This document shows positions 1-64,000 of a stretch of 64,000 bases of DNA, piece after piece. The stretch covers positions 12,627,814-12,691,813 of the forward strand of contig CP136063.1 of the NCBI GenBank assembly GCA_032622095.1. Direction: 5' to 3'. Every line of letters starts with the position of its first letter. Position 1 is the first letter of the stretch. The notes under the pieces are model-generated. The model was not told where the DNA came from. It made no database searches and saw nothing but the letters and a program-made list of their open reading frames with translations. This stretch comes from Siphonodentalium dalli. Lineage: Eukaryota > Mollusca > Scaphopoda > Gadilida > Siphonodentaliidae. A program made the translations under genes and the position numbers.

Positions 1-60
1 GGTCCACTGAGCTTTTCGCAGTTATCGCCATTTACACCTAGAATAGCAGACAGTCCGTCT
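1..60 (+). CDS. possible partial exon at window edge
   Basis: The first 60 bases are open in frame 1 (20 codons rich in Ser and Pro) and end directly at a consensus splice donor GTAAGT (61-66). The other two forward frames contain stops. No homology is recognised. The exon would end in phase 0, while the next candidate exon (3369-3449) begins with one leftover base, so they cannot be directly adjacent exons of one transcript. It could be a chance ORF beside a chance donor. Confidence 0.22.
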
Positions 61-1559
61 GTAAGTATTCGGCCTAATTTGAATTTCACAAAGAAAAATG
101 TAATGAGATCACTACACACATTACCATAATATGTAAAAGTATGCATACAGTTTCTGCAGGGGAGTGTCATTTTCTGGGCACGTACATCGAATGTCGGGTG
201 GGTCACCGTGGGTGGGTAGTCGATTGGGACCAACAAAGGGATATTATAAGTATAATAATTATATAATTAATTATTCCCTGCCCAGACAGTATCCTGCTTT
301 CCGGCGTTGATTTGATCAGGAAATTACAATATACCGGTATCTCACAACTGGAACAGCCTTCACGTCATTTGAAAATAATTTTGACAGTTGGACGTTCGAT
401 TATATTTTAATGTTGAGTCTTATTGTCTCTCCTAAACATAGAATCACATGTACATGTTGTAGTATTACCTCAAGTGTGTCCCTTAATTCAGAATTAGTCT
501 CACAGCCTCATTTTAAATTAGGGAGAAAGGGGAGTAATTCAATATTTTCCACAACTCAAATATTTTTTCCTGCAAGTCTTTTTCAGTATTTTTGTAACGA
601 GTTTGGCTTAAAACACCTTAGAATGTCAATATTAACATAATTAGCATCATGATCAGACAAACAGTAGCATGTAGCCCATACCAATGGATTGAATTTTTAA
701 ATCCAAGATGACCAGTTCTCATTTACAATTTTACATGTCAAAGTTAATATCCATGACAAATACTGGTAGTATGCACAGAAATTCATATAGCTGTTTACAG
801 TGAATTTCCAGCCCACCCCCCCCCAAACCACACCCCTTCCGCCACAAATCTCAGTGTTAAAATGGGGGTGGGTGTCCAAAAAAAAACTACCGAAAATGGA
901 CAAAATTTTATGATTTATCAAATTTAATTTATTTATTAATCTGTTAAACTATACATGTATCTGGTACCAAGTACATAAACTTATCTCGTTGTAATGTGCT
1001 AAGAAAACTACTAGTACTGTTGTGCTATTAAAGTCAGTACTGTCTGTTTTTTGATTATATTGCAATATGTTCGTCTTGTACCTCACCCTACATGTACACT
1101 GTACCAGGTAATGTACCATGTTAAAAGTTGAATTTTTTAATGTTCATGTCAGAGATAATATTACATAACTACATGTCCATGATCGTGCATGCTGTTTTTG
1201 TTACATTTTATTCATTGTGAATGTTGTCATACTTTCTATTGGGTGATACTTTCGGGTAGTCACTTTTATATTTTCAACAATTTAAGCTATCTTGGGTAAG
1301 TGAAACTTTGAATGAGTGCTTTGACATACCGGTAACTTATTTGGTGAAATTGCCGGTGACACGGAAGTAGAGCAACTGCGAATCGACATATTTTCTTGCA
1401 TACAATGCATTAATCAAAATTGCACACCCTCTCGTTATTAAACAAGTATGACCATTTTGGAATATAATTATTCCCGTATTCCCGTATATTGTAAGTTGTA
1501 ACACTTCATGAACATGTACCATACTTGGCCGCAGGCATACCGTAGTACATGTCCACATT
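61..1559. other. non-coding, no gene seen
   Basis: AT-rich sequence with no convincing ORF, tRNA or repeat family. A short C-rich stretch near 816-835 can pair with a G-rich stretch near 863-875. The small ORFs here look random. Confidence 0.5.
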
Positions 1560-1765
1560 TGTTTACTGTCGAACACATGTTCGGGTCAACGCGTGACCCG
1601 AATTCTGCGCTTCTGATTGGCCAGAGGCACTTGCGAGTCAAATGACGTCGCTATCGTAAACATTGGAGTAATCGTAGTGTTGGAATCTGTACGTCTGCTC
1701 TGCCGCTGCTACGCTAGCCAAAAATATATTATTTCATCGTTGCTGGCAACAATTTTCTTTAATTA
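1560..1765 (+). promoter_or_regulatory. CpG-rich promoter-like patch with possible 5' exon
   Basis: This patch is clearly richer in CpG than its surroundings. In order it holds an inverted repeat GGGTCA-5 bp-TGACCC (1583-1599), which resembles paired nuclear-receptor half sites; CTGATTGG (1613-1620), matching the NF-Y/CCAAT consensus in reverse; and TGACGTCG (1643-1650), a CRE-like site. A GTAAGT donor at 1766 could end a non-coding first exon. The arrangement resembles a CpG-type metazoan promoter for a + strand gene, perhaps the one with candidate exons at 3369-4808. No TATA box was identified. The patch could instead be part of a transposable element. Confidence 0.33.
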
Positions 1766-3368
1766 GTAAGTTTTTAAATTATAATGATCGATTGATTACA
1801 ATTGTTGGCCATATAAGTAACATTATTTATGCCAATGTTATGTATTTGTGGATAAATGCGAATCGACATCAGCCTCAGGTGGCACTGGCACCACCAAAAC
1901 ACCAACTTCTTCCCCATTTTCATGATTTTGATTTATAGTTTTTATACGTGAGTCCAGACACTTTCAAAGTTCTAGTTTCAAGTTTCAATATCGAGAATAT
2001 TATAATATTAATAGCAGTAGCACTACTAGCGTGACTAGGCACTAGTTAAATTAACATGAGTCATGACAGCTTTCACTGTCAAATTATGACTGATTCAATT
2101 TCAAACATTCAACGAATAACACACATAGAGTGTATTAGAGTCATACATGTAGTCACAGCATTTTATTTTTTACTTATTTCATCAATAAACAATTATACTT
2201 TTGTGCCGGTACTGTTTTTACAAACACTATTTCATCTTCATTTAAATTATTAAGGAAGTTGAAGTTGGGGAAGATTACTAGTACATGTGGTATCATTACC
2301 GTATCAATCTGTACTGTCTGACTCTGAATAATATTGATATAACTTGTGTTGTCTGACCAGTGCCAGTGGAGATTTACATCATACATGTGATCTACTTACC
2401 ATGTACACCACTACATGTACAGTTGGTGTGATGTACTGATACATTGTAATCTGTAGGATGAAATTATTATTCAAATAACAATATGAATTTGATTGTGATA
2501 AAGCCATATTAAGAATGATGAACACCCCTGCTCCTAGGCAACAGGCTTAGTCAAGACTTGAGACCTGGATGGCAATTATCTGAAATAAAAAATATGTAAA
2601 TAGTGGCCGGAGGCTCTGTTAAAAATTTTAAATGTTGAGAGTGGCCAGAAGCTACATGTTTAAATATATGTAAATTAAAGCGCAGGGCAACCGAATGATG
2701 CAAATATACTGCATTTGTAATACATCATGCACCGTATGTCAATTTATATTTCGATGTAACTGTAAACAGTTGAAGATATAATCTATCAAATTCTTTAATA
2801 TTGAAATTTTATTGCTGATTAAGACTTAAGTACTCTTGGGGTCCAAATAAACATGCATGCACGTTTATTATTTTCTTGGGAAATTTCCCCCCTGCACAGT
2901 GCTTATTTGGGTCTGCACGCTTATTAATTTTGAGGCTATGAAAATTGAAATCATCATAAACTCAAGATTTATAAATGACTGATAATGACTCCGATACCAA
3001 AATGATGAGTTTATATCTTTTATAAACAAATATATATATGACACACATGTGAACATTTTAATACTGAATAAAACACCACATGACACATACCATACTATGA
3101 TACTACCGGTATGTTGATTCCTATACTTGACCTATTGGTACACGAATTGTAAAAATTATATGTTTAACAGTTGATGTTTTGCTTGCTCAGAGTTTCCCCT
3201 GCACTATTATTTGGGTTTACACTTTTATTAACTTTCAATGGAATTTCCCCCCTGCACTATTATTGGGGCCTGCACTTTTATTTGGAGACCGAGAGTACGG
3301 CACATGTAATTCTTTAGGTATATTACTTTTATTACAATTTACAGGACCTTTTTTCCAAACAATTTCAG
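1766..3368. other. non-coding, putative intron
   Basis: AT-rich, no gene recognised. A short motif around CCCCTGCACTATTATT occurs twice on + (near 3194 and 3250) and in a related form near 2888, hinting at an old small repeat. An alternative splice acceptor for the following exon ends at 3344. Confidence 0.4.
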
Positions 3369-3449
3369 AATCGAGTCAGACCTGGTTATCGCTCAGAATG
3401 CATACTTTGCTAGTGAAATAAGTTGGTGCGAAGGGCTTGATAAATCGGT
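3369..3449 (+). CDS. candidate internal exon, unrecognised gene
   Basis: Acceptor TTTCAG follows a pyrimidine tract and ends at 3368; donor GTAAGT begins at 3450. Between them, after one leftover base, lie 26 open codons of ordinary protein-like composition (acidic start, then a Ser-Trp-Cys-Glu segment), ending with two leftover bases. The reading frame stays open back to another acceptor ending at 3344. The two trailing bases join the single leading base of the 4565-4670 candidate exon to give GTG. That phase agreement is the main support. I do not recognise the protein. Confidence 0.38.
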
Positions 3450-3471
3450 GTAAGTATACTGTACTAGTACT

Positions 3472-3550
3472 CATGCAGCCCTCATAATTGGCTATGGCAA
3501 TCGGCAATGCCGAAGCCATTTGCTGAAGCAAAATGGGCCACGGTAAAGGG
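3472..3550 (+). repeat. dispersed repeat, + copy
   Basis: The segment around CCCTCATAATTGGCTA, followed by an AATGCCGAAGCCATTTGCTGA-like stretch, recurs in inverse orientation at 28721-28797 with roughly 80 percent identity by eye. Not coding; family unknown. Confidence 0.5.
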
Positions 3551-4564
3551 TTGTTTAGCAGATTGCCGAAGCCAAATAATCTGAATTAAAAGGGCTGACT
3601 CATGGGCGTAGCCAGCATTTTGAAAAGGCGGGTTCGAATATTAATTTTATGGGCATACATGTAGGAATCGGCGCTTTGTGCCGACCGCGGCACAAACCGT
3701 TGCTGTGGAGTGTGCGCGAAGCCGAATGGGTACCCCCTTCCCGCTGGGAATTCTGAAAAATTGATCCTATCGAGAGCGAATCTGGAGCATATTTTTATAA
3801 TATCTGCGCCTATAATTGAGAGGTAAAAAACTGATTTTTGGATTGTATCTACCGATGACTGAGGATATATGGCATGATAGAGTTTGTCTTCGTACATGGT
3901 CATATATAATGTACAGTAGTACTAATGTTTGTTCATGTATGGGCCCACGTGTAGTATCGACTCAACAATAAAGAACAATGATCAAACCCAACCATCCCAA
4001 AATATAATCTATATGTGGGATGACTGGGATCTTACTCGAACAGTCGAACTTGTTATGGTATCATATTGGCTGAAGTGGGGTATAATATATTGAATTGAAC
4101 GATAATTTATCACGGTTGAATCATTTAGTGATCATATGTCAGCGAATAAACTCTGCAATGCTATTCGCCGTGCTGTTTGTGGGCGATGATATCCACAACA
4201 TTGGCGCACTAATGTATATTGGCCAATCATAATGAATGTGCATCAGCACTAATGACAACAGTCTCTGGTGGCTCTCATATAGTTCGATAATCTACGCATG
4301 GCACTGAAACTTCTTTCACACTCGCATGATGCAGCTGGAGTTGTGCAGACAAGCTTCAGAAGAGCATATAAATTTGTGTAGATGGCTGGTCTACATATCT
4401 CTAGGGCAGCGGGCCAGCGGCGCAAGACTTGGGCGTATGATCCACAGCCATTTCCCTACACCTTTTTTGCCACAAGAAGTATAGAAAGGTTTTTAACTTT
4501 TAAAAAATGCCTGTAAAATATAATATTAATTCTTAAACTCCTAAAACAACTCATTTATTTACAG
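3551..4564. other. non-coding, putative intron with old repeat fragments
   Basis: Contains a GGGCGTAGCCAG segment near 3604, a type of sequence common in marine invertebrate repeats, plus unclassified sequence. No tRNA or supported CDS was seen; the 105-codon reverse ORF at 3586-3903 has no recognisable features. Confidence 0.35.
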
Positions 4565-4670
4565 GGTAAATGAGGTCCTTTCTGCTTGCTTGAAATTTAC
4601 ATCTCTGGTTCCAAAATTGCTCTTGAAACAGATAGACGCAGATTTGAGATTGAGAGAACAGACATTATTG
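4565..4670 (+). CDS. candidate internal exon, unrecognised gene
   Basis: Acceptor TTTATTTACAG ends at 4564 and donor GTGAGA begins at 4671. The 106 bases read as one leading base plus 35 open codons, Leu/Lys rich and probably helical, ending in phase 0. The leading base completes a codon with the two trailing bases of the 3369-3449 candidate. No domain recognised. Confidence 0.38.
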
Positions 4671-4773
4671 GTGAGATTCTATATTGATTTGATTTCTTAC
4701 TAAACATATACATGTACATTTGTAATGAAAATGACAAAATACCTACAGTACCGGTACCTTTATTCTCGCGCAG

Positions 4774-4808
4774 TTGTCAATCTCCATTCTTATAAAAGCC
4801 GGCATGAG
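4774..4808 (+). CDS. weak candidate mini-exon
   Basis: A pyrimidine-rich acceptor ending CGCGCAG (4773) and a GTAAGT donor (4809) enclose 35 bases that are open in the phase left by the previous candidate exon. Using an alternative acceptor at 4748 gives a 60-base exon, also open in phase 0. Very short, so chance is a real possibility. Downstream continuation could not be found; the DNA after it is repeats. Confidence 0.22.
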
Positions 4809-4828
4809 GTAAGTGAATCTTCCCTTTT

Positions 4829-5350
4829 TAGCTCAACTTACTTTGTAAGTTTGAGCTATTGCCATGGGTTGGCGTCCATCATCCATGCGTGCGTGTGCCC
4901 GTCAACAATTTCCTTTGGCACGGGCTACAGGTCGTACCTTTGGTCTGATCTTTATGAAATTTGTCATGAATGTTTACATTGACATGTAGATGGGAACGAG
5001 TTATTTTGGGGTCATTCGGTCAAAAAACATGGCCGCTGGTGGCCATCTTGGATTTCAAAATTCAATCCATTGGCGTGGGCTACAGGTCGTACTGTTCGTC
5101 TGACCATCATGAAATTTGTCATGGATGTTAACATTTTTTAACAATGACATGTAGATGGGAACGAGTAATTTTGGGGTTGTTCGGCCAAAAAACATGGCCA
5201 CCGGCAACCATCTTGCTGACTGCCACTCATCTATTGTATATCCCGGTCATAAAACGTCCATGACATGTTATTTTAAATTTCAATTGAAAACTAATATTAC
5301 TTTAATCAAAACTCGGATATATACCTGTGCAATGCATTATGATATACATG
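4829..5350 (+). repeat. hairpin-headed repeat, AGCTCAA type
   Basis: Begins with a short hairpin (AGCTCAACTTA, loop, TAAGTTTGAGCT) and a CCATC/GCGTGC head, followed by a body that is internally duplicated. GGGCTACAGGTCGTAC occurs near 4921 and 5077, and GACATGTAGATGGGAACGAGT-like sequence near 4981 and 5146. Contains AACATGGCC...CCATCTTG stretches. A relative lies at 52848-53330 and again at 62298. Mollusc-type non-autonomous repeat; mobilising enzyme unknown. Confidence 0.6.
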
Positions 5351-5482
5351 TATGAAACTTACTCTGGCCCAAATTACACCATATACAGGACTTAATTTCA
5401 ATTGTTGACATGCTACCATATAACTTTTCTATTAACATGCTCGTGCTACTGATTCTTTGTTTTTAACATCGCCACTGTGATT

Positions 5483-5968
5483 GTCCCCCGAAAAATTTAA
5501 TTTTCAGGGGACAATAGAAATGGGGTTCGTCCATCGTTCCGTCCGTTCGTCCGTCCGTCTGCTCGTCACACTTTTGAGTATCTTCATGGTGTAATCAACT
5601 CCTCCTACAGTTTTCATCCTAGAGATTTGAAACTTTAGAATATTGTTGCCCATATATTGAACATGTGAAACATGTATATAGATGACGGAAAAATTATGTT
5701 TTGACAAAGTTATTAACCCTTTTCAACTTAGAAAATTTCACCATTTTTTATAATTTTCTATATGAGGGTACCCTCATGGTATAATCAACTCCTACAGTTT
5801 TGATCATAGATATTTACACTTCAGAGTGTTGTTACCCACATATTGGTGATGTGCAACATGTATATAGATGACGGAAAATTTATATTTTACGGGGGTTATT
5901 GACCTATTTCAACATTTTTTTTTATTTCTTTAACAAAACGGCATCGACTTGCCACGTTTTCGGGGGAC
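5483..5968. mobile_element. small TIR element, GTCCCCCGAAAA ends
   Basis: Perfect 12 bp terminal inverted repeats: GTCCCCCGAAAA at 5483-5494 and its complement at 5957-5968. The left end is also a local hairpin (GTCCCC...GGGGAC, 5483-5512) followed by a GTCCGTTCGTCCGTCCGTC head. The body holds two copies of a roughly 189 bp unit (near 5584 and 5773). CACTGTG occurs just outside both ends (5473-5479 and 5968-5974) but is offset by three bases on the left, so a target duplication is uncertain. No coding capacity. Confidence 0.68.
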
Positions 5969-6218
5969 ACTGTGGTCTGCTGACCTTTTATTACATAACA
6001 GTGATGACGTCATACAGGTAGACACAATTAACCCCGACTCCGATTCCGTGTTTTTAATTAGTCATGTGAGGATTTGTGACAGAGATAGCAGACAACCAGT
6101 GGGGTATTATTATACATTTACCATATCGTGTGATCTATGAGATAATTTACAAGTCAGTGCATACCGGTATGTACCGCACTTAAAGGGGTACTGTACACAA
6201 AGATAGACGATTTTTTTT

Positions 6219-6295
6219 AGCTCACCTGAGACGAAGTCTCTGGTGGAGCTATAGTCATCACTCCTCGTCCGTCGTCCGTCCATCCGTCCGTCCGT
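6219..6295 (+). repeat. hairpin head with CCGT microsatellite
   Basis: Imperfect hairpin AGCTCACCTGAGAC...GTCTCTGGTGGAGCT, then a run of CCGT/CCAT units from about 6266 to 6325. The hairpin core is related to the ACCTGAG...CTCTGGTT head of the tandem units at 35871 and 38462. It marks the 5' end of the repeat that contains the 1130 bp duplication. Confidence 0.6.
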
Positions 6296-7425
6296 CCATC
6301 CGTCCGTCCATCCGTCCGTCCGTCAACAATTCTTTGAACATCTTCTCCTCTGAAACCGGAAGACCGAATTGGTTCATATTTGGTGTGGATGTTCCCTAGG
6401 TGACTCTCATTCAGATTTGTTTAAATGAGGTCATTGGGTCAAATAGTTGCGAAGCCAGGGCCATAACTCTATCCCTCCATAGTAATTCTTACAACGACTT
6501 CTTGTTCAGAACCATTGGGCCGATTTAGCTAATATTTGGTATGGAGGGTTCTTGGGTGACTGGTGTTCAGATTTGTTCAAATGAGGTCACCCGGTCAATT
6601 AGTTGAGAAACCAGGGCCATAACTCATAGTAATTCTTACAATGACTTCTTCCACAAAAATATTGTGACGAATTAGCTTATATTTGGTACTGAGTGACCTT
6701 GGGTGACTGGGAATCAGATTTGTTCAAATTGGATCACTGGGTCAATTAGGGGCAGAGCCAGGGACATAACTCTAAAAACCAAAAAATTACATTTTTGCAT
6801 TTTGATCATATTTGGGGTGGATGTTCCCTAGGTGACTGTCATTAATATTTGTTCAAAAGAGGTCACTGTGTCAAACAGTTGCGAAACCAGGGCCATAACT
6901 ATATTCCTCCTTGGTAATTCTTATAACGACTTCTTGTCAATAACCATTAAGCCGATTTAGTTTATATTTGGTATGTGGGGTCATTGAATGACTGGGGTTC
7001 AGATTTGTTCAAATGGGGTCACTGGGTCAAATAGTGGTGGAGCCAGGGCCATAATTCCCCAAAAAATAATAAAAAATTCAGGAACTCCTTTATCAATTTA
7101 ACATACAAACAAAAAATATCACCCCCCCCACATGACCCAGAACCCCACCCCAACCAACAGCATTCCACCCTATTTCATATCCTAACTCACAGGTAAATAA
7201 AGTATATTTATTTAAATTCCCATTACAAGGCAACTCTCCTATGAACTGATAGACATCACACATGCCAAGGCAGATAGAGAGATAAAGAGAGCTTAGAACT
7301 GCAGCCTTAGACAGAGTCCCCAGGGAGTGTATTCATGTCATCCATAATTTAAATGAGATTAATGGTGTTATCAATGAAGCACCCTTGTTGTTTATATTAT
7401 CACTCAGTGGTCATTAAAATCATGT
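6296..7425 (+). repeat. 1130 bp tandem duplication, copy 1
   Basis: Copy 1 of a direct tandem repeat, starting in the CCATCCGTCC tract and ending at ...AATCATGT. Inside are four to five diverged subunits of 130-155 bp, each with a form of CCAGGGCCATAACT (near 6450, 6605, 6750, 6880, 7035) and a TATTTGGTATG-like core. Not coding. Confidence 0.85.
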
Positions 7426-8555
7426 CCATCCGTCCGTCCATCTGTCCGTCCGTCAACAATTCTTTGAACATCTTCTCCTCTGAAACCGGAAGACCGAATT
7501 GGTTCATATTTGGTGTGGACGTTCCCTAGGTAACTCTCATTCAGATTTGTTCAAATGAGGTCATTGGGTCAAATAGTTGCGAAGCCAGGGCCATAACTCT
7601 ATCCCTCCATAGTAATTCTTACAACGACTTCTTGTTCAGAACCATTGGGCCAATTTAGCTAATATTTGGTATGGAGGGTTCTTGGGTGACTGGTGTTCAG
7701 ATTTGTTCAAATGAGGTCACCCGGTCAATTAGTTGAGAAACCAGGGCCATAACTCATAGTAATTCTTACAATGACTTCTTCCACAAAAATATTGTGACGA
7801 ATTAGCTTATATTTGGTACTGAGGGACCTTGGGTGACTGGGAATCAGATTTGTTCAAATTGGGTTACTGGGTCAATTAGGGGCAGAGCCAGGGACATAAC
7901 TCTAAAAACCAAAAAATTACATTTTTGCATTTTGATCATATTTGGGGTGGATGTTCCCTAGGTGACTGTCATTAATATTTGTTCAAATGAGGTCACTGTG
8001 TCAAACAGTTGCGAAACCAGGGCCATAACTATATTCCTCCTTGGTAATTCTTATAACGACTTCTTGTCAATAACCATTAAGCCGATTTAGTTTATATTTG
8101 GTATGTGGGGTCATTGAATGACTGGGGTTCAGATTTGTTCAAATGGGGTCACTGGGTCAAATAGTGGTGGAGCCAGGGCCATAATTCCCCAAAAAATAAT
8201 AAAAAATTCAGGAACTCCTTTATCAATTTAACATACAAACAAAAAATATCACCCCCCCCACATGACCCAGAACCCCATCCCAACCAACAGCATTCCACCC
8301 TATTTCATATCCTAACTCACAGGTAAATAAAGTATATTTATTTAAATTCCCATTACAAGGCAACTCTCCTATGAACTGATAGACATCACACATGCCAAGG
8401 CAGATAGAGAGATAAAGAGAGCTTAGAACTGCAGCCTTAGACAGAGTCCCCAGGGAGTGTATTCATGTCATCCATAATTTAAATGAGATTAATGGTGTTA
8501 TCAATGAAGCACCCTTGTTGTTTATATTATCACTCAGTGGTCATTAAAATCATGT
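7426..8555 (+). repeat. 1130 bp tandem duplication, copy 2
   Basis: Second copy at an exact 1130 bp offset with no net indel. About eight substitutions were noticed by eye, well under 1 percent divergence. Both copies begin within the CCGT/CCAT microsatellite, which could have seeded unequal exchange. Confidence 0.85.
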
Positions 8556-9146
8556 GCAGGATAGCCTCACTAAATTCACCCTCTGGGTACCTCATTCTGC
8601 AAATAACAGAGAGACTATTTCAAAGCTTGATTCAAGGCTAGCATCACCAAATTCACCATTTGTGGACCTCATTCTGCTTAGGCCTCATCTTCTTGGAAGT
8701 ATCTATAGTATCAAATTTACATTGTTGTTAGTTAAATTTCCCTTCTATTCAATTTTATTCTAGGTCTTCCATAGCAGTTGAGGACTTTATCAGGATGAGG
8801 TCCCCAGAGGGTGAATTTAGTGATACTAGCCCGCTGTGCAGGATAGCCTCACTAAATTCACCCTCTGGGGACCTCATTCTGCAAATAACAGAGAGACTAT
8901 TTCAAAACTAGGAAGTTTCTATATCCCCTAATTTGCAGAAGATAAAATTCATAATTGAGGGGCCCAATGGGTGAACATCACCAATTTCAACTGGGGAAAT
9001 TCAATTTTATTCTAGGTCTTCCATAGCAGTTGAGGACTTTATCAGAATGAGGTCCCCAGAGGGTGAATTTAGCGTCACTAAATTCACTCTCTGGGGACCT
9101 CACTCTGCAAATGACAGACACACTATCACACTATTTCAAGGCTTGT
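8556..9146. repeat. alternating inverted/direct repeat cluster
   Basis: Forward copies around CACTAAATTCACCCTCTGG lie at about 8567, 8848 and 9075. Reverse copies of the same segment lie at about 8795-8821 and 9047-9072, linked by repeated TTTTATTCTAGGTCTTCC stretches. The cluster can fold into long hairpins. Likely a MITE-like palindrome amplified in tandem. No coding content. Confidence 0.65.
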
Positions 9147-10525
9147 TGTATAACACATTGTGTTGCTTGAGGCCTCTTAATATGCTTTCTTCACAAGGAC
9201 CATCAGGTCTATTTGACTGATATTTATGATATGTATGAAGGGTTCTTTGGTGTCTGGGATTCAAATTTATTCAGATGGGGTCACCATGTTAAAAGGGTGG
9301 GACCAGGGACATAACTATATGTCTCTATAGTAATTCTTAAAATGTCTTCAAGGGATTTTGGACTATTTAGCTTACATATAGTATGGAGGAATCAGGAAGA
9401 TCCTTTAGTGACTGAGATACAGATTTGTTAAAATGAGGTCAACCTGTCAAGAAATGGCAATATATGGGGAGTTAACAATTTTGTGTCCAATAAAATCAAT
9501 GAAATACCAAATTCATTAAAACATTGGAACCACCTGACTGATTGGTCTGACATACATGTATTGTGTTTTGGGTCCATGGATAATTGGGCTTCAAACATGT
9601 TTAAATGATTTTAGAAAAAGGCGCTTGTGAGATTGGAAATTTCCAACAATTGAGAAAATTTGAGGTGTCGGTTGTGAAATTCCAACCTAAGACTTGGGAG
9701 TCTGGATCCCGGTCGGGAGGGGACTTGTTGAGCTGGAGGAGGGGGTGATCAGTAGTATACAGTTGGCAATTTCAAGGTGGTTTTTTACCAAGCTACATAC
9801 TTGAAGTCTCTCTAGCCACATATCCTGTTTAAATCTACTTCTTTTAAAGTGCTCACTGTTTTGGTCTCCAGAGTCCCAGTCTTATCAGTCTTTGCAGTCT
9901 GGTGAGCGACCCCACAGTTATTGACTGTCTTGTTATTTACTCCCATTGAAATAACTTTCAAGTTAGATTGTGTTCATGTTATATGAGTTTCGTATAAACC
10001 TAATTTAGCGAAGAAAATATTGATCTTGGAAACAAAAATATTACGATTTCAAACTACGCGCCATGTTTTTGACCTTCACCGGAGAAGACGCGGTCGCAGG
10101 AAGAACCGGAAGTTCATTGCTCACAGCTTCGATTGATGCATTCAATCTCTTCCATCGAACAAACTCACTCCCTATAAAATACTTGACGCTTTATGACTCT
10201 TGTTTCTTTCTCCTTTTTCCGAATCGGTTATAACGGGCCTTCTTTTGCAGGTAACATGTTTTGTTTGCAACTCAATAATGTTCGCGAACGGCCGTCGATA
10301 TAAGACACGCAACATATGCGATTTCAAGAACGGTAACTCGTAATGGCATAATTCTCCATTTTATGACTCCAGCCATAAATTAATTTATATTAAATAATTC
10401 AATTTATCTTTTACGATAGCCTGTTAACCGGAACGTTTTCAGTAGACATCGTCGACTCAAATTAGTTATTTTATAATATAATATTCATATTGGATCGCTA
10501 TTCTCACCGGGAATTTATTGAAATT
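9147..10525. other. unassigned interior of the TTAA composite
   Basis: 9147-9480 still resembles the diverged CCATAACT-type body. From about 10050 to 10350 the DNA is more CpG rich and probably belongs to the original TTAA element. No supported CDS. Confidence 0.4.
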
Positions 10526-10833
10526 GGGGTACAGTACCCCTTTAAATTCTGTAGTTCCAGTTCTAATGAATGAAGTTATATGTCGCGCTGTATAGTAGGA
10601 ATAGTGAAGTTGTGTTTCAGTATGGCTTATAGCGAGATATTATTTTTTAAAAATGTAATGCTTTGACAGCTGAATTATAAGTTAACAAATTTTAGTTCTT
10701 TCACTCAATGTCTCAAATAATAGTGATCATTGGGAATTTTGTCAAAAAAATTAAATTATAATCATAATGAAATTATTATTAAATAGGCACCTGAGAGTCC
10801 TAAGTAAATGTGCAAATTTAATAATTATTATGT

Positions 10834-11400
10834 TTACCCATACCATAGTATGGTAAACATAGTGTCGTTGTCCGGATTGACCACTCGTCGTTAGTCCGTC
10901 CATCCGTCTGTCTGTCTGTCTGGCTGTCTGTATGTAGACACTTTACGCATGGTGCGATAACTCGAACATTTTATATCTGATCGGAACCAAATTTTGTATA
11001 TGAATTTATCAGCACCAAATACAGATTTTTTTTACAGAGTTATGGCCCTTTTTTAACTTAGAATTCATGCATGCTGCCAAAACTCAAACAAAAATTATCT
11101 GACCGTAACCAAATTTGGTATGCGAGTTGCTGAGCCCAAAATACATATCGAGTTCGAATATGGGTTCGATATGATATCTTTTAATGGAGTTATGGCCCTT
11201 TGACATAGAATTCATGAACGCTTCGATATATAAATAATTTTTCAACTGATAGGAACCAAATTTTGTATGTGAGTTTCTCAACTCAAAATACAGATCGAGT
11301 TCGAATTTGGGTTTGATCCGGTCCTTTTCAGTGGAGTTATGGCCCTTTGATTATTTTATTCATCACTGAAATATATCAGAGATACACAGGTGGCACTCTC
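10834..11400 (+). repeat. hairpin-headed repeat, ACCATAGTATGGT type, copy 1
   Basis: Starts with a near-palindrome (ACCATAGTATGGT), then a TCCGTCCATCCGTCTGTCTG head. The body has three units of about 145-150 bp, each with GGAACCAAATTTTGTATG-like and GAGTTATGGCCCTTT segments (the latter near 11036, 11187 and 11334). Non-coding. Confidence 0.7.
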
Positions 11401-11847
11401 TAGATAGCATCTAATAAATCACCTTCGCAATGCTGTAGAGATGGTTTCGAGTTACAATGCCATTAAGTTTCTCTCTCTTGTATTTAGTTAATTAACTGCT
11501 AGGTGGCTTTATCACATACACTTTATAGAGCTAAGTTCCTCTGGCCATATCATAGGCGGACTATATGCATGGTTATTTCAACTTCATCTTAAAGGCATAA
11601 CCTGGTTCCATTGTTTGATTGCATTACCATTGGATATTGTCGAGAGCTCTGTATCAGTCTATGGGAACAAAATAATTGTTCATAACACTTTTAGAACTGT
11701 AGGTCTACTTTGTTGTATCTATATATTAATGGAAAGCTTTTTCGACATTGGTTTCAATTGGTTACACATGTGAATTGAAATATCAAAGGGGCACACCAGG
11801 TTTGATGTATGTTTTTTGTACTCTGCATGAGATAAAACTTTTTATGT
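11401..11847. other. unassigned spacer
   Basis: No gene or recognisable repeat seen between two copies of the same hairpin-headed family. Confidence 0.4.
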
Positions 11848-12075
11848 GTACCTATACCATACTATGGTACACATAATGTCAATGTCCGGATTTACCACTC
11901 GTCTGTCCATCCATCTGTCTGTCAGTTTGTAGACACTTTAGGCAAAACGCGATAACTCTAACAATTTCTATTTGATCAGAACCAAATATTGTATATAGGT
12001 TTCTCATCCCAAAATACAGTTTGAGTTTGAATATGGGTTCGATCCGATATATTTTAAAGGAGTTATGACCCTTCT
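11848..12075 (+). repeat. hairpin-headed repeat, ACCATACTATGGT type, copy 2
   Basis: Same family as 10834-11400 and the same orientation: hairpin TGTGTACC...GGTACACA, a GTCTGTCCATCCATCTGTCTG-like head, and one body unit ending GAGTTATGACCC. Shorter than copy 1, with a single body unit. Confidence 0.68.
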
Positions 12076-12806
12076 TTTTTTTAAATTTGAAATTTTTATT
12101 TTTCATTTTTTTTAGATTAAATTTCCTCACTTAATTTAACATAAACAAATATTTAAAAACTTTTATAATAATAATAAAATAAATTAATTAAAAAAACAAA
12201 TTTGTCATTGACACTGCATGACTCCTGTATTGAAAATGTGAAGATTTTATTGCAATAGTTGCTTGTAATATGATGATATCAATAAATTGTCATGTGATCA
12301 TCCAATATCCATAGTATATGAGAATACCTTTAATAGATATCATTCCAAGCGAAATCTGTTATTATTTTGAGTGATGACATATGTTACATACATGTAGCTC
12401 TAGGAGGTGGTTCTATGAAGGTAAAGATGAACAACCTGCTGGCTGGATAATTGTTTATCCTATCTGTCAAATTGATTAATGTCTAAACAATTGGATCTCA
12501 CAATGAGAGGTCCTTGTGTGAATAGGAATGGAGTTATGAGATTTAAAACGACTTCTCCCCCACACCAATTACTTTAACCCCTTCTTAAGACAATTATTTG
12601 AGCTTTTGATTTTAAGTTAGGTACTTATATATGTATTACTGTGATCATATCTTTGACCAATTATCAGTTATCGCCAAGGTATGGGTTAAACATTTGCCGA
12701 TCGTGATCGGCCTCTCGTTAATGTAATAAGTTTCTGCTGCATGTAGTATTAGTGGCAGTTGCGGTATTACTGACAATACTATCAATAACATTAAAGGCCC
12801 ATAGTC
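12076..12806. other. AT-rich unassigned DNA
   Basis: Very A/T-rich around 12080-12200. No supported gene. TTAAAGGCCCATAGTCC at 12791-12807 resembles the TTAA-AGG left ends of other elements here, but no matching right end was found. Confidence 0.4.
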
Positions 12807-13209
12807 CAGGGGGGGGGGGGCAGAAAAAAACACAGGGTGGAAAAAATTTGCCAGATAAGCGATCGCAGTTTAGAATTCGACTGGTAGACACTGACATATT
12901 CGGCATTATTAAGAGGGTTAATGGGTGAATATCACATGTAAACCAAGACAGTGGTTATTCAAATTTGTTTTAGGTGGATTGTACTACTCATGTATATATG
13001 ATTTGGATATTAAGGTTAATCCATATTCTATAAAATGAGAGAAAATTGAAGTTGTGTGTCTGAAAATACATATTTGGAAAAAAATTACATGCAAATATCC
13101 CCCCCCCCCCCCCTAAATGAAAATTTGCGTGTAAATTTTTGACGCCTAGGTACCCCCCCACCCCCGGTACGTTGTGTCCCGCAGTTTTTTTCCGCCCCCC
13201 CCCCCCCTG
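12807..13209. mobile_element. poly-G/poly-C capped TIR element
   Basis: The left end reads CAG plus a G run (12 G in total) then CAGAAAAAAAC. The right end is the near-complement, GTTTTTTTCCG plus 13 C then CTG (13209). Identity continues imperfectly to about 33 bp. A 15-C run lies inside (13099-13113). No clear target duplication. About 400 bp, non-coding; probably a MITE whose ends are homopolymers. Confidence 0.5.
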
Positions 13210-13782
13210 CATATTAATGATAATACTAGGGGATTGCAGGTCAAATATGACCAGCATGACATCCAGGTTAGACTATATTTTTAATGCTACATGTACATGT
13301 ATTGTATTTCTGTTTCCCGACTAATCGAGCTTATTGCACCAAGTTTCTATCTGTTGAATCTTGTTGATAACATTTAACACCTGCTAATTGCAGATCCCTT
13401 GTCTCCAGATGCTTAATGGTGAAAACACCATCCAGTGCTCCCTAACAACATTAATCGCCATGGCCTTTCCTGTGTTATTGTCAAGAATCTGGTTGAAATA
13501 CATTTATTAAAATTACATATCAAGTCAGGAACATGTATATTTGCTATGCATGATAACTATAAAGTTATCACTCGTCTGTGGAAAGCTGATTATAGCTGAT
13601 GAATTTATGTGGTTTCAATTTTCAGTGATTCAGACCCTCCATTGGTGGTGTCCAACTTATAATTTTCAACTGCTATAACCCTTGAATCAGTCTATATATT
13701 GTAGAAATACTCCTAAGTAATACTTAATAAGAATTCTTTGTTTTTCTTGACAGATTTTTAAACCTGAAGACAAATACCCGGT
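13210..13782 (+). other. Helitron ORF leader region
   Basis: No coding support. A pyrimidine-rich stretch ending TTTTTCTTGACAG (13752) just before the start codon resembles a splice acceptor, so a 5' UTR intron is possible. A second open stretch follows an acceptor-like TTGCAG near 13394 but has no good donor. The 5' terminus of the Helitron was not located. Confidence 0.35.
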
Positions 13783-16700
13783 ATGGAGCAAGTTCATCAA
13801 GCCGAAAATGATAGTGTAAGCCAAGACCATGACTATGCAAATGCTTCACATGGCTATAGAAATGTATCCACCCCAGTCACCCCCATCCGAACAGCTGTGT
13901 GTGAAATTATCTCAATCAATAATAATGATTATTTTTTATATGCTGTTCCCGCTGATGGAGACTGTTTCTTCCATTGTGTTAGTTTATTTAGGTATGGTGA
14001 CCTGTCAATGACACCATACTTCAGATATAGTATATGCTCTGAGGTATTTACTGACTGGTTCAACCTTAGAGAACAGATTCAGTTGGCCCATAACTTTTCC
14101 CCAAACAATGCTGATGTATATAGAGACAAAATGCTTCTTGGTAGTGAATGGGCTTCAGCTGTTGAGCTGAAGACCTGTTCTGAACTTTTGAATGTGAATG
14201 TTAAAGTTTTTGTATCCCCCCCTGATCCTGGACTAATTTTGCAGTGCTATCAGCATGACTACAATGTTCCCAATGCAACTTCTACATTAATTCTTCTGCT
14301 TTCTTCTAATCACTACAGGCTACTCATGCCATTTGACTCTAATTCTGCTGAAGGCAATCTTTTTTCAAATTGCGAGGCAAATAGTTTGCCATACATATAT
14401 CCTCCTATTCTTGAAACAAACCGTGAAAGACGTAGAAGAGAGTTTGTTTTAAATAAGAGACTCTCACGTGTCCGTGCTAAAATTTCAGACCCAAACAGTT
14501 CATCCAATAAGAGAATACAAAGTGGATCTGAAGCAAATAAAAGAGCGAGGAAGGCTAAAACTTCTACTGGTGACACTGCAGGTACTTCTGTACCAAATTC
14601 GGCCACTGTTAGTGGAGATTTGTCTGTTTGTGACAATGCCATTGCATGTATACGTAAATTTGAATCTATCCAGATGTCATATGACATAAAACAGTGTTCT
14701 GTCTGTTTTGAAAGGCGAATTGAAATGAAAATGAAGGCGGGTTCGGATTGCTGTGTCAGGTGCTGGAGGGAGAAAAATAAGGTTAAAATGTTTTCAAATG
14801 AAAACAACATGAATCCTGGTGTTGTGCCACCAGAACTCCAGGACCTGACAGTGATAGAACAAAATTTGATTTGCCGAATTGCTCCCTGTATGAACATTCA
14901 CATGTTAAAACATGGGGGAATAGCTGCTAACGGTCATTGTGTGACTTTCCCTCAAGCTATTAATGAGCCATGTCAGGTTTTGCCCAATTTACCTGATTCA
15001 TTAACCATGGTTAGGTTCAGAAAGAAAGGAAGAAATGATAGCAGCAGAGATTTCAGGGTTCGGCGAGCTGTGGTTGAGAGAGCACTTCGATGGCTTAAAA
15101 TAAATAATATTGCATTTTCAGATATAGAAATCAGTGATGAACGATTGAGTAATTTGCCTGAGGATGGAGAGCTTGGTATAAGTACGGTTGAGTTTACCGA
15201 TAATATTGTACGACAAAATGATATGGGTCCTGCACCTGAGCAGTCAGCTGATACTGATGGGGATCAGGCTACTGTTTCAGCTGTTCTCCTTCCTCAACCA
15301 GTGTGCGATCTTGCTGAGAAAATAGATGGATTACTGACCGAAGTATCTGGTCCTGATCATGCACCATGTACAACAAATAGAAGAGGTGAAATTGTTGTAC
15401 CTTGGCCATCTAGACATAATGCTCCTGTTTCTGAATTCACTACTGTAAATTTCTTCACCCTTGCATTTCCCTGTCTGTTCCCTTTTGGTCATGGGGATTT
15501 CTACAGCTTGAGACCGAGGACTTGTACATCAATGAGTGATTGGGCACAACATTTGCTTTGGTTTAAAGATGGTAGATTTGCACGTCATCCTTTTTTCAAG
15601 TTTGTTGTCCATAATATGATTATTAGGAAACAAATACTAGAACGAAGTAAATTTATTGTTAATCAAAAACTTGGTGACCCCCATCTCACTATTGATGACT
15701 TGCAAACAATGCTTCGTGAGGGTAGAGATGATATTGCTAAAAAAAATCTTTATTTTTCTTCTAATGTTAGGGGCACCAATCAGTATTGGAATCAGCGCTC
15801 TCTTGATCTCCGAGCACTCATCCAGTATAAAATTGATTGTGGACTTCCTTCTTTCTTTGCTACGGCAAGCTGTGCTGAGTTTCACTTCAAACCTCTTCAT
15901 CGTCTTTTGAGTGAATATATATTGCAGACAACTGGAAAATCTGTTGATCTCACTGACAGAAATGTATTATTTAAAGCTCTTCAGGACAATTCGCACATCG
16001 TTGGGCATTACTTTGATTTAAGAACAACTTGCTATGTAAAGGAAGTCATGAAACCAGTTTTTGATATCAATACCTTCTGGATTCGATATGAATTTGCTAA
16101 GTCTCGGGGAATGGTTCACTGGCATGGGCTTTCCTGGCGGGGTGATAAACAGCCTCAATCTCTATTATTTGATGCATTCAAAAATGGTCAGTCTGAGGAT
16201 GAAATTGCCAAGATTCTTTCAAATTGGGCAGAAAATAAATTGGGCATGACAGCTTGTCATCCTGCTGGGAAGGATGTCAATGGAAACCCCCGAAAGGATC
16301 TTTGGCCACCGCCTGAAGGTACTGCTCCTGCTCCTCCTGAAGAGTCAAATCCTCTGGCTAAACTTTTATCTGATGTTGCATGTAATCAAGATTCTCTTCT
16401 TGAAGACTATCTCTTACTGACAAATCGTGTCAATATTCATCGGTGTTCTGATTATTGTTTGCGCCCCCCTCGTAAAGGGTCTCGGAGGGAAAAGGAATGC
16501 CGGATGGAGTTTGGATCAGAATCCAATCCTGGAAAACCGATCAGAGTTAATCCTGCTCTAGTTAAGGACAGAAATGGGTGCAAACGTTTAGAAATGGAAC
16601 GGGATCACCCTTTTCTGGTCCAAAACTCTAAATTTCATACACAGGGTTGGCGGGCTAATGGTGATTTGTCTTTATTGCTCTCGATGACTGATCCAAAAAA

Positions 16701-19167
16701 TCCGTCAATTGACGATATCATCGGTATAGAAAGGTATGTATGCGGATACGCATGCAAAGGTAATGAGGGTACTGGAGCACTTGTTGATGTCTTTCGTGAC
16801 ATGGCAAACACCACTGAGGATTCTATGGCAAAGTCTCTCTGTTCAAAGTTTTTGATGTCTACAGTGAAGAGGGATGTATCTGCTGTGGAAGCTTCTTTTG
16901 AGCTAAGCTCAATTCCCCTATATCACTGTAGTCATCAGTTTACTGCTGTCAGTCTTTCAGGCACTCGTCAATTGGAGAAAAAAGGCCACACACTTACTAA
17001 AGCCACATATCTGGACAAATATTTAGCCAGAGATCAAGATGATATTGTTTCTTTTTATCAATTTATTCAGAGGAGTGGTAAAGTTCCCGTTATCAGTGGC
17101 TGTAATGTTAGAGCTTCATGGCCTCCCCAGGATGATTATTGCCGCTCGATGCTTTTACTTCACTGGCCGAATTGGTCTAAAATTTCAGATGTTAAGATAG
17201 ATAATATGAGTTGGACTGATATTTTTCTACAATTTCTCAACAGTGATGCATGTCCAATTATTGTAAAGGCTGACATTGAAAGATCAAAAAGAAAGATATC
17301 ACCTGAGCCTTTGGAAGAGAATAATTCTGGCCCTGATGATGAAGTTAATGACGAAAATCAACCTGATTGGATGGAGACTGTTCAGCCTCATGCATTGTTT
17401 GATGATTTTACGGAAGACTTCGATTATGATGATGGTGGTCCTTGTCAGGATTGGTCTATAAACAGTTATAGCTACCCGTCTGACTTAGGTGTTTCATGGC
17501 TGGAGAACACTCTTTATTCTGATTTATCTGTATCGGATGAGTTGACTATTCCTGATGTTGATTTAAATTCATTGAATTCTGACCAGAGATTCGCATTTAA
17601 TTTGGTTGTGCAGACTCTAATTAATCACAAAAATAACATTCCTTATGAACCACTTAGGCTCATTGTTTCTGGTGCCGCAGGTTCTGGGAAGTCTTATTTG
17701 ATTAAATGTCTTGTAAAAGCAACCCGCCTCCTTTTTAATAGGAATGAAGCAGTTCAGGTTGTTTGTCCAACAGGAAGTAGTGCCAACCTCATTTCAGGTG
17801 TTACACTCCATTCATTTTTCAAAATACCATGCACCTCAAAGTCCAAAGAAATGGATCCCCCTGATGGAGCTGCAGGGTTAGCCCTGCAGAAAAATTGTAC
17901 TGGTCTTGAAGCACTTCTTGTTGATGAAAGATCGCTTGTTGGCTGTCGGACTTTAGGTTGGATGGAGTTTTTATGTAAATGTGGCTTGAAGACAATCGAT
18001 AATTCTGATTCAAGTCTTTGGGGCGGTTTACCAGTTGTTGTGTTTCTGGGCGATGATGTCCAATTACCTCCTGTTGCTGACACTCCAGTATTTATGTGTT
18101 CAAGTACCTCAACTGTTGGGTTACATGGTTATATGGTGTGGCAGAAGTTTGATCAGGCAGTTATTTTGAAAACTGTTGTACGGCAAGGAGAAAATCAACC
18201 AAAACTTCGAGATGCTTTAGCTTCATTACGTCGGTATGACTTATCACATGATCAATGTAAATGGTTGCAGGAATTCCATTTTCATTCTCTGAAATCGAGG
18301 TTTGGTTCAGAATTGCTCAGTAGATTGGATGAACATGGCTTATTTGTTTTTCCTACTCACGCTCAAGAATGGGAGCATAATAAGGTGAGGTTACTTGAAT
18401 GCAACAATTCACATCCTGTTGCTAAACTGATTGCCATTAACTCTGGACCCCATTCTAAATATATACCCTCTGACAAAGCTTGTGGGTTGTTGCCTATTCT
18501 TTACATTTGTAAATCAGCCAAAGTTATGTTGACAACTAACTTGAGTGTTAAGCATGGTCTGTTTAATGGTGCACCAGGGACTGTTATTGATATAATTTAT
18601 AAGGATGGACGCAGACCCCCTGAATTCTTACCTGATGTGGTCATGGTAGAGTTTAAAACCTACACTGGTCCAGGTTTCATGTCTGAAAATTCGAACATAC
18701 TTCCTATTGTGGCTGTGGAGAGACGTTTAGACTGCCCGTGTAGTGGATGCAGAAGAAAACAAATACCCCTTAGACTAGGGTGGGGAACAACTATACATCG
18801 GTGCCAGGGTATGACTATTGGTCATGGTGAGGCAAATCGATATATTGTTATTGACCCTGGCACTAAGCAGTTTGAAGCCCGTAATCCTGGTGCTTTATTT
18901 GTTGCCCTTTCTAGGGCCAAAAATGCTGGAGAGAATGGTGAAGATCCAGATTTTGCTTGGAATAAAAATACTCTTATTAATGAAGATCGGTTGTGCTTCA
19001 AAGCTAATACGAACACAACTAGGGCAAGAACTGAAGAGATAAAAAGAATTGGTAGGATTTCAGAAAAGACAAAACTTGACTTTTCTACTGAGTTGTCTCC
19101 TGATATCTTCCAGCAACACCTACTATTCCTGACAGGTCTCCAGCAGTCCCTTTTGAATGAACCTTGA
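13783..19167 (+). CDS. Helitron replicase-helicase with N-terminal OTU domain
   Basis: An uninterrupted 1794-residue ORF. Domains in order: an OTU-type cysteine protease-like domain with DGDC at 58-61 (candidate nucleophile Cys61) and NHY with His177; a Cys-rich segment (C305, C308, C323/C324, C327) followed by a VPPEL...LTVIEQ stretch typical of the DUF6570 region of Helitron proteins; the Helitron N-terminal domain (LFPFG near 565-569); HUH motif H779-W-H781; a zinc-binding-like NIHRCSDYC with H886, C888 and C892; and the two-tyrosine motif Y985...Y989. The C-terminal Pif1-like SF1B helicase has Walker A GAAGSGKS 1297-1304, Walker B D1381-E1382, GDDVQLPP 1423-1430, VVRQ ending 1468, IHRCQG near 1672-1676 and ALSR 1708-1711. 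By family knowledge the HUH tyrosines nick and join single strands during rolling-circle-like transposition and the helicase unwinds. The OTU role is unknown. No C-terminal endonuclease is seen, unlike typical Helentrons. ATG 13783 is the first in-frame start after a possible acceptor at 13752. Every key catalytic motif checked is intact. Confidence 0.95.
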   Translation: MEQVHQAENDSVSQDHDYANASHGYRNVSTPVTPIRTAVCEIISINNNDYFLYAVPADGDCFFHCVSLFRYGDLSMTPYFRYSICSEVFTDWFNLREQIQLAHNFSPNNADVYRDKMLLGSEWASAVELKTCSELLNVNVKVFVSPPDPGLILQCYQHDYNVPNATSTLILLLSSNHYRLLMPFDSNSAEGNLFSNCEANSLPYIYPPILETNRERRRREFVLNKRLSRVRAKISDPNSSSNKRIQSGSEANKRARKAKTSTGDTAGTSVPNSATVSGDLSVCDNAIACIRKFESIQMSYDIKQCSVCFERRIEMKMKAGSDCCVRCWREKNKVKMFSNENNMNPGVVPPELQDLTVIEQNLICRIAPCMNIHMLKHGGIAANGHCVTFPQAINEPCQVLPNLPDSLTMVRFRKKGRNDSSRDFRVRRAVVERALRWLKINNIAFSDIEISDERLSNLPEDGELGISTVEFTDNIVRQNDMGPAPEQSADTDGDQATVSAVLLPQPVCDLAEKIDGLLTEVSGPDHAPCTTNRRGEIVVPWPSRHNAPVSEFTTVNFFTLAFPCLFPFGHGDFYSLRPRTCTSMSDWAQHLLWFKDGRFARHPFFKFVVHNMIIRKQILERSKFIVNQKLGDPHLTIDDLQTMLREGRDDIAKKNLYFSSNVRGTNQYWNQRSLDLRALIQYKIDCGLPSFFATASCAEFHFKPLHRLLSEYILQTTGKSVDLTDRNVLFKALQDNSHIVGHYFDLRTTCYVKEVMKPVFDINTFWIRYEFAKSRGMVHWHGLSWRGDKQPQSLLFDAFKNGQSEDEIAKILSNWAENKLGMTACHPAGKDVNGNPRKDLWPPPEGTAPAPPEESNPLAKLLSDVACNQDSLLEDYLLLTNRVNIHRCSDYCLRPPRKGSRREKECRMEFGSESNPGKPIRVNPALVKDRNGCKRLEMERDHPFLVQNSKFHTQGWRANGDLSLLLSMTDPKNPSIDDIIGIERYVCGYACKGNEGTGALVDVFRDMANTTEDSMAKSLCSKFLMSTVKRDVSAVEASFELSSIPLYHCSHQFTAVSLSGTRQLEKKGHTLTKATYLDKYLARDQDDIVSFYQFIQRSGKVPVISGCNVRASWPPQDDYCRSMLLLHWPNWSKISDVKIDNMSWTDIFLQFLNSDACPIIVKADIERSKRKISPEPLEENNSGPDDEVNDENQPDWMETVQPHALFDDFTEDFDYDDGGPCQDWSINSYSYPSDLGVSWLENTLYSDLSVSDELTIPDVDLNSLNSDQRFAFNLVVQTLINHKNNIPYEPLRLIVSGAAGSGKSYLIKCLVKATRLLFNRNEAVQVVCPTGSSANLISGVTLHSFFKIPCTSKSKEMDPPDGAAGLALQKNCTGLEALLVDERSLVGCRTLGWMEFLCKCGLKTIDNSDSSLWGGLPVVVFLGDDVQLPPVADTPVFMCSSTSTVGLHGYMVWQKFDQAVILKTVVRQGENQPKLRDALASLRRYDLSHDQCKWLQEFHFHSLKSRFGSELLSRLDEHGLFVFPTHAQEWEHNKVRLLECNNSHPVAKLIAINSGPHSKYIPSDKACGLLPILYICKSAKVMLTTNLSVKHGLFNGAPGTVIDIIYKDGRRPPEFLPDVVMVEFKTYTGPGFMSENSNILPIVAVERRLDCPCSGCRRKQIPLRLGWGTTIHRCQGMTIGHGEANRYIVIDPGTKQFEARNPGALFVALSRAKNAGENGEDPDFAWNKNTLINEDRLCFKANTNTTRARTEEIKRIGRISEKTKLDFSTELSPDIFQQHLLFLTGLQQSLLNEP

Positions 19168-19173
19168 ATTAAA
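19168..19173 (+). terminator. ATTAAA polyadenylation signal candidate
   Basis: ATTAAA lies immediately after the TGA stop of the Helitron ORF. It is a common variant of the animal poly(A) signal. Six bases can occur by chance in AT-rich DNA. Confidence 0.35.
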
Positions 19174-19203
19174 CAATAAGTGAACTATTGCAATTTTCAT
19201 GCA

Positions 19204-19689
19204 TAACTTTCGGTCACGGACAGATCTGTCCCCAGCCATCTGTATATGTATGATGATTTGAATCGATTACTCCTCTTCTGCTCCAGTTGCTTCATGATTT
19301 ATGCTACTTTGCATTTTCAGTCTTTTCTCTTGTTCACAGGCAGTATAACCAATAATCATTTACATTTGCTTGGGATTGTTTTTGCAATACACATGTACCA
19401 GTGCAATTGTCATTTTCTATGCTTTCTGTAGACTTAGTATCATGTTCCATTTGAACTATACTTTTATAGTTGTTTTACAATGAGTTTTAGAAGTTTTTTC
19501 TCCTTATAGTGCAATTGTTGACACTGTTAATTGTTTGATTTGCAGTATAGTGTATCTTTTGTGACATATTTCTGTATACCTGTAAAAGGTATTACAAAAC
19601 TTTGTGCAATATTTTAAGGTGCAATACATGTATCTTCTACCGGGTATATGGTTCTGCTTTCATATTGAAAGTCTTCATCTTTCACTTAC
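19204..19689 (+). repeat. first 132-mer unit plus spacer 0
   Basis: One unit with palindrome GGACAGATCTGTCC at 19218-19231, then a spacer beginning near 19266 (CTCTTCTGCTCCAG) that matches the later spacers. The unit lies right against the ORF 3' end, which suggests the repeat originated from the element's own 3' region. Confidence 0.75.
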
Positions 19690-20268
19690 ATAGAATCTTC
19701 CTCTTTAGCCACAAACAATGCCTCATCAGAGTTATATCGTTATATATTTCTGAATTCATCTCTTACATAACTTCTGGTCACAGACAGATCTGTCCCTAGC
19801 CATTTGTACATGTATGATGATTTGAATCAAATATTCCTCCTCAGCCACAAACAATGCATCGTCAGAGTTATATCGTCTTCCATCCGATTCATCTAATGCA
19901 TAACTTCTGGTCACGGACAGATCTGTCCTCAGCCATTTATATATGTATGATTTGAATTGAATACTCCTCTTCAGCCACAAACAATGCTTCATCAGAGTTA
20001 TATCGTTATATATTTCTGATTCATCTCTTACATAACTTCTGGTCATGGACAGATCTGTCCCCAGCCATTTGTATATGTATGATGATTTGAATCGAATACT
20101 CCTCTTCAGTCACAGACAATGCTTCATCAAGAGTTATATCGTTATATATTTTTGATTCATCTCTTACATAACTTCTAGTCATGGACAGATCTGTCCCCAG
20201 ACATTTGTATATGTCTGATGATTTTAATCGAATACTCCTCTTCAGCCACAAACCATGTGTCATCAAAT
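19690..20268 (+). repeat. 132-mer block A, 4 units
   Basis: Palindromes near 19783, 19915, 20047 and 20183. The most diverged block, with longer ATGATTTGAATC variants and several base changes, consistent with older copies at the ORF-proximal edge. Confidence 0.8.
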
Positions 20269-20630
20269 ACTTCTCTTCTGCTCCAATTCCCTCATGTTTT
20301 ATGCTAACGTTACTTGATATTTTCAAGTTCAGGGATAGTTTTGCAATACACATGTACCAGTGCGATGTCATTTTGCTATGCTTTATGCAGACTTACTATC
20401 AGGTTCCATTTTCAACAATACATTTATTATTTTAAAGTTGTTATACAGTGAGTTTTAGAAGTTTTTTCTCCTTATAGTGCAATTGTTGACACTGTTAATT
20501 GTTTAATTTGCAGTATAGTGTATCTTTTGTAACATCTCTGTATGCCTGTACAAGGTATTATAAATTATATGCTTCTGCTTTCATATTGAAAGGCTTCATC
20601 TTTCACTTACATAGTTCTCTGAATAGTATC
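20269..20630 (+). repeat. inter-block spacer 1
   Basis: Begins TACTTCTCTTCTGCTCCA and ends before CTTCCTCTTCAGCCACAAA of the next block. Shares TAGTGCAATTGTTGACACTG and other stretches with spacers 0 and 2-5. Non-coding. Confidence 0.75.
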
Positions 20631-21713
20631 TTCCTCTTCAGCCACAAACCATGCATCGTCAGAGTTATATCGTCATATATTTCTGATTCATCTCTTACAT
20701 AACTTCTGGTCATGGACAGATCTGTCCCCAGCCATTTGTAGATGTACGATGATTTGAATCAAATACTCCTCTTCAGCCACAAACATATCGTCAGAGTTAT
20801 ATCGTCTTCCATTTCTGATTCATCTCTTACATAACATCTGGTCACGGACAGATCTGTCCTCAGCCATTTGTATATGTATGATGAGAATAAAATATTCCTC
20901 TTCAGCCACAAACAATGCATCGTCTATATCGTCTTCCATTTCTGATTCATCTCTTACATAACTTCTGGTCACGGACAGATCTGTCCCCAGCCATTTGTAT
21001 TTGTATGATGAGAATCAAATATTCCTCCTTAGCCACAAACCATGCATCGTCAGAGTTATATCGTCTTCTATTTCTGATTCATCTCTTACATAACATCTGG
21101 TCACGGACAGATCTGTCCTCAGCCATTTGCATATGTATGATGAGAATCAAATATTCCTCTTCAGCCACAAACAATGCGTCGTCAGAGTTATATCGTCTTC
21201 CATTTCTGATTCATCTCTTACATAACTTCTGGTCACGGACAGATCTGTCCTCAGCCATTTGTATATGTATGATGAGAATCAAATATTCCTCTCCAGCCAC
21301 AAACAATGCATCGTCAGAGTTATATCGTCTTCCATTTCTGATTCATCTCTTACATAACTTCTGGTCACGGACAGATCTGTCCTCAGCCATTTGTGTATGT
21401 ATGATGAGAATCAAATATTCCTCTCCAGCCACAAACAATGCTTCATCAGAGTTATATCGTCTTCCATTTCTGATTCATCTTTAACATAACTTCTGGTCAC
21501 GGACAGATCTGTTCCCAGCCATTTGTATATGTATGATGAGAATCAAATATTCCTCTCCAGCCACAAACAATGCATCGTCAGAGTTATATCGTCTTCCATT
21601 TCTGATTCATCTCTTACATAACTTCTGGTCACGGACAGATCTGTCCTCAGCCATTTGTATATGTATGATGAGAATCAAATATTCCTCCTTAGCCACAAAC
21701 AATGTGTCATCAA
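20631..21713 (+). repeat. 132-mer block B, 8 units
   Basis: Palindromes at 20714, 20846, 20973, 21105, 21237, 21369, 21501 and 21633. Spacing is 132 bp except one 127 bp unit that lacks a few bases before TATATCGTC. The last five to six units are nearly identical to one another. Confidence 0.9.
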
Positions 21714-22170
21714 ATACTTCTCTTCTGCTCCAGTTTCCTCATGTTTTATGCTAACAGTACTTGATATTTTCAAGTTCAGTGTTTTCTTTTGGTCACAAGC
21801 AGTCCAGCCAATAATAATATTTGTTTGCTTGGGATAGTTTTGCAATACACATGTACCAGTGCGATGTCATTTTGCTATGCTTTATGCAGACTTAGTCTTA
21901 CTATCAGGTTCCATTTGAACAATACTTTTATTCTTTTATAGTTGTTATACAGTGAGTTTTAGAAGTTTTTTCTCCTTATAGTGCAATTTTTGACACTGTT
22001 AATTGTTTAATTTGCAGTATAGTGTATCTGTTGTAACATTTCTGTATGTCTGTACAAGGTATTACAAATTTTGTGCAATATTTTAAGCTGCAATATCTTC
22101 TATATGCTTCTGTTTTCATATTGAAAGGTTTCATCTTTCACTCACATGTACATAGTTCTCTGAATAGTAT
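21714..22170 (+). repeat. inter-block spacer 2
   Basis: Nearly identical to spacer 3 (22995-23430) over most of its length. Contains TTTTGGTCACAAGCAGTCCAGCC, which looks like a decayed version of the 132-mer palindrome region. Confidence 0.8.
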
Positions 22171-22994
22171 CTTCCTCTTCAGCCACAAATCATGCAATGT
22201 CAGAGTTATATCGTCTTCCATTTCTGATTCATCTCTTACATAACTTCTGGTCACGGACAGATCTGTCCCCAGCCATTTGTATATATATGATGAGAATCAA
22301 ATATTCCTCTCCAGCCACAAACAATACGTCGTCAGAGTTATATCGTCTTCCATTTCTGATTCATCTCTTACATAACTTCTGGTCACGGACAGATCTGTCC
22401 TCAGCCATTTGTATATGGTTGATGAGAATCAAATATTCCTCTCCAGCCACAAACAATGCGTCGTCAGAGTTATATCGTCTTCCATTTCTGATTCATCTCT
22501 TACATAACTTCTGGTCACGGACAGATCTGTCCCCAGCCATTTGTATATGTATGATGAGAATAAAATATTCCTCTTCAGCCACAAACAATAAGTCGTCAGA
22601 GTTATATCGTCTTCCATTTCTGATTCATCTCTACATAACTTCTGGTCATGGACAGATCTGTCCCCAGCCATTTGTATATGTATGATGAGAATAAAATATT
22701 CCTCTCCAGCCACAAACAATGCGTCGTCAGAGTTATATTGTCTTCCATTTCTGATTCATCTCTTACATAACGTCTTGTCACGGACAGATCTGTCCTCAGC
22801 CATTTGTATATGTATGATGAGAATCAAATATTCCTCTTCAGCCACAAACAATGCGTCGTCAGAGTTATATCGTCTTCCATTTCTGATTCATCTCTTACAT
22901 AACTTCTGGTCACGGACAGATCTGTCCTCAGCCATTTGTATATGTATAATGAGAATCAAATATTCCTCCTTAGCCACAAACAATGTGTCATCAA
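22171..22994 (+). repeat. 132-mer block C, 6 units
   Basis: Palindromes at 22255, 22387, 22519, 22650, 22782 and 22914. One unit is 131 bp (a T lost in CTCTTACAT). Same orientation as the other blocks. Confidence 0.9.
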
Positions 22995-23430
22995 ATACTT
23001 CTCTTCTGCTCCAGTTCCCTCATGTTTTATGCTAACAGTACTTGATATTTTCAAGTTCAGTGTTTTCTTTTGGTCACAAGCAGTCCAGCCAATAATAATA
23101 TTTGTTTGCTTGGGATAGTTTTGCAATACACATGTACCAGTGCGATGTCATGTCTTACTATCAGGTTCCATTTGAACAATACTTTTATTCTTTTATAGTT
23201 GTTATACAGTGAGTTTTAGAAGTTTTTTCTCCTTATAGTGCAATTGTTGACACTGTTAATTGTTTAATTTGCAGTATAGTGTATCTGTTGTAACATTTCT
23301 GTATGTCTGTACAAGGTATTACAAATTTTGTGCAATATTTTAAGCTGCAATATCTTCTATATGCTTCTGTTTTCATATTGAAAGGTTTCATCTTTCACTC
23401 ACATGTACATAGTTCTCTGAACAGTACACG
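22995..23430 (+). repeat. inter-block spacer 3
   Basis: Almost the same sequence as spacer 2, with a short deletion after GCGATGTCAT (near 23149). The shared block-plus-spacer order of 21.7-24.1 kb indicates segmental duplication of a larger unit of about 1.1-1.5 kb. Confidence 0.8.
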
Positions 23431-24128
23431 TATCTTCCTCTTCAGCCACAAATCATGCAATGTCAGAGTTATATCGTCTTCCATTTCTGATTCATCTCTT
23501 ACATAACTTCTGGTCATGGACAGATCTGTCCTCAGCCATTTGTATATGTATGATGATTTGAATCATATATTCCTCTTCAGCCACAAATCATGCAATGTCA
23601 GAGTTATATCGTCTTCCATTTCTGATTCATCTCTTACATAACGTCTGGTCACGGACAGATCTGTCCCCAGCCATTTGTATATGTATGATGAGAATAAAAT
23701 ATTCCTCTCCAGCCACAAACAATACGTTGTCAGAGTTATATCGTCTTCCATTTCTGATTCATCTCTTACATAACGTCTGGTCACGGACAGATCTGTCCTC
23801 AGCCATTTGTATATGTATGATGAGAATCAAATATTCCTCTCCAGCCACAAACCATGCATCGTCAGAGTTATATCGTCTTCCATTTCTGATTCATCTCTTA
23901 CATAACTTCTGGTCACGGACAGATCTGTCCTCAGCCATTTGTATATGTATGATGAGAATCAAATATTCCTCTCCAGCCACAAACAATGCTTCATCAGAGT
24001 TATATCGTCTTCCATTTCTGATTCATCTCTTACATAACATCTGGTCACGGACAGATCTGTCCTCAGCCATTTGCATATGTATGATGAGAATCAAATATTC
24101 CTCCTTAGCCACAAACAATGTGTCATCA
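23431..24128 (+). repeat. 132-mer block D, 5 units
   Basis: Palindromes at 23518, 23653, 23785, 23917 and 24049. The first unit is 135 bp and carries the longer GATTTGAATCATAT variant. Confidence 0.9.
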
Positions 24129-24570
24129 AATACTTCTCTTCTGCTCCAGTTCCCTCATGTTTTATGCTAACGGTACTTGATATTTTCAAGTTTAGTGTTT
24201 TCTTTTGGTCACAATAATTTTTGTTTGCTTGGGATAGTTTTGCAATACACATGTACCAGTACAATTGTCATTTTGCTATGCTTTATGCAGACTTAATATC
24301 AGGTTTCATTTGAACAATACTTTTATATAGTGTTTATACAGTGAGTTTTAGATGTTCTTTCTACTTATAGTGCAATTGTTGATGCTGTTAAGTGTTTGAT
24401 TTGCAGTACCGTATAGTGTATATTTTTTGATATATCTGTGTTTGCCTATATATTGTATTATAATTTTTGTGCAATATATCTAGGTGCAATATCTTCTATA
24501 TGCTATCACTTTCATTTTTATTCCCAGACAGTGAACATTCATCTAAATGAGACAAACTTTTATCACAGTT
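24129..24570 (+). repeat. inter-block spacer 4
   Basis: A diverged spacer with TGTTGATGCTGTTAAGTG in place of the usual TGTTGACACTG stretch. This diverged type recurs at the end of spacer 5. Confidence 0.72.
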
Positions 24571-25638
24571 GTCTCTTCAGCCACAAACTATGCATCGTCA
24601 GAGTTATATCATCTATTACATAACTTCTGGTCACGGACAGATCTGTCCCCAGCCATTTGTATATGTATGATGAGAATCATATATTGCTCTTTAGCCACAA
24701 ACCATGCATCATCAGAGTTATATCGTCTTCCATTTCTGATTCATCTCTTACATAACATCTGGTCACGGACAGATCTGTCCTCAGCCATTTGTATATGTAT
24801 GATGAGAATCATATATTCCTCTTTAGCCACAAACCATGCATCGTCAGAGTTATATCGTCTTCCATTTCTGATTCATCTCTTACATAACGTCTGGTCATGG
24901 ACAGACCTGTCCTCAGCCATTTGTACATGTATGATGAGAATCAAATATTCCTCCTTAGCCACAAACCATGCATCGTCAGAGTTATATCGTCTTCCATTTC
25001 TGATTCATCTCTTACATAACTTCTGGTCACGGACAGATCTGTCCTCAGCCATTTGTATATGTATGATGAGAATCAAATATTCCTCTTCAGCCACAAATCA
25101 TGCAATGTCAGAGTTATATTGTCTTCCATTTCTGATTCATGTCTTACATAACTTCTGGTCACGGACAGATCTGTCCCCAGCCATTTGTATATGTATGATG
25201 AGAATCAAATATTCCTCTCCAGCCACAAACAATACGTCGTCAGAGTTATATCGTCTTCCATTTCTGATTCATCTCTTACATAACGTCTGGTCACGGACAG
25301 ATCTGTCCCCAGCCATTTGTATATGTATGATGAGAATCAAATATTCCTCTTCAGCCACAAATCATGCAATGTCAGAGTTATATCGTCTTCCATTTCTGAT
25401 TCATCTCTTACATAACTTCTGGTCACGAACAGATCTGTCCTCAGCCATTTGTATATGTATGATGAGAATCAAATATTCCTCTTCAGCCACAAATCATGCA
25501 ATGTCAGAGTTATATCGTCTTCCATTTCTGATTCATCTCTTACATAACTTCTGGTCACGGACAGATCTGTCCCCAGCCATTTGTATATGTATGATGAGAA
25601 TCAAATATTCCTCCTTAGCCACAAACAATGCTTCATCA
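24571..25638 (+). repeat. 132-mer block E, 8 units
   Basis: Palindromes at 24635, 24767, 24899 (one-base variant), 25031, 25163, 25295, 25427 (one-base variant) and 25559, almost all at exactly 132 bp. One reading frame stays open across the whole block because 132 is a multiple of three. Confidence 0.9.
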
Positions 25639-26115
25639 AATACTTCTCTTCTGCTCCAGTTCCCTCATGTTTTATGCCAACGTTACTTGATATTTTCTTA
25701 CTATCAAGTTCCATTTGAACAATACTTTTATACTTTTATAGTTGTTATACAGTGAGTTATGGAATTTTTTTCTCCTTATAGTGCAATTGTTGACACTGTT
25801 AATTGTTTAATTTGCAGTATAGTGTGTCTTTTGTAACATCTCTGTATGCCTGTACAAGGTATTACAAATTTTGTGCAATATTTTAAGGTGCAATACATGT
25901 ATCTTCTACCGGGTGCAATTGTTGATGCTGTTAAGTGTTTGATTTGCAGTACTGTATAGTGTATATTTTGTGATATATCTGTGTTTGCCTGAAGATTGTT
26001 TTACAATTTTTGTGCAATATATCTAGGTGCAATAGCTTCTATATGCTATCACTTTCATTTTTATTCCCAGCCAGTGAACATTCATTCAAAATGAGACAAA
26101 CTTTTCTCACAATTG
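25639..26115 (+). repeat. inter-block spacer 5, composite
   Basis: Starts like spacers 1-3, then switches near 25915 to the spacer-4 type (TGTTGATGCTGTTAAGTG). It looks like a recombinant of the two spacer classes. Confidence 0.72.
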
Positions 26116-27320
26116 TCTCTTCAGCCACAAACCATGCGTCGTCAGATATATATTGTTATATATTTCTTATTCATCTCTTACATAACTTCTGGTCACGGAC
26201 AGATCTGTCCTCAGCCATTTGTATTTGTATGATGAGAATCAAATATTCCTCTTCAGCCACAAATCATGCAATGTCAGAGTTATATATATCGTCTTCCATT
26301 TCTGATTTATCTCTTACATAACATCTGGTCACGGACAGATCTGTCCCCAGCCATTTGTATATGTATGATGAGAATCAAATATTCCTCCTTAGCCACAAAC
26401 CATGCATCGTCAGAGTTATATCGTTTTCCATTTCTGATTCATCTCTTACATAACTTCTGGTCACGGACAGATCTGTCCCCAGCCATTTGTATTTGTATGA
26501 TGAGAATCAAATATTCCTCTCCAGCCACAAACAATGCGTCGTCAGAGTTATATCGTCTTCCATTTCTGATTCATCTCTTACATAACTTCTGGTCACGGAC
26601 AGATCTGTCCCCAGCCATTTGTACATGTATGATGAGAATCATATATTCCTCTTTAGTCACAAACAATGCATCGTCAGTGTTATATCGTCTTCCATTTCTG
26701 ATTTATCTCTTACATAACGTCTGGTCACGAACAGATCTGTCCTCAGCCATTTGTATATGTATGATGAGAATCAAATATTCCTCTTCAGCCACAAATCATG
26801 CAATGTCAGAGTTACAAAATGTATATCGTCTTCCATTTCTGATTCATCTTTTACATAACGTCTGGTCGCGGACAGATCTGTCCTCAGCCATTTGTATATG
26901 TATGATGAGAATCAAATATTCCTCTTCAGCCACAAATCATGCAATGTCAGAGTTACAAAATGTATATCGTCTTCCATTTCTGATTCATCTCTTACATAAC
27001 TTGTGGTCACGGACAGATCTGTCCCCAGCCATTTGTATTTGTATGATGAGAATCAAATATTCCTCTTCAGCCACAAATCATGCAATGTCAGAGTTATATA
27101 TCGTCTTCCATTTCTGATTCATCTCTTACATAACTTCTGGTCACGGACAGATCTGTCCCCAGCCATTTGTATATGTATGATGAGAATCAAATATTCCTCT
27201 TCAGCCACAAATCATGCAATGTCAGAGTTATATATCGTCTTCTATTTCTGATTCATCTCTTACATAACTTCTGGTTATGGACAGATCTGTCCTCAGCCAT
27301 TTGTATTTGTATGATTTGAA
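26116..27320 (+). repeat. 132-mer block F, 9 units, length variants
   Basis: Palindromes at 26197, 26333, 26465, 26597, 26729, 26870, 27011, 27145 and 27279. The 26870 and 27011 units are 141 bp because of an extra CAAAATGTA-like segment; the next two are 134 bp from an extra TA. Neighbouring units share the same variant, indicating local amplification. The array then breaks off into unique sequence. Confidence 0.9.
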
Positions 27321-27689
27321 ACGAACCATAGTATGCCAACTATGTTACTGTAATTACTCGGACATATGTGTACATATATCTCTGTATGCCTGAATGTTTT
27401 TATAAGTATATTGTACAGGAGTACATGTAGTTGTTGTCTAGTGTCTCTAGTACTTTGTGACTGCAATTTTTTTGTATATATTTACAATGTTTGTGCAATA
27501 TTTATTTGTGCAATATTTCTATATGCAATATTCCTAGGTACAATATTTCTATGTGCAATATCCTATTTTATAAGCGTTTGCTTATTTCATTCCTACCCAG
27601 CCAGTGCACATTCCTTCAAAATTGTCTTCTCACAGTTACATGTACATGTATGTGTACATAAGCCTGATTTCATATATATTTATGGAAAG

Positions 27690-29060
27690 ATTTATGCACA
27701 CATTTTGGTCACTGGCAGCTCAGCCAACAACCATCTGTGTATGTAATATACCATGATGATTAGCCGTTTTCATGGAACACTACATGTATGTCACTATGCC
27801 TTCTCAGTAAGTGATCTTCAAAGTTTTAGTCATGCCTTTTGGTCACTGGCAGCTCAGCCAACAGCCATCTGTGTATGTAACAGATCATGGTATTTAGCAT
27901 TACTTTGCCCAACTCTGCGTTTATTGTTTGTCTGATTAATGATGTATATTGAGGGAAAGTTTAGAGCATGCATTTTGGTCACTTGGAGCTCAGCCAACAA
28001 CCATTTTTTAAGCAATGGATTGTGCAATATCCTTTTTTTAACCCGACCCTACATGCATGTTTAAGTATATGTACATATATATATATACAGGTAACTCTTT
28101 TCAGTATGCATTTTGTCAGTTACAGCTTCTCACTTCTAAGCCAAAATACATTTTTTAGTTTAGCCTTTCGTCACAAAACACTTTTTCTCACTACTTGTCA
28201 GTAAGTTATTTTGAAAGATTTATGCGTACATTTTGGTCACTGGCAGCTCAGCCAACAGCCATCTGTGTATGTAATATATCATGATGCTTAGCCTTTCTTT
28301 ACGGAACCCTACATGTACGTGCATTTCACTACACCTTGTGAGCAAGTCATCTAGAATGTTTTAGTCATGCAATTTGGTCACTGGCAGCTCAGCCAACAGC
28401 CATCTGTGTATGTAACAGATCATGGATTTTAGCCTCTATTCACAAAACGCTATATGTATTTCACTACTCCTTGTCAGTTAGTAATCTTCAAAGATTTATG
28501 CATACATTTTGGTCACTGGCAGCTCAGCCAACAGCCATCTGTGTATGTAACAGATCATGGATTTTAGCCTCTATTCACAAACACTACATGAATCTCCTTA
28601 CGCCCTTGTCAGTATGTCAACTTGATGGAAAGTATTAAAAATGCCTTGTTTGCTTTAACACCCCTAAATTACTATTTCTTCGGCTTTGGCGGTGAAACAT
28701 ATGTTATTTGAGTTGCAAGCATTTGCCATGGCCCAGTTTGCGTCAGCAAATCGCTTTGGCATTGCTGATTGCAGTAGCCAATTATGAGGGCTGTATGAAG
28801 GGGAGTAGTGGAGAACACCAGTTTGAGCCATATACGGAATTTGAGGTGTAGGAAATATGTAATTTTTTAGGAAATATGTAATTTTTAGAAATAAAAATCT
28901 CTCAGCTTGCTTTGAAGGGTGGGTTCCTTGATTCAAATAAAATATTGTTCACCTCCATCCTGAAAAAATAGTAATTTTGGGCTGTTAAATCGAACAGGGC
29001 ATCTTTAAGCATGAGTTTTGGTCACTGGCAACTCAGCCAATAGCCATATCATTCTGTGTA
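27690..29060 (+). repeat. decayed relatives of the 132 bp repeat
   Basis: GGTCACTGGCAGCTCAGCCAAC-like segments followed by CATCTGTGTATGTAA occur near 27706, 27838, 27974, 28232, 28375, 28508 and 29018. The first spacings are about 132-143 bp or near-multiples. The segment aligns with the GGTCACGGACAGATCTGTCC...CAGCCATTTGTATATG part of the 132-mer but has lost the palindrome. This is probably an older, diverged array edge. Confidence 0.65.
28721..28797 (-). repeat. dispersed repeat, - copy
   Basis: Inverse-orientation relative of the segment at 3472-3550 (TAGCCAATTATGAGGGCTG here, its complement there). It sits within the decayed repeat zone. Confidence 0.5.
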
Positions 29061-29319
29061 TGCATGCATAGAACCATGAAGTTTGATTTGATTGCTTTGG
29101 CAAACTCTCTTACACCTCTTCATAATGATGTGTTATTGATAGTCCAAGTTTCCTTTGATTTAAAAACTGATTTTTTTTTTATTTGACTCAGCTTTATCTT
29201 ACAAATCAGTACAAAAAACTATATTTATCAGAATTCGCACACCTTATCGTCATAATGACGTATTATGTATTATCTAACTTTTAATAGTTTTATGTTCACA
29301 TTTTCTATACTAAATGGTG

Positions 29320-32300
29320 TAGTGTGGTCGTCAGAGGGTTCGACCCGGAAGAAATTGGTATAGAAGCGGTTTTGGTGTCATTCGACGCGGGAGAATCTCG
29401 TGTATAACATATCCAAAATCCGCTAAAATCCGCTTTGGGCAAAATTCAGGATCCAACATGGCGTCCAACATGGCTGCCGTTAGTCAAAAGATACTCTGAC
29501 TGAGATTAATTCGATAACAGTGAGAAGAAATGTTGTCATATGTATACAAATGTATACATTTTTGCAAAGGTAAAATGTTGTGCCACCTGTTTATGGCAAA
29601 AAAGGAACCCATCGTCCCAGATGGCCGCCAAAATGGCGGCCTAAACTAGAACATTTGAAGTTTTTGCCTAATATCTTAAAGATCAATTCCTGTTGTTTGA
29701 TAATGGTTCAGACTGGCGACATTGATTAGTCATATTCATGTTGATTCATCATTGGAGCAATGAAAGATACCATAAATGGGGTCCCAGACTCATCTACACC
29801 CTCAAACATTCTATTTTACAGAACGCGGTATAAAATTCCACAAAACTCTCCATTGTGATTACAGTCATATATCAACAAGAAATGGACAGAACTGTACAAT
29901 GTAAGTTGGGCATACCAATATCTATAAATACTCCAATTCAATGAAACCCAAATTGTCGCTTTGTCTCAAAATGGCGGTCAAAATATGGAAAATGGCGGTG
30001 TCATTCACAGTGTCATTCAATCCATTATAAGTAGTGGTTGGATGAATAAAATTGACTAAATAAATACGAATGCATACCTCTTTATGATGCCATTATGCTA
30101 ACTCTATGTAAAAACTTAAAAATCAGTACCAAAAATGGCTGCCAAAATGGCCACCCGATGTGAAAAATACTATTTTCTATCACTTCTGTTTATCACTTGT
30201 TGCTCTCTGAACTGGGAAACAGTGGGTATATTCTTTCAATGATCGTGTCAACTGATCATTACGGCAATGACATTTCTAATAGATAGTTTTATCTGGTCCT
30301 TCACTAATAAGTTATAACGAATGTGGTATGAAATTTAACCAAAATCGACTTTGGGGTTCTGGTCACATTTGATATTTAGGGATGAACAGATCTTGTCTAC
30401 AAAATAATTGATCAAATAGACCAAATAGACAAAAAGAAACAATAAATTTTATCTAATATGGTTCCAAAACGAAAATGGTAGACTCTGTCCAGCTTATCAC
30501 ATAATGGAAGTTGTGAGTGGTGGATGCAGTTGATAGTTGGCTCATATACATGTATGTGGCTCATATACATCAAAACTATTTATTTTCAATCTTTTGGTGG
30601 CTTCCCGTGGGTTGACAAAATCTCGACTCATCAGTGCTATAATGTCGTATATCCATTTTGGCGGGAAATGCGTATTTGATACCATTCGAATCGTGAGAAA
30701 AATCCAATCCGATGGGCAAAACTGTCCTTGCATTGGATGACAAATATTCGCACAAACCAGTGAAGCAAATGTCGTATCTCCAGCGATCTTTACAATTATT
30801 CGTGCTATGAGGTCGTATGTCCAACAGCAGCCAATCGGACGCTTCAGGTTGTCCACGTGACTTCTGTTTTGTGTTTGTGAATTCTAAAATGTGTGCTATA
30901 TGGCAGTATCTCCATGTTAGTCACGTGATCATTTGGTGATTTAAATTTTGTGATTGTTCCACACATTTCTGTATGATGATGCACATGGGTGAATTTTCAT
31001 AGTGTAGAATAGGCACTTTTTAGTTCATAGACACATGCAACCATATTTAGCTTAATCTGCATGTATTAGCACAACTTCATTATAGCACGGAAACGAATCG
31101 TCGCTGGTATGTCATATCTCCAAACAAGCTATTGCTCTTTAAAAGAAAACGAGGGAATAAACAGAAAATAATATGTGGTTCAATGAACAGCTAATGTCAG
31201 TTTTCATTGGGATAAATACAACAATACGTCATGCTTTGTCAACATTAGGAGAAATTTTGTCTAAAAACTTCAACCTTCATTTTCTCGGAAAGTTGAAAAT
31301 GTGGGTTACATTATAGCACTGATGCGACGAAATATTAACTATTCGGGCTCGGCCATCATTTTCAAGTTTCAAGCTGGAACTAAATGTAGCCCATGGATTC
31401 CCCATTCGACATGTAAGAAAACTAGTTTTACTCTGATCTCTTCCCAGATATCAACTCTCCGGTAAATGGTGATCTCTTATGTTCTAGAAAATACGTGTGC
31501 CAAATACATATATGTATGAAGAAACTACCCCCATACATTGTTTACGCATCGACTCCGTAAGTATGTGGAGGTTTTCTTGGACAAGCGGGATTTTCAAACC
31601 TCGAAACCGTCGGTACAAACAATAAAAGTTAATAGGAAATGACGTTGGATGTAGGCCTAGAGTACGTCGTCCGCATGAAATAGTTTTCGTGTCATTAATT
31701 TGCACATATCTCGTGCTCCGATGAGCATGGATGAACGCCTTATGTGGCAGTTTGATTGTCTAACATCCGGAAAATAACATGTTCATTGTTCACATTTCTT
31801 AGACAAACATGTTGTTAATCACCATGTTCATGTGGCATTTCTATCCAATGACAACCTTGAAATGCCAGTTAATCAAGCTAAATGGTTGATACCTTTACGC
31901 CTACGGGTCAGATCCAGCCGTGACGCACATTGTGTTTACATACCATTGATGAAATTCACTAAATGTGTAGAAGATATAGGTGCGTCTATATATGTACTAG
32001 AATGTTTCTATCCACATGTATATACCCACAATCGCATGACACGGAATTGTCACATAAAGTGTGAAGGCTATACAAATGTACGTGCGAATTTTCATTTTTC
32101 CTCTTGATATTGAAGAAAATAATTTTACTTTGAAACTCCCCAGCTCCGATAACCAACTTGCCCACCAATTAAATAAACCCCAGATTATTCGCTTTTCCCT
32201 CCTGTCCTTTTCACTTTCGCCAGCACTGGAAAACCTATTATAGCCTGAGGCTTCCGGACTAACACCGATGCCCAAATATTTGATGTTCCGAATAGTCGTT

Positions 32301-33594
32301 ATAAGTAGAAATGTTGACACTGTGTTTTCAAATAATCCAGATTCGTAGAAATTTAATTTCTTTTTAATTAATTTCCAGATAGTCCCTCGTAATAAGTGGA
32401 CATCGTGTGGATCCTGCAGTAGATACTGCTTAGTTTGAACATTTCGGGCTGAACTGATTGCGGTAGTAGATTATTGGCAACATGTTTAATAGGTCTGTCA
32501 TCGTTAGCTCACAACCGAAGTGTTGTTTCGGCTTTCCTCTGAGCAGAATTTAAATTTCGACAATTTTCGGTGGCCATTTTGGTAGCCATCTTAGCATTTT
32601 GAATCGTGATTGGCTACTCATAACCACAACAAACATTGATTTCAATCAATGATGTGTATTGGTGCCGAATTGGCGTTTTGTCGAATGGGTTTTCGTGAAT
32701 AACTACATATTTGCCATTTTCATTATTATTGGCGACCATGTTGGACGCCATCTTGAATTCTGTATTTTCCCAAAAGCGGATTTTAGCGGATTTTGGATAT
32801 GTTATACACGAGATTCTCCCGAGTCGAATGACAACAATACCGTTTCTTTACCAATTTCTTCTGGGTCTAACCCTCTGACGACCATTCTAAATATATGCCA
32901 TTTTCCATATTTTGACCGCCATTTTGGCAGCCATTTTAAGACAAAGCGCCAATTTGGGTTTCATTGAATTGGAGTAATTATAGATAATGGTATGCCCAAC
33001 TTACATTGTACAGTTCTGTCCATTTCTTGTTGATATACGACTGTAATCCCAATGGCGATTTTTGTGGAATTTTATACCGCGTTCTGTAAAATTAAATTTT
33101 TGAGGGTGTATATGAAACTGGGACCCCATTTATGGTATCTTTCATTGCGCCGATAATGAATTAACATGAATATGACTAATCAATGTCGCCAGTCTGAACC
33201 ATTATCAAACAACAGGAATTGATCTTTAAGATATTAGGCAAAAATTTCAAATTTTCGAGTTTAGGCCACCATTTTGGCAGCCATCTGTGGCGAGGGGTTC
33301 CATTTTTTCTATAGATATGTGGCATAATACTTTACCTTCGCAAAAATGTATACATTTGTATTAATGTGGCAACATTTGTTCTCATTATGTCGAATTAATC
33401 TCAGTCAGAATCTCTTTTGACTAAAGGCGGCCATGTTGGACGCCATCTTAGATCCTGGATTTTGCCCAAAGCGGATTTTAGCGGATTTTGGATATGTTGT
33501 AGCAGAGATTCTCCCGCGTTGAATGACACCGAGATCGCTTGTATACCAATTTCTTCTGGGTTGACCCCTTTTTTTGCGTACCACGACCACACTA
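29320..33594. mobile_element. long-inverted-repeat element, TAGTGTGGTCG ends
   Basis: TAGTGTGGTCG (29320) pairs with CGACCACACTA (33594), and inverted similarity continues for about 650 bp: 29320-29990 against roughly 32880-33594, with moderate divergence. The TAGTG terminus fits the hAT consensus, but the flanking 8 bp do not match. A second partial copy of the terminal segment lies at about 32728-32885, inside the right arm. No transposase ORF is present in the interior (about 30000-32720), so it is non-autonomous or a fold-back type. Confidence 0.65.
30000..32727. other. interior of long-inverted-repeat element, no gene
   Basis: No supported CDS. TGTCGTAT or TGTCATAT followed by ATCCA or CTCCA recurs near 30642, 30770, 30810 and 31110. 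ATGGCSGCC-like motifs occur at the edges. It may be captured genomic DNA or the core of an unknown family. Confidence 0.4.
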
Positions 33595-33808
33595 GTGAGG
33601 CAGTGTATTCTCTTATATATTTGAGTCTTCAATAGGGAGTATCATATCTTTAAGAGAATATATTTGCTCAACAATAGTTACCTTGAACTTGGAAGCCAGT
33701 GCATTCTCTTGTATGTGAGGATCTCTGTGTGGAACTCACATATATAGGAATGCACTGGCACAGGATCTATAATGCTGCATCAGCGCAGCTGATCCATGAA
33801 AGGATTAA
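33595..33808. mobile_element. partial TTAA-type element with hairpin interior
   Basis: Contains CAGTGCATTCTCTTGTATGTGAG and its near-complement ending AATGCACTGG, and a right end GAAAGGATTAA (TTAA 33805-33808), all typical of the family at 42237-42500. The left end is missing at the boundary with the long-inverted-repeat element. Confidence 0.5.
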
Positions 33809-34158
33809 TCATTGATGCTAGGCAATATCTATATACGCACAACGACATACAGTAGTTCTAATAAGATACTACATTTTAGATAATAAGGTAAACTTGTTAT
33901 CACCACTTTGTTTTTTTTTTTCGATAGGTATTCAAGTCTTGATACCTTTTCTGGGCCACATATGTCATCTTGACAGACTCTATATACAGCCCAGAGAAGG
34001 TGACTGAACTTGAATATTGATCTCAGAAACACCTATATTCATTGTTTGGAAATGTTAAAATAATAAGTACAACAAGCAACCTACATATACTTGAAATTGA
34101 AAAATTGACAACTCAAGTCACAATTCAGAACAAATATAACTTTCTCTATGGAACATAG

Positions 34159-34295
34159 AGAGTAATCAATTAGTTCCTAGAATTACGTTAAATAATTCGC
34201 TAAAGGTGAGAGATGTCGGTAAGAGACGACTTGCCAAAAGACTCTCACCTCGGGTGAATTATTTAATGTAATTCTCTGAACTAATTGATTACTCT
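34159..34295. mobile_element. palindromic mini-element
   Basis: AGAGTAATCAATTAGTT at the left and its complement at the right, with pairing across arms of about 50 bp and a loop of about 30 bp. Non-coding foldback or MITE. Confidence 0.62.
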
Positions 34296-34297
34296 AT

Positions 34298-34529
34298 TTA
34301 TTACACTTCTGCATCAATTTGGTTTGCCAAATATGATTAAAACACACATGCTTAATGTATGAAAGTCGTGATGTGGAGAAAGATTAACTACTGAAATCTC
34401 AGTCAAGTGATATAATGTAATGACGTACTAGTAATGACATGATGACATAATTCACTAGTGACATCAGGTGACAATACCATTTTTAATTAACGGCGTTTTC
34501 AATGTAAATCGCGAATAGGAGTGTAATAA
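34298..34529. mobile_element. small element with TTATTACAC ends
   Basis: TTATTACACTT at 34298-34308 and the near-complement AGTGTAATAA ending 34529. The end motif matches the element at 43918-44170. The inverted repeats are short, so the call is tentative. Confidence 0.35.
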
Positions 34530-35081
34530 AAACTGTTAACTGACACTATTGTGGCATTTTAGGATTGTTATTTGTGATTTTACACAAGCAGACCAGGTCA
34601 CCAATCACTTTAACTTTGTTTTAAAATTAGGAAGAATGGTCTTCAACTTAAGTAACTGAATACCAACAATATCACCAACTGGTTTTAGTCATAGGAAACT
34701 TGGACTACCTGTAGGTCATAAACGTCAACACTACTGTTAATTTATCACCATCTCAGCATTTCAAACTGGTCCTGTATTTTTTTTTATACCAACATAGTTT
34801 CTGTTTGCACCCTATATTGGCTACACATGTATATGACGGACATTGCCAAAACATGAGAGGATTTGTTAATAATTAAACCCACAAGCTGATTTTCTATAGA
34901 ATTTTTTTATTAGCTTAGAAAGAACAAATGTTTTTAACAGGATAATTACATTAGGGGCCATCGCAGTTGAGTGCATGAATTTTGTCACGATGTTGTGGCA
35001 ATGTCATAATAAAGTGCCCAATATTTAACAATATACCCAACTAAAAGTTAACGCTTCTGTTGATATATGCTGTTGAGCTGT
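34530..35081. other. unassigned DNA
   Basis: No gene or clear repeat, apart from the possible TAGTCC right end at 34707. Confidence 0.4.
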
Positions 35082-35250
35082 AATTATAAGAAATTATCTC
35101 TATTTCCAAATATAATTACACAGTTTAAATACATATGCATAAGCCACAAACATTTTATAAATCGATTGCGATTTATACAATATTTGTGGCTCATCCAAAT
35201 GTATTTAAACTCTGTAGTTATATTTGGAAATAGAGATTATTTCTTAATTA
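35082..35250. mobile_element. palindromic mini-element
   Basis: Two arms of about 80 bp, roughly 90 percent complementary by eye, around a tiny ATTG loop (near 35166). CTCTATTTCCAAATATAA on the left pairs with TTATATTTGGAAATAGAG on the right. Foldback or MITE; no ORF. Confidence 0.72.
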
Positions 35251-35870
35251 AGAATTACATTTTGTTCCGATTAACTCAATGAAGATATAGTCATACATTT
35301 TGAAGATAAATTATTCATATTTACAGAAATTAACTGGCTCCTGATTCATTAAACAATATGATAGCCAGTTCAGCTGATTAAATTTAACTGTATTGATCAA
35401 CAATATCGGCTGCCATATTCAAATAGCATTTCTGGCAATTACACATGGTCAGACATGAATCACCTGTGTACTGTAAGAGTGTTCACAACAGACTCAATAT
35501 GGTTATGAAATTTTATTGTGATATAATGATAAGCAAACTGAGTAAAGGCTTTTTGCAGTTTCATATTCACACAGTCAAAATCCCATAACCACATTGGAAC
35601 TGCTGTTCACATTTATAGTTACATGTACTAAGTATATCATTGTTATAGTATACAAGCAAATAAACAATAAGTTTCTTCATGATTGAGCGACCGATCTGTC
35701 TATATTTCAGTTTCAAGAGATCATAAACCAATTCTATAAGCAGAAATCTAACTTATTATTCCTCTGATGTTTTGACAATGTGTCTGTCTTTCCATGCATG
35801 TAGCTCGTGTCATGAAGTTATGATATAACATGCTTGAGCCCATAGCACTGCAAAATTGTCCAGATCCCTC
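35251..35870. other. unassigned DNA
   Basis: AT-rich; nothing recognised. Confidence 0.4.
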
Positions 35871-36052
35871 AGCATACCTGAGACAAAGTCTCTGGTTAAG
35901 CTGCATGTATAAAGTCATCACTTCTCGTCTTTCGTTCATCCATAAATTGATGGATATCAGCATACCTGAGGCAAAGTCTCTGGTTAAGCTATATAGTCAT
36001 CACTTCTCGTCAGTCGTTCATCCATAAATTGGCGGATATCAGCATACCTGAG
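35871..36052 (+). repeat. 82-88 bp tandem repeat, left part
   Basis: Units start AGCATACCTGAG at 35871, 35959 and 36041. Each has the ACCTGAGRCAAAGTCTCTGGT hairpin and CATCACTTCTCGTC, related to the head at 6219. The third unit is cut after TACCTGAG (36045-36052) by the hAT-like element and resumes at 38462. Confidence 0.8.
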
Positions 36053-38461
36053 TAGTGATGTTCTGATAATCGGAATCGGCCATTGGCCGATATTAGCCCA
36101 TCGGATATTAATCGTACCTCACAGTTGAACATCGGCTATTACCGATTGTCAAAACAAATAGACACGTTCTAGTACCTAACCGCAAATTGCACGCTTTAAT
36201 AAACGTACGTAATACAACCATAGTATTGAATTAAAACGCAGTTTTAACAACCTAAAAAGAAGCCATTGTCATCATCCAAACAGTGTCATATATGACTATA
36301 TATTATAATCGTGTACATGCCCGACATCCCGTGTAATCATTCGGCAAACATCGTCAGATTCCATCACCGTTTCAAATAACGCGTCAACACAACACCATGA
36401 TTGGTTCGATCTATATCATGATATATTTATCTGGGTAACTGGGTCAACACTGATATAGAATAGTAAAAAAATATCTTTATGAAATTACCGCTTGACCTAA
36501 ATTGACTTTTATGCGGAACGTCGGCTATAGAGTGGTGACACATTTCTTCCAAATCTGGAAATAATCATCCGCGAAAAATGACTGCTAATTGCACCAGGGA
36601 GCTGGTCCCAGAGGTCATAGGTCGATTAGTCCAGAATGCCCGTGTAATATGAAGTTATTGGTTCAATCGTGTTAACACGAAACAGATCCAAAGAAAGCCT
36701 TAAATAGCTGACCTCATTACAGTGTAGCTTCATGCTGAGCACGTGATATGTGACGTCACATGCTATGTAAAAAATTTGAAGCACACACTAAATGAATTTG
36801 TACAGTCGCGATCAGAACTGTCTACGATAACGACCAATATGGGGAGGGGCACAATTAGCTATGAAATACGCTTAGATCCATGTTGAACTTGGAGGCAGTC
36901 TCGCGAAAACCAAATTGAGTAGGCGGAACTATAAAAGCTTCCCAGTTGTTAAAAGACAACAGGTGTGGGAACTTGGGAAATCTTAGACAAATATGACAGC
37001 AATTATGATCCATTGATCTAAATTTAGTTAATAATCATCGCCATTCCATTAGGGTTGCCATGATTATGAGTTTTCATAATCGACTAATCGGCAGCTATAA
37101 TCGACGGTTAGTCGATTAATCGGTAATATATGCGCCCTGTATTACATCCAGGTAAACAAGTGATAAATGCTAAATTACGATGACTTCTTTACATTCATTT
37201 TTAAGACAGTTATAAACTGTCGATGTTCCGTGTTTACACTGTTTTATTGCATATACAACAAGGAATACTCATGCCCTCATAGTCTCATTCGTCCCGATGT
37301 AGTTTTTAACAGGCCCTTACTATTAAATACTGCCAAGTGCCCATATTGCCGATGTTTCTGGCAAAGTTAGAGCAAACTGCATACGAGCACGACGTGACAG
37401 TAACTGTGCAAAATTGCACGAAGTAAAGCTAATCTCGATCGCGACTCCCAAGCCGCCGCTACGTATTTCGGCAAGTCACGTGCTTCACATTAATCGGTGA
37501 AATTGCGGCGAAAGGCGTGCAATTACACAATGCAGTTAACAAGGACATAGGTACTAGTAGACAGTGGGAGGTATTTGTGGGGGACCCTGGTGTGATGGGG
37601 GATGCAGTCACAATTACTGCCGTGTATAACCTGGAGAATTGCAAGAAATAATGAAACATTAATAGTTTATAATATATACGCAACCCCTTGTCAAAGAACT
37701 CGCAAACATCGGATTGTTTTCTTGAAGCACCAAACGAGAATACATGTAATGGTAATTATTTACAACGTTCCCAGGTCCGCCCATGGCCTAACACGCTGAC
37801 AGATATTCCAACCAATAGCTGATCAGATTCCCCAACACATCGGCGATGACTCTGAAAAGTCGGCGCAGACATCAAAGACAAACTGAAGGATGCCGCCAAC
37901 CAGGCACGTTCTGTGTGAACATGTCGCACACCTAATTCTTTGAAGATGACCGCCAAATGTCGGCGGCGACATCAAAGGCAGAGGACGCCGCAACGGAATT
38001 GTTACTTCCAGGCATGACATCGATACACAAGTTACACAACCATACCCACCCCCCCCCCTCGGGCGATTAGTCGACGAAAGTAAATAACCGTCGAATAATC
38101 GTGGCAAGCCTACATTCCATACATTGTCGCAACTTACAAGTATTCAATCAAGACTTTTACGACTTTTGCAAGTGTTCCACACACGGTCGTAACGTTACTC
38201 TGAGTCGGCACCTTTGATCTCTTTGTCAAAACAACTACCGGTTACATCAAAGGCAGTGCACACAACTGACGTCGGTGTAAATAATTTCGCGACAGTGGTT
38301 TATATTTCTTAGGTGTATTTGGCTTTGAAACTATACAGGGATAGGAGTGCAATGAGTGTATATAGGTCAATGGGAGCAAACGTACAGTTTATATAAACAT
38401 CGGGATTGGAAATTGATCGGAAATCGGTCCGATGGGCTTTTTCATTATCGGAACATCACTA
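36053..38461. mobile_element. non-autonomous hAT-like element (outer)
   Basis: Starts TAGTGATGTTC and ends GAACATCACTA, with inverted similarity continuing through GATAAT. It is flanked by the perfect 8 bp direct repeat TACCTGAG (36045-36052 and 38462-38469). Terminal TAGNG and an 8 bp duplication are hallmarks of the hAT superfamily. It is 2409 bp, of which 1063 bp is a nested element plus its target copy, and no transposase ORF is visible. Removing it restores the tandem repeat it interrupts. Confidence 0.9.
37050..38112. mobile_element. nested non-autonomous hAT-like element
   Basis: The left end TAGGGTTGCCATGATTAT pairs with the right-end complement TAGGCTTGCCACGATTAT. Perfect 8 bp target duplication CATTCCAT at 37042-37049 and 38113-38120. 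CGACTAATCG-type subterminal motifs lie near both ends. 1063 bp, no transposase. The short ORFs inside (up to 94 codons) show no recognisable domain. It inserted into the outer hAT-like element, so it is younger. Confidence 0.9.
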
Positions 38462-38596
38462 TACCTGAGGCAAAGTCTCTGGTTAAGCTATATAGTCATC
38501 ACTTCTCGTCATTCGTTCATCCATAAATTGGCGGATATCAGCATACCTGAGGCAAAGTCTCTGGTTAAGCTATATAGTCATCACTTCTCGTCTGTA
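38462..38596 (+). repeat. 82-88 bp tandem repeat, right part
   Basis: Continuation of the array at 35871-36052 after the hAT-like insertion; the next unit starts at 38540. Units end in CATCACTTCTCGTC. Confidence 0.8.
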
Positions 38597-38716
38597 AATT
38601 AGGGGTATTAAATCGGACACTGCATCTTGAAGATAATATGAAGTAATTCCTATCCTTTACAATAATTTTCATTTAGGATGTCATCAATCAATTTTTATTT
38701 CCTTTCTCTTTTATAG

Positions 38717-39480
38717 AACTCATGCAATATAATTATTGCTACAGATTCGAGAGGATTTGGAGTGAGATCACTTCTGAAAGAGGATGTCCCATCAGAAATC
38801 ATCAATTTTAATATTTTTATGATTTGTATTTCTGGTGGGACCATCCAAGACATTCAATCAGAAGTGATCTCACTCCTGACACGACTCCGGACAAAGAACC
38901 CTGAGTGCTTTATTTATGTCGTGATGGCAGCTGGCATCTGCAACATCACGACAGTAATGAAACACTCAGGGGGGGGCGACAGGTGGTATATGACAGCAAC
39001 CGCTACACTAAGTTTGAACTTAGTGTAGTGGATGCTGTCAGTGAACAAATAGAGGACACATGTAACGAACTTTCTCACTTTGGCATAGTGTGCAAGTTCG
39101 TGTGTATACCACCGGTAGACTTATTGAAGCATAACAATTCTTTGTTTACAAGGCACAGGCTACGGACATTTCTGGTCCAACCGGAAGAGCTTCAGCTACA
39201 ACAGAAGCCACTGGAGAGGTGTGTGGAGGAGATAAACTCCAATATACTCTCTCTCTGTGAGGCCAATGATGTGGCTGCTCTACGGTGGGACCGAGATGTC
39301 CGTAAGATCGCAAAAATGGCTTTCGGGGCGCGCAAAATATTGAGAAGGAGGGAGTGGTGGTGCTATTCACCATTTTATGGTGGCTGCCATCCTTGTTCAG
39401 TTTTAGAGCAAAAGTGGCTGAAGGGGCTGTGTAAATCAATAATTGTAGATGTATGTACACATTGTAATATACATTATTAA
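38717..39480 (+). pseudogene. SGNH-hydrolase-like terminal exon, frameshifted
   Basis: Opens at 38717 immediately after an acceptor (pyrimidine-rich tract, TTATAG). Early residues read IIIATDSRGFG, like the GDS/SGNH block I region with a D-S core, followed by a GGTIQDI stretch and AAGICNIT, like the block III G-x-N. After a G run at about 38969-38975 the frame shifts by one and the second frame continues with YDSNRY, IPPVDLLKHN and a C-terminal GGCHPCSVLEQKW resembling the D-x-H-P-S end, here with Gly where the catalytic Asp is expected. Stop 39478-39480. Similar SGNH-like ORFs are known inside mollusc repeats. It is either a decayed gene or a homopolymer sequencing error; the missing Asp favours an inactive protein. 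Confidence 0.6.
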
Positions 39481-41566
39481 ATATTGATCTTTGTCAAATT
39501 GTCGGCAAATCATGCTTTTTATATTTACACATCTACTAGTATATGTAATTGCAATATTGTCCCTTATTACTTATAGCGATGCAACTATATATGCAAGACA
39601 TCTTGTTCTGACAGTTTAAGACCATGAATGGTACTATTATGTTGACAATCTAATTAATTGTATTGAGATTTTCACAATACTTCTGTTTGGTCAGCTTCCA
39701 ATTTGCAAAGTTTTCAAAATGACATAAATAATTTTGTAAAAGATGATAATCTTTGCACTTAAAAGATTAACTGTATTAAAATTCTTAAATGTTTTGCTGG
39801 TGTGATTCATGGAAAAAACAAACGCTGTGTGTGTATATATATGAAACATATTTGTCAATATTTGTGACATTTCAAAGAGAAGGACTTCAAAATATTTAAA
39901 CAAATTATGTGGCCATGACCGAATTGTCTTTTAAATGCACGGATGGCCTTCTGCTTGGTATGCTGTTAAATTGGTCACACTAGTTAAATATAGACAGGCT
40001 TTGTTCTTATACAAATCAATACCAATCTGATACACATATTGCTTTACAGTATGTAATTGTAAAGTTTATATGCTTTTTTTTCTAAACAAAAGCAAGGTTC
40101 CCTAACATTTAGCTTTTGTTCACATAACAAGGCATACAAACTTGACAATAACATACTATTTACAATATATTTATGATTGATATCAGAACACAGTCTGTCT
40201 ATATTTTAATATTATTTCTGTTTATGACGGTTTTAATGTTTGTGACTATTTAATGGCATACGTACTGTGAAGGCTATCTGGGCCTTTAATTATTTAATAT
40301 AATATCAATCAACCCAGATTCTGCATTCAGACTTCGGGACTCTCATTGATTTCAGGAATAAGGGATTTATCATTTTGTCAAAAATAATTCATATTCATAT
40401 CTCCAAATAAGACAATATTTGTAAATGCCTTTGACATGTAATCTATAGGTCTATGACACTGTGTCTGAAATCATGTAAGCATATACATGTTTATAAGCAT
40501 GGGCAATTTTTTTTTTTTAATCCAATTTCCACGAAACATTCTGCTTTAGATGCAAACAATTGATTTGATACTTGCCCGTTTGTTTACAGTCCTTTCTCCT
40601 TGTTTCAATATTTAATCAATGATCATATTGGTGCTACAGGCTGTTATTATTTTTGGATTTAGGCACTGTTCACACATGCAACGCTAGCCCAGACTAGCAA
40701 TCGTATTTGGGTCATATCAGGGTTTTGTTTTTTATTGCCTGTATACCCGGTACATCATTATTATTGGTCTGGCCATCCATACATCCATTCACTTTTGGTT
40801 TGTGGATGATAACTTTAGATAGCTTTAACTGAATGCATTTGGTGCAGGTAAATTTCGAATCCGGGGCATGGTGTATCATGTGTGAACATTAACTCAGATT
40901 CTCCTCAAAACAATTAATATTAAAGAATAACCAATTAAAAAGCCTGTATTTAATGTTATGTATGGTCACCACAGATCAAGCTGATATAATTTATGCTATT
41001 ACAAAGGACCATATATCATGATTATGTCCCCTATCATGTCCGATACATTGCATTTAATTGGTGTGAGAGCCACAAATCTCATCTTTGCGTCTCAAGTCGT
41101 TAATATGGAAGTCACTATCCAACTATTCCACTTCCTCTCATTCGACTGTTTTATGATGTCATTTACAATGTTATGAAGAGATTTTCATATGAATCCATGA
41201 TCTGTTGATTTGAGGAGAATCATAGCACAACTAGTACATATATATCTTTGAATGTTTTGGTCAAGAGCAGACCTGCCAATAACAATTATCACTTTTGACG
41301 TGGATTTACACAGCACCGACATCACTTTTCGTCTGTCTAATTATCCTGAGACCCGCTCTATTAATAAATATATTCCCAATATCGTCAACTCTCTGATAGG
41401 TCCTTCATCAAATTAGTTGCGGATGGCACAAGGATATATATGACCAAGTGACATTCACAATGAGTTTGTAAACAGATTTTAGATTATGATGCAAGTTGTG
41501 TTCTGTATTTATTCCACACCTTTCTGGTAGATAAGTTCACCTATTACTGAGACTACCATTGATATT
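39481..41566. other. non-coding, no gene seen
   Basis: AT-rich. Around 40750-40890 it weakly resembles the GATAACTTT...TGAATGCATTTGGTGCA body of the CCGT-headed repeats. Nothing else supported. Confidence 0.45.
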
Positions 41567-41570
41567 ATAA

Positions 41571-42027
41571 TTACCCTCATACTCAATCTGATCAGAGGGT
41601 TCTATATTACTATTTATTTGGCTTTGGGGGTACAAAATATTTGATTCAAGTCGAGGAACCCATCAAACAAAGCTCAGAGTTATTAGATATTCATTTTTGA
41701 AATTTGTAATTTTCTCGAGATGTGTACTAATAATTGCCCCTAACTTCATAATTTTCTCGAGATGTGTACACCAGAAACACTATTCAAACAGACGAGGATG
41801 GATAACTCTAAAATCAAGTGGTAATAATAACGCAATTTTGACTGAGAACATCCTTTTGACGGTGTGTTCTGGGACAGAAAAAATAGAAATAACAAAACTT
41901 CAAATATCGATATCTGATCACCCTAAGCGTTGATTGGTATGTTCCTCGACTCGAATCAATTATTTTTTACCCCCAAAGTCAAAGAATTAGTAATATAGGA
42001 CCCTCTGATCAGATTGAGTACCTTTAA
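41571..42027. mobile_element. TTAA-type MITE with about 85 bp TIRs, copy 1
   Basis: The right end is TACCT-TTAA (42019-42027); the left end is partly decayed (TTACCCTCATACTCAATC). Long inverted repeats with GATCAGAGGGTYC, TATATTACTA and GAGGAACC are shared with the copies at 53942 and 63392. An internal CTCGAGATGTGTAC segment is duplicated. Non-coding. Confidence 0.78.
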
Positions 42028-42236
42028 AGTCTGATATAAAAGCCAGTAATTTGCTGAGCATCCTAAGTTTGAAAATATCTCAACTTGACATCAATCATTG
42101 TGGAAAACTTGGTATATCAGAATGCTTGTCTAGTTATGATACTGATCTGGTGAGCTTAATACTCTCTTTTCTCTTTTACCCGTAGTCCGGAAGCCATTTA
42201 CTTTAATTTATCTCACAAATTTCATTCAATTCGCAC

Positions 42237-42500
42237 TTAACCCTTTCACGATGAGAGCTGTGCTGGTACAGCATTAACAATTCTCTGCCAGTCAATTTCT
42301 TATATATGCGAGTCTGCCATATTGAGCCTCATATATATAACAGAATGCACTGGTTTACGAGGTCAAGGCAAACATTGTGAGGCCATTGTCTTCTCTTGTA
42401 TATGCGAGACTCCCAATTTGAGATTGGCATATAAACATGTAACAGAATTCATTGGTACATGGTTTTCGCAAAAGGAAGCTTAAGTTATGGAGAGGATTAA
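42237..42500. mobile_element. piggyBac-like MITE, TTAACCCTTTC end
   Basis: Flanked by TTAA on both sides (42237-42240 and 42497-42500) with ends CCCTTTCAC and the weak complement GAGAGGA. TTAA duplication and a CCC start fit the piggyBac superfamily. The interior holds two hairpin pairs built on CATTCTCTTRTATATGCGAG and its complement. Relatives at 33595, 49150, 51972 and their duplicates. No transposase. Confidence 0.68.
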
Positions 42501-43463
42501 TGACTGATTTCTTATTTGTGACCATATAAGCTGATATGAGTAAGAAAATTTTAAATGGAATAAAGTATTGTTAACTGTAGATTTCTTTATTTTAGTGCTT
42601 CATTTGTTCTCAAAACTGATTGTTTTCTTACAAAACAGTATCTATTACATGTATCATTTTATCAAATACTAGTAGCATGAGAATGAAGCAAAACTGTGAT
42701 TGCTTTGATATATTGCATGTATTACGCTTATTTGGGAACAAATTAGTTAAGGAATCACTAAGCTCTTGCAATTTTCTTGCAGCAATATTTCTCATCATAA
42801 ATATGGCTCTATATATGTCACAATGATTTGTGAGATAAATCCTATTACCCCTGGGCCATGCATATTTTTTGAATTTTGTTGCTTCAAAATGTTGAATCAC
42901 TTGCTGATGGTAATTGCCAATGTATCTGCCAATTATATAGTATAAATATCACACAATTGTATAAATATAAAGCCATTATTGGAGTCACTGATATGTTAAA
43001 GTGATGTGAAACTGATCAAATAGAAATGGACAATAATCTCCTTCAAATTGATATTGTTTTTACAAAACAATACATTCTTATATATGAATTAAATGCAGTG
43101 ACTCTCGATGGCGAAATCGTTTTCGTTAGTTTATCGCTGATAGATGCGTCCCGAATCATATAGTAAATATTTAGAATTGAGAGTAATTCTGACAATGTTT
43201 CCTGTGGAGTGGCGCAGTCGCTTTGCTCCAAATGTTTAGCGTTTTTAGTAGAATGTTACATTCCTCTATAGCGCCTGACTAACTTATCAGTTTCAAGCAC
43301 CCAAACAAATACATAATATGTTTTAATGAATACATCGCCGGTGGTATACATACATTGTTCTCTATTTTTTATTCTATGCTATTTTGTCTATTTGACCACC
43401 CAATTAAAGGGACGTCAGGGACTGGGGGTCTTGATTCAATAACCTAACTTAGAAAATGTTCTT
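42501..43463. other. non-coding, no gene seen
   Basis: AT-rich with only random short ORFs. Confidence 0.4.
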
Positions 43464-43770
43464 TAATACATGCTTGTTCCTAGAATTACAGTCTTCCAGT
43501 TGTTCTATATTTACAAATCCACATGAATCCAGAACTATAAAATTAAAGCATGACAAAAAAAGCCCTGCATGTGCCTGAATAAACATTGGAAATCAGGATG
43601 TCTGTCACATGAAATACAGAAAACACACATGTTAATGGGTTTGTGAGTATGGCACTTGTGCTATCGCAGAAAGATAGAACTGGAGGCTGTCTTTCTCATT
43701 CTATCCTTCCACGCCAGCACTTATGCCATAAAAACAAGCACATTAACACTAAATATCGATTGATATTTAT
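43464..43770 (+). repeat. decayed copy of the 43918-44339 repeat
   Basis: TGCTTGTTCCTAGAATTACAG and the later ATGGGTTTGTGAGTATGGCAC...GATAGAAC order match the downstream copy, but many pairing positions of the palindrome have been lost. A direct tandem relative about 455 bp upstream. Confidence 0.62.
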
Positions 43771-43917
43771 TGGTTGAAATTTCGAACTAGTTATAGGCAT
43801 GATATCTGTTCAGATTTGGTGTAAAATGACACAACACCCCCAGCCTCCAGGTTCCTTCCTAACTGTTTTCCAATAGTCTTCCTAATTAGTTTATATACCT
43901 TTGTGATTGATTCATTT

Positions 43918-44170
43918 TTATTACACGCTTGTTCCTAGAAGTACAGTGTTATTGTCGTTCCATATTCACAAATCCGTATGCAACGTACGTTCCATACGCA
44001 TCCTGTTGACGTAAAATGATGTACATGACGTTCGCCTCAACCAAGAAACTGGAACTATTTAAATAAAAGAATCATCACACATGACAAACACGCCCTGTAT
44101 GAGCCTAAATAAACCTTCAAATCACATGTATTTTTAATGCACGAATTCTAGGACGCGAAGCGTGTAATAA
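43918..44170. mobile_element. small TIR element, TTATTACACGCTT ends
   Basis: TTATTACACGCTT (43918-43930) is matched by its complement at 44158-44170, with further pairing CCTAGAA...TTCTAGG. 253 bp, non-coding. It abuts the large palindrome that follows. Confidence 0.62.
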
Positions 44171-44339
44171 ACACAGAACGACACGATGTGTAAATGGGTT
44201 TGTCGATACGGCACTCGTGCTGTCGCAGAAGGATAGAACTCGAGGCGCAAGCGCCTCTCGTTCTATCCTTACGCGACAGCACGAGTGCCGTATTGACAAA
44301 CCCATTTACACATCGTGTCGTTCTGTGTATGTATTACAC
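44162..44339. repeat. 178 bp near-perfect palindrome
   Basis: Arms of about 85 bp, from GTGTAATA at the left to TATTACAC at the right, centred on GAGGCGCAAGCGCCTC (44242-44257). Only a handful of mismatches by eye. It would form a very stable hairpin as RNA or single-stranded DNA and yields near-identical ORFs on both strands. MITE or dsRNA precursor. Confidence 0.82.
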
Positions 44340-45448
44340 ATCACTTACTGAAAAAGCACACAGATCCCCTGCCGCAACCCATGTCTTATATTTAAATTTC
44401 GGCATTCAAGTTGAATATTTCTTGCTGAAACACACATTCTGTTTGGTCAACAGCTGCTAACCTTAGTTTTCCCATTCACCAACTGATTGAAGAACAGGAT
44501 TTTATTAAAAATGGTGTCATTAGCGTGAATAAAATACATCACTGTGCTACCCGGAGTCTCATATTTGAGTACATGTATACCAGAACATTATTTACTAGAT
44601 ATCTGGTCAACAAGAAACTGTTGTTGAAAAAAAGTATATCTCACTTAAAAGCTATTTCCTGAAGTTTCGTTTAAATGTTTTTGTATATTGAATGACCGTG
44701 GAGATAAATAAACACTATTTGTTGGATATGAAATTTGAACAGGAAACTGAACTAAACTTTTTCATTTTTCATTGTAATAAATTGTAACCATGACCATGAG
44801 TTCAAAATATAACAGTATGTATATGAAAAATGACACATTTCAAGTTGTATCTTTTGACACTTTCAGTTGCTATGTTTGGTAGTGAGTCAGGACTCAATTT
44901 AAAATAAATTTTGGCAGCCAGGTGATTGTCAATTTTTCAAATCATATTTTGGTTGTACGCATGTATATGCTGTGATACTGAATGATAATTCCAAATATTT
45001 GTCTGTGATTCAAGTTTTCTGTGATAATTTATTAGTACATGTATATTAGAATCATCATAGTGATTCTTTACACTGCATACTGTGATTTCATATTGTATTG
45101 ACTGTTATGATTGTATTTCTTTATTGCATTTGACTGTTTTATTATTGAGAGTATTTATATGATAAATTCTGTTAAGAAATTGATGTTGATATTGTTAAAA
45201 TTTTGAAAAATTATTTAATCATTATGTCCATCCAGCTGCCGGTCTGTCAACATTTTGATTTCCAGATGATAATTTTAGTTCTACTGAAGTGAATAGGATG
45301 AAGTTTAATATGCGGGTGCACTACAACAAAACACAGGTCAAATTTGATTTTCAGGTCTGGTCGAACATTTTCACCAGAGTTACAACCGTTTGTTGAAATT
45401 TAGGACCATGATGGAAATAAAATTTGTTATACAGGTTTACAACATTAT
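44340..45448. other. non-coding, no gene seen
   Basis: AT-rich. A CCATCCAGCTGCCGGTCTGTC head with a GATAATTTTAGTTC...GATGAAGTTTAATATG body at about 45228-45420 is a degraded CCGT-headed repeat. Confidence 0.45.
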
Positions 45449-45850
45449 AGGCCCACTTTATTTTTGAATGACCAGATAACATTCCATATTCAAATATACC
45501 ATCTGGAACAGGAACCAAAAAAATATATATTCCACCAGAATATGAAGCAGCTGTGGCCTAGGACTGTCCACCAAGTGATAGAGATTAATTCCAAGACTTC
45601 CCCCCTCTTCAACCCAGATTGCATCAGAATTCAAACTAAGAGATGGAGTTATTCCCCTTCCATTGAGTATAATAGACTTTATAGTACAGTCAGGATCAAA
45701 ATTAAATACAGGACACACCTTGGTACCTCGACAGAAACAACATGTTCCAAGCTTATTCGACCGGATCAGTTAATAATACAATGTTTTGAAGCTTCCTCTT
45801 TCGAATGGTATATAACATGTGATCTGGTCATTCGAAAATTAAGTGGGCCT
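45449..45850. mobile_element. TTAA-type MITE, AGGCCCACTT ends
   Basis: AGGCCCACTTTATTTTTGAA at the left pairs with the right-end complement AGGCCCACTTAATTTTCGAA, continuing through TGACCAGAT (about 29 bp). The right flank is TTAA (45851-45854); the left flank is TTAT, one change from TTAA. It contains a 146-codon ORF that is probably accidental. 402 bp. Confidence 0.65.
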
Positions 45851-45863
45851 TTAAATAATGAAT

Positions 45864-46520
45864 TGATTGTGGGTTTCATCCACCCATCTTTATCATACAT
45901 GTAGATGAAGACAATTTTCGACTTTCAACTTTGGTTTTTCCTTATTTCCCGATGATAACTTCAGTTAAAGTTTACTGAATGGATTGAAATTTGGTGCATG
46001 TTTGAATCAATTATGTTTCATCACCCATTTTTACCAGAGTCACAAGCCTTTTCCTAACTGCAGTTAAGCTTAATTAATTAATACCTAATTTGGCATGTGG
46101 CTGAACATTCTCAAAATACAAGCTGTGCCTGTATTGTCCATGGAAGTATACACATGATTCTCACGCAATTTATGGGTCCTTTTTTATGTAAGATTTTTTT
46201 AATTATAATTTGATTTAATTTGTTTTTGGCTGATTACTCAATACTATGCAATTTTTCTGAAATGTCATTTGAAATATACCAGTGAGTATTTTATTCCACC
46301 GTGGACGGTGCACTTATATCACTCAACTGTCTGTTTTGATCATGTGTTGGAAGTTGCATAAAATATGGAAACAAGCTGGGATCCAAAACCAACATCACTA
46401 TATGTTATTAATTGGTTGTTTCCATATTGGCCTAGTTATCAGGCCAAGGTCTGAAGTATTGGCCTTAGACTGCTGGCCGAAGGCTAATATGACAGACCAT
46501 AAACTTCAGCAATCGTAAGT
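45864..46520 (+). repeat. CCGT-headed repeat body and hairpin zone
   Basis: GATGATAACTTCAG...GGATTGAAATTTGGTGCATG is a typical body unit. The segment 46425-46506 contains several short inverted repeats (TTGGCCTAG...AGGCCAA). ATATGGAAACAAGCTGGG near 46364 also has an inverse match near 47000. Twin at about 55312-55968. Confidence 0.5.
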
Positions 46521-46529
46521 CATTTAAAT

Positions 46530-46972
46530 AATTTCCGTCCATCGAGCCGTCCGTCTGATGTCTGTTCATGTGATAACTTGATAACAGTGGATTTTCACTA
46601 CTATGAGGACATTAAAATGGAGAGTTCCATCATTTTGTTCAGAATTTCCATTCTAGATTTATTCATCTTTGTTTATCTGGAAATGTTGGCTTTTTGATCC
46701 GTCGTGTATCTGTTCATGTCGTAACTTCAATAGTTGTGCTGGGATCTCAATGAAATTTGGTATGTATGTTCACTACTATGGGGACATTGAATAAAGGGTT
46801 CCACTGTTGCATTCGGCTTTTCCATTCTAGAATTATTCATCTTTGTTTATCTGGAAATGTTGAAATATTTGGTCCATCCTATGTCTGTTCAGGTCATAAC
46901 TTGAAAAGCAGTCCTTGGATCTCAATGAAATTTTGATGTTCACTATTATGGGGATATTAAATAACTGGTTGA
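46530..46972 (+). repeat. periodic repeat with AATTTGGTATG core
   Basis: After a CCGTCCATCGAGCCGTCCGTC head, about three units of 165-180 bp each contain GTCTGTTCATGTCGTAACTT, GGGATCTCAATGAAATTT and TTATTCATCTTTGTTTATCTGG. The same family fills 53570-53941 and 54420-55040. Twin at 55978-56420. Not coding. Confidence 0.65.
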
Positions 46973-47277
46973 AATCACATGATGTGAAGTCACACATAGG
47001 CCCCAACTTGTTTCCATATTGGATACTGATCCACTGCTGTACCGAACCAACCCTTCTGGGCCAGTTCAGTGCAAGATGCACCAGTCTGGTCCACTGGTCC
47101 AGACTATATTTATGTATGTTACATGTCCTTCGACATGATTACTGTTTTCTGCTGTCATTACGTGATATTCCATCAGGTTTCAGATGCTGTCAACTACAAA
47201 TTGTTACAAATATCCCATACAAGTTCATCTTTGACATTAACACCTGGGGTGTATTCAAATCTGTGATCATCTATATT

Positions 47278-47483
47278 CGCAAATGACAGGTAGCCAAGAC
47301 AATATGGTAAATATAGAGCGAGAACACTGGCACGTGGCTACGTGTCTTGTTTGCAGGTCTACATGTATGTTCTTACTCCCCACAATTCGGAGAGTAAGAA
47401 TCTCGACAGGCTAACATGATGTGTGGTCACATGCAAGTGTCCCTGTTCTATGTTTAGTATATCTTGGTAACCTGTCATTTGCG
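47278..47483. mobile_element. 206 bp MITE, CGCAAATGACAGG ends
   Basis: CGCAAATGACAGG at 47278-47290 has its exact complement at 47471-47483; similarity extends to about 27 bp. Possible 4 bp target duplication TATT (47274-47277 and 47484-47487). The interior hairpin TTCTTACTC...GAGTAAGAA makes most of it self-complementary. Confidence 0.78.
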
Positions 47484-48160
47484 TATTTCCGGTTGGTCCA
47501 TTATTTTTATTTTATTTTTGTAACCGATTTGTAGAATTGTAAAAGATCACAGTTAATTAGTCTCATAAACATTGCAAGTCCCAATGAGTAAATGAGCTGC
47601 TGGGAACTTAACATGTACCCTGACCAGAAACGAGATTAACTTATACAGAACAAATATCAATTTTACCCTCCAGAATGTTGTTTCGAAAAGTGATGTGCAA
47701 TATGGCAACTTAAATGGTCTAATATACACAACAACAATGGTAAATCATCTCTAAAAGTTTATATTCAATGTATGTACTGGGTATTGAAGTGCCACATTGT
47801 TAACTACTGCAAGCAATACTGCTAACATTGTCTACGCACTTGTTTTGATATACATGTAGTTCACTCAAATTTTCTGTCTATCATGAACACTTTGTTAAAA
47901 GGGTAATTCATTCATATTTAAATTAACAGACAAGGGTACTGGACCATAATGGTCTGGACCACCTAGTCAGTGGACCGATTCGCATCACTATATTGGATAG
48001 ATGCACCATGCAAGGTGATAACAGAAATTTTTTCAAAATGTTTGATGCTGTAAATTCTTTTTTTATTTGCAATTGGTTGTAAACATAATAGATGGACGTT
48101 GATTTTCTTCCATTCCATGTACTATCAAGATGGTCAGATATTTTTGTACCCCCATCCTTA

Positions 48161-48739
48161 CGGGGGGGGGGGGGGAGAACTGCGACATGAGGATCGGTGG
48201 CATTCCGATAAAGAGACGGTGGAAATCCGATAAACGAGACTGTTCGCTTTCGGCGACAAACGAGATTTCTTCCTGTTTGGGCATTCAAACGGAATTGCCG
48301 TGACAAATCAAGTTTCATATAATCATATCGTTATTTTATTTACTAATATCCATAAAAATCTAGACGATACAGTGAGTAAAACCAATAGAATCATCAATTA
48401 AAAGTCACGCGACGGTTCGTTTTCCGATAAAAAGCGAACCGTCGCGTGTCTTATCGGAAAACGAACCGTCGCGTAACTTTTAAATGGCTATTCTCTTGAG
48501 TTTAGTCACCGTAGCGTCTAGATTTTGATGGATATTAGTAACTTAACTAACGATATGATGATATGAAGCCTGATGGGTTAGCGAAATTACATTTGAATGC
48601 CTGAAAACGAGGAAAATCTTGTTTGTCACCGAAAACGAACCATCTCAGATCGAATAGCCACCGTCTCGTTTATCGGAATTCCACCGTCTCTTTATCGGAA
48701 TTCAACCGATCCTCACGTCGCAGTTCCCCCCCCCCCCCG
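48161..48739. mobile_element. poly-G/poly-C capped TIR element
   Basis: The left end is C plus 14 G then AGAACTGCGACATGAGGATCG; the right end is the complement, ending with 13 C then G. The inverted repeats exceed 80 bp and contain ATTCCGATAAAGAGACGGTGG. The centre (about 48403-48478) has three copies of an ACCGTCGCG/CGCGACGGT motif. 579 bp. Twin at 57609-58184, where the right run is 10 C. Confidence 0.82.
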
Positions 48740-48829
48740 TGATCATTGAAGAGAATGTTATACTGGAAGGACTGTTTCTAGATTTATCATCCATTCTTAC
48801 ATGTATCTATCAGAAAAAGCTATTTTTTT

Positions 48830-49080
48830 ATTGTGATGTGGGTTATTGGATCTGAATATAATTTGGTATGGATGTTTGACACTTTCATTTGCCCCGAGTT
48901 ATGGCCCTTTATTTCATCCATTTTCTCGGATTTGTTTCCGTCCTGCTTGATAACTTCTACAAATATGAACCAATTTTAATAATTTTCGGTTCACAAATTG
49001 TGTCACAATGTCACTAATTGGTGTGTAAATCAAGTTTATCACAATTTCCTCAGTTATGGCCCCTTGTTGGTAACACAATT
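48830..49080 (+). repeat. repeat body with GAGTTATGGCCCTTT
   Basis: Two units: ATAATTTGGTATGGATG then GAGTTATGGCCCTTT (48897), and a diverged second ending CAGTTATGGCCCC (49052). Same core as 10834-11400 but no hairpin head is seen. Twin at about 58275-58525. Confidence 0.5.
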
Positions 49081-49149
49081 TTCGACCATCTGACTCCCCT
49101 GCTTATGTTTCTTAACCATTTCATGATTGCAGGTGCGCTATTTTCAGCA

Positions 49150-49378
49150 TTAAAGACCCTTTGCCAGTGCATTATCTTATATATGCCAGTCTCCCACAGG
49201 GAGCCTCGAATATATAAGAGAAGGCTCTGGCTTACCAGGTCAAGGTAAATGTTGTTAGGCCAATATATTCTATAACATATGAGAGCCCCCCCCCAATGGG
49301 AGACTCACATATATAAGAGAATGCATTGGCAGAGGCATTTTGCTAAATTTCAGGAAGCTCCAGTCATGGAAGGGTTAA
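49150..49378. mobile_element. piggyBac-like MITE with hairpin interior
   Basis: The left end TTAAAGACCCTTTGCC and right end GGAAGGGTTAA (TTAA 49375-49378) are the same family as 42237-42500. Inside are CAGTGCATTATCTTATATATG and its near-complement, twice. Twin at about 58595-58823. Confidence 0.6.
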
Positions 49379-50269
49379 TCATTATTTGAATGACTAATCT
49401 TACCAAGTAAATAATTGTAGAGTCCTTGGGCAATATTTGGGTTCGTATATGTGTGAACTTGCAACATTGGGGTATGCCAGCATCAGTTTCTGCAACCAAC
49501 ACAAAATGTCAAACCATCTTGTTTCTGTATTCCATGGGTCGTAAGCAAATCATGTATGTATCTTAATTACAATTCTACTGTTGGTATGACTTGCATCTGA
49601 ATACCTCATTAAATAACAGCACCATCACCTCATAATATCCTGTATCTCCTGTCTCCTGTGTTATATATCTGATCATACTGAAATTATGAATTATTTCAGA
49701 ACATGCAGCACACTGTGGCAGTTAATTATCCTGAATCTTTCAAATGTCACTTGATTGAAAACAAAATCACCGTTTTAAAACTTTCACACTCAATCTGGTT
49801 GTTTGTTGATGGGTTATCTGGGGGTATTAGTTATGCGTTGGGGGGGGCGGCATCACGGCTGTATTAATGCATGGGATCTTTTTCACCAATTAACCAGTTG
49901 TCAAGCTGTGGGAATTTAGGGGCATGATTTGAAATTACCCCCATATCTGGTAGATTGCATTCACTCAATAATAAGGAGCAAAGCCGGGGTTATCACCAGA
50001 CATTTGTTGAAAACAGCCTGTAAAGCTGGTCGCTCGAAGGAAGGTAAAGAGAATAAGTCAATTTGGTCAAATTTCAACAAACTGTCCTGCTTCAAAATTG
50101 TGAAGTCTTAGGAATTAGCATAGCCCATTATGCTGATTCCGGTGAATAATATAGAAATTGCAGGGTATTATATGGAGGACTTAAGGTTATATTTGCAAAC
50201 TTTTCATTTACAGATCGTTTAGTTCTCAGAAAGTTATTCAGACCAAATAAAATAGAACTTCCTATGTAG
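49379..50269. other. non-coding, no gene seen
   Basis: Two short G runs (near 49820 and 49839) differ in length between the two copies of the large duplication. No supported CDS. Twin at 58824-59718. Confidence 0.4.
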
Positions 50270-51884
50270 TAGTCCAAGTTTCCCTTGACATAAACCGGCT
50301 AGCGAACTCGGCTGGGATAATGTGGTTTTACGTCAAAGTCCTGTGCTTATAACTTACTACAACAAACTTCACACCCATTTTTTCCGAACTTTAATAAATT
50401 TTACCGTATAAATCAATATTTACACTCACACATGCATTTGTATTGTGGAACATGAACGCAGGACGTTGGTTGGTCGACATTACGTCACATGACGTCGTGC
50501 ACTGACCCCAACTTGCATCCATTTTTGTGTAGATGCAACTTGCATCGAGCCACGATAATAAAGTTGGAAATGGGCGCTTAAAACTTTTTAAATCTGCCAG
50601 TTGACTCGATTAAGTGTAAATATAAGTAATGGATGTTGATTGTGTGGCGTTCCATAGAGTATGGATCCAAGTTGGTCTGACATTTTTAAGCGTGGAACGC
50701 TTTCGAGTTCCACACAAAATGTCAGACCAACTTGCAACCATACTCTATGGAATGCAAGCAAATCAACATCCATTTCTTAAATAAATGGCATTATATATAG
50801 TAAAGAGTGACATCATACGGTATTATAATATAACGTTCTTGTTAAATTACACATTGAATATGCCATATAAGTTAAGAGTAACCTCAGTTTGTACATGTAT
50901 ATATTCAATACACAGTGTCACTTCACAAGGTCAAATAACTTTGTTCTTGTAAACATTGTGATAAAAATATATTTTTTTACATAACACTACTTTCAGTTGA
51001 CAACTTTTGTGGAGTTCCTAACAAGTATAATATCTTCTATGGAATAAACCAGTTCAATTTTATTACAGTTATTTGGGATTTTAGATAAGCGGGTCAATCA
51101 ACAATGCTATATCTACTCTATAATTTGAGACTTCCGTATATGTGTGTGCTTGTCCTTTAACCGGTTAACACTCTCTATTCCCTTCGGCTTTCGCATACGG
51201 TTTTGTTTACGTTATCTGGAACTCGCTTCTGTGTGATTCTTACGTACTTAGGGCTTTCTAGGAACGGGGGACATTTTCATCGGGTCAGTTTTTATTCCCA
51301 ACACCTAGCAGGGACAAATATCTATTAGCCAACATCAAGGCGAGTCTTGTGACGTATTCATTCAAATGCTTTCGATCAAACAATATTCTCTGTCGTACTC
51401 ATATTTCGTCATCTCTACGAATCCACTGCAATCAACCTATTTTTAGAACGCAACACATGCTACAAAAATTACGTCGAGTTGGTGATGGGGGTGAACGACG
51501 GGATTAATTTAAATATGTCATGTTGGTAAGTCACGCCACCTGGATCCAGGCGGAAGTTAACCTGACCCTTCCGATGCCGCGTACGTTAGTGATACTGGAG
51601 TTATAGCGTGCACGTTATGTTTTTTGACTGACCGCAGTGCCCAATCCGCCGAATGTGAACATGTTATCAACTGCTACGGCAGTCAATTGCCGTGTCAAAT
51701 ATTGAAGCCTACTGATCAATTCAAGGTCAAATCGGCTAAAACTGGCGGATTTCGACGAAATTGCTTTTTCGAACAAAGCCATGAGACGAACCACGCCAGT
51801 GGCGGGCTAACCTGCTAGTATATGTATAAAACAGCATTATCCCAGCCGATAGAACAATTCGGCTTAGGTTGAAACTTGGGACTA
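50270..51884. mobile_element. TIR element, TAGTCCAAGTTTC ends
   Basis: TAGTCCAAGTTTC at 50270 pairs with GAAACTTGGGACTA ending 51884, and an inner block CGGCTGGGATAATG (about 50309) pairs with CATTATCCCAGCCG (51836-51849). No target duplication found. 1.6 kb, no transposase. CpG-rich from about 51160 to 51800. A palindromic element sits inside at 50628. Its left end matches 29140. Twin at 59719-61334. Confidence 0.65.
50628..50774. mobile_element. 147 bp palindromic element
   Basis: AATGGATGTTGATT at the left and its complement at the right, with pairing through CCATAGAGTATGG and AAGTTGGTCTGACATTTT. The small central hairpin is GTGGAACGCTTTCGAGTTCCAC. Twin at 60077-60223. Confidence 0.78.
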
Positions 51885-51971
51885 CCTGAACCCTGAAATC
51901 TTAAACATTTCTTTAAAAGAATGAATAGGCCCTATTTAAACCTCTACTGACAGGAGCTGATTTAGTGTAGC

Positions 51972-52126
51972 TTTAAAGACCCTGTCAGAGCATTCTCTTA
52001 TATATGTGAGTTTCCCATAAGGAGCCTCACATATATAACACAATGCACTGGCTTACATAGTCAGTGTATATATTGTTAGGCCAATGTATTATCTTGTATA
52101 TGCAAGTCTCCTGGATGACTCATATT
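51972..52126. mobile_element. partial piggyBac-like MITE
   Basis: TTTAAAGACCCTGTCAGAGCATTCTC and the TATATATGTGAG...CTCACATATATA hairpin belong to the 42237 family; the right end is missing. Twin at about 61422-61576. Confidence 0.45.
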
Positions 52127-52675
52127 TCAAAATTTCTACTGTTACTATTTGATAATTTTAATGATTAAGTTATTGTTATGTTATATCTGTTTTGCCTCAA
52201 ATGTTCATTGTTAAAGATGGTCTATCTCAACAAGTGTTTTAAAGTTTTGTGGGTGAACACTTCTATCAATTAATATTGATTTTAATTCAAATATTTTCTG
52301 ATATAATGCAATGATGAAATGGGACATTATTACTATTTTTAGAAATGACAGTTCAGGCAATATCAGATAGAGATTTTAATAATTATCCCAGTGCTACAAG
52401 TACTACTATGCTTCAGATGTCCTATTGTTTGTTTGTACTGTAGTTAGATCGATCATACATGTACATGTTTTTACCAGAACAGGTTCAAAATATAATCACT
52501 ATTAATCGATAGAAGTGTTTCCTGGCAGGGGTCTTAGATTCATGTATTTATACCTAGGAATCAATATAAATGTAATATGAAGAAATAGACCATCTTCAAA
52601 TTTTATTGAATAAACAGTTATTGAATTAAATCAATCTAGTATTTTTTATACATCCTTTTGTAAAAAGGCGGTATG
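52127..52675. other. non-coding, no gene seen
   Basis: AT-rich; nothing recognised. Twin at 61577-62125. Confidence 0.4.
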
Positions 52676-52697
52676 GTTATTAGTCCATATGTCCTCG

Positions 52698-52775
52698 CAT
52701 GAAGTAAGTGTCCAAAATAAATAGTAATAGAGATATCACATGAAGTAAGTGTCCAAAATAAATAGTAATAGAGAT
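52698..52775 (+). repeat. 41 bp direct tandem repeat, two copies
   Basis: CATGAAGTAAGTGTCC starts at 52698 and 52739, each followed by AAAATAAATAGTAATAGAGAT. Preceded by a CCTTTTGTAAAAAGG hairpin. Twin at 62148-62225. Confidence 0.8.
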
Positions 52776-52847
52776 GTCTCATGTATAGAAAGTGTAAACC
52801 AGCTGCACCCTTTCAACCAGTTTCAATTGAAATCAGAGATCCATTAT

Positions 52848-53330
52848 TAGCTCAACTTTATGTTGTAAAGTTTGAGCTATTACTGTGGTTTGGCGTGTGC
52901 CTATAAGCGATTTCCTTTGCCTCACCATACAGATCACATCCCTCATCCGATCATCACCAAACTTCATATGGATCTTTGGGCTGACCTCCAGATGGGAGCC
53001 ATAATTTTTTTTCCAAAATTGTTTAAAAAACAATTCACTCATTTTGAATTTCAAATTTGAATCCATTGGCACTCCCTGCAGCCGACATTTATTGGAGAAA
53101 TGTTTTGAAAATATACAGGCATGTTTAGGATCACCTCTAGACGAGAACTATCGCATTTTAGCGATTTTCAAGGCGCTGCAGCCATCTTAGATTTTACTAT
53201 TTGCATAACTAAATTCATACAACTGGTACTGGAACTTCAAGCTCTCCAGCTATTGAAAATTACCAACCTGACATCCCCCATAAGGTTAAAATTTGTGGCT
53301 TATTCGGTCCAACAGTTTAACCCAAAGTAG
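52848..53330 (+). repeat. hairpin-headed repeat, AGCTCAACTTTA type
   Basis: Hairpin AGCTCAACTTTA...TAAAGTTTGAGCT, then a body with ACCAAACTTCATATGGATC and GCAGCCATCTTAGATTTT. Related to 4829-5350 but lacking a clear CCGT run. Twin at 62298-62780. Confidence 0.6.
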
Positions 53331-53526
53331 GAGCATATAAACTGGTGCTTTTAAAACATACTGGTTGGAAAATCATATCAAACTATGAGAACAATTCTAT
53401 TTTTGGTTTTAAAATTAATCTACAACTAATGTATGTTGAAAATTTGATAAAAGTTGGGGGTCAAAACTCCATCCCTTTACATTCCCTATCCATGGCCCCC
53501 ACCAGGCAGACTATAAATAAATATTA

Positions 53527-53941
53527 TACCCCCTTTAAAAAAAGGGTGGCATACTGTTTTGCACCTGTTTGTCCATCCGATGTCTGATCATCTCATAACT
53601 TTAACAGTAGTGCTCGAATCTCAATGAAATTAGGTATGGATGTTTACTACATGAGGACATTGATGGGTTTTCCATTTTTATCTGGAAATGTTGGCTTTTT
53701 GGTCCGCCTGGTGTCTGTTCATGTCGTAACTTCAACAGGTATGCTGGGATCTCAATTAAATTTCACTACTATGAGGAAATTAATTATCTTCACTACTATG
53801 AGGAAATTAAATATAGAATATAAAATGGAGAGTTCCATCGTTTTGTTCCGATTTTCCATGCTAGAGTTATTCATCTTTGTTTATCTGGAAATGTTGTTTT
53901 TTTTGGTCCGTCTGGTGTTTGTTCATATCTAACTTCATAAG
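53527..53941 (+). repeat. hairpin-headed repeat, CCCCTTT type
   Basis: Short hairpin CCCCCTTTAAAAAAAGGGTGG, then GTTTGTCCATCCGATGTCTG and periodic units with CTCAATGAAATTAGGTATGG. Interrupted by the TTAA-type MITE at 53942 and resuming at 54420. Twin at 62977-63391. Confidence 0.62.
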
Positions 53942-54419
53942 TTAAAGGTACTCAATCCGATCAGAGGGTCCCCGTCTCAACAGATTCCAACAAGAACAAT
54001 CCGATCAGAGGGTCCTATATTACTATTTCTTTGGCTTCGGGGGTAAAAAATATTTGATTCGAGTCGAGGAACCCATCAAACAAAGCTCAGAGTTATTAGA
54101 TATTGATTTTTGAAATTTGTTATTTTCTCGAGATGAGTACTAATAATTGCCCTTAACTTTGTAATCTGCTCGAGATGTGTACACCAAAACACTATTCAAA
54201 CAGACAAGGATGGGTAACTCTAAAATCAAGTGGTAATAATAATGCAGTTTTGACTGTGTTCTGGGCCAGAAAGAATAGGAATAACGAAACTTAAAATATC
54301 GATATCTGATCACCCTGAGCGTTGATTGGTAGGTTCCTTGACTTGATTCAATTATTTTTTACCCACAAAGCCAAAGAAATAGTAATATAGGACCCTCTGA
54401 TAAGATTGAGTACCTTTAA
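53942..54419. mobile_element. TTAA-type MITE with long TIRs, copy 2
   Basis: Exact TTAA on both sides (53942-53945 and 54416-54419), ends AGGTACTCAATC and GATTGAGTACCT. TIRs about 85 bp; the left one has an extra segment of about 46 bp that repeats GATCAGAGGGTCC. Excising it rejoins AACTTCATAAG-TTAA-GCTGGGATCTC, the normal order of the surrounding periodic repeat. Confidence 0.85.
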
Positions 54420-55040
54420 GCTGGGATCTCAATGAAATTTGCTACGCATATTCACTAATATGAGGACATTTAATAAAGGGCTACATTAATTTATTCTGGT
54501 TTTCCATTCTAGTGTTATACATCCTTGTTTATCTGGTAATGTCATATTTTAGGTCCATCTGGTGTCTGTTCATGTCGTAACTTCAACAGTTGTGCTGGGA
54601 TCTCAATAAAATTTGGTACAGATTTTACTACTATGATGACATTCAATAGAAGGTTCCTTTGTTTTGTTTGGCTTTTCCATCCTAGAGTTATCCATCATTG
54701 TTTATCTGGAAATGTTGGCTTTTTGGTCCATCCAATGTCTGTTCAGGTCATAACTTGAACAGTAGTTTTCGTATCTCAATGAAATTTGTTATGGATGTTC
54801 ACTATTGTGGTGACATTCAATTGAGGATTCAATTGTTTTGTTCGAGTTTCCATTCTAGAGTTATTCATTTTTTTTACATGGAAATGTTGGCTTTTTGTTC
54901 CATGTGATGTCTGTTCAGGTGATAACTTGAACAGTAATGCTCTGTCCTCAATGGAATTTGGTATGGACGTTCAACACTGTTGTGTGTTGGTTTTCATTCT
55001 ATAGTTATTCATCTTTGTTTATATGAAAATGCTGATGTCT
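54420..55040 (+). repeat. periodic repeat, continuation
   Basis: Three to four units of about 165-180 bp with GTCTGTTCAKGTCRTAACTT, CTCAATGAAATTTG and ATCTGGAAATGTTGGCTTTTTG. Interrupted 5' part at 53527-53941. The copy-2 equivalent runs off the window end. Confidence 0.65.
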
Positions 55041-55311
55041 GGGTCCATCAGCCCACACTAGTTATACCAGTACCAAACAGCATAGATACAAGTAGGGCGG
55101 ATGGGGGATAGTTAATTCTCTTATCTCTGCCTATCTGAGCAAATCTGAATCCCCATTCATGAGATCCATTCATCTAGTAATTTCAAAGGGTAGAATTAAG
55201 AGTTTAAAAGCTTCTTAAAAATAACCCTATTTGAACAAATCTGATCCCAAGGACCCTCTATACAGACAAACTCAATCCAATATACCCAGTAATTTTTCTT
55301 TGATCAGGGTA
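55041..55311. other. unassigned end of duplication copy 1
   Basis: No recognised feature. The segment 55130-55290 faintly resembles the reverse of the GATTTGTTCAAAT...GGTCA body of the 6296 repeat (for example TTTGAACAAATCTGATCCC near 55230). The junction with copy 2 lies at its right edge. Confidence 0.4.
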
Positions 55312-56725
55312 TGATTGTGGGTTTCATCCACCCATCTTTATCATACATGTAGATGAAGACAATTTTCGACTTTCAACTTTGGTTTTTCCTTATTTCCCGA
55401 TGATAACTTCAGTTAAAGTTTACTGAATGGATTGAAATTTGGTGCATGTTTGAATCAATTATGTTTCATCACCCATTTTTACCAGAGTCACAAGCCTTTT
55501 CCTAACTGCAGTTAAGCTTAATTAATTAATACCTAATTTGGCATGTGGCTGAACATTCTCAAAATACAAGCTGTGCCTGTATTATCCATGGAAGTATACA
55601 CATGATTCTCACGCAATTTATGGGTCCTTTTTTATGTAAGATTTTTTTAATTATAATTTGATTTAATTTGTTTTTGGCTGATTACTCAATACTATGCAAT
55701 TTTTCTGAAATGTCATTTGAAATATACCAGTGAGTATTTTATTCCACCGTGGACGGTGCACTTATATCACTCAACTGTCTGTTTTGATCATGTGTTGGAA
55801 GTTGCATAAAATATGGAAACAAGCTGGGATCCAAAACCAACATCACTATATGTTATTAATTGGTTGTTTCCATATTGGCCTAGTTATCAGGCCAAGGTCT
55901 GAAGTATTGGCCTTAGACTGCTGGCCGAAGGCTAATATGACAGACCATAAACTTCAGCAATCGTAAGTCATTTAAATAATTTCCGTCCATCGAGCCGTCC
56001 GTCTGATGTCTGTTCATGTGATAACTTGATAACAGTGGATTTTCACTACTATGAGGACATTAAAATGGAGAGTTCCATCATTTTGTTCAGAATTTCCATT
56101 CTAGATTTATTCATCTTTGTTTATCTGGAAATGTTGGCTTTTTGATCCGTCGTGTATCTGTTCATGTCGTAACTTCAATAGTTGTGCTGGGATCTCAATG
56201 AAATTTGGTATGTATGTTCACTACTATGGGGACATTGAATAAAGGGTTCCACTGTTGCATTCGGCTTTTCCATTCTAGAATTATTCATCTTTGTTTATCT
56301 GGAAATGTTGAAATATTTGGTCCATCCTATGTCTGTTCAGGTCATAACTTGAAAAGCAGTCCTTGGATCTCAATGAAATTTTGATGTTCACTATTATGGG
56401 GATATTAAATAACTGGTTGAAATCACATGATGTGAAGTCACACATAGGCCCCAACTTGTTTCCATATTGGATACTGATCCACTGCTGTACCGAACCAACC
56501 CTTCTGGGCCAGTTCAGTGCAAGATGCACCAGTCTGGTCCACTGGTCCAGACTATATTTATGTATGTTACATGTCCTTCGACATGATTACTGTTTTCTGC
56601 TGTCATTACGTGATATTCCATCAGGTTTCAGATGCTGTCAACTACAAATTGTTACAAATATCCCATACAAGTTCATCTTTGACATTAACACCTGGGGTGT
56701 ATTCAAATCTGTGATCATCTATATT

Positions 56726-56931
56726 CGCAAATGACAGGTAGCCAAGACAATATGGTAAATATAGAGCGAGAACACTGGCACGTGGCTACGTGTCTTGTTT
56801 GCAGGTCTACATGTATGTTCTTACTCCCCACAATTCGGGGAGTAAGAATCTCGACAGGCTAACATGATGTGTGGTCACATGCAAGTGTCCCTGTTCTATG
56901 TTTAGTATATCTTGGTAACCTGTCATTTGCG
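56726..56931. mobile_element. 206 bp MITE, twin of 47278-47483
   Basis: Same CGCAAATGACAGG ends. In the interior hairpin one base differs (CGGGGAG instead of CGGAGAG), which restores a base pair opposite CTCCCC. Confidence 0.78.
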
Positions 56932-57608
56932 TATTTCCGGTTGGTCCATTATTTTTATTTTATTTTTGTAACCGATTTGTAGAATTGTAAAAGATCACAG
57001 TTAATTAGTCTCATAAACATTGCAAGTCCCAATGAGTAAATGAGCTGCTGGGAACTTAACATGTACCCTGACCAGAAACGAGATTAACTTATACAGAACA
57101 AATATCAATTTTACCCTCCAGAATGTTGTTTCGAAAAGTGATGTGCAATATGGCAACTTAAATGGTCTAATATACACAACAACAATGGTAAATCATCTCT
57201 AAAAGTTTATATTCAATGTATGTACTGGGTATTGAAGTGCCACATTGTTAACTACTGCAAGCAATACTGCTAACATTGTCTACGCACTTGTTTTGATATA
57301 CATGTAGTTCACTCAAATTTCCTGTCTATCATGAACACTTTGTTAAAAGGGTAATTCATTCATATTTAAATTAACAGACAAGGGTACTGGACCATAATTG
57401 TCTGGACCACCTAGTCAGTGGACCGATTCGCATCACTATATTGGATAGATGCACCATGCAAGGTGATAACAGAAATTTTTTCAAAATGTTTGATGCTGTA
57501 AATTCTTTTTTTATTTGCAATTGGTTGTAAACATAATAGATGGACGTTGATTTTCTTCCATTCCATGTACTATCAAGATGGTCAGATATTTTTGTACCCC
57601 CATCCTTA

Positions 57609-58184
57609 CGGGGGGGGGGGGGGAGAACTGCGACATGAGGATCGGTGGCATTCCGATAAAGAGACGGTGGAAATCCGATAAACGAGACTGTTCGCTTTCG
57701 GCGACAAACGAGATTTCTTCCTGTTTGGGCATTCAAACGGAATTGCCGTGACAAATCAAGTTTCATATAATCATATCGTTATTTTATTTACTAATATCCA
57801 TAAAAATCTAGACGATACAGTGAGTAAAACCAATAGAATCATCAATTAAAAGTCACGCGACGGTTCGTTTTCCGATAAAAAGCGAACCGTCGCGTGTCTT
57901 ATCGGAAAACGAACCGTCGCGTAACTTTTAAATGGCTATTCTCTTGAGTTTAGTCACCGTAGCGTCTAGATTTTGATGGATATTAGTAACTTAACTAACG
58001 ATATGATGATATGAAGCCTGATGGGTTAGCGAAATTACATTTGAATGCCTGAAAACGAGGAAAATCTTGTTTGTCACCGAAAACGAACCATCTCAGATCG
58101 AATAGCCACCGTCTCGTTTATCGGAATTCCACCGTCTCTTTATCGGAATTCAACCGATCCTCACGTCGCAGTTCCCCCCCCCCG
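57609..58184. mobile_element. poly-G/poly-C capped TIR element, twin
   Basis: Twin of 48161-48739, with 14 G at the left and 10 C at the right. The C-run difference accounts for the change of the copy offset from 9448 to 9445. Confidence 0.82.
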
Positions 58185-58594
58185 TGATCATTGAAGAGAA
58201 TGTTATACTGGAAGGACTGTTTCTAGATTTATCATCCATTCTTACATGTATCTATCAGAAAAAGCTATTTTTTTATTGTGATGTGGGTTATTGGATCTGA
58301 ATATAATTTGGTATGGATGTTTGACACTTTCATTTGCCCCGAGTTATGGCCCTTTATTTCATCCATTTTCTCGGATTTGTTTCCGTCCTGCTTGATAACT
58401 TCTACAAATATGAACCAATTTTAATAATTTTCGGTTCACAAATTGTGTCACAATGTCACTAATTGGTGTGTAAATCAAGTTTATCACAATTTCCTCAGTT
58501 ATGGCCCCTTGTTGGTAACACAATTTTCGACCATCTGACTCCCCTGCTTATGTTTCTTAACCATTTCATGATTGCAGGTGCGCTATTTTCAGCA

Positions 58595-58823
58595 TTAAAG
58601 ACCCTTTGCCAGTGCATTATCTTATATATGCCAGTCTCCCACAGGGAGCCTCGAATATATAAGAGAAGGCTCTGGCTTACCAGGTCAAGGTAAATGTTGT
58701 TAGGCCAATATATTCTATAACATATGAGAGCCCCCCCCCAATGGGAGACTCACATATATAAGAGAATGCATTGGCAGAGGCATTTTGCTAAATTTCAGGA
58801 AGCTCCAGTCATGGAAGGGTTAA
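58595..58823. mobile_element. piggyBac-like MITE, twin of 49150-49378
   Basis: Same TTAAAGACCC start and AGGGTTAA end within duplication copy 2; no difference noticed. Confidence 0.6.
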
Positions 58824-59718
58824 TCATTATTTGAATGACTAATCTTACCAAGTAAATAATTGTAGAGTCCTTGGGCAATATTTGGGTTCGTATATGTGTG
58901 AACTTGCAACATTGGGGTATGCCAGCATCAGTTTCTGCAACCAACACAAAATGTCAAACCATCTTGTTTCTGTATTCCATGGGTCGTAAGCAAATCATGT
59001 ATGTATCTTAATTACAATTCTACTGTTGGTATGACTTGCATCTGAATACCTCATTAAATAACAGCACCATCACCTCATAATATCCTGTATCTCCTGTCTC
59101 CTGTGTTATATATCTGATCATACTGAAATTATGAATTATTTCAGAACATGCAGCACACTGTGGCAGTTAATTATCCTGAATCTTTCAAATGTCACTTGAT
59201 TGAAAACAAAATCACCATTTTAAAACTTTCACACTCAATCTGGTTGTTTGTTGATGGGTTATCTGGGGGGGTATTAGTTATGCGTTGGGGGGGGGGCGGC
59301 ATCACGGCTGTATTAATGCATGGGATCTTTTTCACCAATTAACCAGTTGTCAAGCTGTGGGAATTTAGGGGCATGATTTGAAATTACCCCCATATCTGGT
59401 AGATTGCATTCACTCAATAATAAGGAGCAAAGCCGGGGTTATCACCAGACATTTGTTGAAAACAGCCTGTAAAGCTGGTCGCTCGAAGGAAGGTAAAGAG
59501 AATAAGTCAATTTGGTCAAATTTCAACAAACTGTCCTGCTTCAAAATTGTGAAGTCTTAGGAATTAGCATAGCCCATTATGCTGATTCCGGTGAATAATA
59601 TAGAAATTGCAGGGTATTATATGGAGGACTTAAGGTTATATTTGCAAACTTTTCATTTACAGATCGTTTAGTTCTCAGAAAGTTATTCAGACCAAATAAA
59701 ATAGAACTTCCTATGTAG

Positions 59719-61334
59719 TAGTCCAAGTTTCCCTTGACATAAACCGGCTAGCGAACTCGGCTGGGATAATGTGGTTTTACGTCAAAGTCCTGTGCTTATA
59801 ACTTACTACAACAAACTTCACACCCATTTTTTCCGAACTTTAATAAATTTTACCGTATAAATCAATATTTACACTCACACATGCATTTGTATTGTGGAAC
59901 ATGAACGCAGGACGTTGGTTGGTCGACGTTACGTCACATGACGTCGTGCACTGACCCCAACTTGCATCCATTTTTGTGTAGATGCAACTTGCATCGAGCC
60001 ACGATAATAAAGTTGGAAATGGGCGCTTAAAACTTTTTAAATCTGCCAGTTGACTCGATTAAGTGTAAATATAAGTAATGGATGTTGATTGTGTGGCGTT
60101 CCATAGAGTATGGATCCAAGTTGGTCTGACATTTTTAAGCGTGGAACGCTTTCGAGTTCCACACAAAATGTCAGACCAACTTGCAACCATACTCTATGGA
60201 ATGCAAGCAAATCAACATCCATTTCTTAAATAAATGGCATTATATATAGTAAAGAGTGACATCATACGGTATTATAATATAACGTTCTTGTTAAATTACA
60301 CATTGAATATGCCATATAAGTTAAGAGTAACCTCAGTTTGTACATGTATATATTCAATACACAGTGTCACTTCACAAGGTCAAATAACTTTGTTCTTGTA
60401 AACATTGTGATAAAAATATATTTTTTTACATAACACTACTTTCAGTTGACAACTTTTGTGGAGTTCCTAACAAGTATAATATCTTCTATGGAATAAACCA
60501 GTTCAATTTTATTACAGTTATTTGGGATTTTAGATAAGCGGGTCAATCAACAATGCTATATCTACTCTATAATTTGAGACTTCCGTATATGTGTGTGCTT
60601 GTCCTTTAACCGGTTAACACTCTCTATTCCCTTCGGCTTTCGCATACGGTTTTGTTTACGTTATCTGGAACTCGCTTCTGTGTGATTCTTACGTACTTAG
60701 GGCTTTCTAGGAACGGGGGACATTTTCATCGGGTCAGTTTTTATTCCCAACACCTAGCAGGGACAAATATCTATTAGCCAACATCAAGGCGAGTCTTGTG
60801 ACGTATTCATTCAAATGCTTTCGATCAAACAATATTCTCTGTCGTACTCATATTTCGTCATCTCTACGAATCCACTGCAATCAACCTATTTTTAGAACGC
60901 AACACATGCTACAAAAATTACGTCGAGTTGGTGATGGGGGTGAACGACGGGATTAATTTAAATATGTCATGTTGGTAAGTCACGCCACCTGGATCCAGGC
61001 GGAAGTTAACCTGACCCTTCCGATGCCGCGTACGTTAGTGATACTGGAGTTATAGCGTGCACATTATGTTTTTTTGACTGACCGCAGTGCCCAATCCGCC
61101 GAATGTGAACATGTTATCAACTGCTACGGCAGTCAATTGCCGTGTCAAATATTGAAGCCTACTGATCAATTCAAGGTCAAATCGGCTAAAACTGGCGGAT
61201 TTCGACGAAATTGCTTTTTCGAACAAAGCCATGAGACGAACCACGCCAGTGGCGGGCTAACCTGCTAGTATATGTATAAAACAGCATTATCCCAGCCGAT
61301 AGAACAATTCGGCTTAGGTTGAAACTTGGGACTA
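59719..61334. mobile_element. TAGTCCAAGTTTC TIR element, twin of 50270-51884
   Basis: Same ends and interior, with the palindromic element at 60077-60223 inside. Single-base differences noted near 59929 and 61063. Confidence 0.65.
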
Positions 61335-62297
61335 CCTGAACCCTGAAATCTTAAACATTTCTTTAAAAGAATGAATAGGCCCTATTTAAACCTCTACTGA
61401 CAGGAGCTGATTTAGTGTAGCTTTAAAGACCCTGTCAGAGCATTCTCTTATATATGTGAGTTTCCCATAAGGAGCCTCACATATATAACACAATGCACTG
61501 GCTTACATAGTCAGTGTATATATTGTTAGGCCAATGTATTATCTTGTATATGCAAGTCTCCTGGATGACTCATATTTCAAAATTTCTACTGTTACTATTT
61601 GATAATTTTAATGATTAAGTTATTGTTATGTTATATCTGTTTTGCCTCAAATGTTCATTGTTAAAGATGGTCTATCTCAACAAGTGTTTTAAAGTTTTGT
61701 GGGTGAACACTTCTATCAATTAATATTGATTTTAATTCAAATATTTTCTGATATAATGCAATGATGAAATGGGACATTATTACTATTTTTAGAAATGACA
61801 GTTCAGGCAATATCAGATAGAGATTTTAATAATTATCCCAGTGCTACAAGTACTACTATGCTTCAGATGTCCTATTGTTTGTTTGTACTGTAGTTAGATC
61901 GATCATACATGTACATGTTTTTACCAGAACAGGTTCAAAATATAATCACTATTAATCGATAGAAGTGTTTCCTGGCAGGGGTCTTAGATTCATGTATTTA
62001 TACCTAGGAATCAATATAAATGTAATATGAAGAAATAGACCATCTTCAAATTTTATTGAATAAACAGTTATTGAATTAAATCAATCTAGTATTTTTTATA
62101 CATCCTTTTGTAAAAAGGCGGTATGGTTATTAGTCCATATGTCCTCGCATGAAGTAAGTGTCCAAAATAAATAGTAATAGAGATATCACATGAAGTAAGT
62201 GTCCAAAATAAATAGTAATAGAGATGTCTCATGTATAGAAAGTGTAAACCAGCTGCACCCTTTCAACCAGTTTCAATTGAAATCAGAGATCCATTAT

Positions 62298-62780
62298 TAG
62301 CTCAACTTTATGTTGTAAAGTTTGAGCTATTACTGTGGTTTGGCGTGTGCCTATAAGCGATTTCCTTTGCCTCACCATACAGATCACATCCCTCATCCGA
62401 TCATCACCAAACTTCATATGGATCTTTGGGCTGACCTCCAGATGGGAGCCATAATTTTTTTTCCAAAATTGTTTAAAAAACAATTCACTCATTTTGAATT
62501 TCAAATTTGAATCCATTGGCACTCCCTGCAGCCGACATTTATTGGAGAAATGTTTTGAAAATATACAGGCATGTTTAGGATCACCTCTAGACGAGAACTA
62601 TCGCATTTTAGCGATTTTCAAGGCGCTGCAGCCATCTTAGATTTTACTATTTGCATAACTAAATTCATACAACTGGTACTGGAACTTCAAGCTCTCCAGC
62701 TATTGAAAATTACCAACCTGACATCCCCCATAAGGTTAAAATTTGTGGCTTATTCGGTCCAACAGTTTAACCCAAAGTAG
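62298..62780 (+). repeat. hairpin-headed repeat, twin of 52848-53330
   Basis: Same AGCTCAACTTTA hairpin and body; no difference noticed by eye. Confidence 0.6.
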
Positions 62781-63391
62781 GAGCATATAAACTGGTGCTT
62801 TTAAAACATACTGGTTGGAAAATCATATCAAACTATGAGAACAATTCTATTTTTGGTTTTAAAATTAATCTACAACTAATGTATGTTGAAAATTTGATAA
62901 AAGTTTGGGGTCAAAACTCCATCCCTTTACATTCCCTATCCATGGCCCCCACCAGGCAGACTATAAATAAATATTATACCCCCTTTAAAAAAAGGGTGGC
63001 ATACTGTTTTGCACCTGTTTGTCCATCCGATGTCTGATCATCTCATAACTTTAACAGTAGTGCTCGAATCTCAATGAAATTAGGTATGGATGTTTACTAC
63101 ATGAGGACATTGATGGGTTTTCCATTTTTATCTGGAAATGTTGGCTTTTTGGTCCGCCTGGTGTCTGTTCATGTCGTAACTTCAACAGGTATGCTGGGAT
63201 CTCAATTAAATTTCACTACTATGAGGAAATTAATTATCTTCACTACTATGAGGAAATTAAATATAGAATATAAAATGGAGAGTTCCATCGTTTTGTTCCG
63301 ATTTTCCATGCTAGAGTTATTCATCTTTGTTTATCTGGAAATGTTGGTTTTTTTGGTCCGTCTGGTGTTTGTTCATATCTAACTTCATAAG

Positions 63392-63869
63392 TTAAAGGTA
63401 CTCAATCCGATCAGAGGGTCCCCGTCTCAACAGATTCCAACAAGAACAATCCGATCAGAGGGTCCTATATTACTATTTCTTTGGCTTCGGGGGTAAAAAA
63501 TATTTGATTCGAGTCGAGGAACCCATCAAACAAAGCTCAGAGTTATTAGATATTGATTTTTGAAATTTGTTATTTTCTCGAGATGAGTACTAATAATTGC
63601 CCTTAACTTTGTAATCTGCTCGAGATGTGTACACCAAAACACTATTCAAACAGACAAGGATGGGTAACTCTAAAATCAAGTGGTAATAATAACGCAGTTT
63701 TGACTGTGTTCTGGGCCAGAAAGAATAGGAATAACGAAACTTAAAATATCGATATCTGATCACCCTGAGCGTTGATTGGTAGGTTCCTTGACTTGATTCA
63801 ATTATTTTTTACCCACAAAGCCAAAGAAATAGTAATATAGGACCCTCTGATAAGATTGAGTACCTTTAA
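63392..63869. mobile_element. TTAA-type MITE with long TIRs, twin of 53942-54419
   Basis: TTAA at 63392-63395 and 63866-63869, same 46 bp extra segment in the left TIR, one substitution near 63702 (AATAACGCAG versus AATAATGCAG). The 41571 copy also has AACGCA, so copy 2 keeps the ancestral base here. Confidence 0.85.
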
Positions 63870-64000
63870 GCTGGGATCTCAATGAAATTTGCTACGCATA
63901 TTCACTAATATGAGGACATTTAATAAAGGGCTACATTAATTTATTCTGGTTTTCCATTCTAGTGTTATACATCCTTGTTTATCTGGTAATGTCATATTTT

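Follow-up and report, generated by a model that had tools for sequence, protein, structure and literature searches.

A tandem hairpin array behind the replicase gene of a putative two-gene Helitron2-like element in Siphonodentalium dalli

A long tandem array in the genome of the scaphopod Siphonodentalium dalli very probably lies inside a large Helitron2-like element and fills the space between its two genes: a replicase gene (ORF1), the array and a second gene (ORF2) follow one another on one strand. To the whole explanation, which adds to such an element an RNA hairpin located past the stop codon and amplified into arrays, we assign an even chance; transcription, function at the RNA level and the mode of amplification are the parts of it that we infer. 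The features below belong to the window, by which we mean the whole 64,000-nucleotide stretch of contig CP136063.1 that was analysed.

13656..13782, + strand: ORF1 leader; homology with a second copy at C4:81.66 Mb begins about here
13783..19167, + strand: ORF1, 1794 aa, from the ORF call and Pfam
19204..27315, + strand: main array, a ~132-bp unit in 41 copies, every one with a two-helix hairpin
19272..26131, + strand: six recurring spacers, at about 19272-19716, 20237-20648, 21687-22189, 22968-23452, 24103-24569 and 25613-26131
27704..29050, + strand: distal divergent array, ~135-bp period, same hairpin as the main array
38726..39450, + strand: ORF2 remnant, tblastn match with the second ORF of the C9 relative (E 2.4e-21), in two reading frames
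41256..41289, + strand: one isolated hairpin past ORF2, matched by the covariance model at 32.6 bits, E 3.3e-5

ORF1 has the fusion of Rep (HUH) to Pif1 helicase that marks the Helitron superfamily (Pfam Helitron_like_N, E 3.9e-22; PIF1, E 6.3e-17), together with DUF6570 and an OTU-like region below the Pfam cut-off. No endonuclease domain occurs among its 11 Pfam matches at E<=0.1, as in the Helitron2 replicase and unlike Helentrons, in which an AP endonuclease is fused to the helicase. Compared with the C2 relative, the helicase region differs at 20.5, 10.4 and 49.2% of codon positions 1, 2 and 3 (595 codons). Young pairs, in each of which one copy is broken, show little constraint by codon position, with corresponding differences of 1.6/1.9/3.5% (window/C4), 1.0/1.0/2.0% (C9/C4b) and 6.1/4.4/7.7% (C2/C7a).

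When the central palindrome is counted with at most two substitutions, the main array comprises 41 units from 19212 to 27273, grouped as 1, 4, 8, 6, 5, 8 and 9. This count bears out the forty-one units, six blocks and recurring spacers described in the initial annotation, and adds to them a solo first unit. Tandem Repeats Finder places arrays with a 132-bp period between 19694 and 27315, and the six spacers are pairwise 86-100% identical over 333-478 aligned bases. The first unit starts ~37 bp past the ORF1 stop on the same strand as ORF1, as had also been claimed. The distal array (27704-29050), a relative of which was found at C7:163179967-163180663(-), and the ORF2 remnant (38726-39450) both lie outside 19204-27320.

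What ties the array to the replicase? The second copy, at C4:81.66 Mb, has the same stop-array junction as the window; despite its broken ORF1, its 41-nt gap between the stop and the hairpin match equals that of the window, and its leader region (L001) is 92% identical over 13656-13842 (blastn). As a guide to the 3' end this copy was dropped, its homology ending mid-spacer at L002:2502. The 132-mer core (at most one mismatch) occurs at 47 genomic places, 45 of which fall within the window and C4 loci, leaving two stray sites outside these gene-bearing copies. Within this assembly the 132-mer does not behave as a dispersed satellite: it does not form long arrays apart from the element, as satellite DNA does, nor does it sit in a short non-coding element with repeats, as in a HINE. 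The genome search gave no support to the suggestion that it exists as a free satellite or makes up the core of short non-autonomous elements.

Arrays also stand behind ORF1 in seven of the 10 relatives read on the 3' side, six of the seven being built from other units; three have no array. Sister pairs, with 91-97% amino acid identity in the helicase region, share units; between pairs, where this identity reaches 76% at most, the arrays showed no DNA match longer than 150 bases to one another and mainly the hairpin is recognisable. Solo hairpin copies past the stop occur in C2 and C7a; in C3b the first hairpin is 529 nt past the stop. The only arrays lacking ORF1 in the ~4.5-5 kb upstream belong to a 117-bp relative (C7:44.98 and 48.13 Mb), and both are followed by the second ORF. 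Four 3' flanks from other Helitron clades yielded zero covariance-model matches; with the ORF end visible only in L035, three of these are weak controls. Another of these stretches, L036, contains a 174-bp array of six units after a GTCC microsatellite.

Of the eight ORF1 loci with an array, six also have ORF2 farther along the same strand (the window, C2, C3b, C7a, C9 and C4b), and its placement relative to ORF1 and the array is alike in them; none was found behind the C4 and C5 arrays. The window copy is broken, since the match spans two reading frames. Homology between C2 and C7a breaks at L004:9791, yet ORF2 sits beyond this point. By motif only, ORF2 may be SGNH-hydrolase-like. Hydrolases of this kind have the blocks GDS, G, GxND and DxxH; the C2 ORF2 contains GTDSRG, GICD and DGCHP, and L067 contains AADSR and GIND. 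The best matches of ORF2 in Pfam and PDB are unconvincing.

Two relatives, C9 and C4b, are bounded, with lengths of 21.4 and 18.9 kb, and the second ORF lies inside both. The C9 relative is a 21,442 bp insertion; its empty sites (L070, L071) show zero duplicated bases, in line with the Helitron superfamily, and three bases of the empty site, AGG, are either lost or common to the 3' end. These target-site observations come from C9, not from the window element. Counting the first T, C9 and C4b begin with TC, but they end in ATTAGG(T), not CTRR; they thus lack the canonical Helitron1 ends (5' TC, 3' CTRR). The 5' end of C9 has a hairpin, ACAACCC/GGGTTGT, with a shorter version in C4b, and near the 3' end both have TTTGGGTTGT and a TACGT/ACGTA palindrome. 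As expected of Helitron2, C9 carries terminal inverted repeats that are asymmetric, and palindromes, at either end. Helentrons and HINEs prefer TT or T-rich targets. A T flanks both bounded copies if AGG is assigned to the element, and the C9 empty site reads TTTAT-AGGTTT. In the window, neither the C9 terminal sequences nor a generic search for an inverted repeat and palindrome gave a convincing pair of ends; the generic search returned 23 candidates, many of them doubled by window duplications, where three shuffles averaged 3.7.

PMC4067079 describes Helitron2 as having one ORF, Rep/Helicase; a second ORF is present in C9, C4b and four further loci, and for this reason the element is filed as Helitron2-like only. 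With Helitron2 and Helentron, as that source presents them, it shares Rep-Pif1 and, in the bounded relatives, the 5' hairpin, the subterminal inverted repeat, the 3' palindrome and the lack of target duplication; it differs in its length, 18.9 and 21.4 kb in the two bounded relatives, and in the multi-kb array and second ORF between the replicase and the 3' end. Oyster HINE/Pearl/Cg_HINE elements, characterised in PMC7492417 as non-autonomous Helentrons with satellite-like central repeats, are alike in having tandem repeats of similar length in one orientation and related elements with different arrays. The oyster arrays given there are short (29.3 units in the longest), and that study was unable to connect them with an autonomous element, whereas here the array is found in gene-bearing elements, past the replicase. 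In the platyfish texim system, too, a hydrolase-like gene travels with a Helitron, but according to PMC4021074 the Helitron coding region is 3' of the SGNH hydrolase gene, while in the present element ORF1 and the array come first and the hydrolase-like ORF follows them; the word 'tandem' is absent from that paper.

A two-helix hairpin recurs in most of the arrays; in the window it has the motif UGGU-CAC-GGAC-AGAUCU-GUCC-CCA-GCCA. A covariance model built on 14 training rows, four of them from the window, gives 52 full-length matches there at E<=1, none of them on the - strand: the main array has 41 and the distal array seven (27704, 27838, 27974, 28232, 28373, 28508 and 29017), three are in spacers (clear but divergent at 21788 and 23069; weak at 19329, 18.4 bits), and one is at 41256. 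One extra, partial match is on the - strand (13.8 bits, E 0.64). The copy at 41256 is a doubtful member of the element; the C2 and C7a stretches read (L063, L064) have no model match behind ORF2. The window and four of its seven array-bearing relatives keep the hairpin, with compensatory changes, and the model matches run in the same direction as ORF1 in five loci: the window, C4, C2, C7a and C3b. The model does not detect it in the C9, C4b and C5 arrays; by energy prediction only, a C9 unit folds to a similar shape and a C5 unit does not. Among five Helitron units folded in sense, C2 (139 bp, z -3.34) is the only clear win over shuffles, the other four having z of -1.00, 0.53, 0.09 and 0.75. 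At the gathering threshold, Rfam returned nothing in window positions 12000-31000 or in L002, L004, L006, L007 and L010. Thirteen stretches of viral contigs, with one motif match each and no ORF1 relative, were set aside as chance.

Covariation was evaluated on 14 hand-picked real copies, with two structures counted (the inner helix alone; both helices) and the structure chosen on these same sequences. In this alignment 91.1% of 112 cells are paired, and 16 cells are changed on both sides, against 5.8+-2.6 in shuffles (0/500 as high); covariation is 0.434 against 0.257+-0.031 (0/500), with slid controls at 0.174 or below. Two-sided change affects 4/8 pairs, a figure reached in 65/500 shuffles, and for the variety of pair types 500/500 do as well as the real alignment. 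The 12 family consensus hairpins, several families being non-independent, contain six G.T pair states in sense and no A.C. Within arrays, single changes produce 14 A.C and 12 G.T states and a further 21 lead to non-pairs; the strand evidence is therefore weak and single units are loosely constrained.

The motif extends to LINE-like copies. In the three whose reverse-transcriptase frame is readable to the stop (L018, L022, L023), the hairpin lies 88-136 nt past that stop, in sense, and in the fetched copies it is single, not arrayed. A module of ~104 bp is common to otherwise different LINE-like 3' regions, and part of it also occurs in the Helitrons. Outside the module, L018 gave a single weak U7 match that fell below the threshold (Rfam, E<=1). 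Conserved domains common to LINEs and SINEs are a parallel for a short module recurring across different LINE-like 3' regions, but the present module is partly common to Helitrons and has no Rfam match at the gathering threshold.

How should the association of gene, array and hairpin be explained? Chance insertion of a satellite or other element beside the ORF is scarcely credible. Only the abrupt change of sequence past the stop favours it, and it is already contradicted for this Helitron family by the junction common to both copies, by the recurrence of post-ORF arrays among the relatives and by C9, where ORF1, array and ORF2 lie within one insertion with a known empty site. An independent boundary between 19168 and 19204, which the initial annotation had named as evidence against itself, was looked for and not found, and its claim that the array belongs with the replicase ORF stands. 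Neutral satellite growth is a more serious, if somewhat unlikely, alternative: the hairpin would be a hot spot of replication or recombination, slippage in rolling-circle replication would extend arrays without benefit, and the hairpin would seem conserved as the seed of every array. Such growth fits the turnover of units between families, the block duplication evident from six near-identical spacers, the one-sided changes that often break pairs within arrays, and the rolling-circle amplification of internal Helitron repeats proposed in PMC12628747. The compensatory changes between families, which suggest maintained pairing, argue against it, as do the unarrayed motif of the LINE-like copies and the solo copies of C2 and C7a.

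It is distinctly unlikely that the hairpins serve in DNA, where the replicase would bind or pause at them or they would act as back-up terminators on the single strand that is displaced, comparable to plasmid iterons or the Helitron 3' terminal hairpin and multiplied for more binding or to block read-through. A hairpin with changing stem sequence would suit a structure read in single-stranded DNA, as would its orientation with ORF1 in the five loci named above, and the C9 3' end has a hairpin too. However, the C9 array stops ~5.3 kb short of the element's 3' end, the LINE-like copies would not use the replicase, and the model finds nothing in the 5' flanks of ORF1 (C4, C2, C3b, C9, C5 and the window) and nothing in the C9 and C4b 5' regions, a looser search giving eight weak matches near chance level.

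The reading we prefer, though at somewhat less than an even chance, is that the hairpin, past the stop, belongs to the 3' UTR and acts at the RNA level, with a putative role in stability, 3' processing or translation control. Array formation would start from a short structured motif close behind the stop of the replicase gene; the motif and whatever adjoins it would be multiplied by unequal exchange or by slippage in rolling-circle replication, a lineage-specific unit and period would result, and selection would keep the hairpin.

Gene-bearing relatives carry their own arrays at one fixed place past the replicase, and one of these relatives is bounded almost to the base. The origin of satellite-like arrays thereby becomes testable through family comparison, through the seed hairpin and through selection on that seed. 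We tentatively suggest, as a possibility less secure than the transcript role itself, that Helitrons and LINEs, although unrelated as mobile elements, have in common a small structured RNA element past the stop, and that in Helitrons it was arrayed to kilobases, its spacer repeatedly replaced and its fold kept, so that transposon arrays may be more than by-products and serve as regulatory regions under selection. A hairpin common to LINE 3' regions would be an unusual link between two transposon classes.

The window lies on contig C3 (C3:12627814-12691813) of a genome of 2.23 Gb in nine contigs, and its Helitron features are as follows:

13783-19167, forward strand: ORF1, the Helitron replicase of 1794 aa, in which Pfam finds DUF6570, Helitron_like_N, PIF1 and an OTU-like region, the last scoring below Pfam's cut-off
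19204-27315, forward strand: main array of ~132-bp units
27704-29050: distal array with a period of ~135 bp, more divergent than the main array

The main array begins ~37 bp 3' of the ORF1 stop, in agreement with the initial annotation, which had placed it directly after the replicase. The 41 units and recurring spacers described there were likewise recovered, the six spacers being 86-100% identical to one another across 333-478 aligned bases; the six blocks are present, with 4, 8, 6, 5, 8 and 9 units, and are preceded by an extra group of one.

Does the array belong to the element? A protein search located a second copy of ORF1 at C4:81.66 Mb, the larger pieces of which are 81-96% identical and interrupted by stops. 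This copy carries the window's array too, and the distance from the stop to the match to the hairpin, a two-helix motif in the array units, is 41 nt in both. The core of the unit, GGTCACGGACAGATCTGTCC, occurs with at most one mismatch at 47 genomic places, 45 of them in the window and C4 loci and two stray, and a genome search with the array's initial 397 bases, scoring a limited number of candidates, gave matches at these two loci only. The array thus travels with the ORF and is no dispersed satellite; a free 132-bp satellite, about which the initial annotation had asked, is not supported. The array is real and part of a large two-gene Helitron2-like element.

Tandem arrays lie 3' of the ORF in seven of the 10 relatives of ORF1 whose 3' side was inspected:

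C4: 132-bp unit
C2:166.38 Mb (C2): 139- and 148-bp units
C7:163.17 Mb (C7a): 139- and 154-bp units
C3:32.45 Mb (C3b): 117-bp unit, ~0.5 kb 3' of the ORF
C9:53.59 Mb (C9) and C4:267.30 Mb (C4b): 51- and 80-bp units
C5:130.82 Mb (C5): 149-bp unit, ~0.8 kb 3' of the ORF

The other three (C6:179.7, C2:124.4 and C7:44.90 Mb) have no array 3' of the ORF; their ORF matches are C-terminally incomplete, ending at residues 1635, 1711 and 1668 of 1794, respectively, and some ORF pieces contain stops. The helicase-region tree is ((C2,C7a),(C4,window),(C3b,(C5,(C9,C4b)))). Array units are common to the members of pairs at 91-97% amino acid identity, and from one pair to another (at most 76% identity) no match above 150 bases was seen between arrays; by eye, units of the window and of C2/C7a also agree over ~13 bases after the hairpin. 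In the helicase region, codon positions 1, 2 and 3 differ by 20.5, 10.4 and 49.2% between the window and C2 (595 codons), which indicates that purifying selection has acted between families; little of this constraint is seen in young pairs of which one copy is broken. On the minus strand of C7:163179967-163180663 there is a 131-bp hairpin array resembling the distal array, situated ~5 kb 5' of the ORF1 match in C7a rather than 3' of such a match.

The helicase regions of C9 and C4b are 97% identical, and the homology of these loci runs from TCACAACCC through ATCATATTAGG(T), the elements measuring 21,442 and 18,897 bp. When joined, the C9 flanks correspond to a palindromic repeat that is present many times in the genome (at least 80 matches), in the loop of which the element landed. 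Two repeat copies, inspected over their whole extent, are free of the element and show the site TTTAT-AGG-TTTGTG, so the insertion produced no target duplication; the AGG was either lost or is common to the element's 3' end. Comparison of loci with and without the insertion, as the initial annotation had proposed, bounds the C9 element, with ORF1, the array and ORF2 all within one insertion. For the window element, a search for the ends gave no result.

In C9, C4b, C3b and the window the array is followed on its own strand by a second gene, ORF2, which is broken in the window; a genome search adds C2 and C7a, so that six of the eight ORF1 loci with arrays have it. ORF2 is likewise present 3' of two 117-bp arrays with no ORF1 match within ~4.5-5 kb upstream, and was not found 3' of the C4 and C5 arrays, either in the 7-8 kb inspected or by genome search. 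The C2 copy contains GTDSRG, GICD and DGCHP, which we take to be SGNH hydrolase motifs, so that ORF2 looks hydrolase-like by motif; none of the family and structure searches confirms this. A distant relative of ORF2, an ORF of 284 aa, occurs in dispersed copies with equal scores (L067, C1:50653790, C1:96214060, C5:35624231, C9:185684527, C9:204446958), and is possibly a hydrolase-like gene of another mobile element.

In the literature, Helitron2 and Helentron are defined (PMC4067079), fish Helitrons with SGNH genes are described (PMC4021074), and a 2025 review treats internal repeats as amplified by rolling circle (PMC12628747). Oyster Cg_HINE elements have satellite-like arrays aboard, for which the authors achieved no link to autonomous elements (PMC7492417). 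Our literature search, with most subscription journals outside its scope, found neither arrays of this kind in an autonomous element nor a hairpin common to Helitrons and LINEs.

The window holds other repeats. One is a direct duplication (45864-54550 and 55312-64000; 99.8% identity, offset ~9.45 kb) that spans at least 8.7 kb and reaches the edge of the window. A 1.13-kb tandem duplication (6294-7425 and 7424-8555; 99.1%), with 147-bp repeats next to a CGTC microsatellite, resembles a HINE-type element. At C1:214.42 Mb (L036, 2939-4011) a GTCC microsatellite precedes six 174-bp repeats, in what looks like a further family of array-bearing elements; the window has repeats alike in period and sequence at 46590, 54420 and 56038.

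The feature that persists, in the window and four of the seven array-bearing relatives, is the two-helix hairpin. An alignment of 14 hand-picked genuine copies, drawn from arrays and their spacers, from solo sites and from LINE-like copies, has 112 cells, of which 91.1% are paired, and 16 cells are changed on both sides relative to the commonest pair, which none of 500 shuffles reach; the covariation score is 0.434 against 0.257±0.031 in shuffles (0/500 as high) and at most 0.174 for slid control structures, all these statistics being biased towards the hairpin because it was picked on the same sequences. Both-side changes fall at four of eight pairs, a count attained by 65 of 500 shuffles, and the shuffles contain more pair types than the alignment does.

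A covariance model built from these copies yields 52 full-length matches in the window (E≤1), all sense, plus one partial antisense match, and 158 matches (E≤0.5) in 10 of 16 further loci: C4, C2, C7a, C3b, the ORF1-less arrays L031 and L032, L030 (the C7 upstream array), L016 and two LINE-like loci. None was found at E≤0.5 in the C2 and C7a stretches 3' of ORF2 or towards the outside of the C9 and C4b elements. A separate set of 15 loci gave no match at E≤1; besides the arrays of C9, C4b and C5, it comprised the three relatives without an array, four flanks of other Helitrons and five 5' flanks. The C9 51-mer is predicted by energy folding to adopt a similar shape (UGG-GA-GUGGC-AUGUCA-GUCAC-AA-CCA); the C5 unit yields no such shape.

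A degenerate form of the motif occurs at 349 exact genomic places (reversed control, 0). Among 100 matches listed, the C2 arrays account for 37 and the window for 11, the other 52 being dispersed; the 12 loci examined cover 13 of the latter. Their copies have a ~104-bp module in common and comprise a first LINE-like type (eight copies, variable 5' starts, TCTAA-repeat tails in four of six examined), a second type (four copies) and one copy, L028, with only ~150 bp in common with the others. Upstream of the motif in both types (L018, L022, L023) lies an ORF that we take, from its motifs, to encode reverse transcriptase, with the motif 88-136 nt 3' of its stop. Being present after the stops of ORF1 and this ORF, the motif occurs downstream of the stop in two unrelated mobile genes; it may owe this to common descent by capture or to a shared function. 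The module (L018 1328-1431 and relatives), ~93.5-97% identical between the two LINE-like families, folds as a single long hairpin (sense z -2.95 and -3.82; antisense z -2.40 and -4.49).

Sense folding clearly beats shuffles in one of five Helitron units (C2, z -3.34; window -1.00 and 0.75, C3b 0.53, C2 148-bp 0.09). Across 12 family consensus hairpins, which are partly non-independent (window with C4; distal with C7 upstream arrays), sense G.T accounts for six pair states and A.C for none; this excess would weakly favour sense RNA or a sense single strand. Within arrays there is no strand bias (12 G.T against 14 A.C). Of most interest is the possibility that selection maintains the hairpin as an RNA element.
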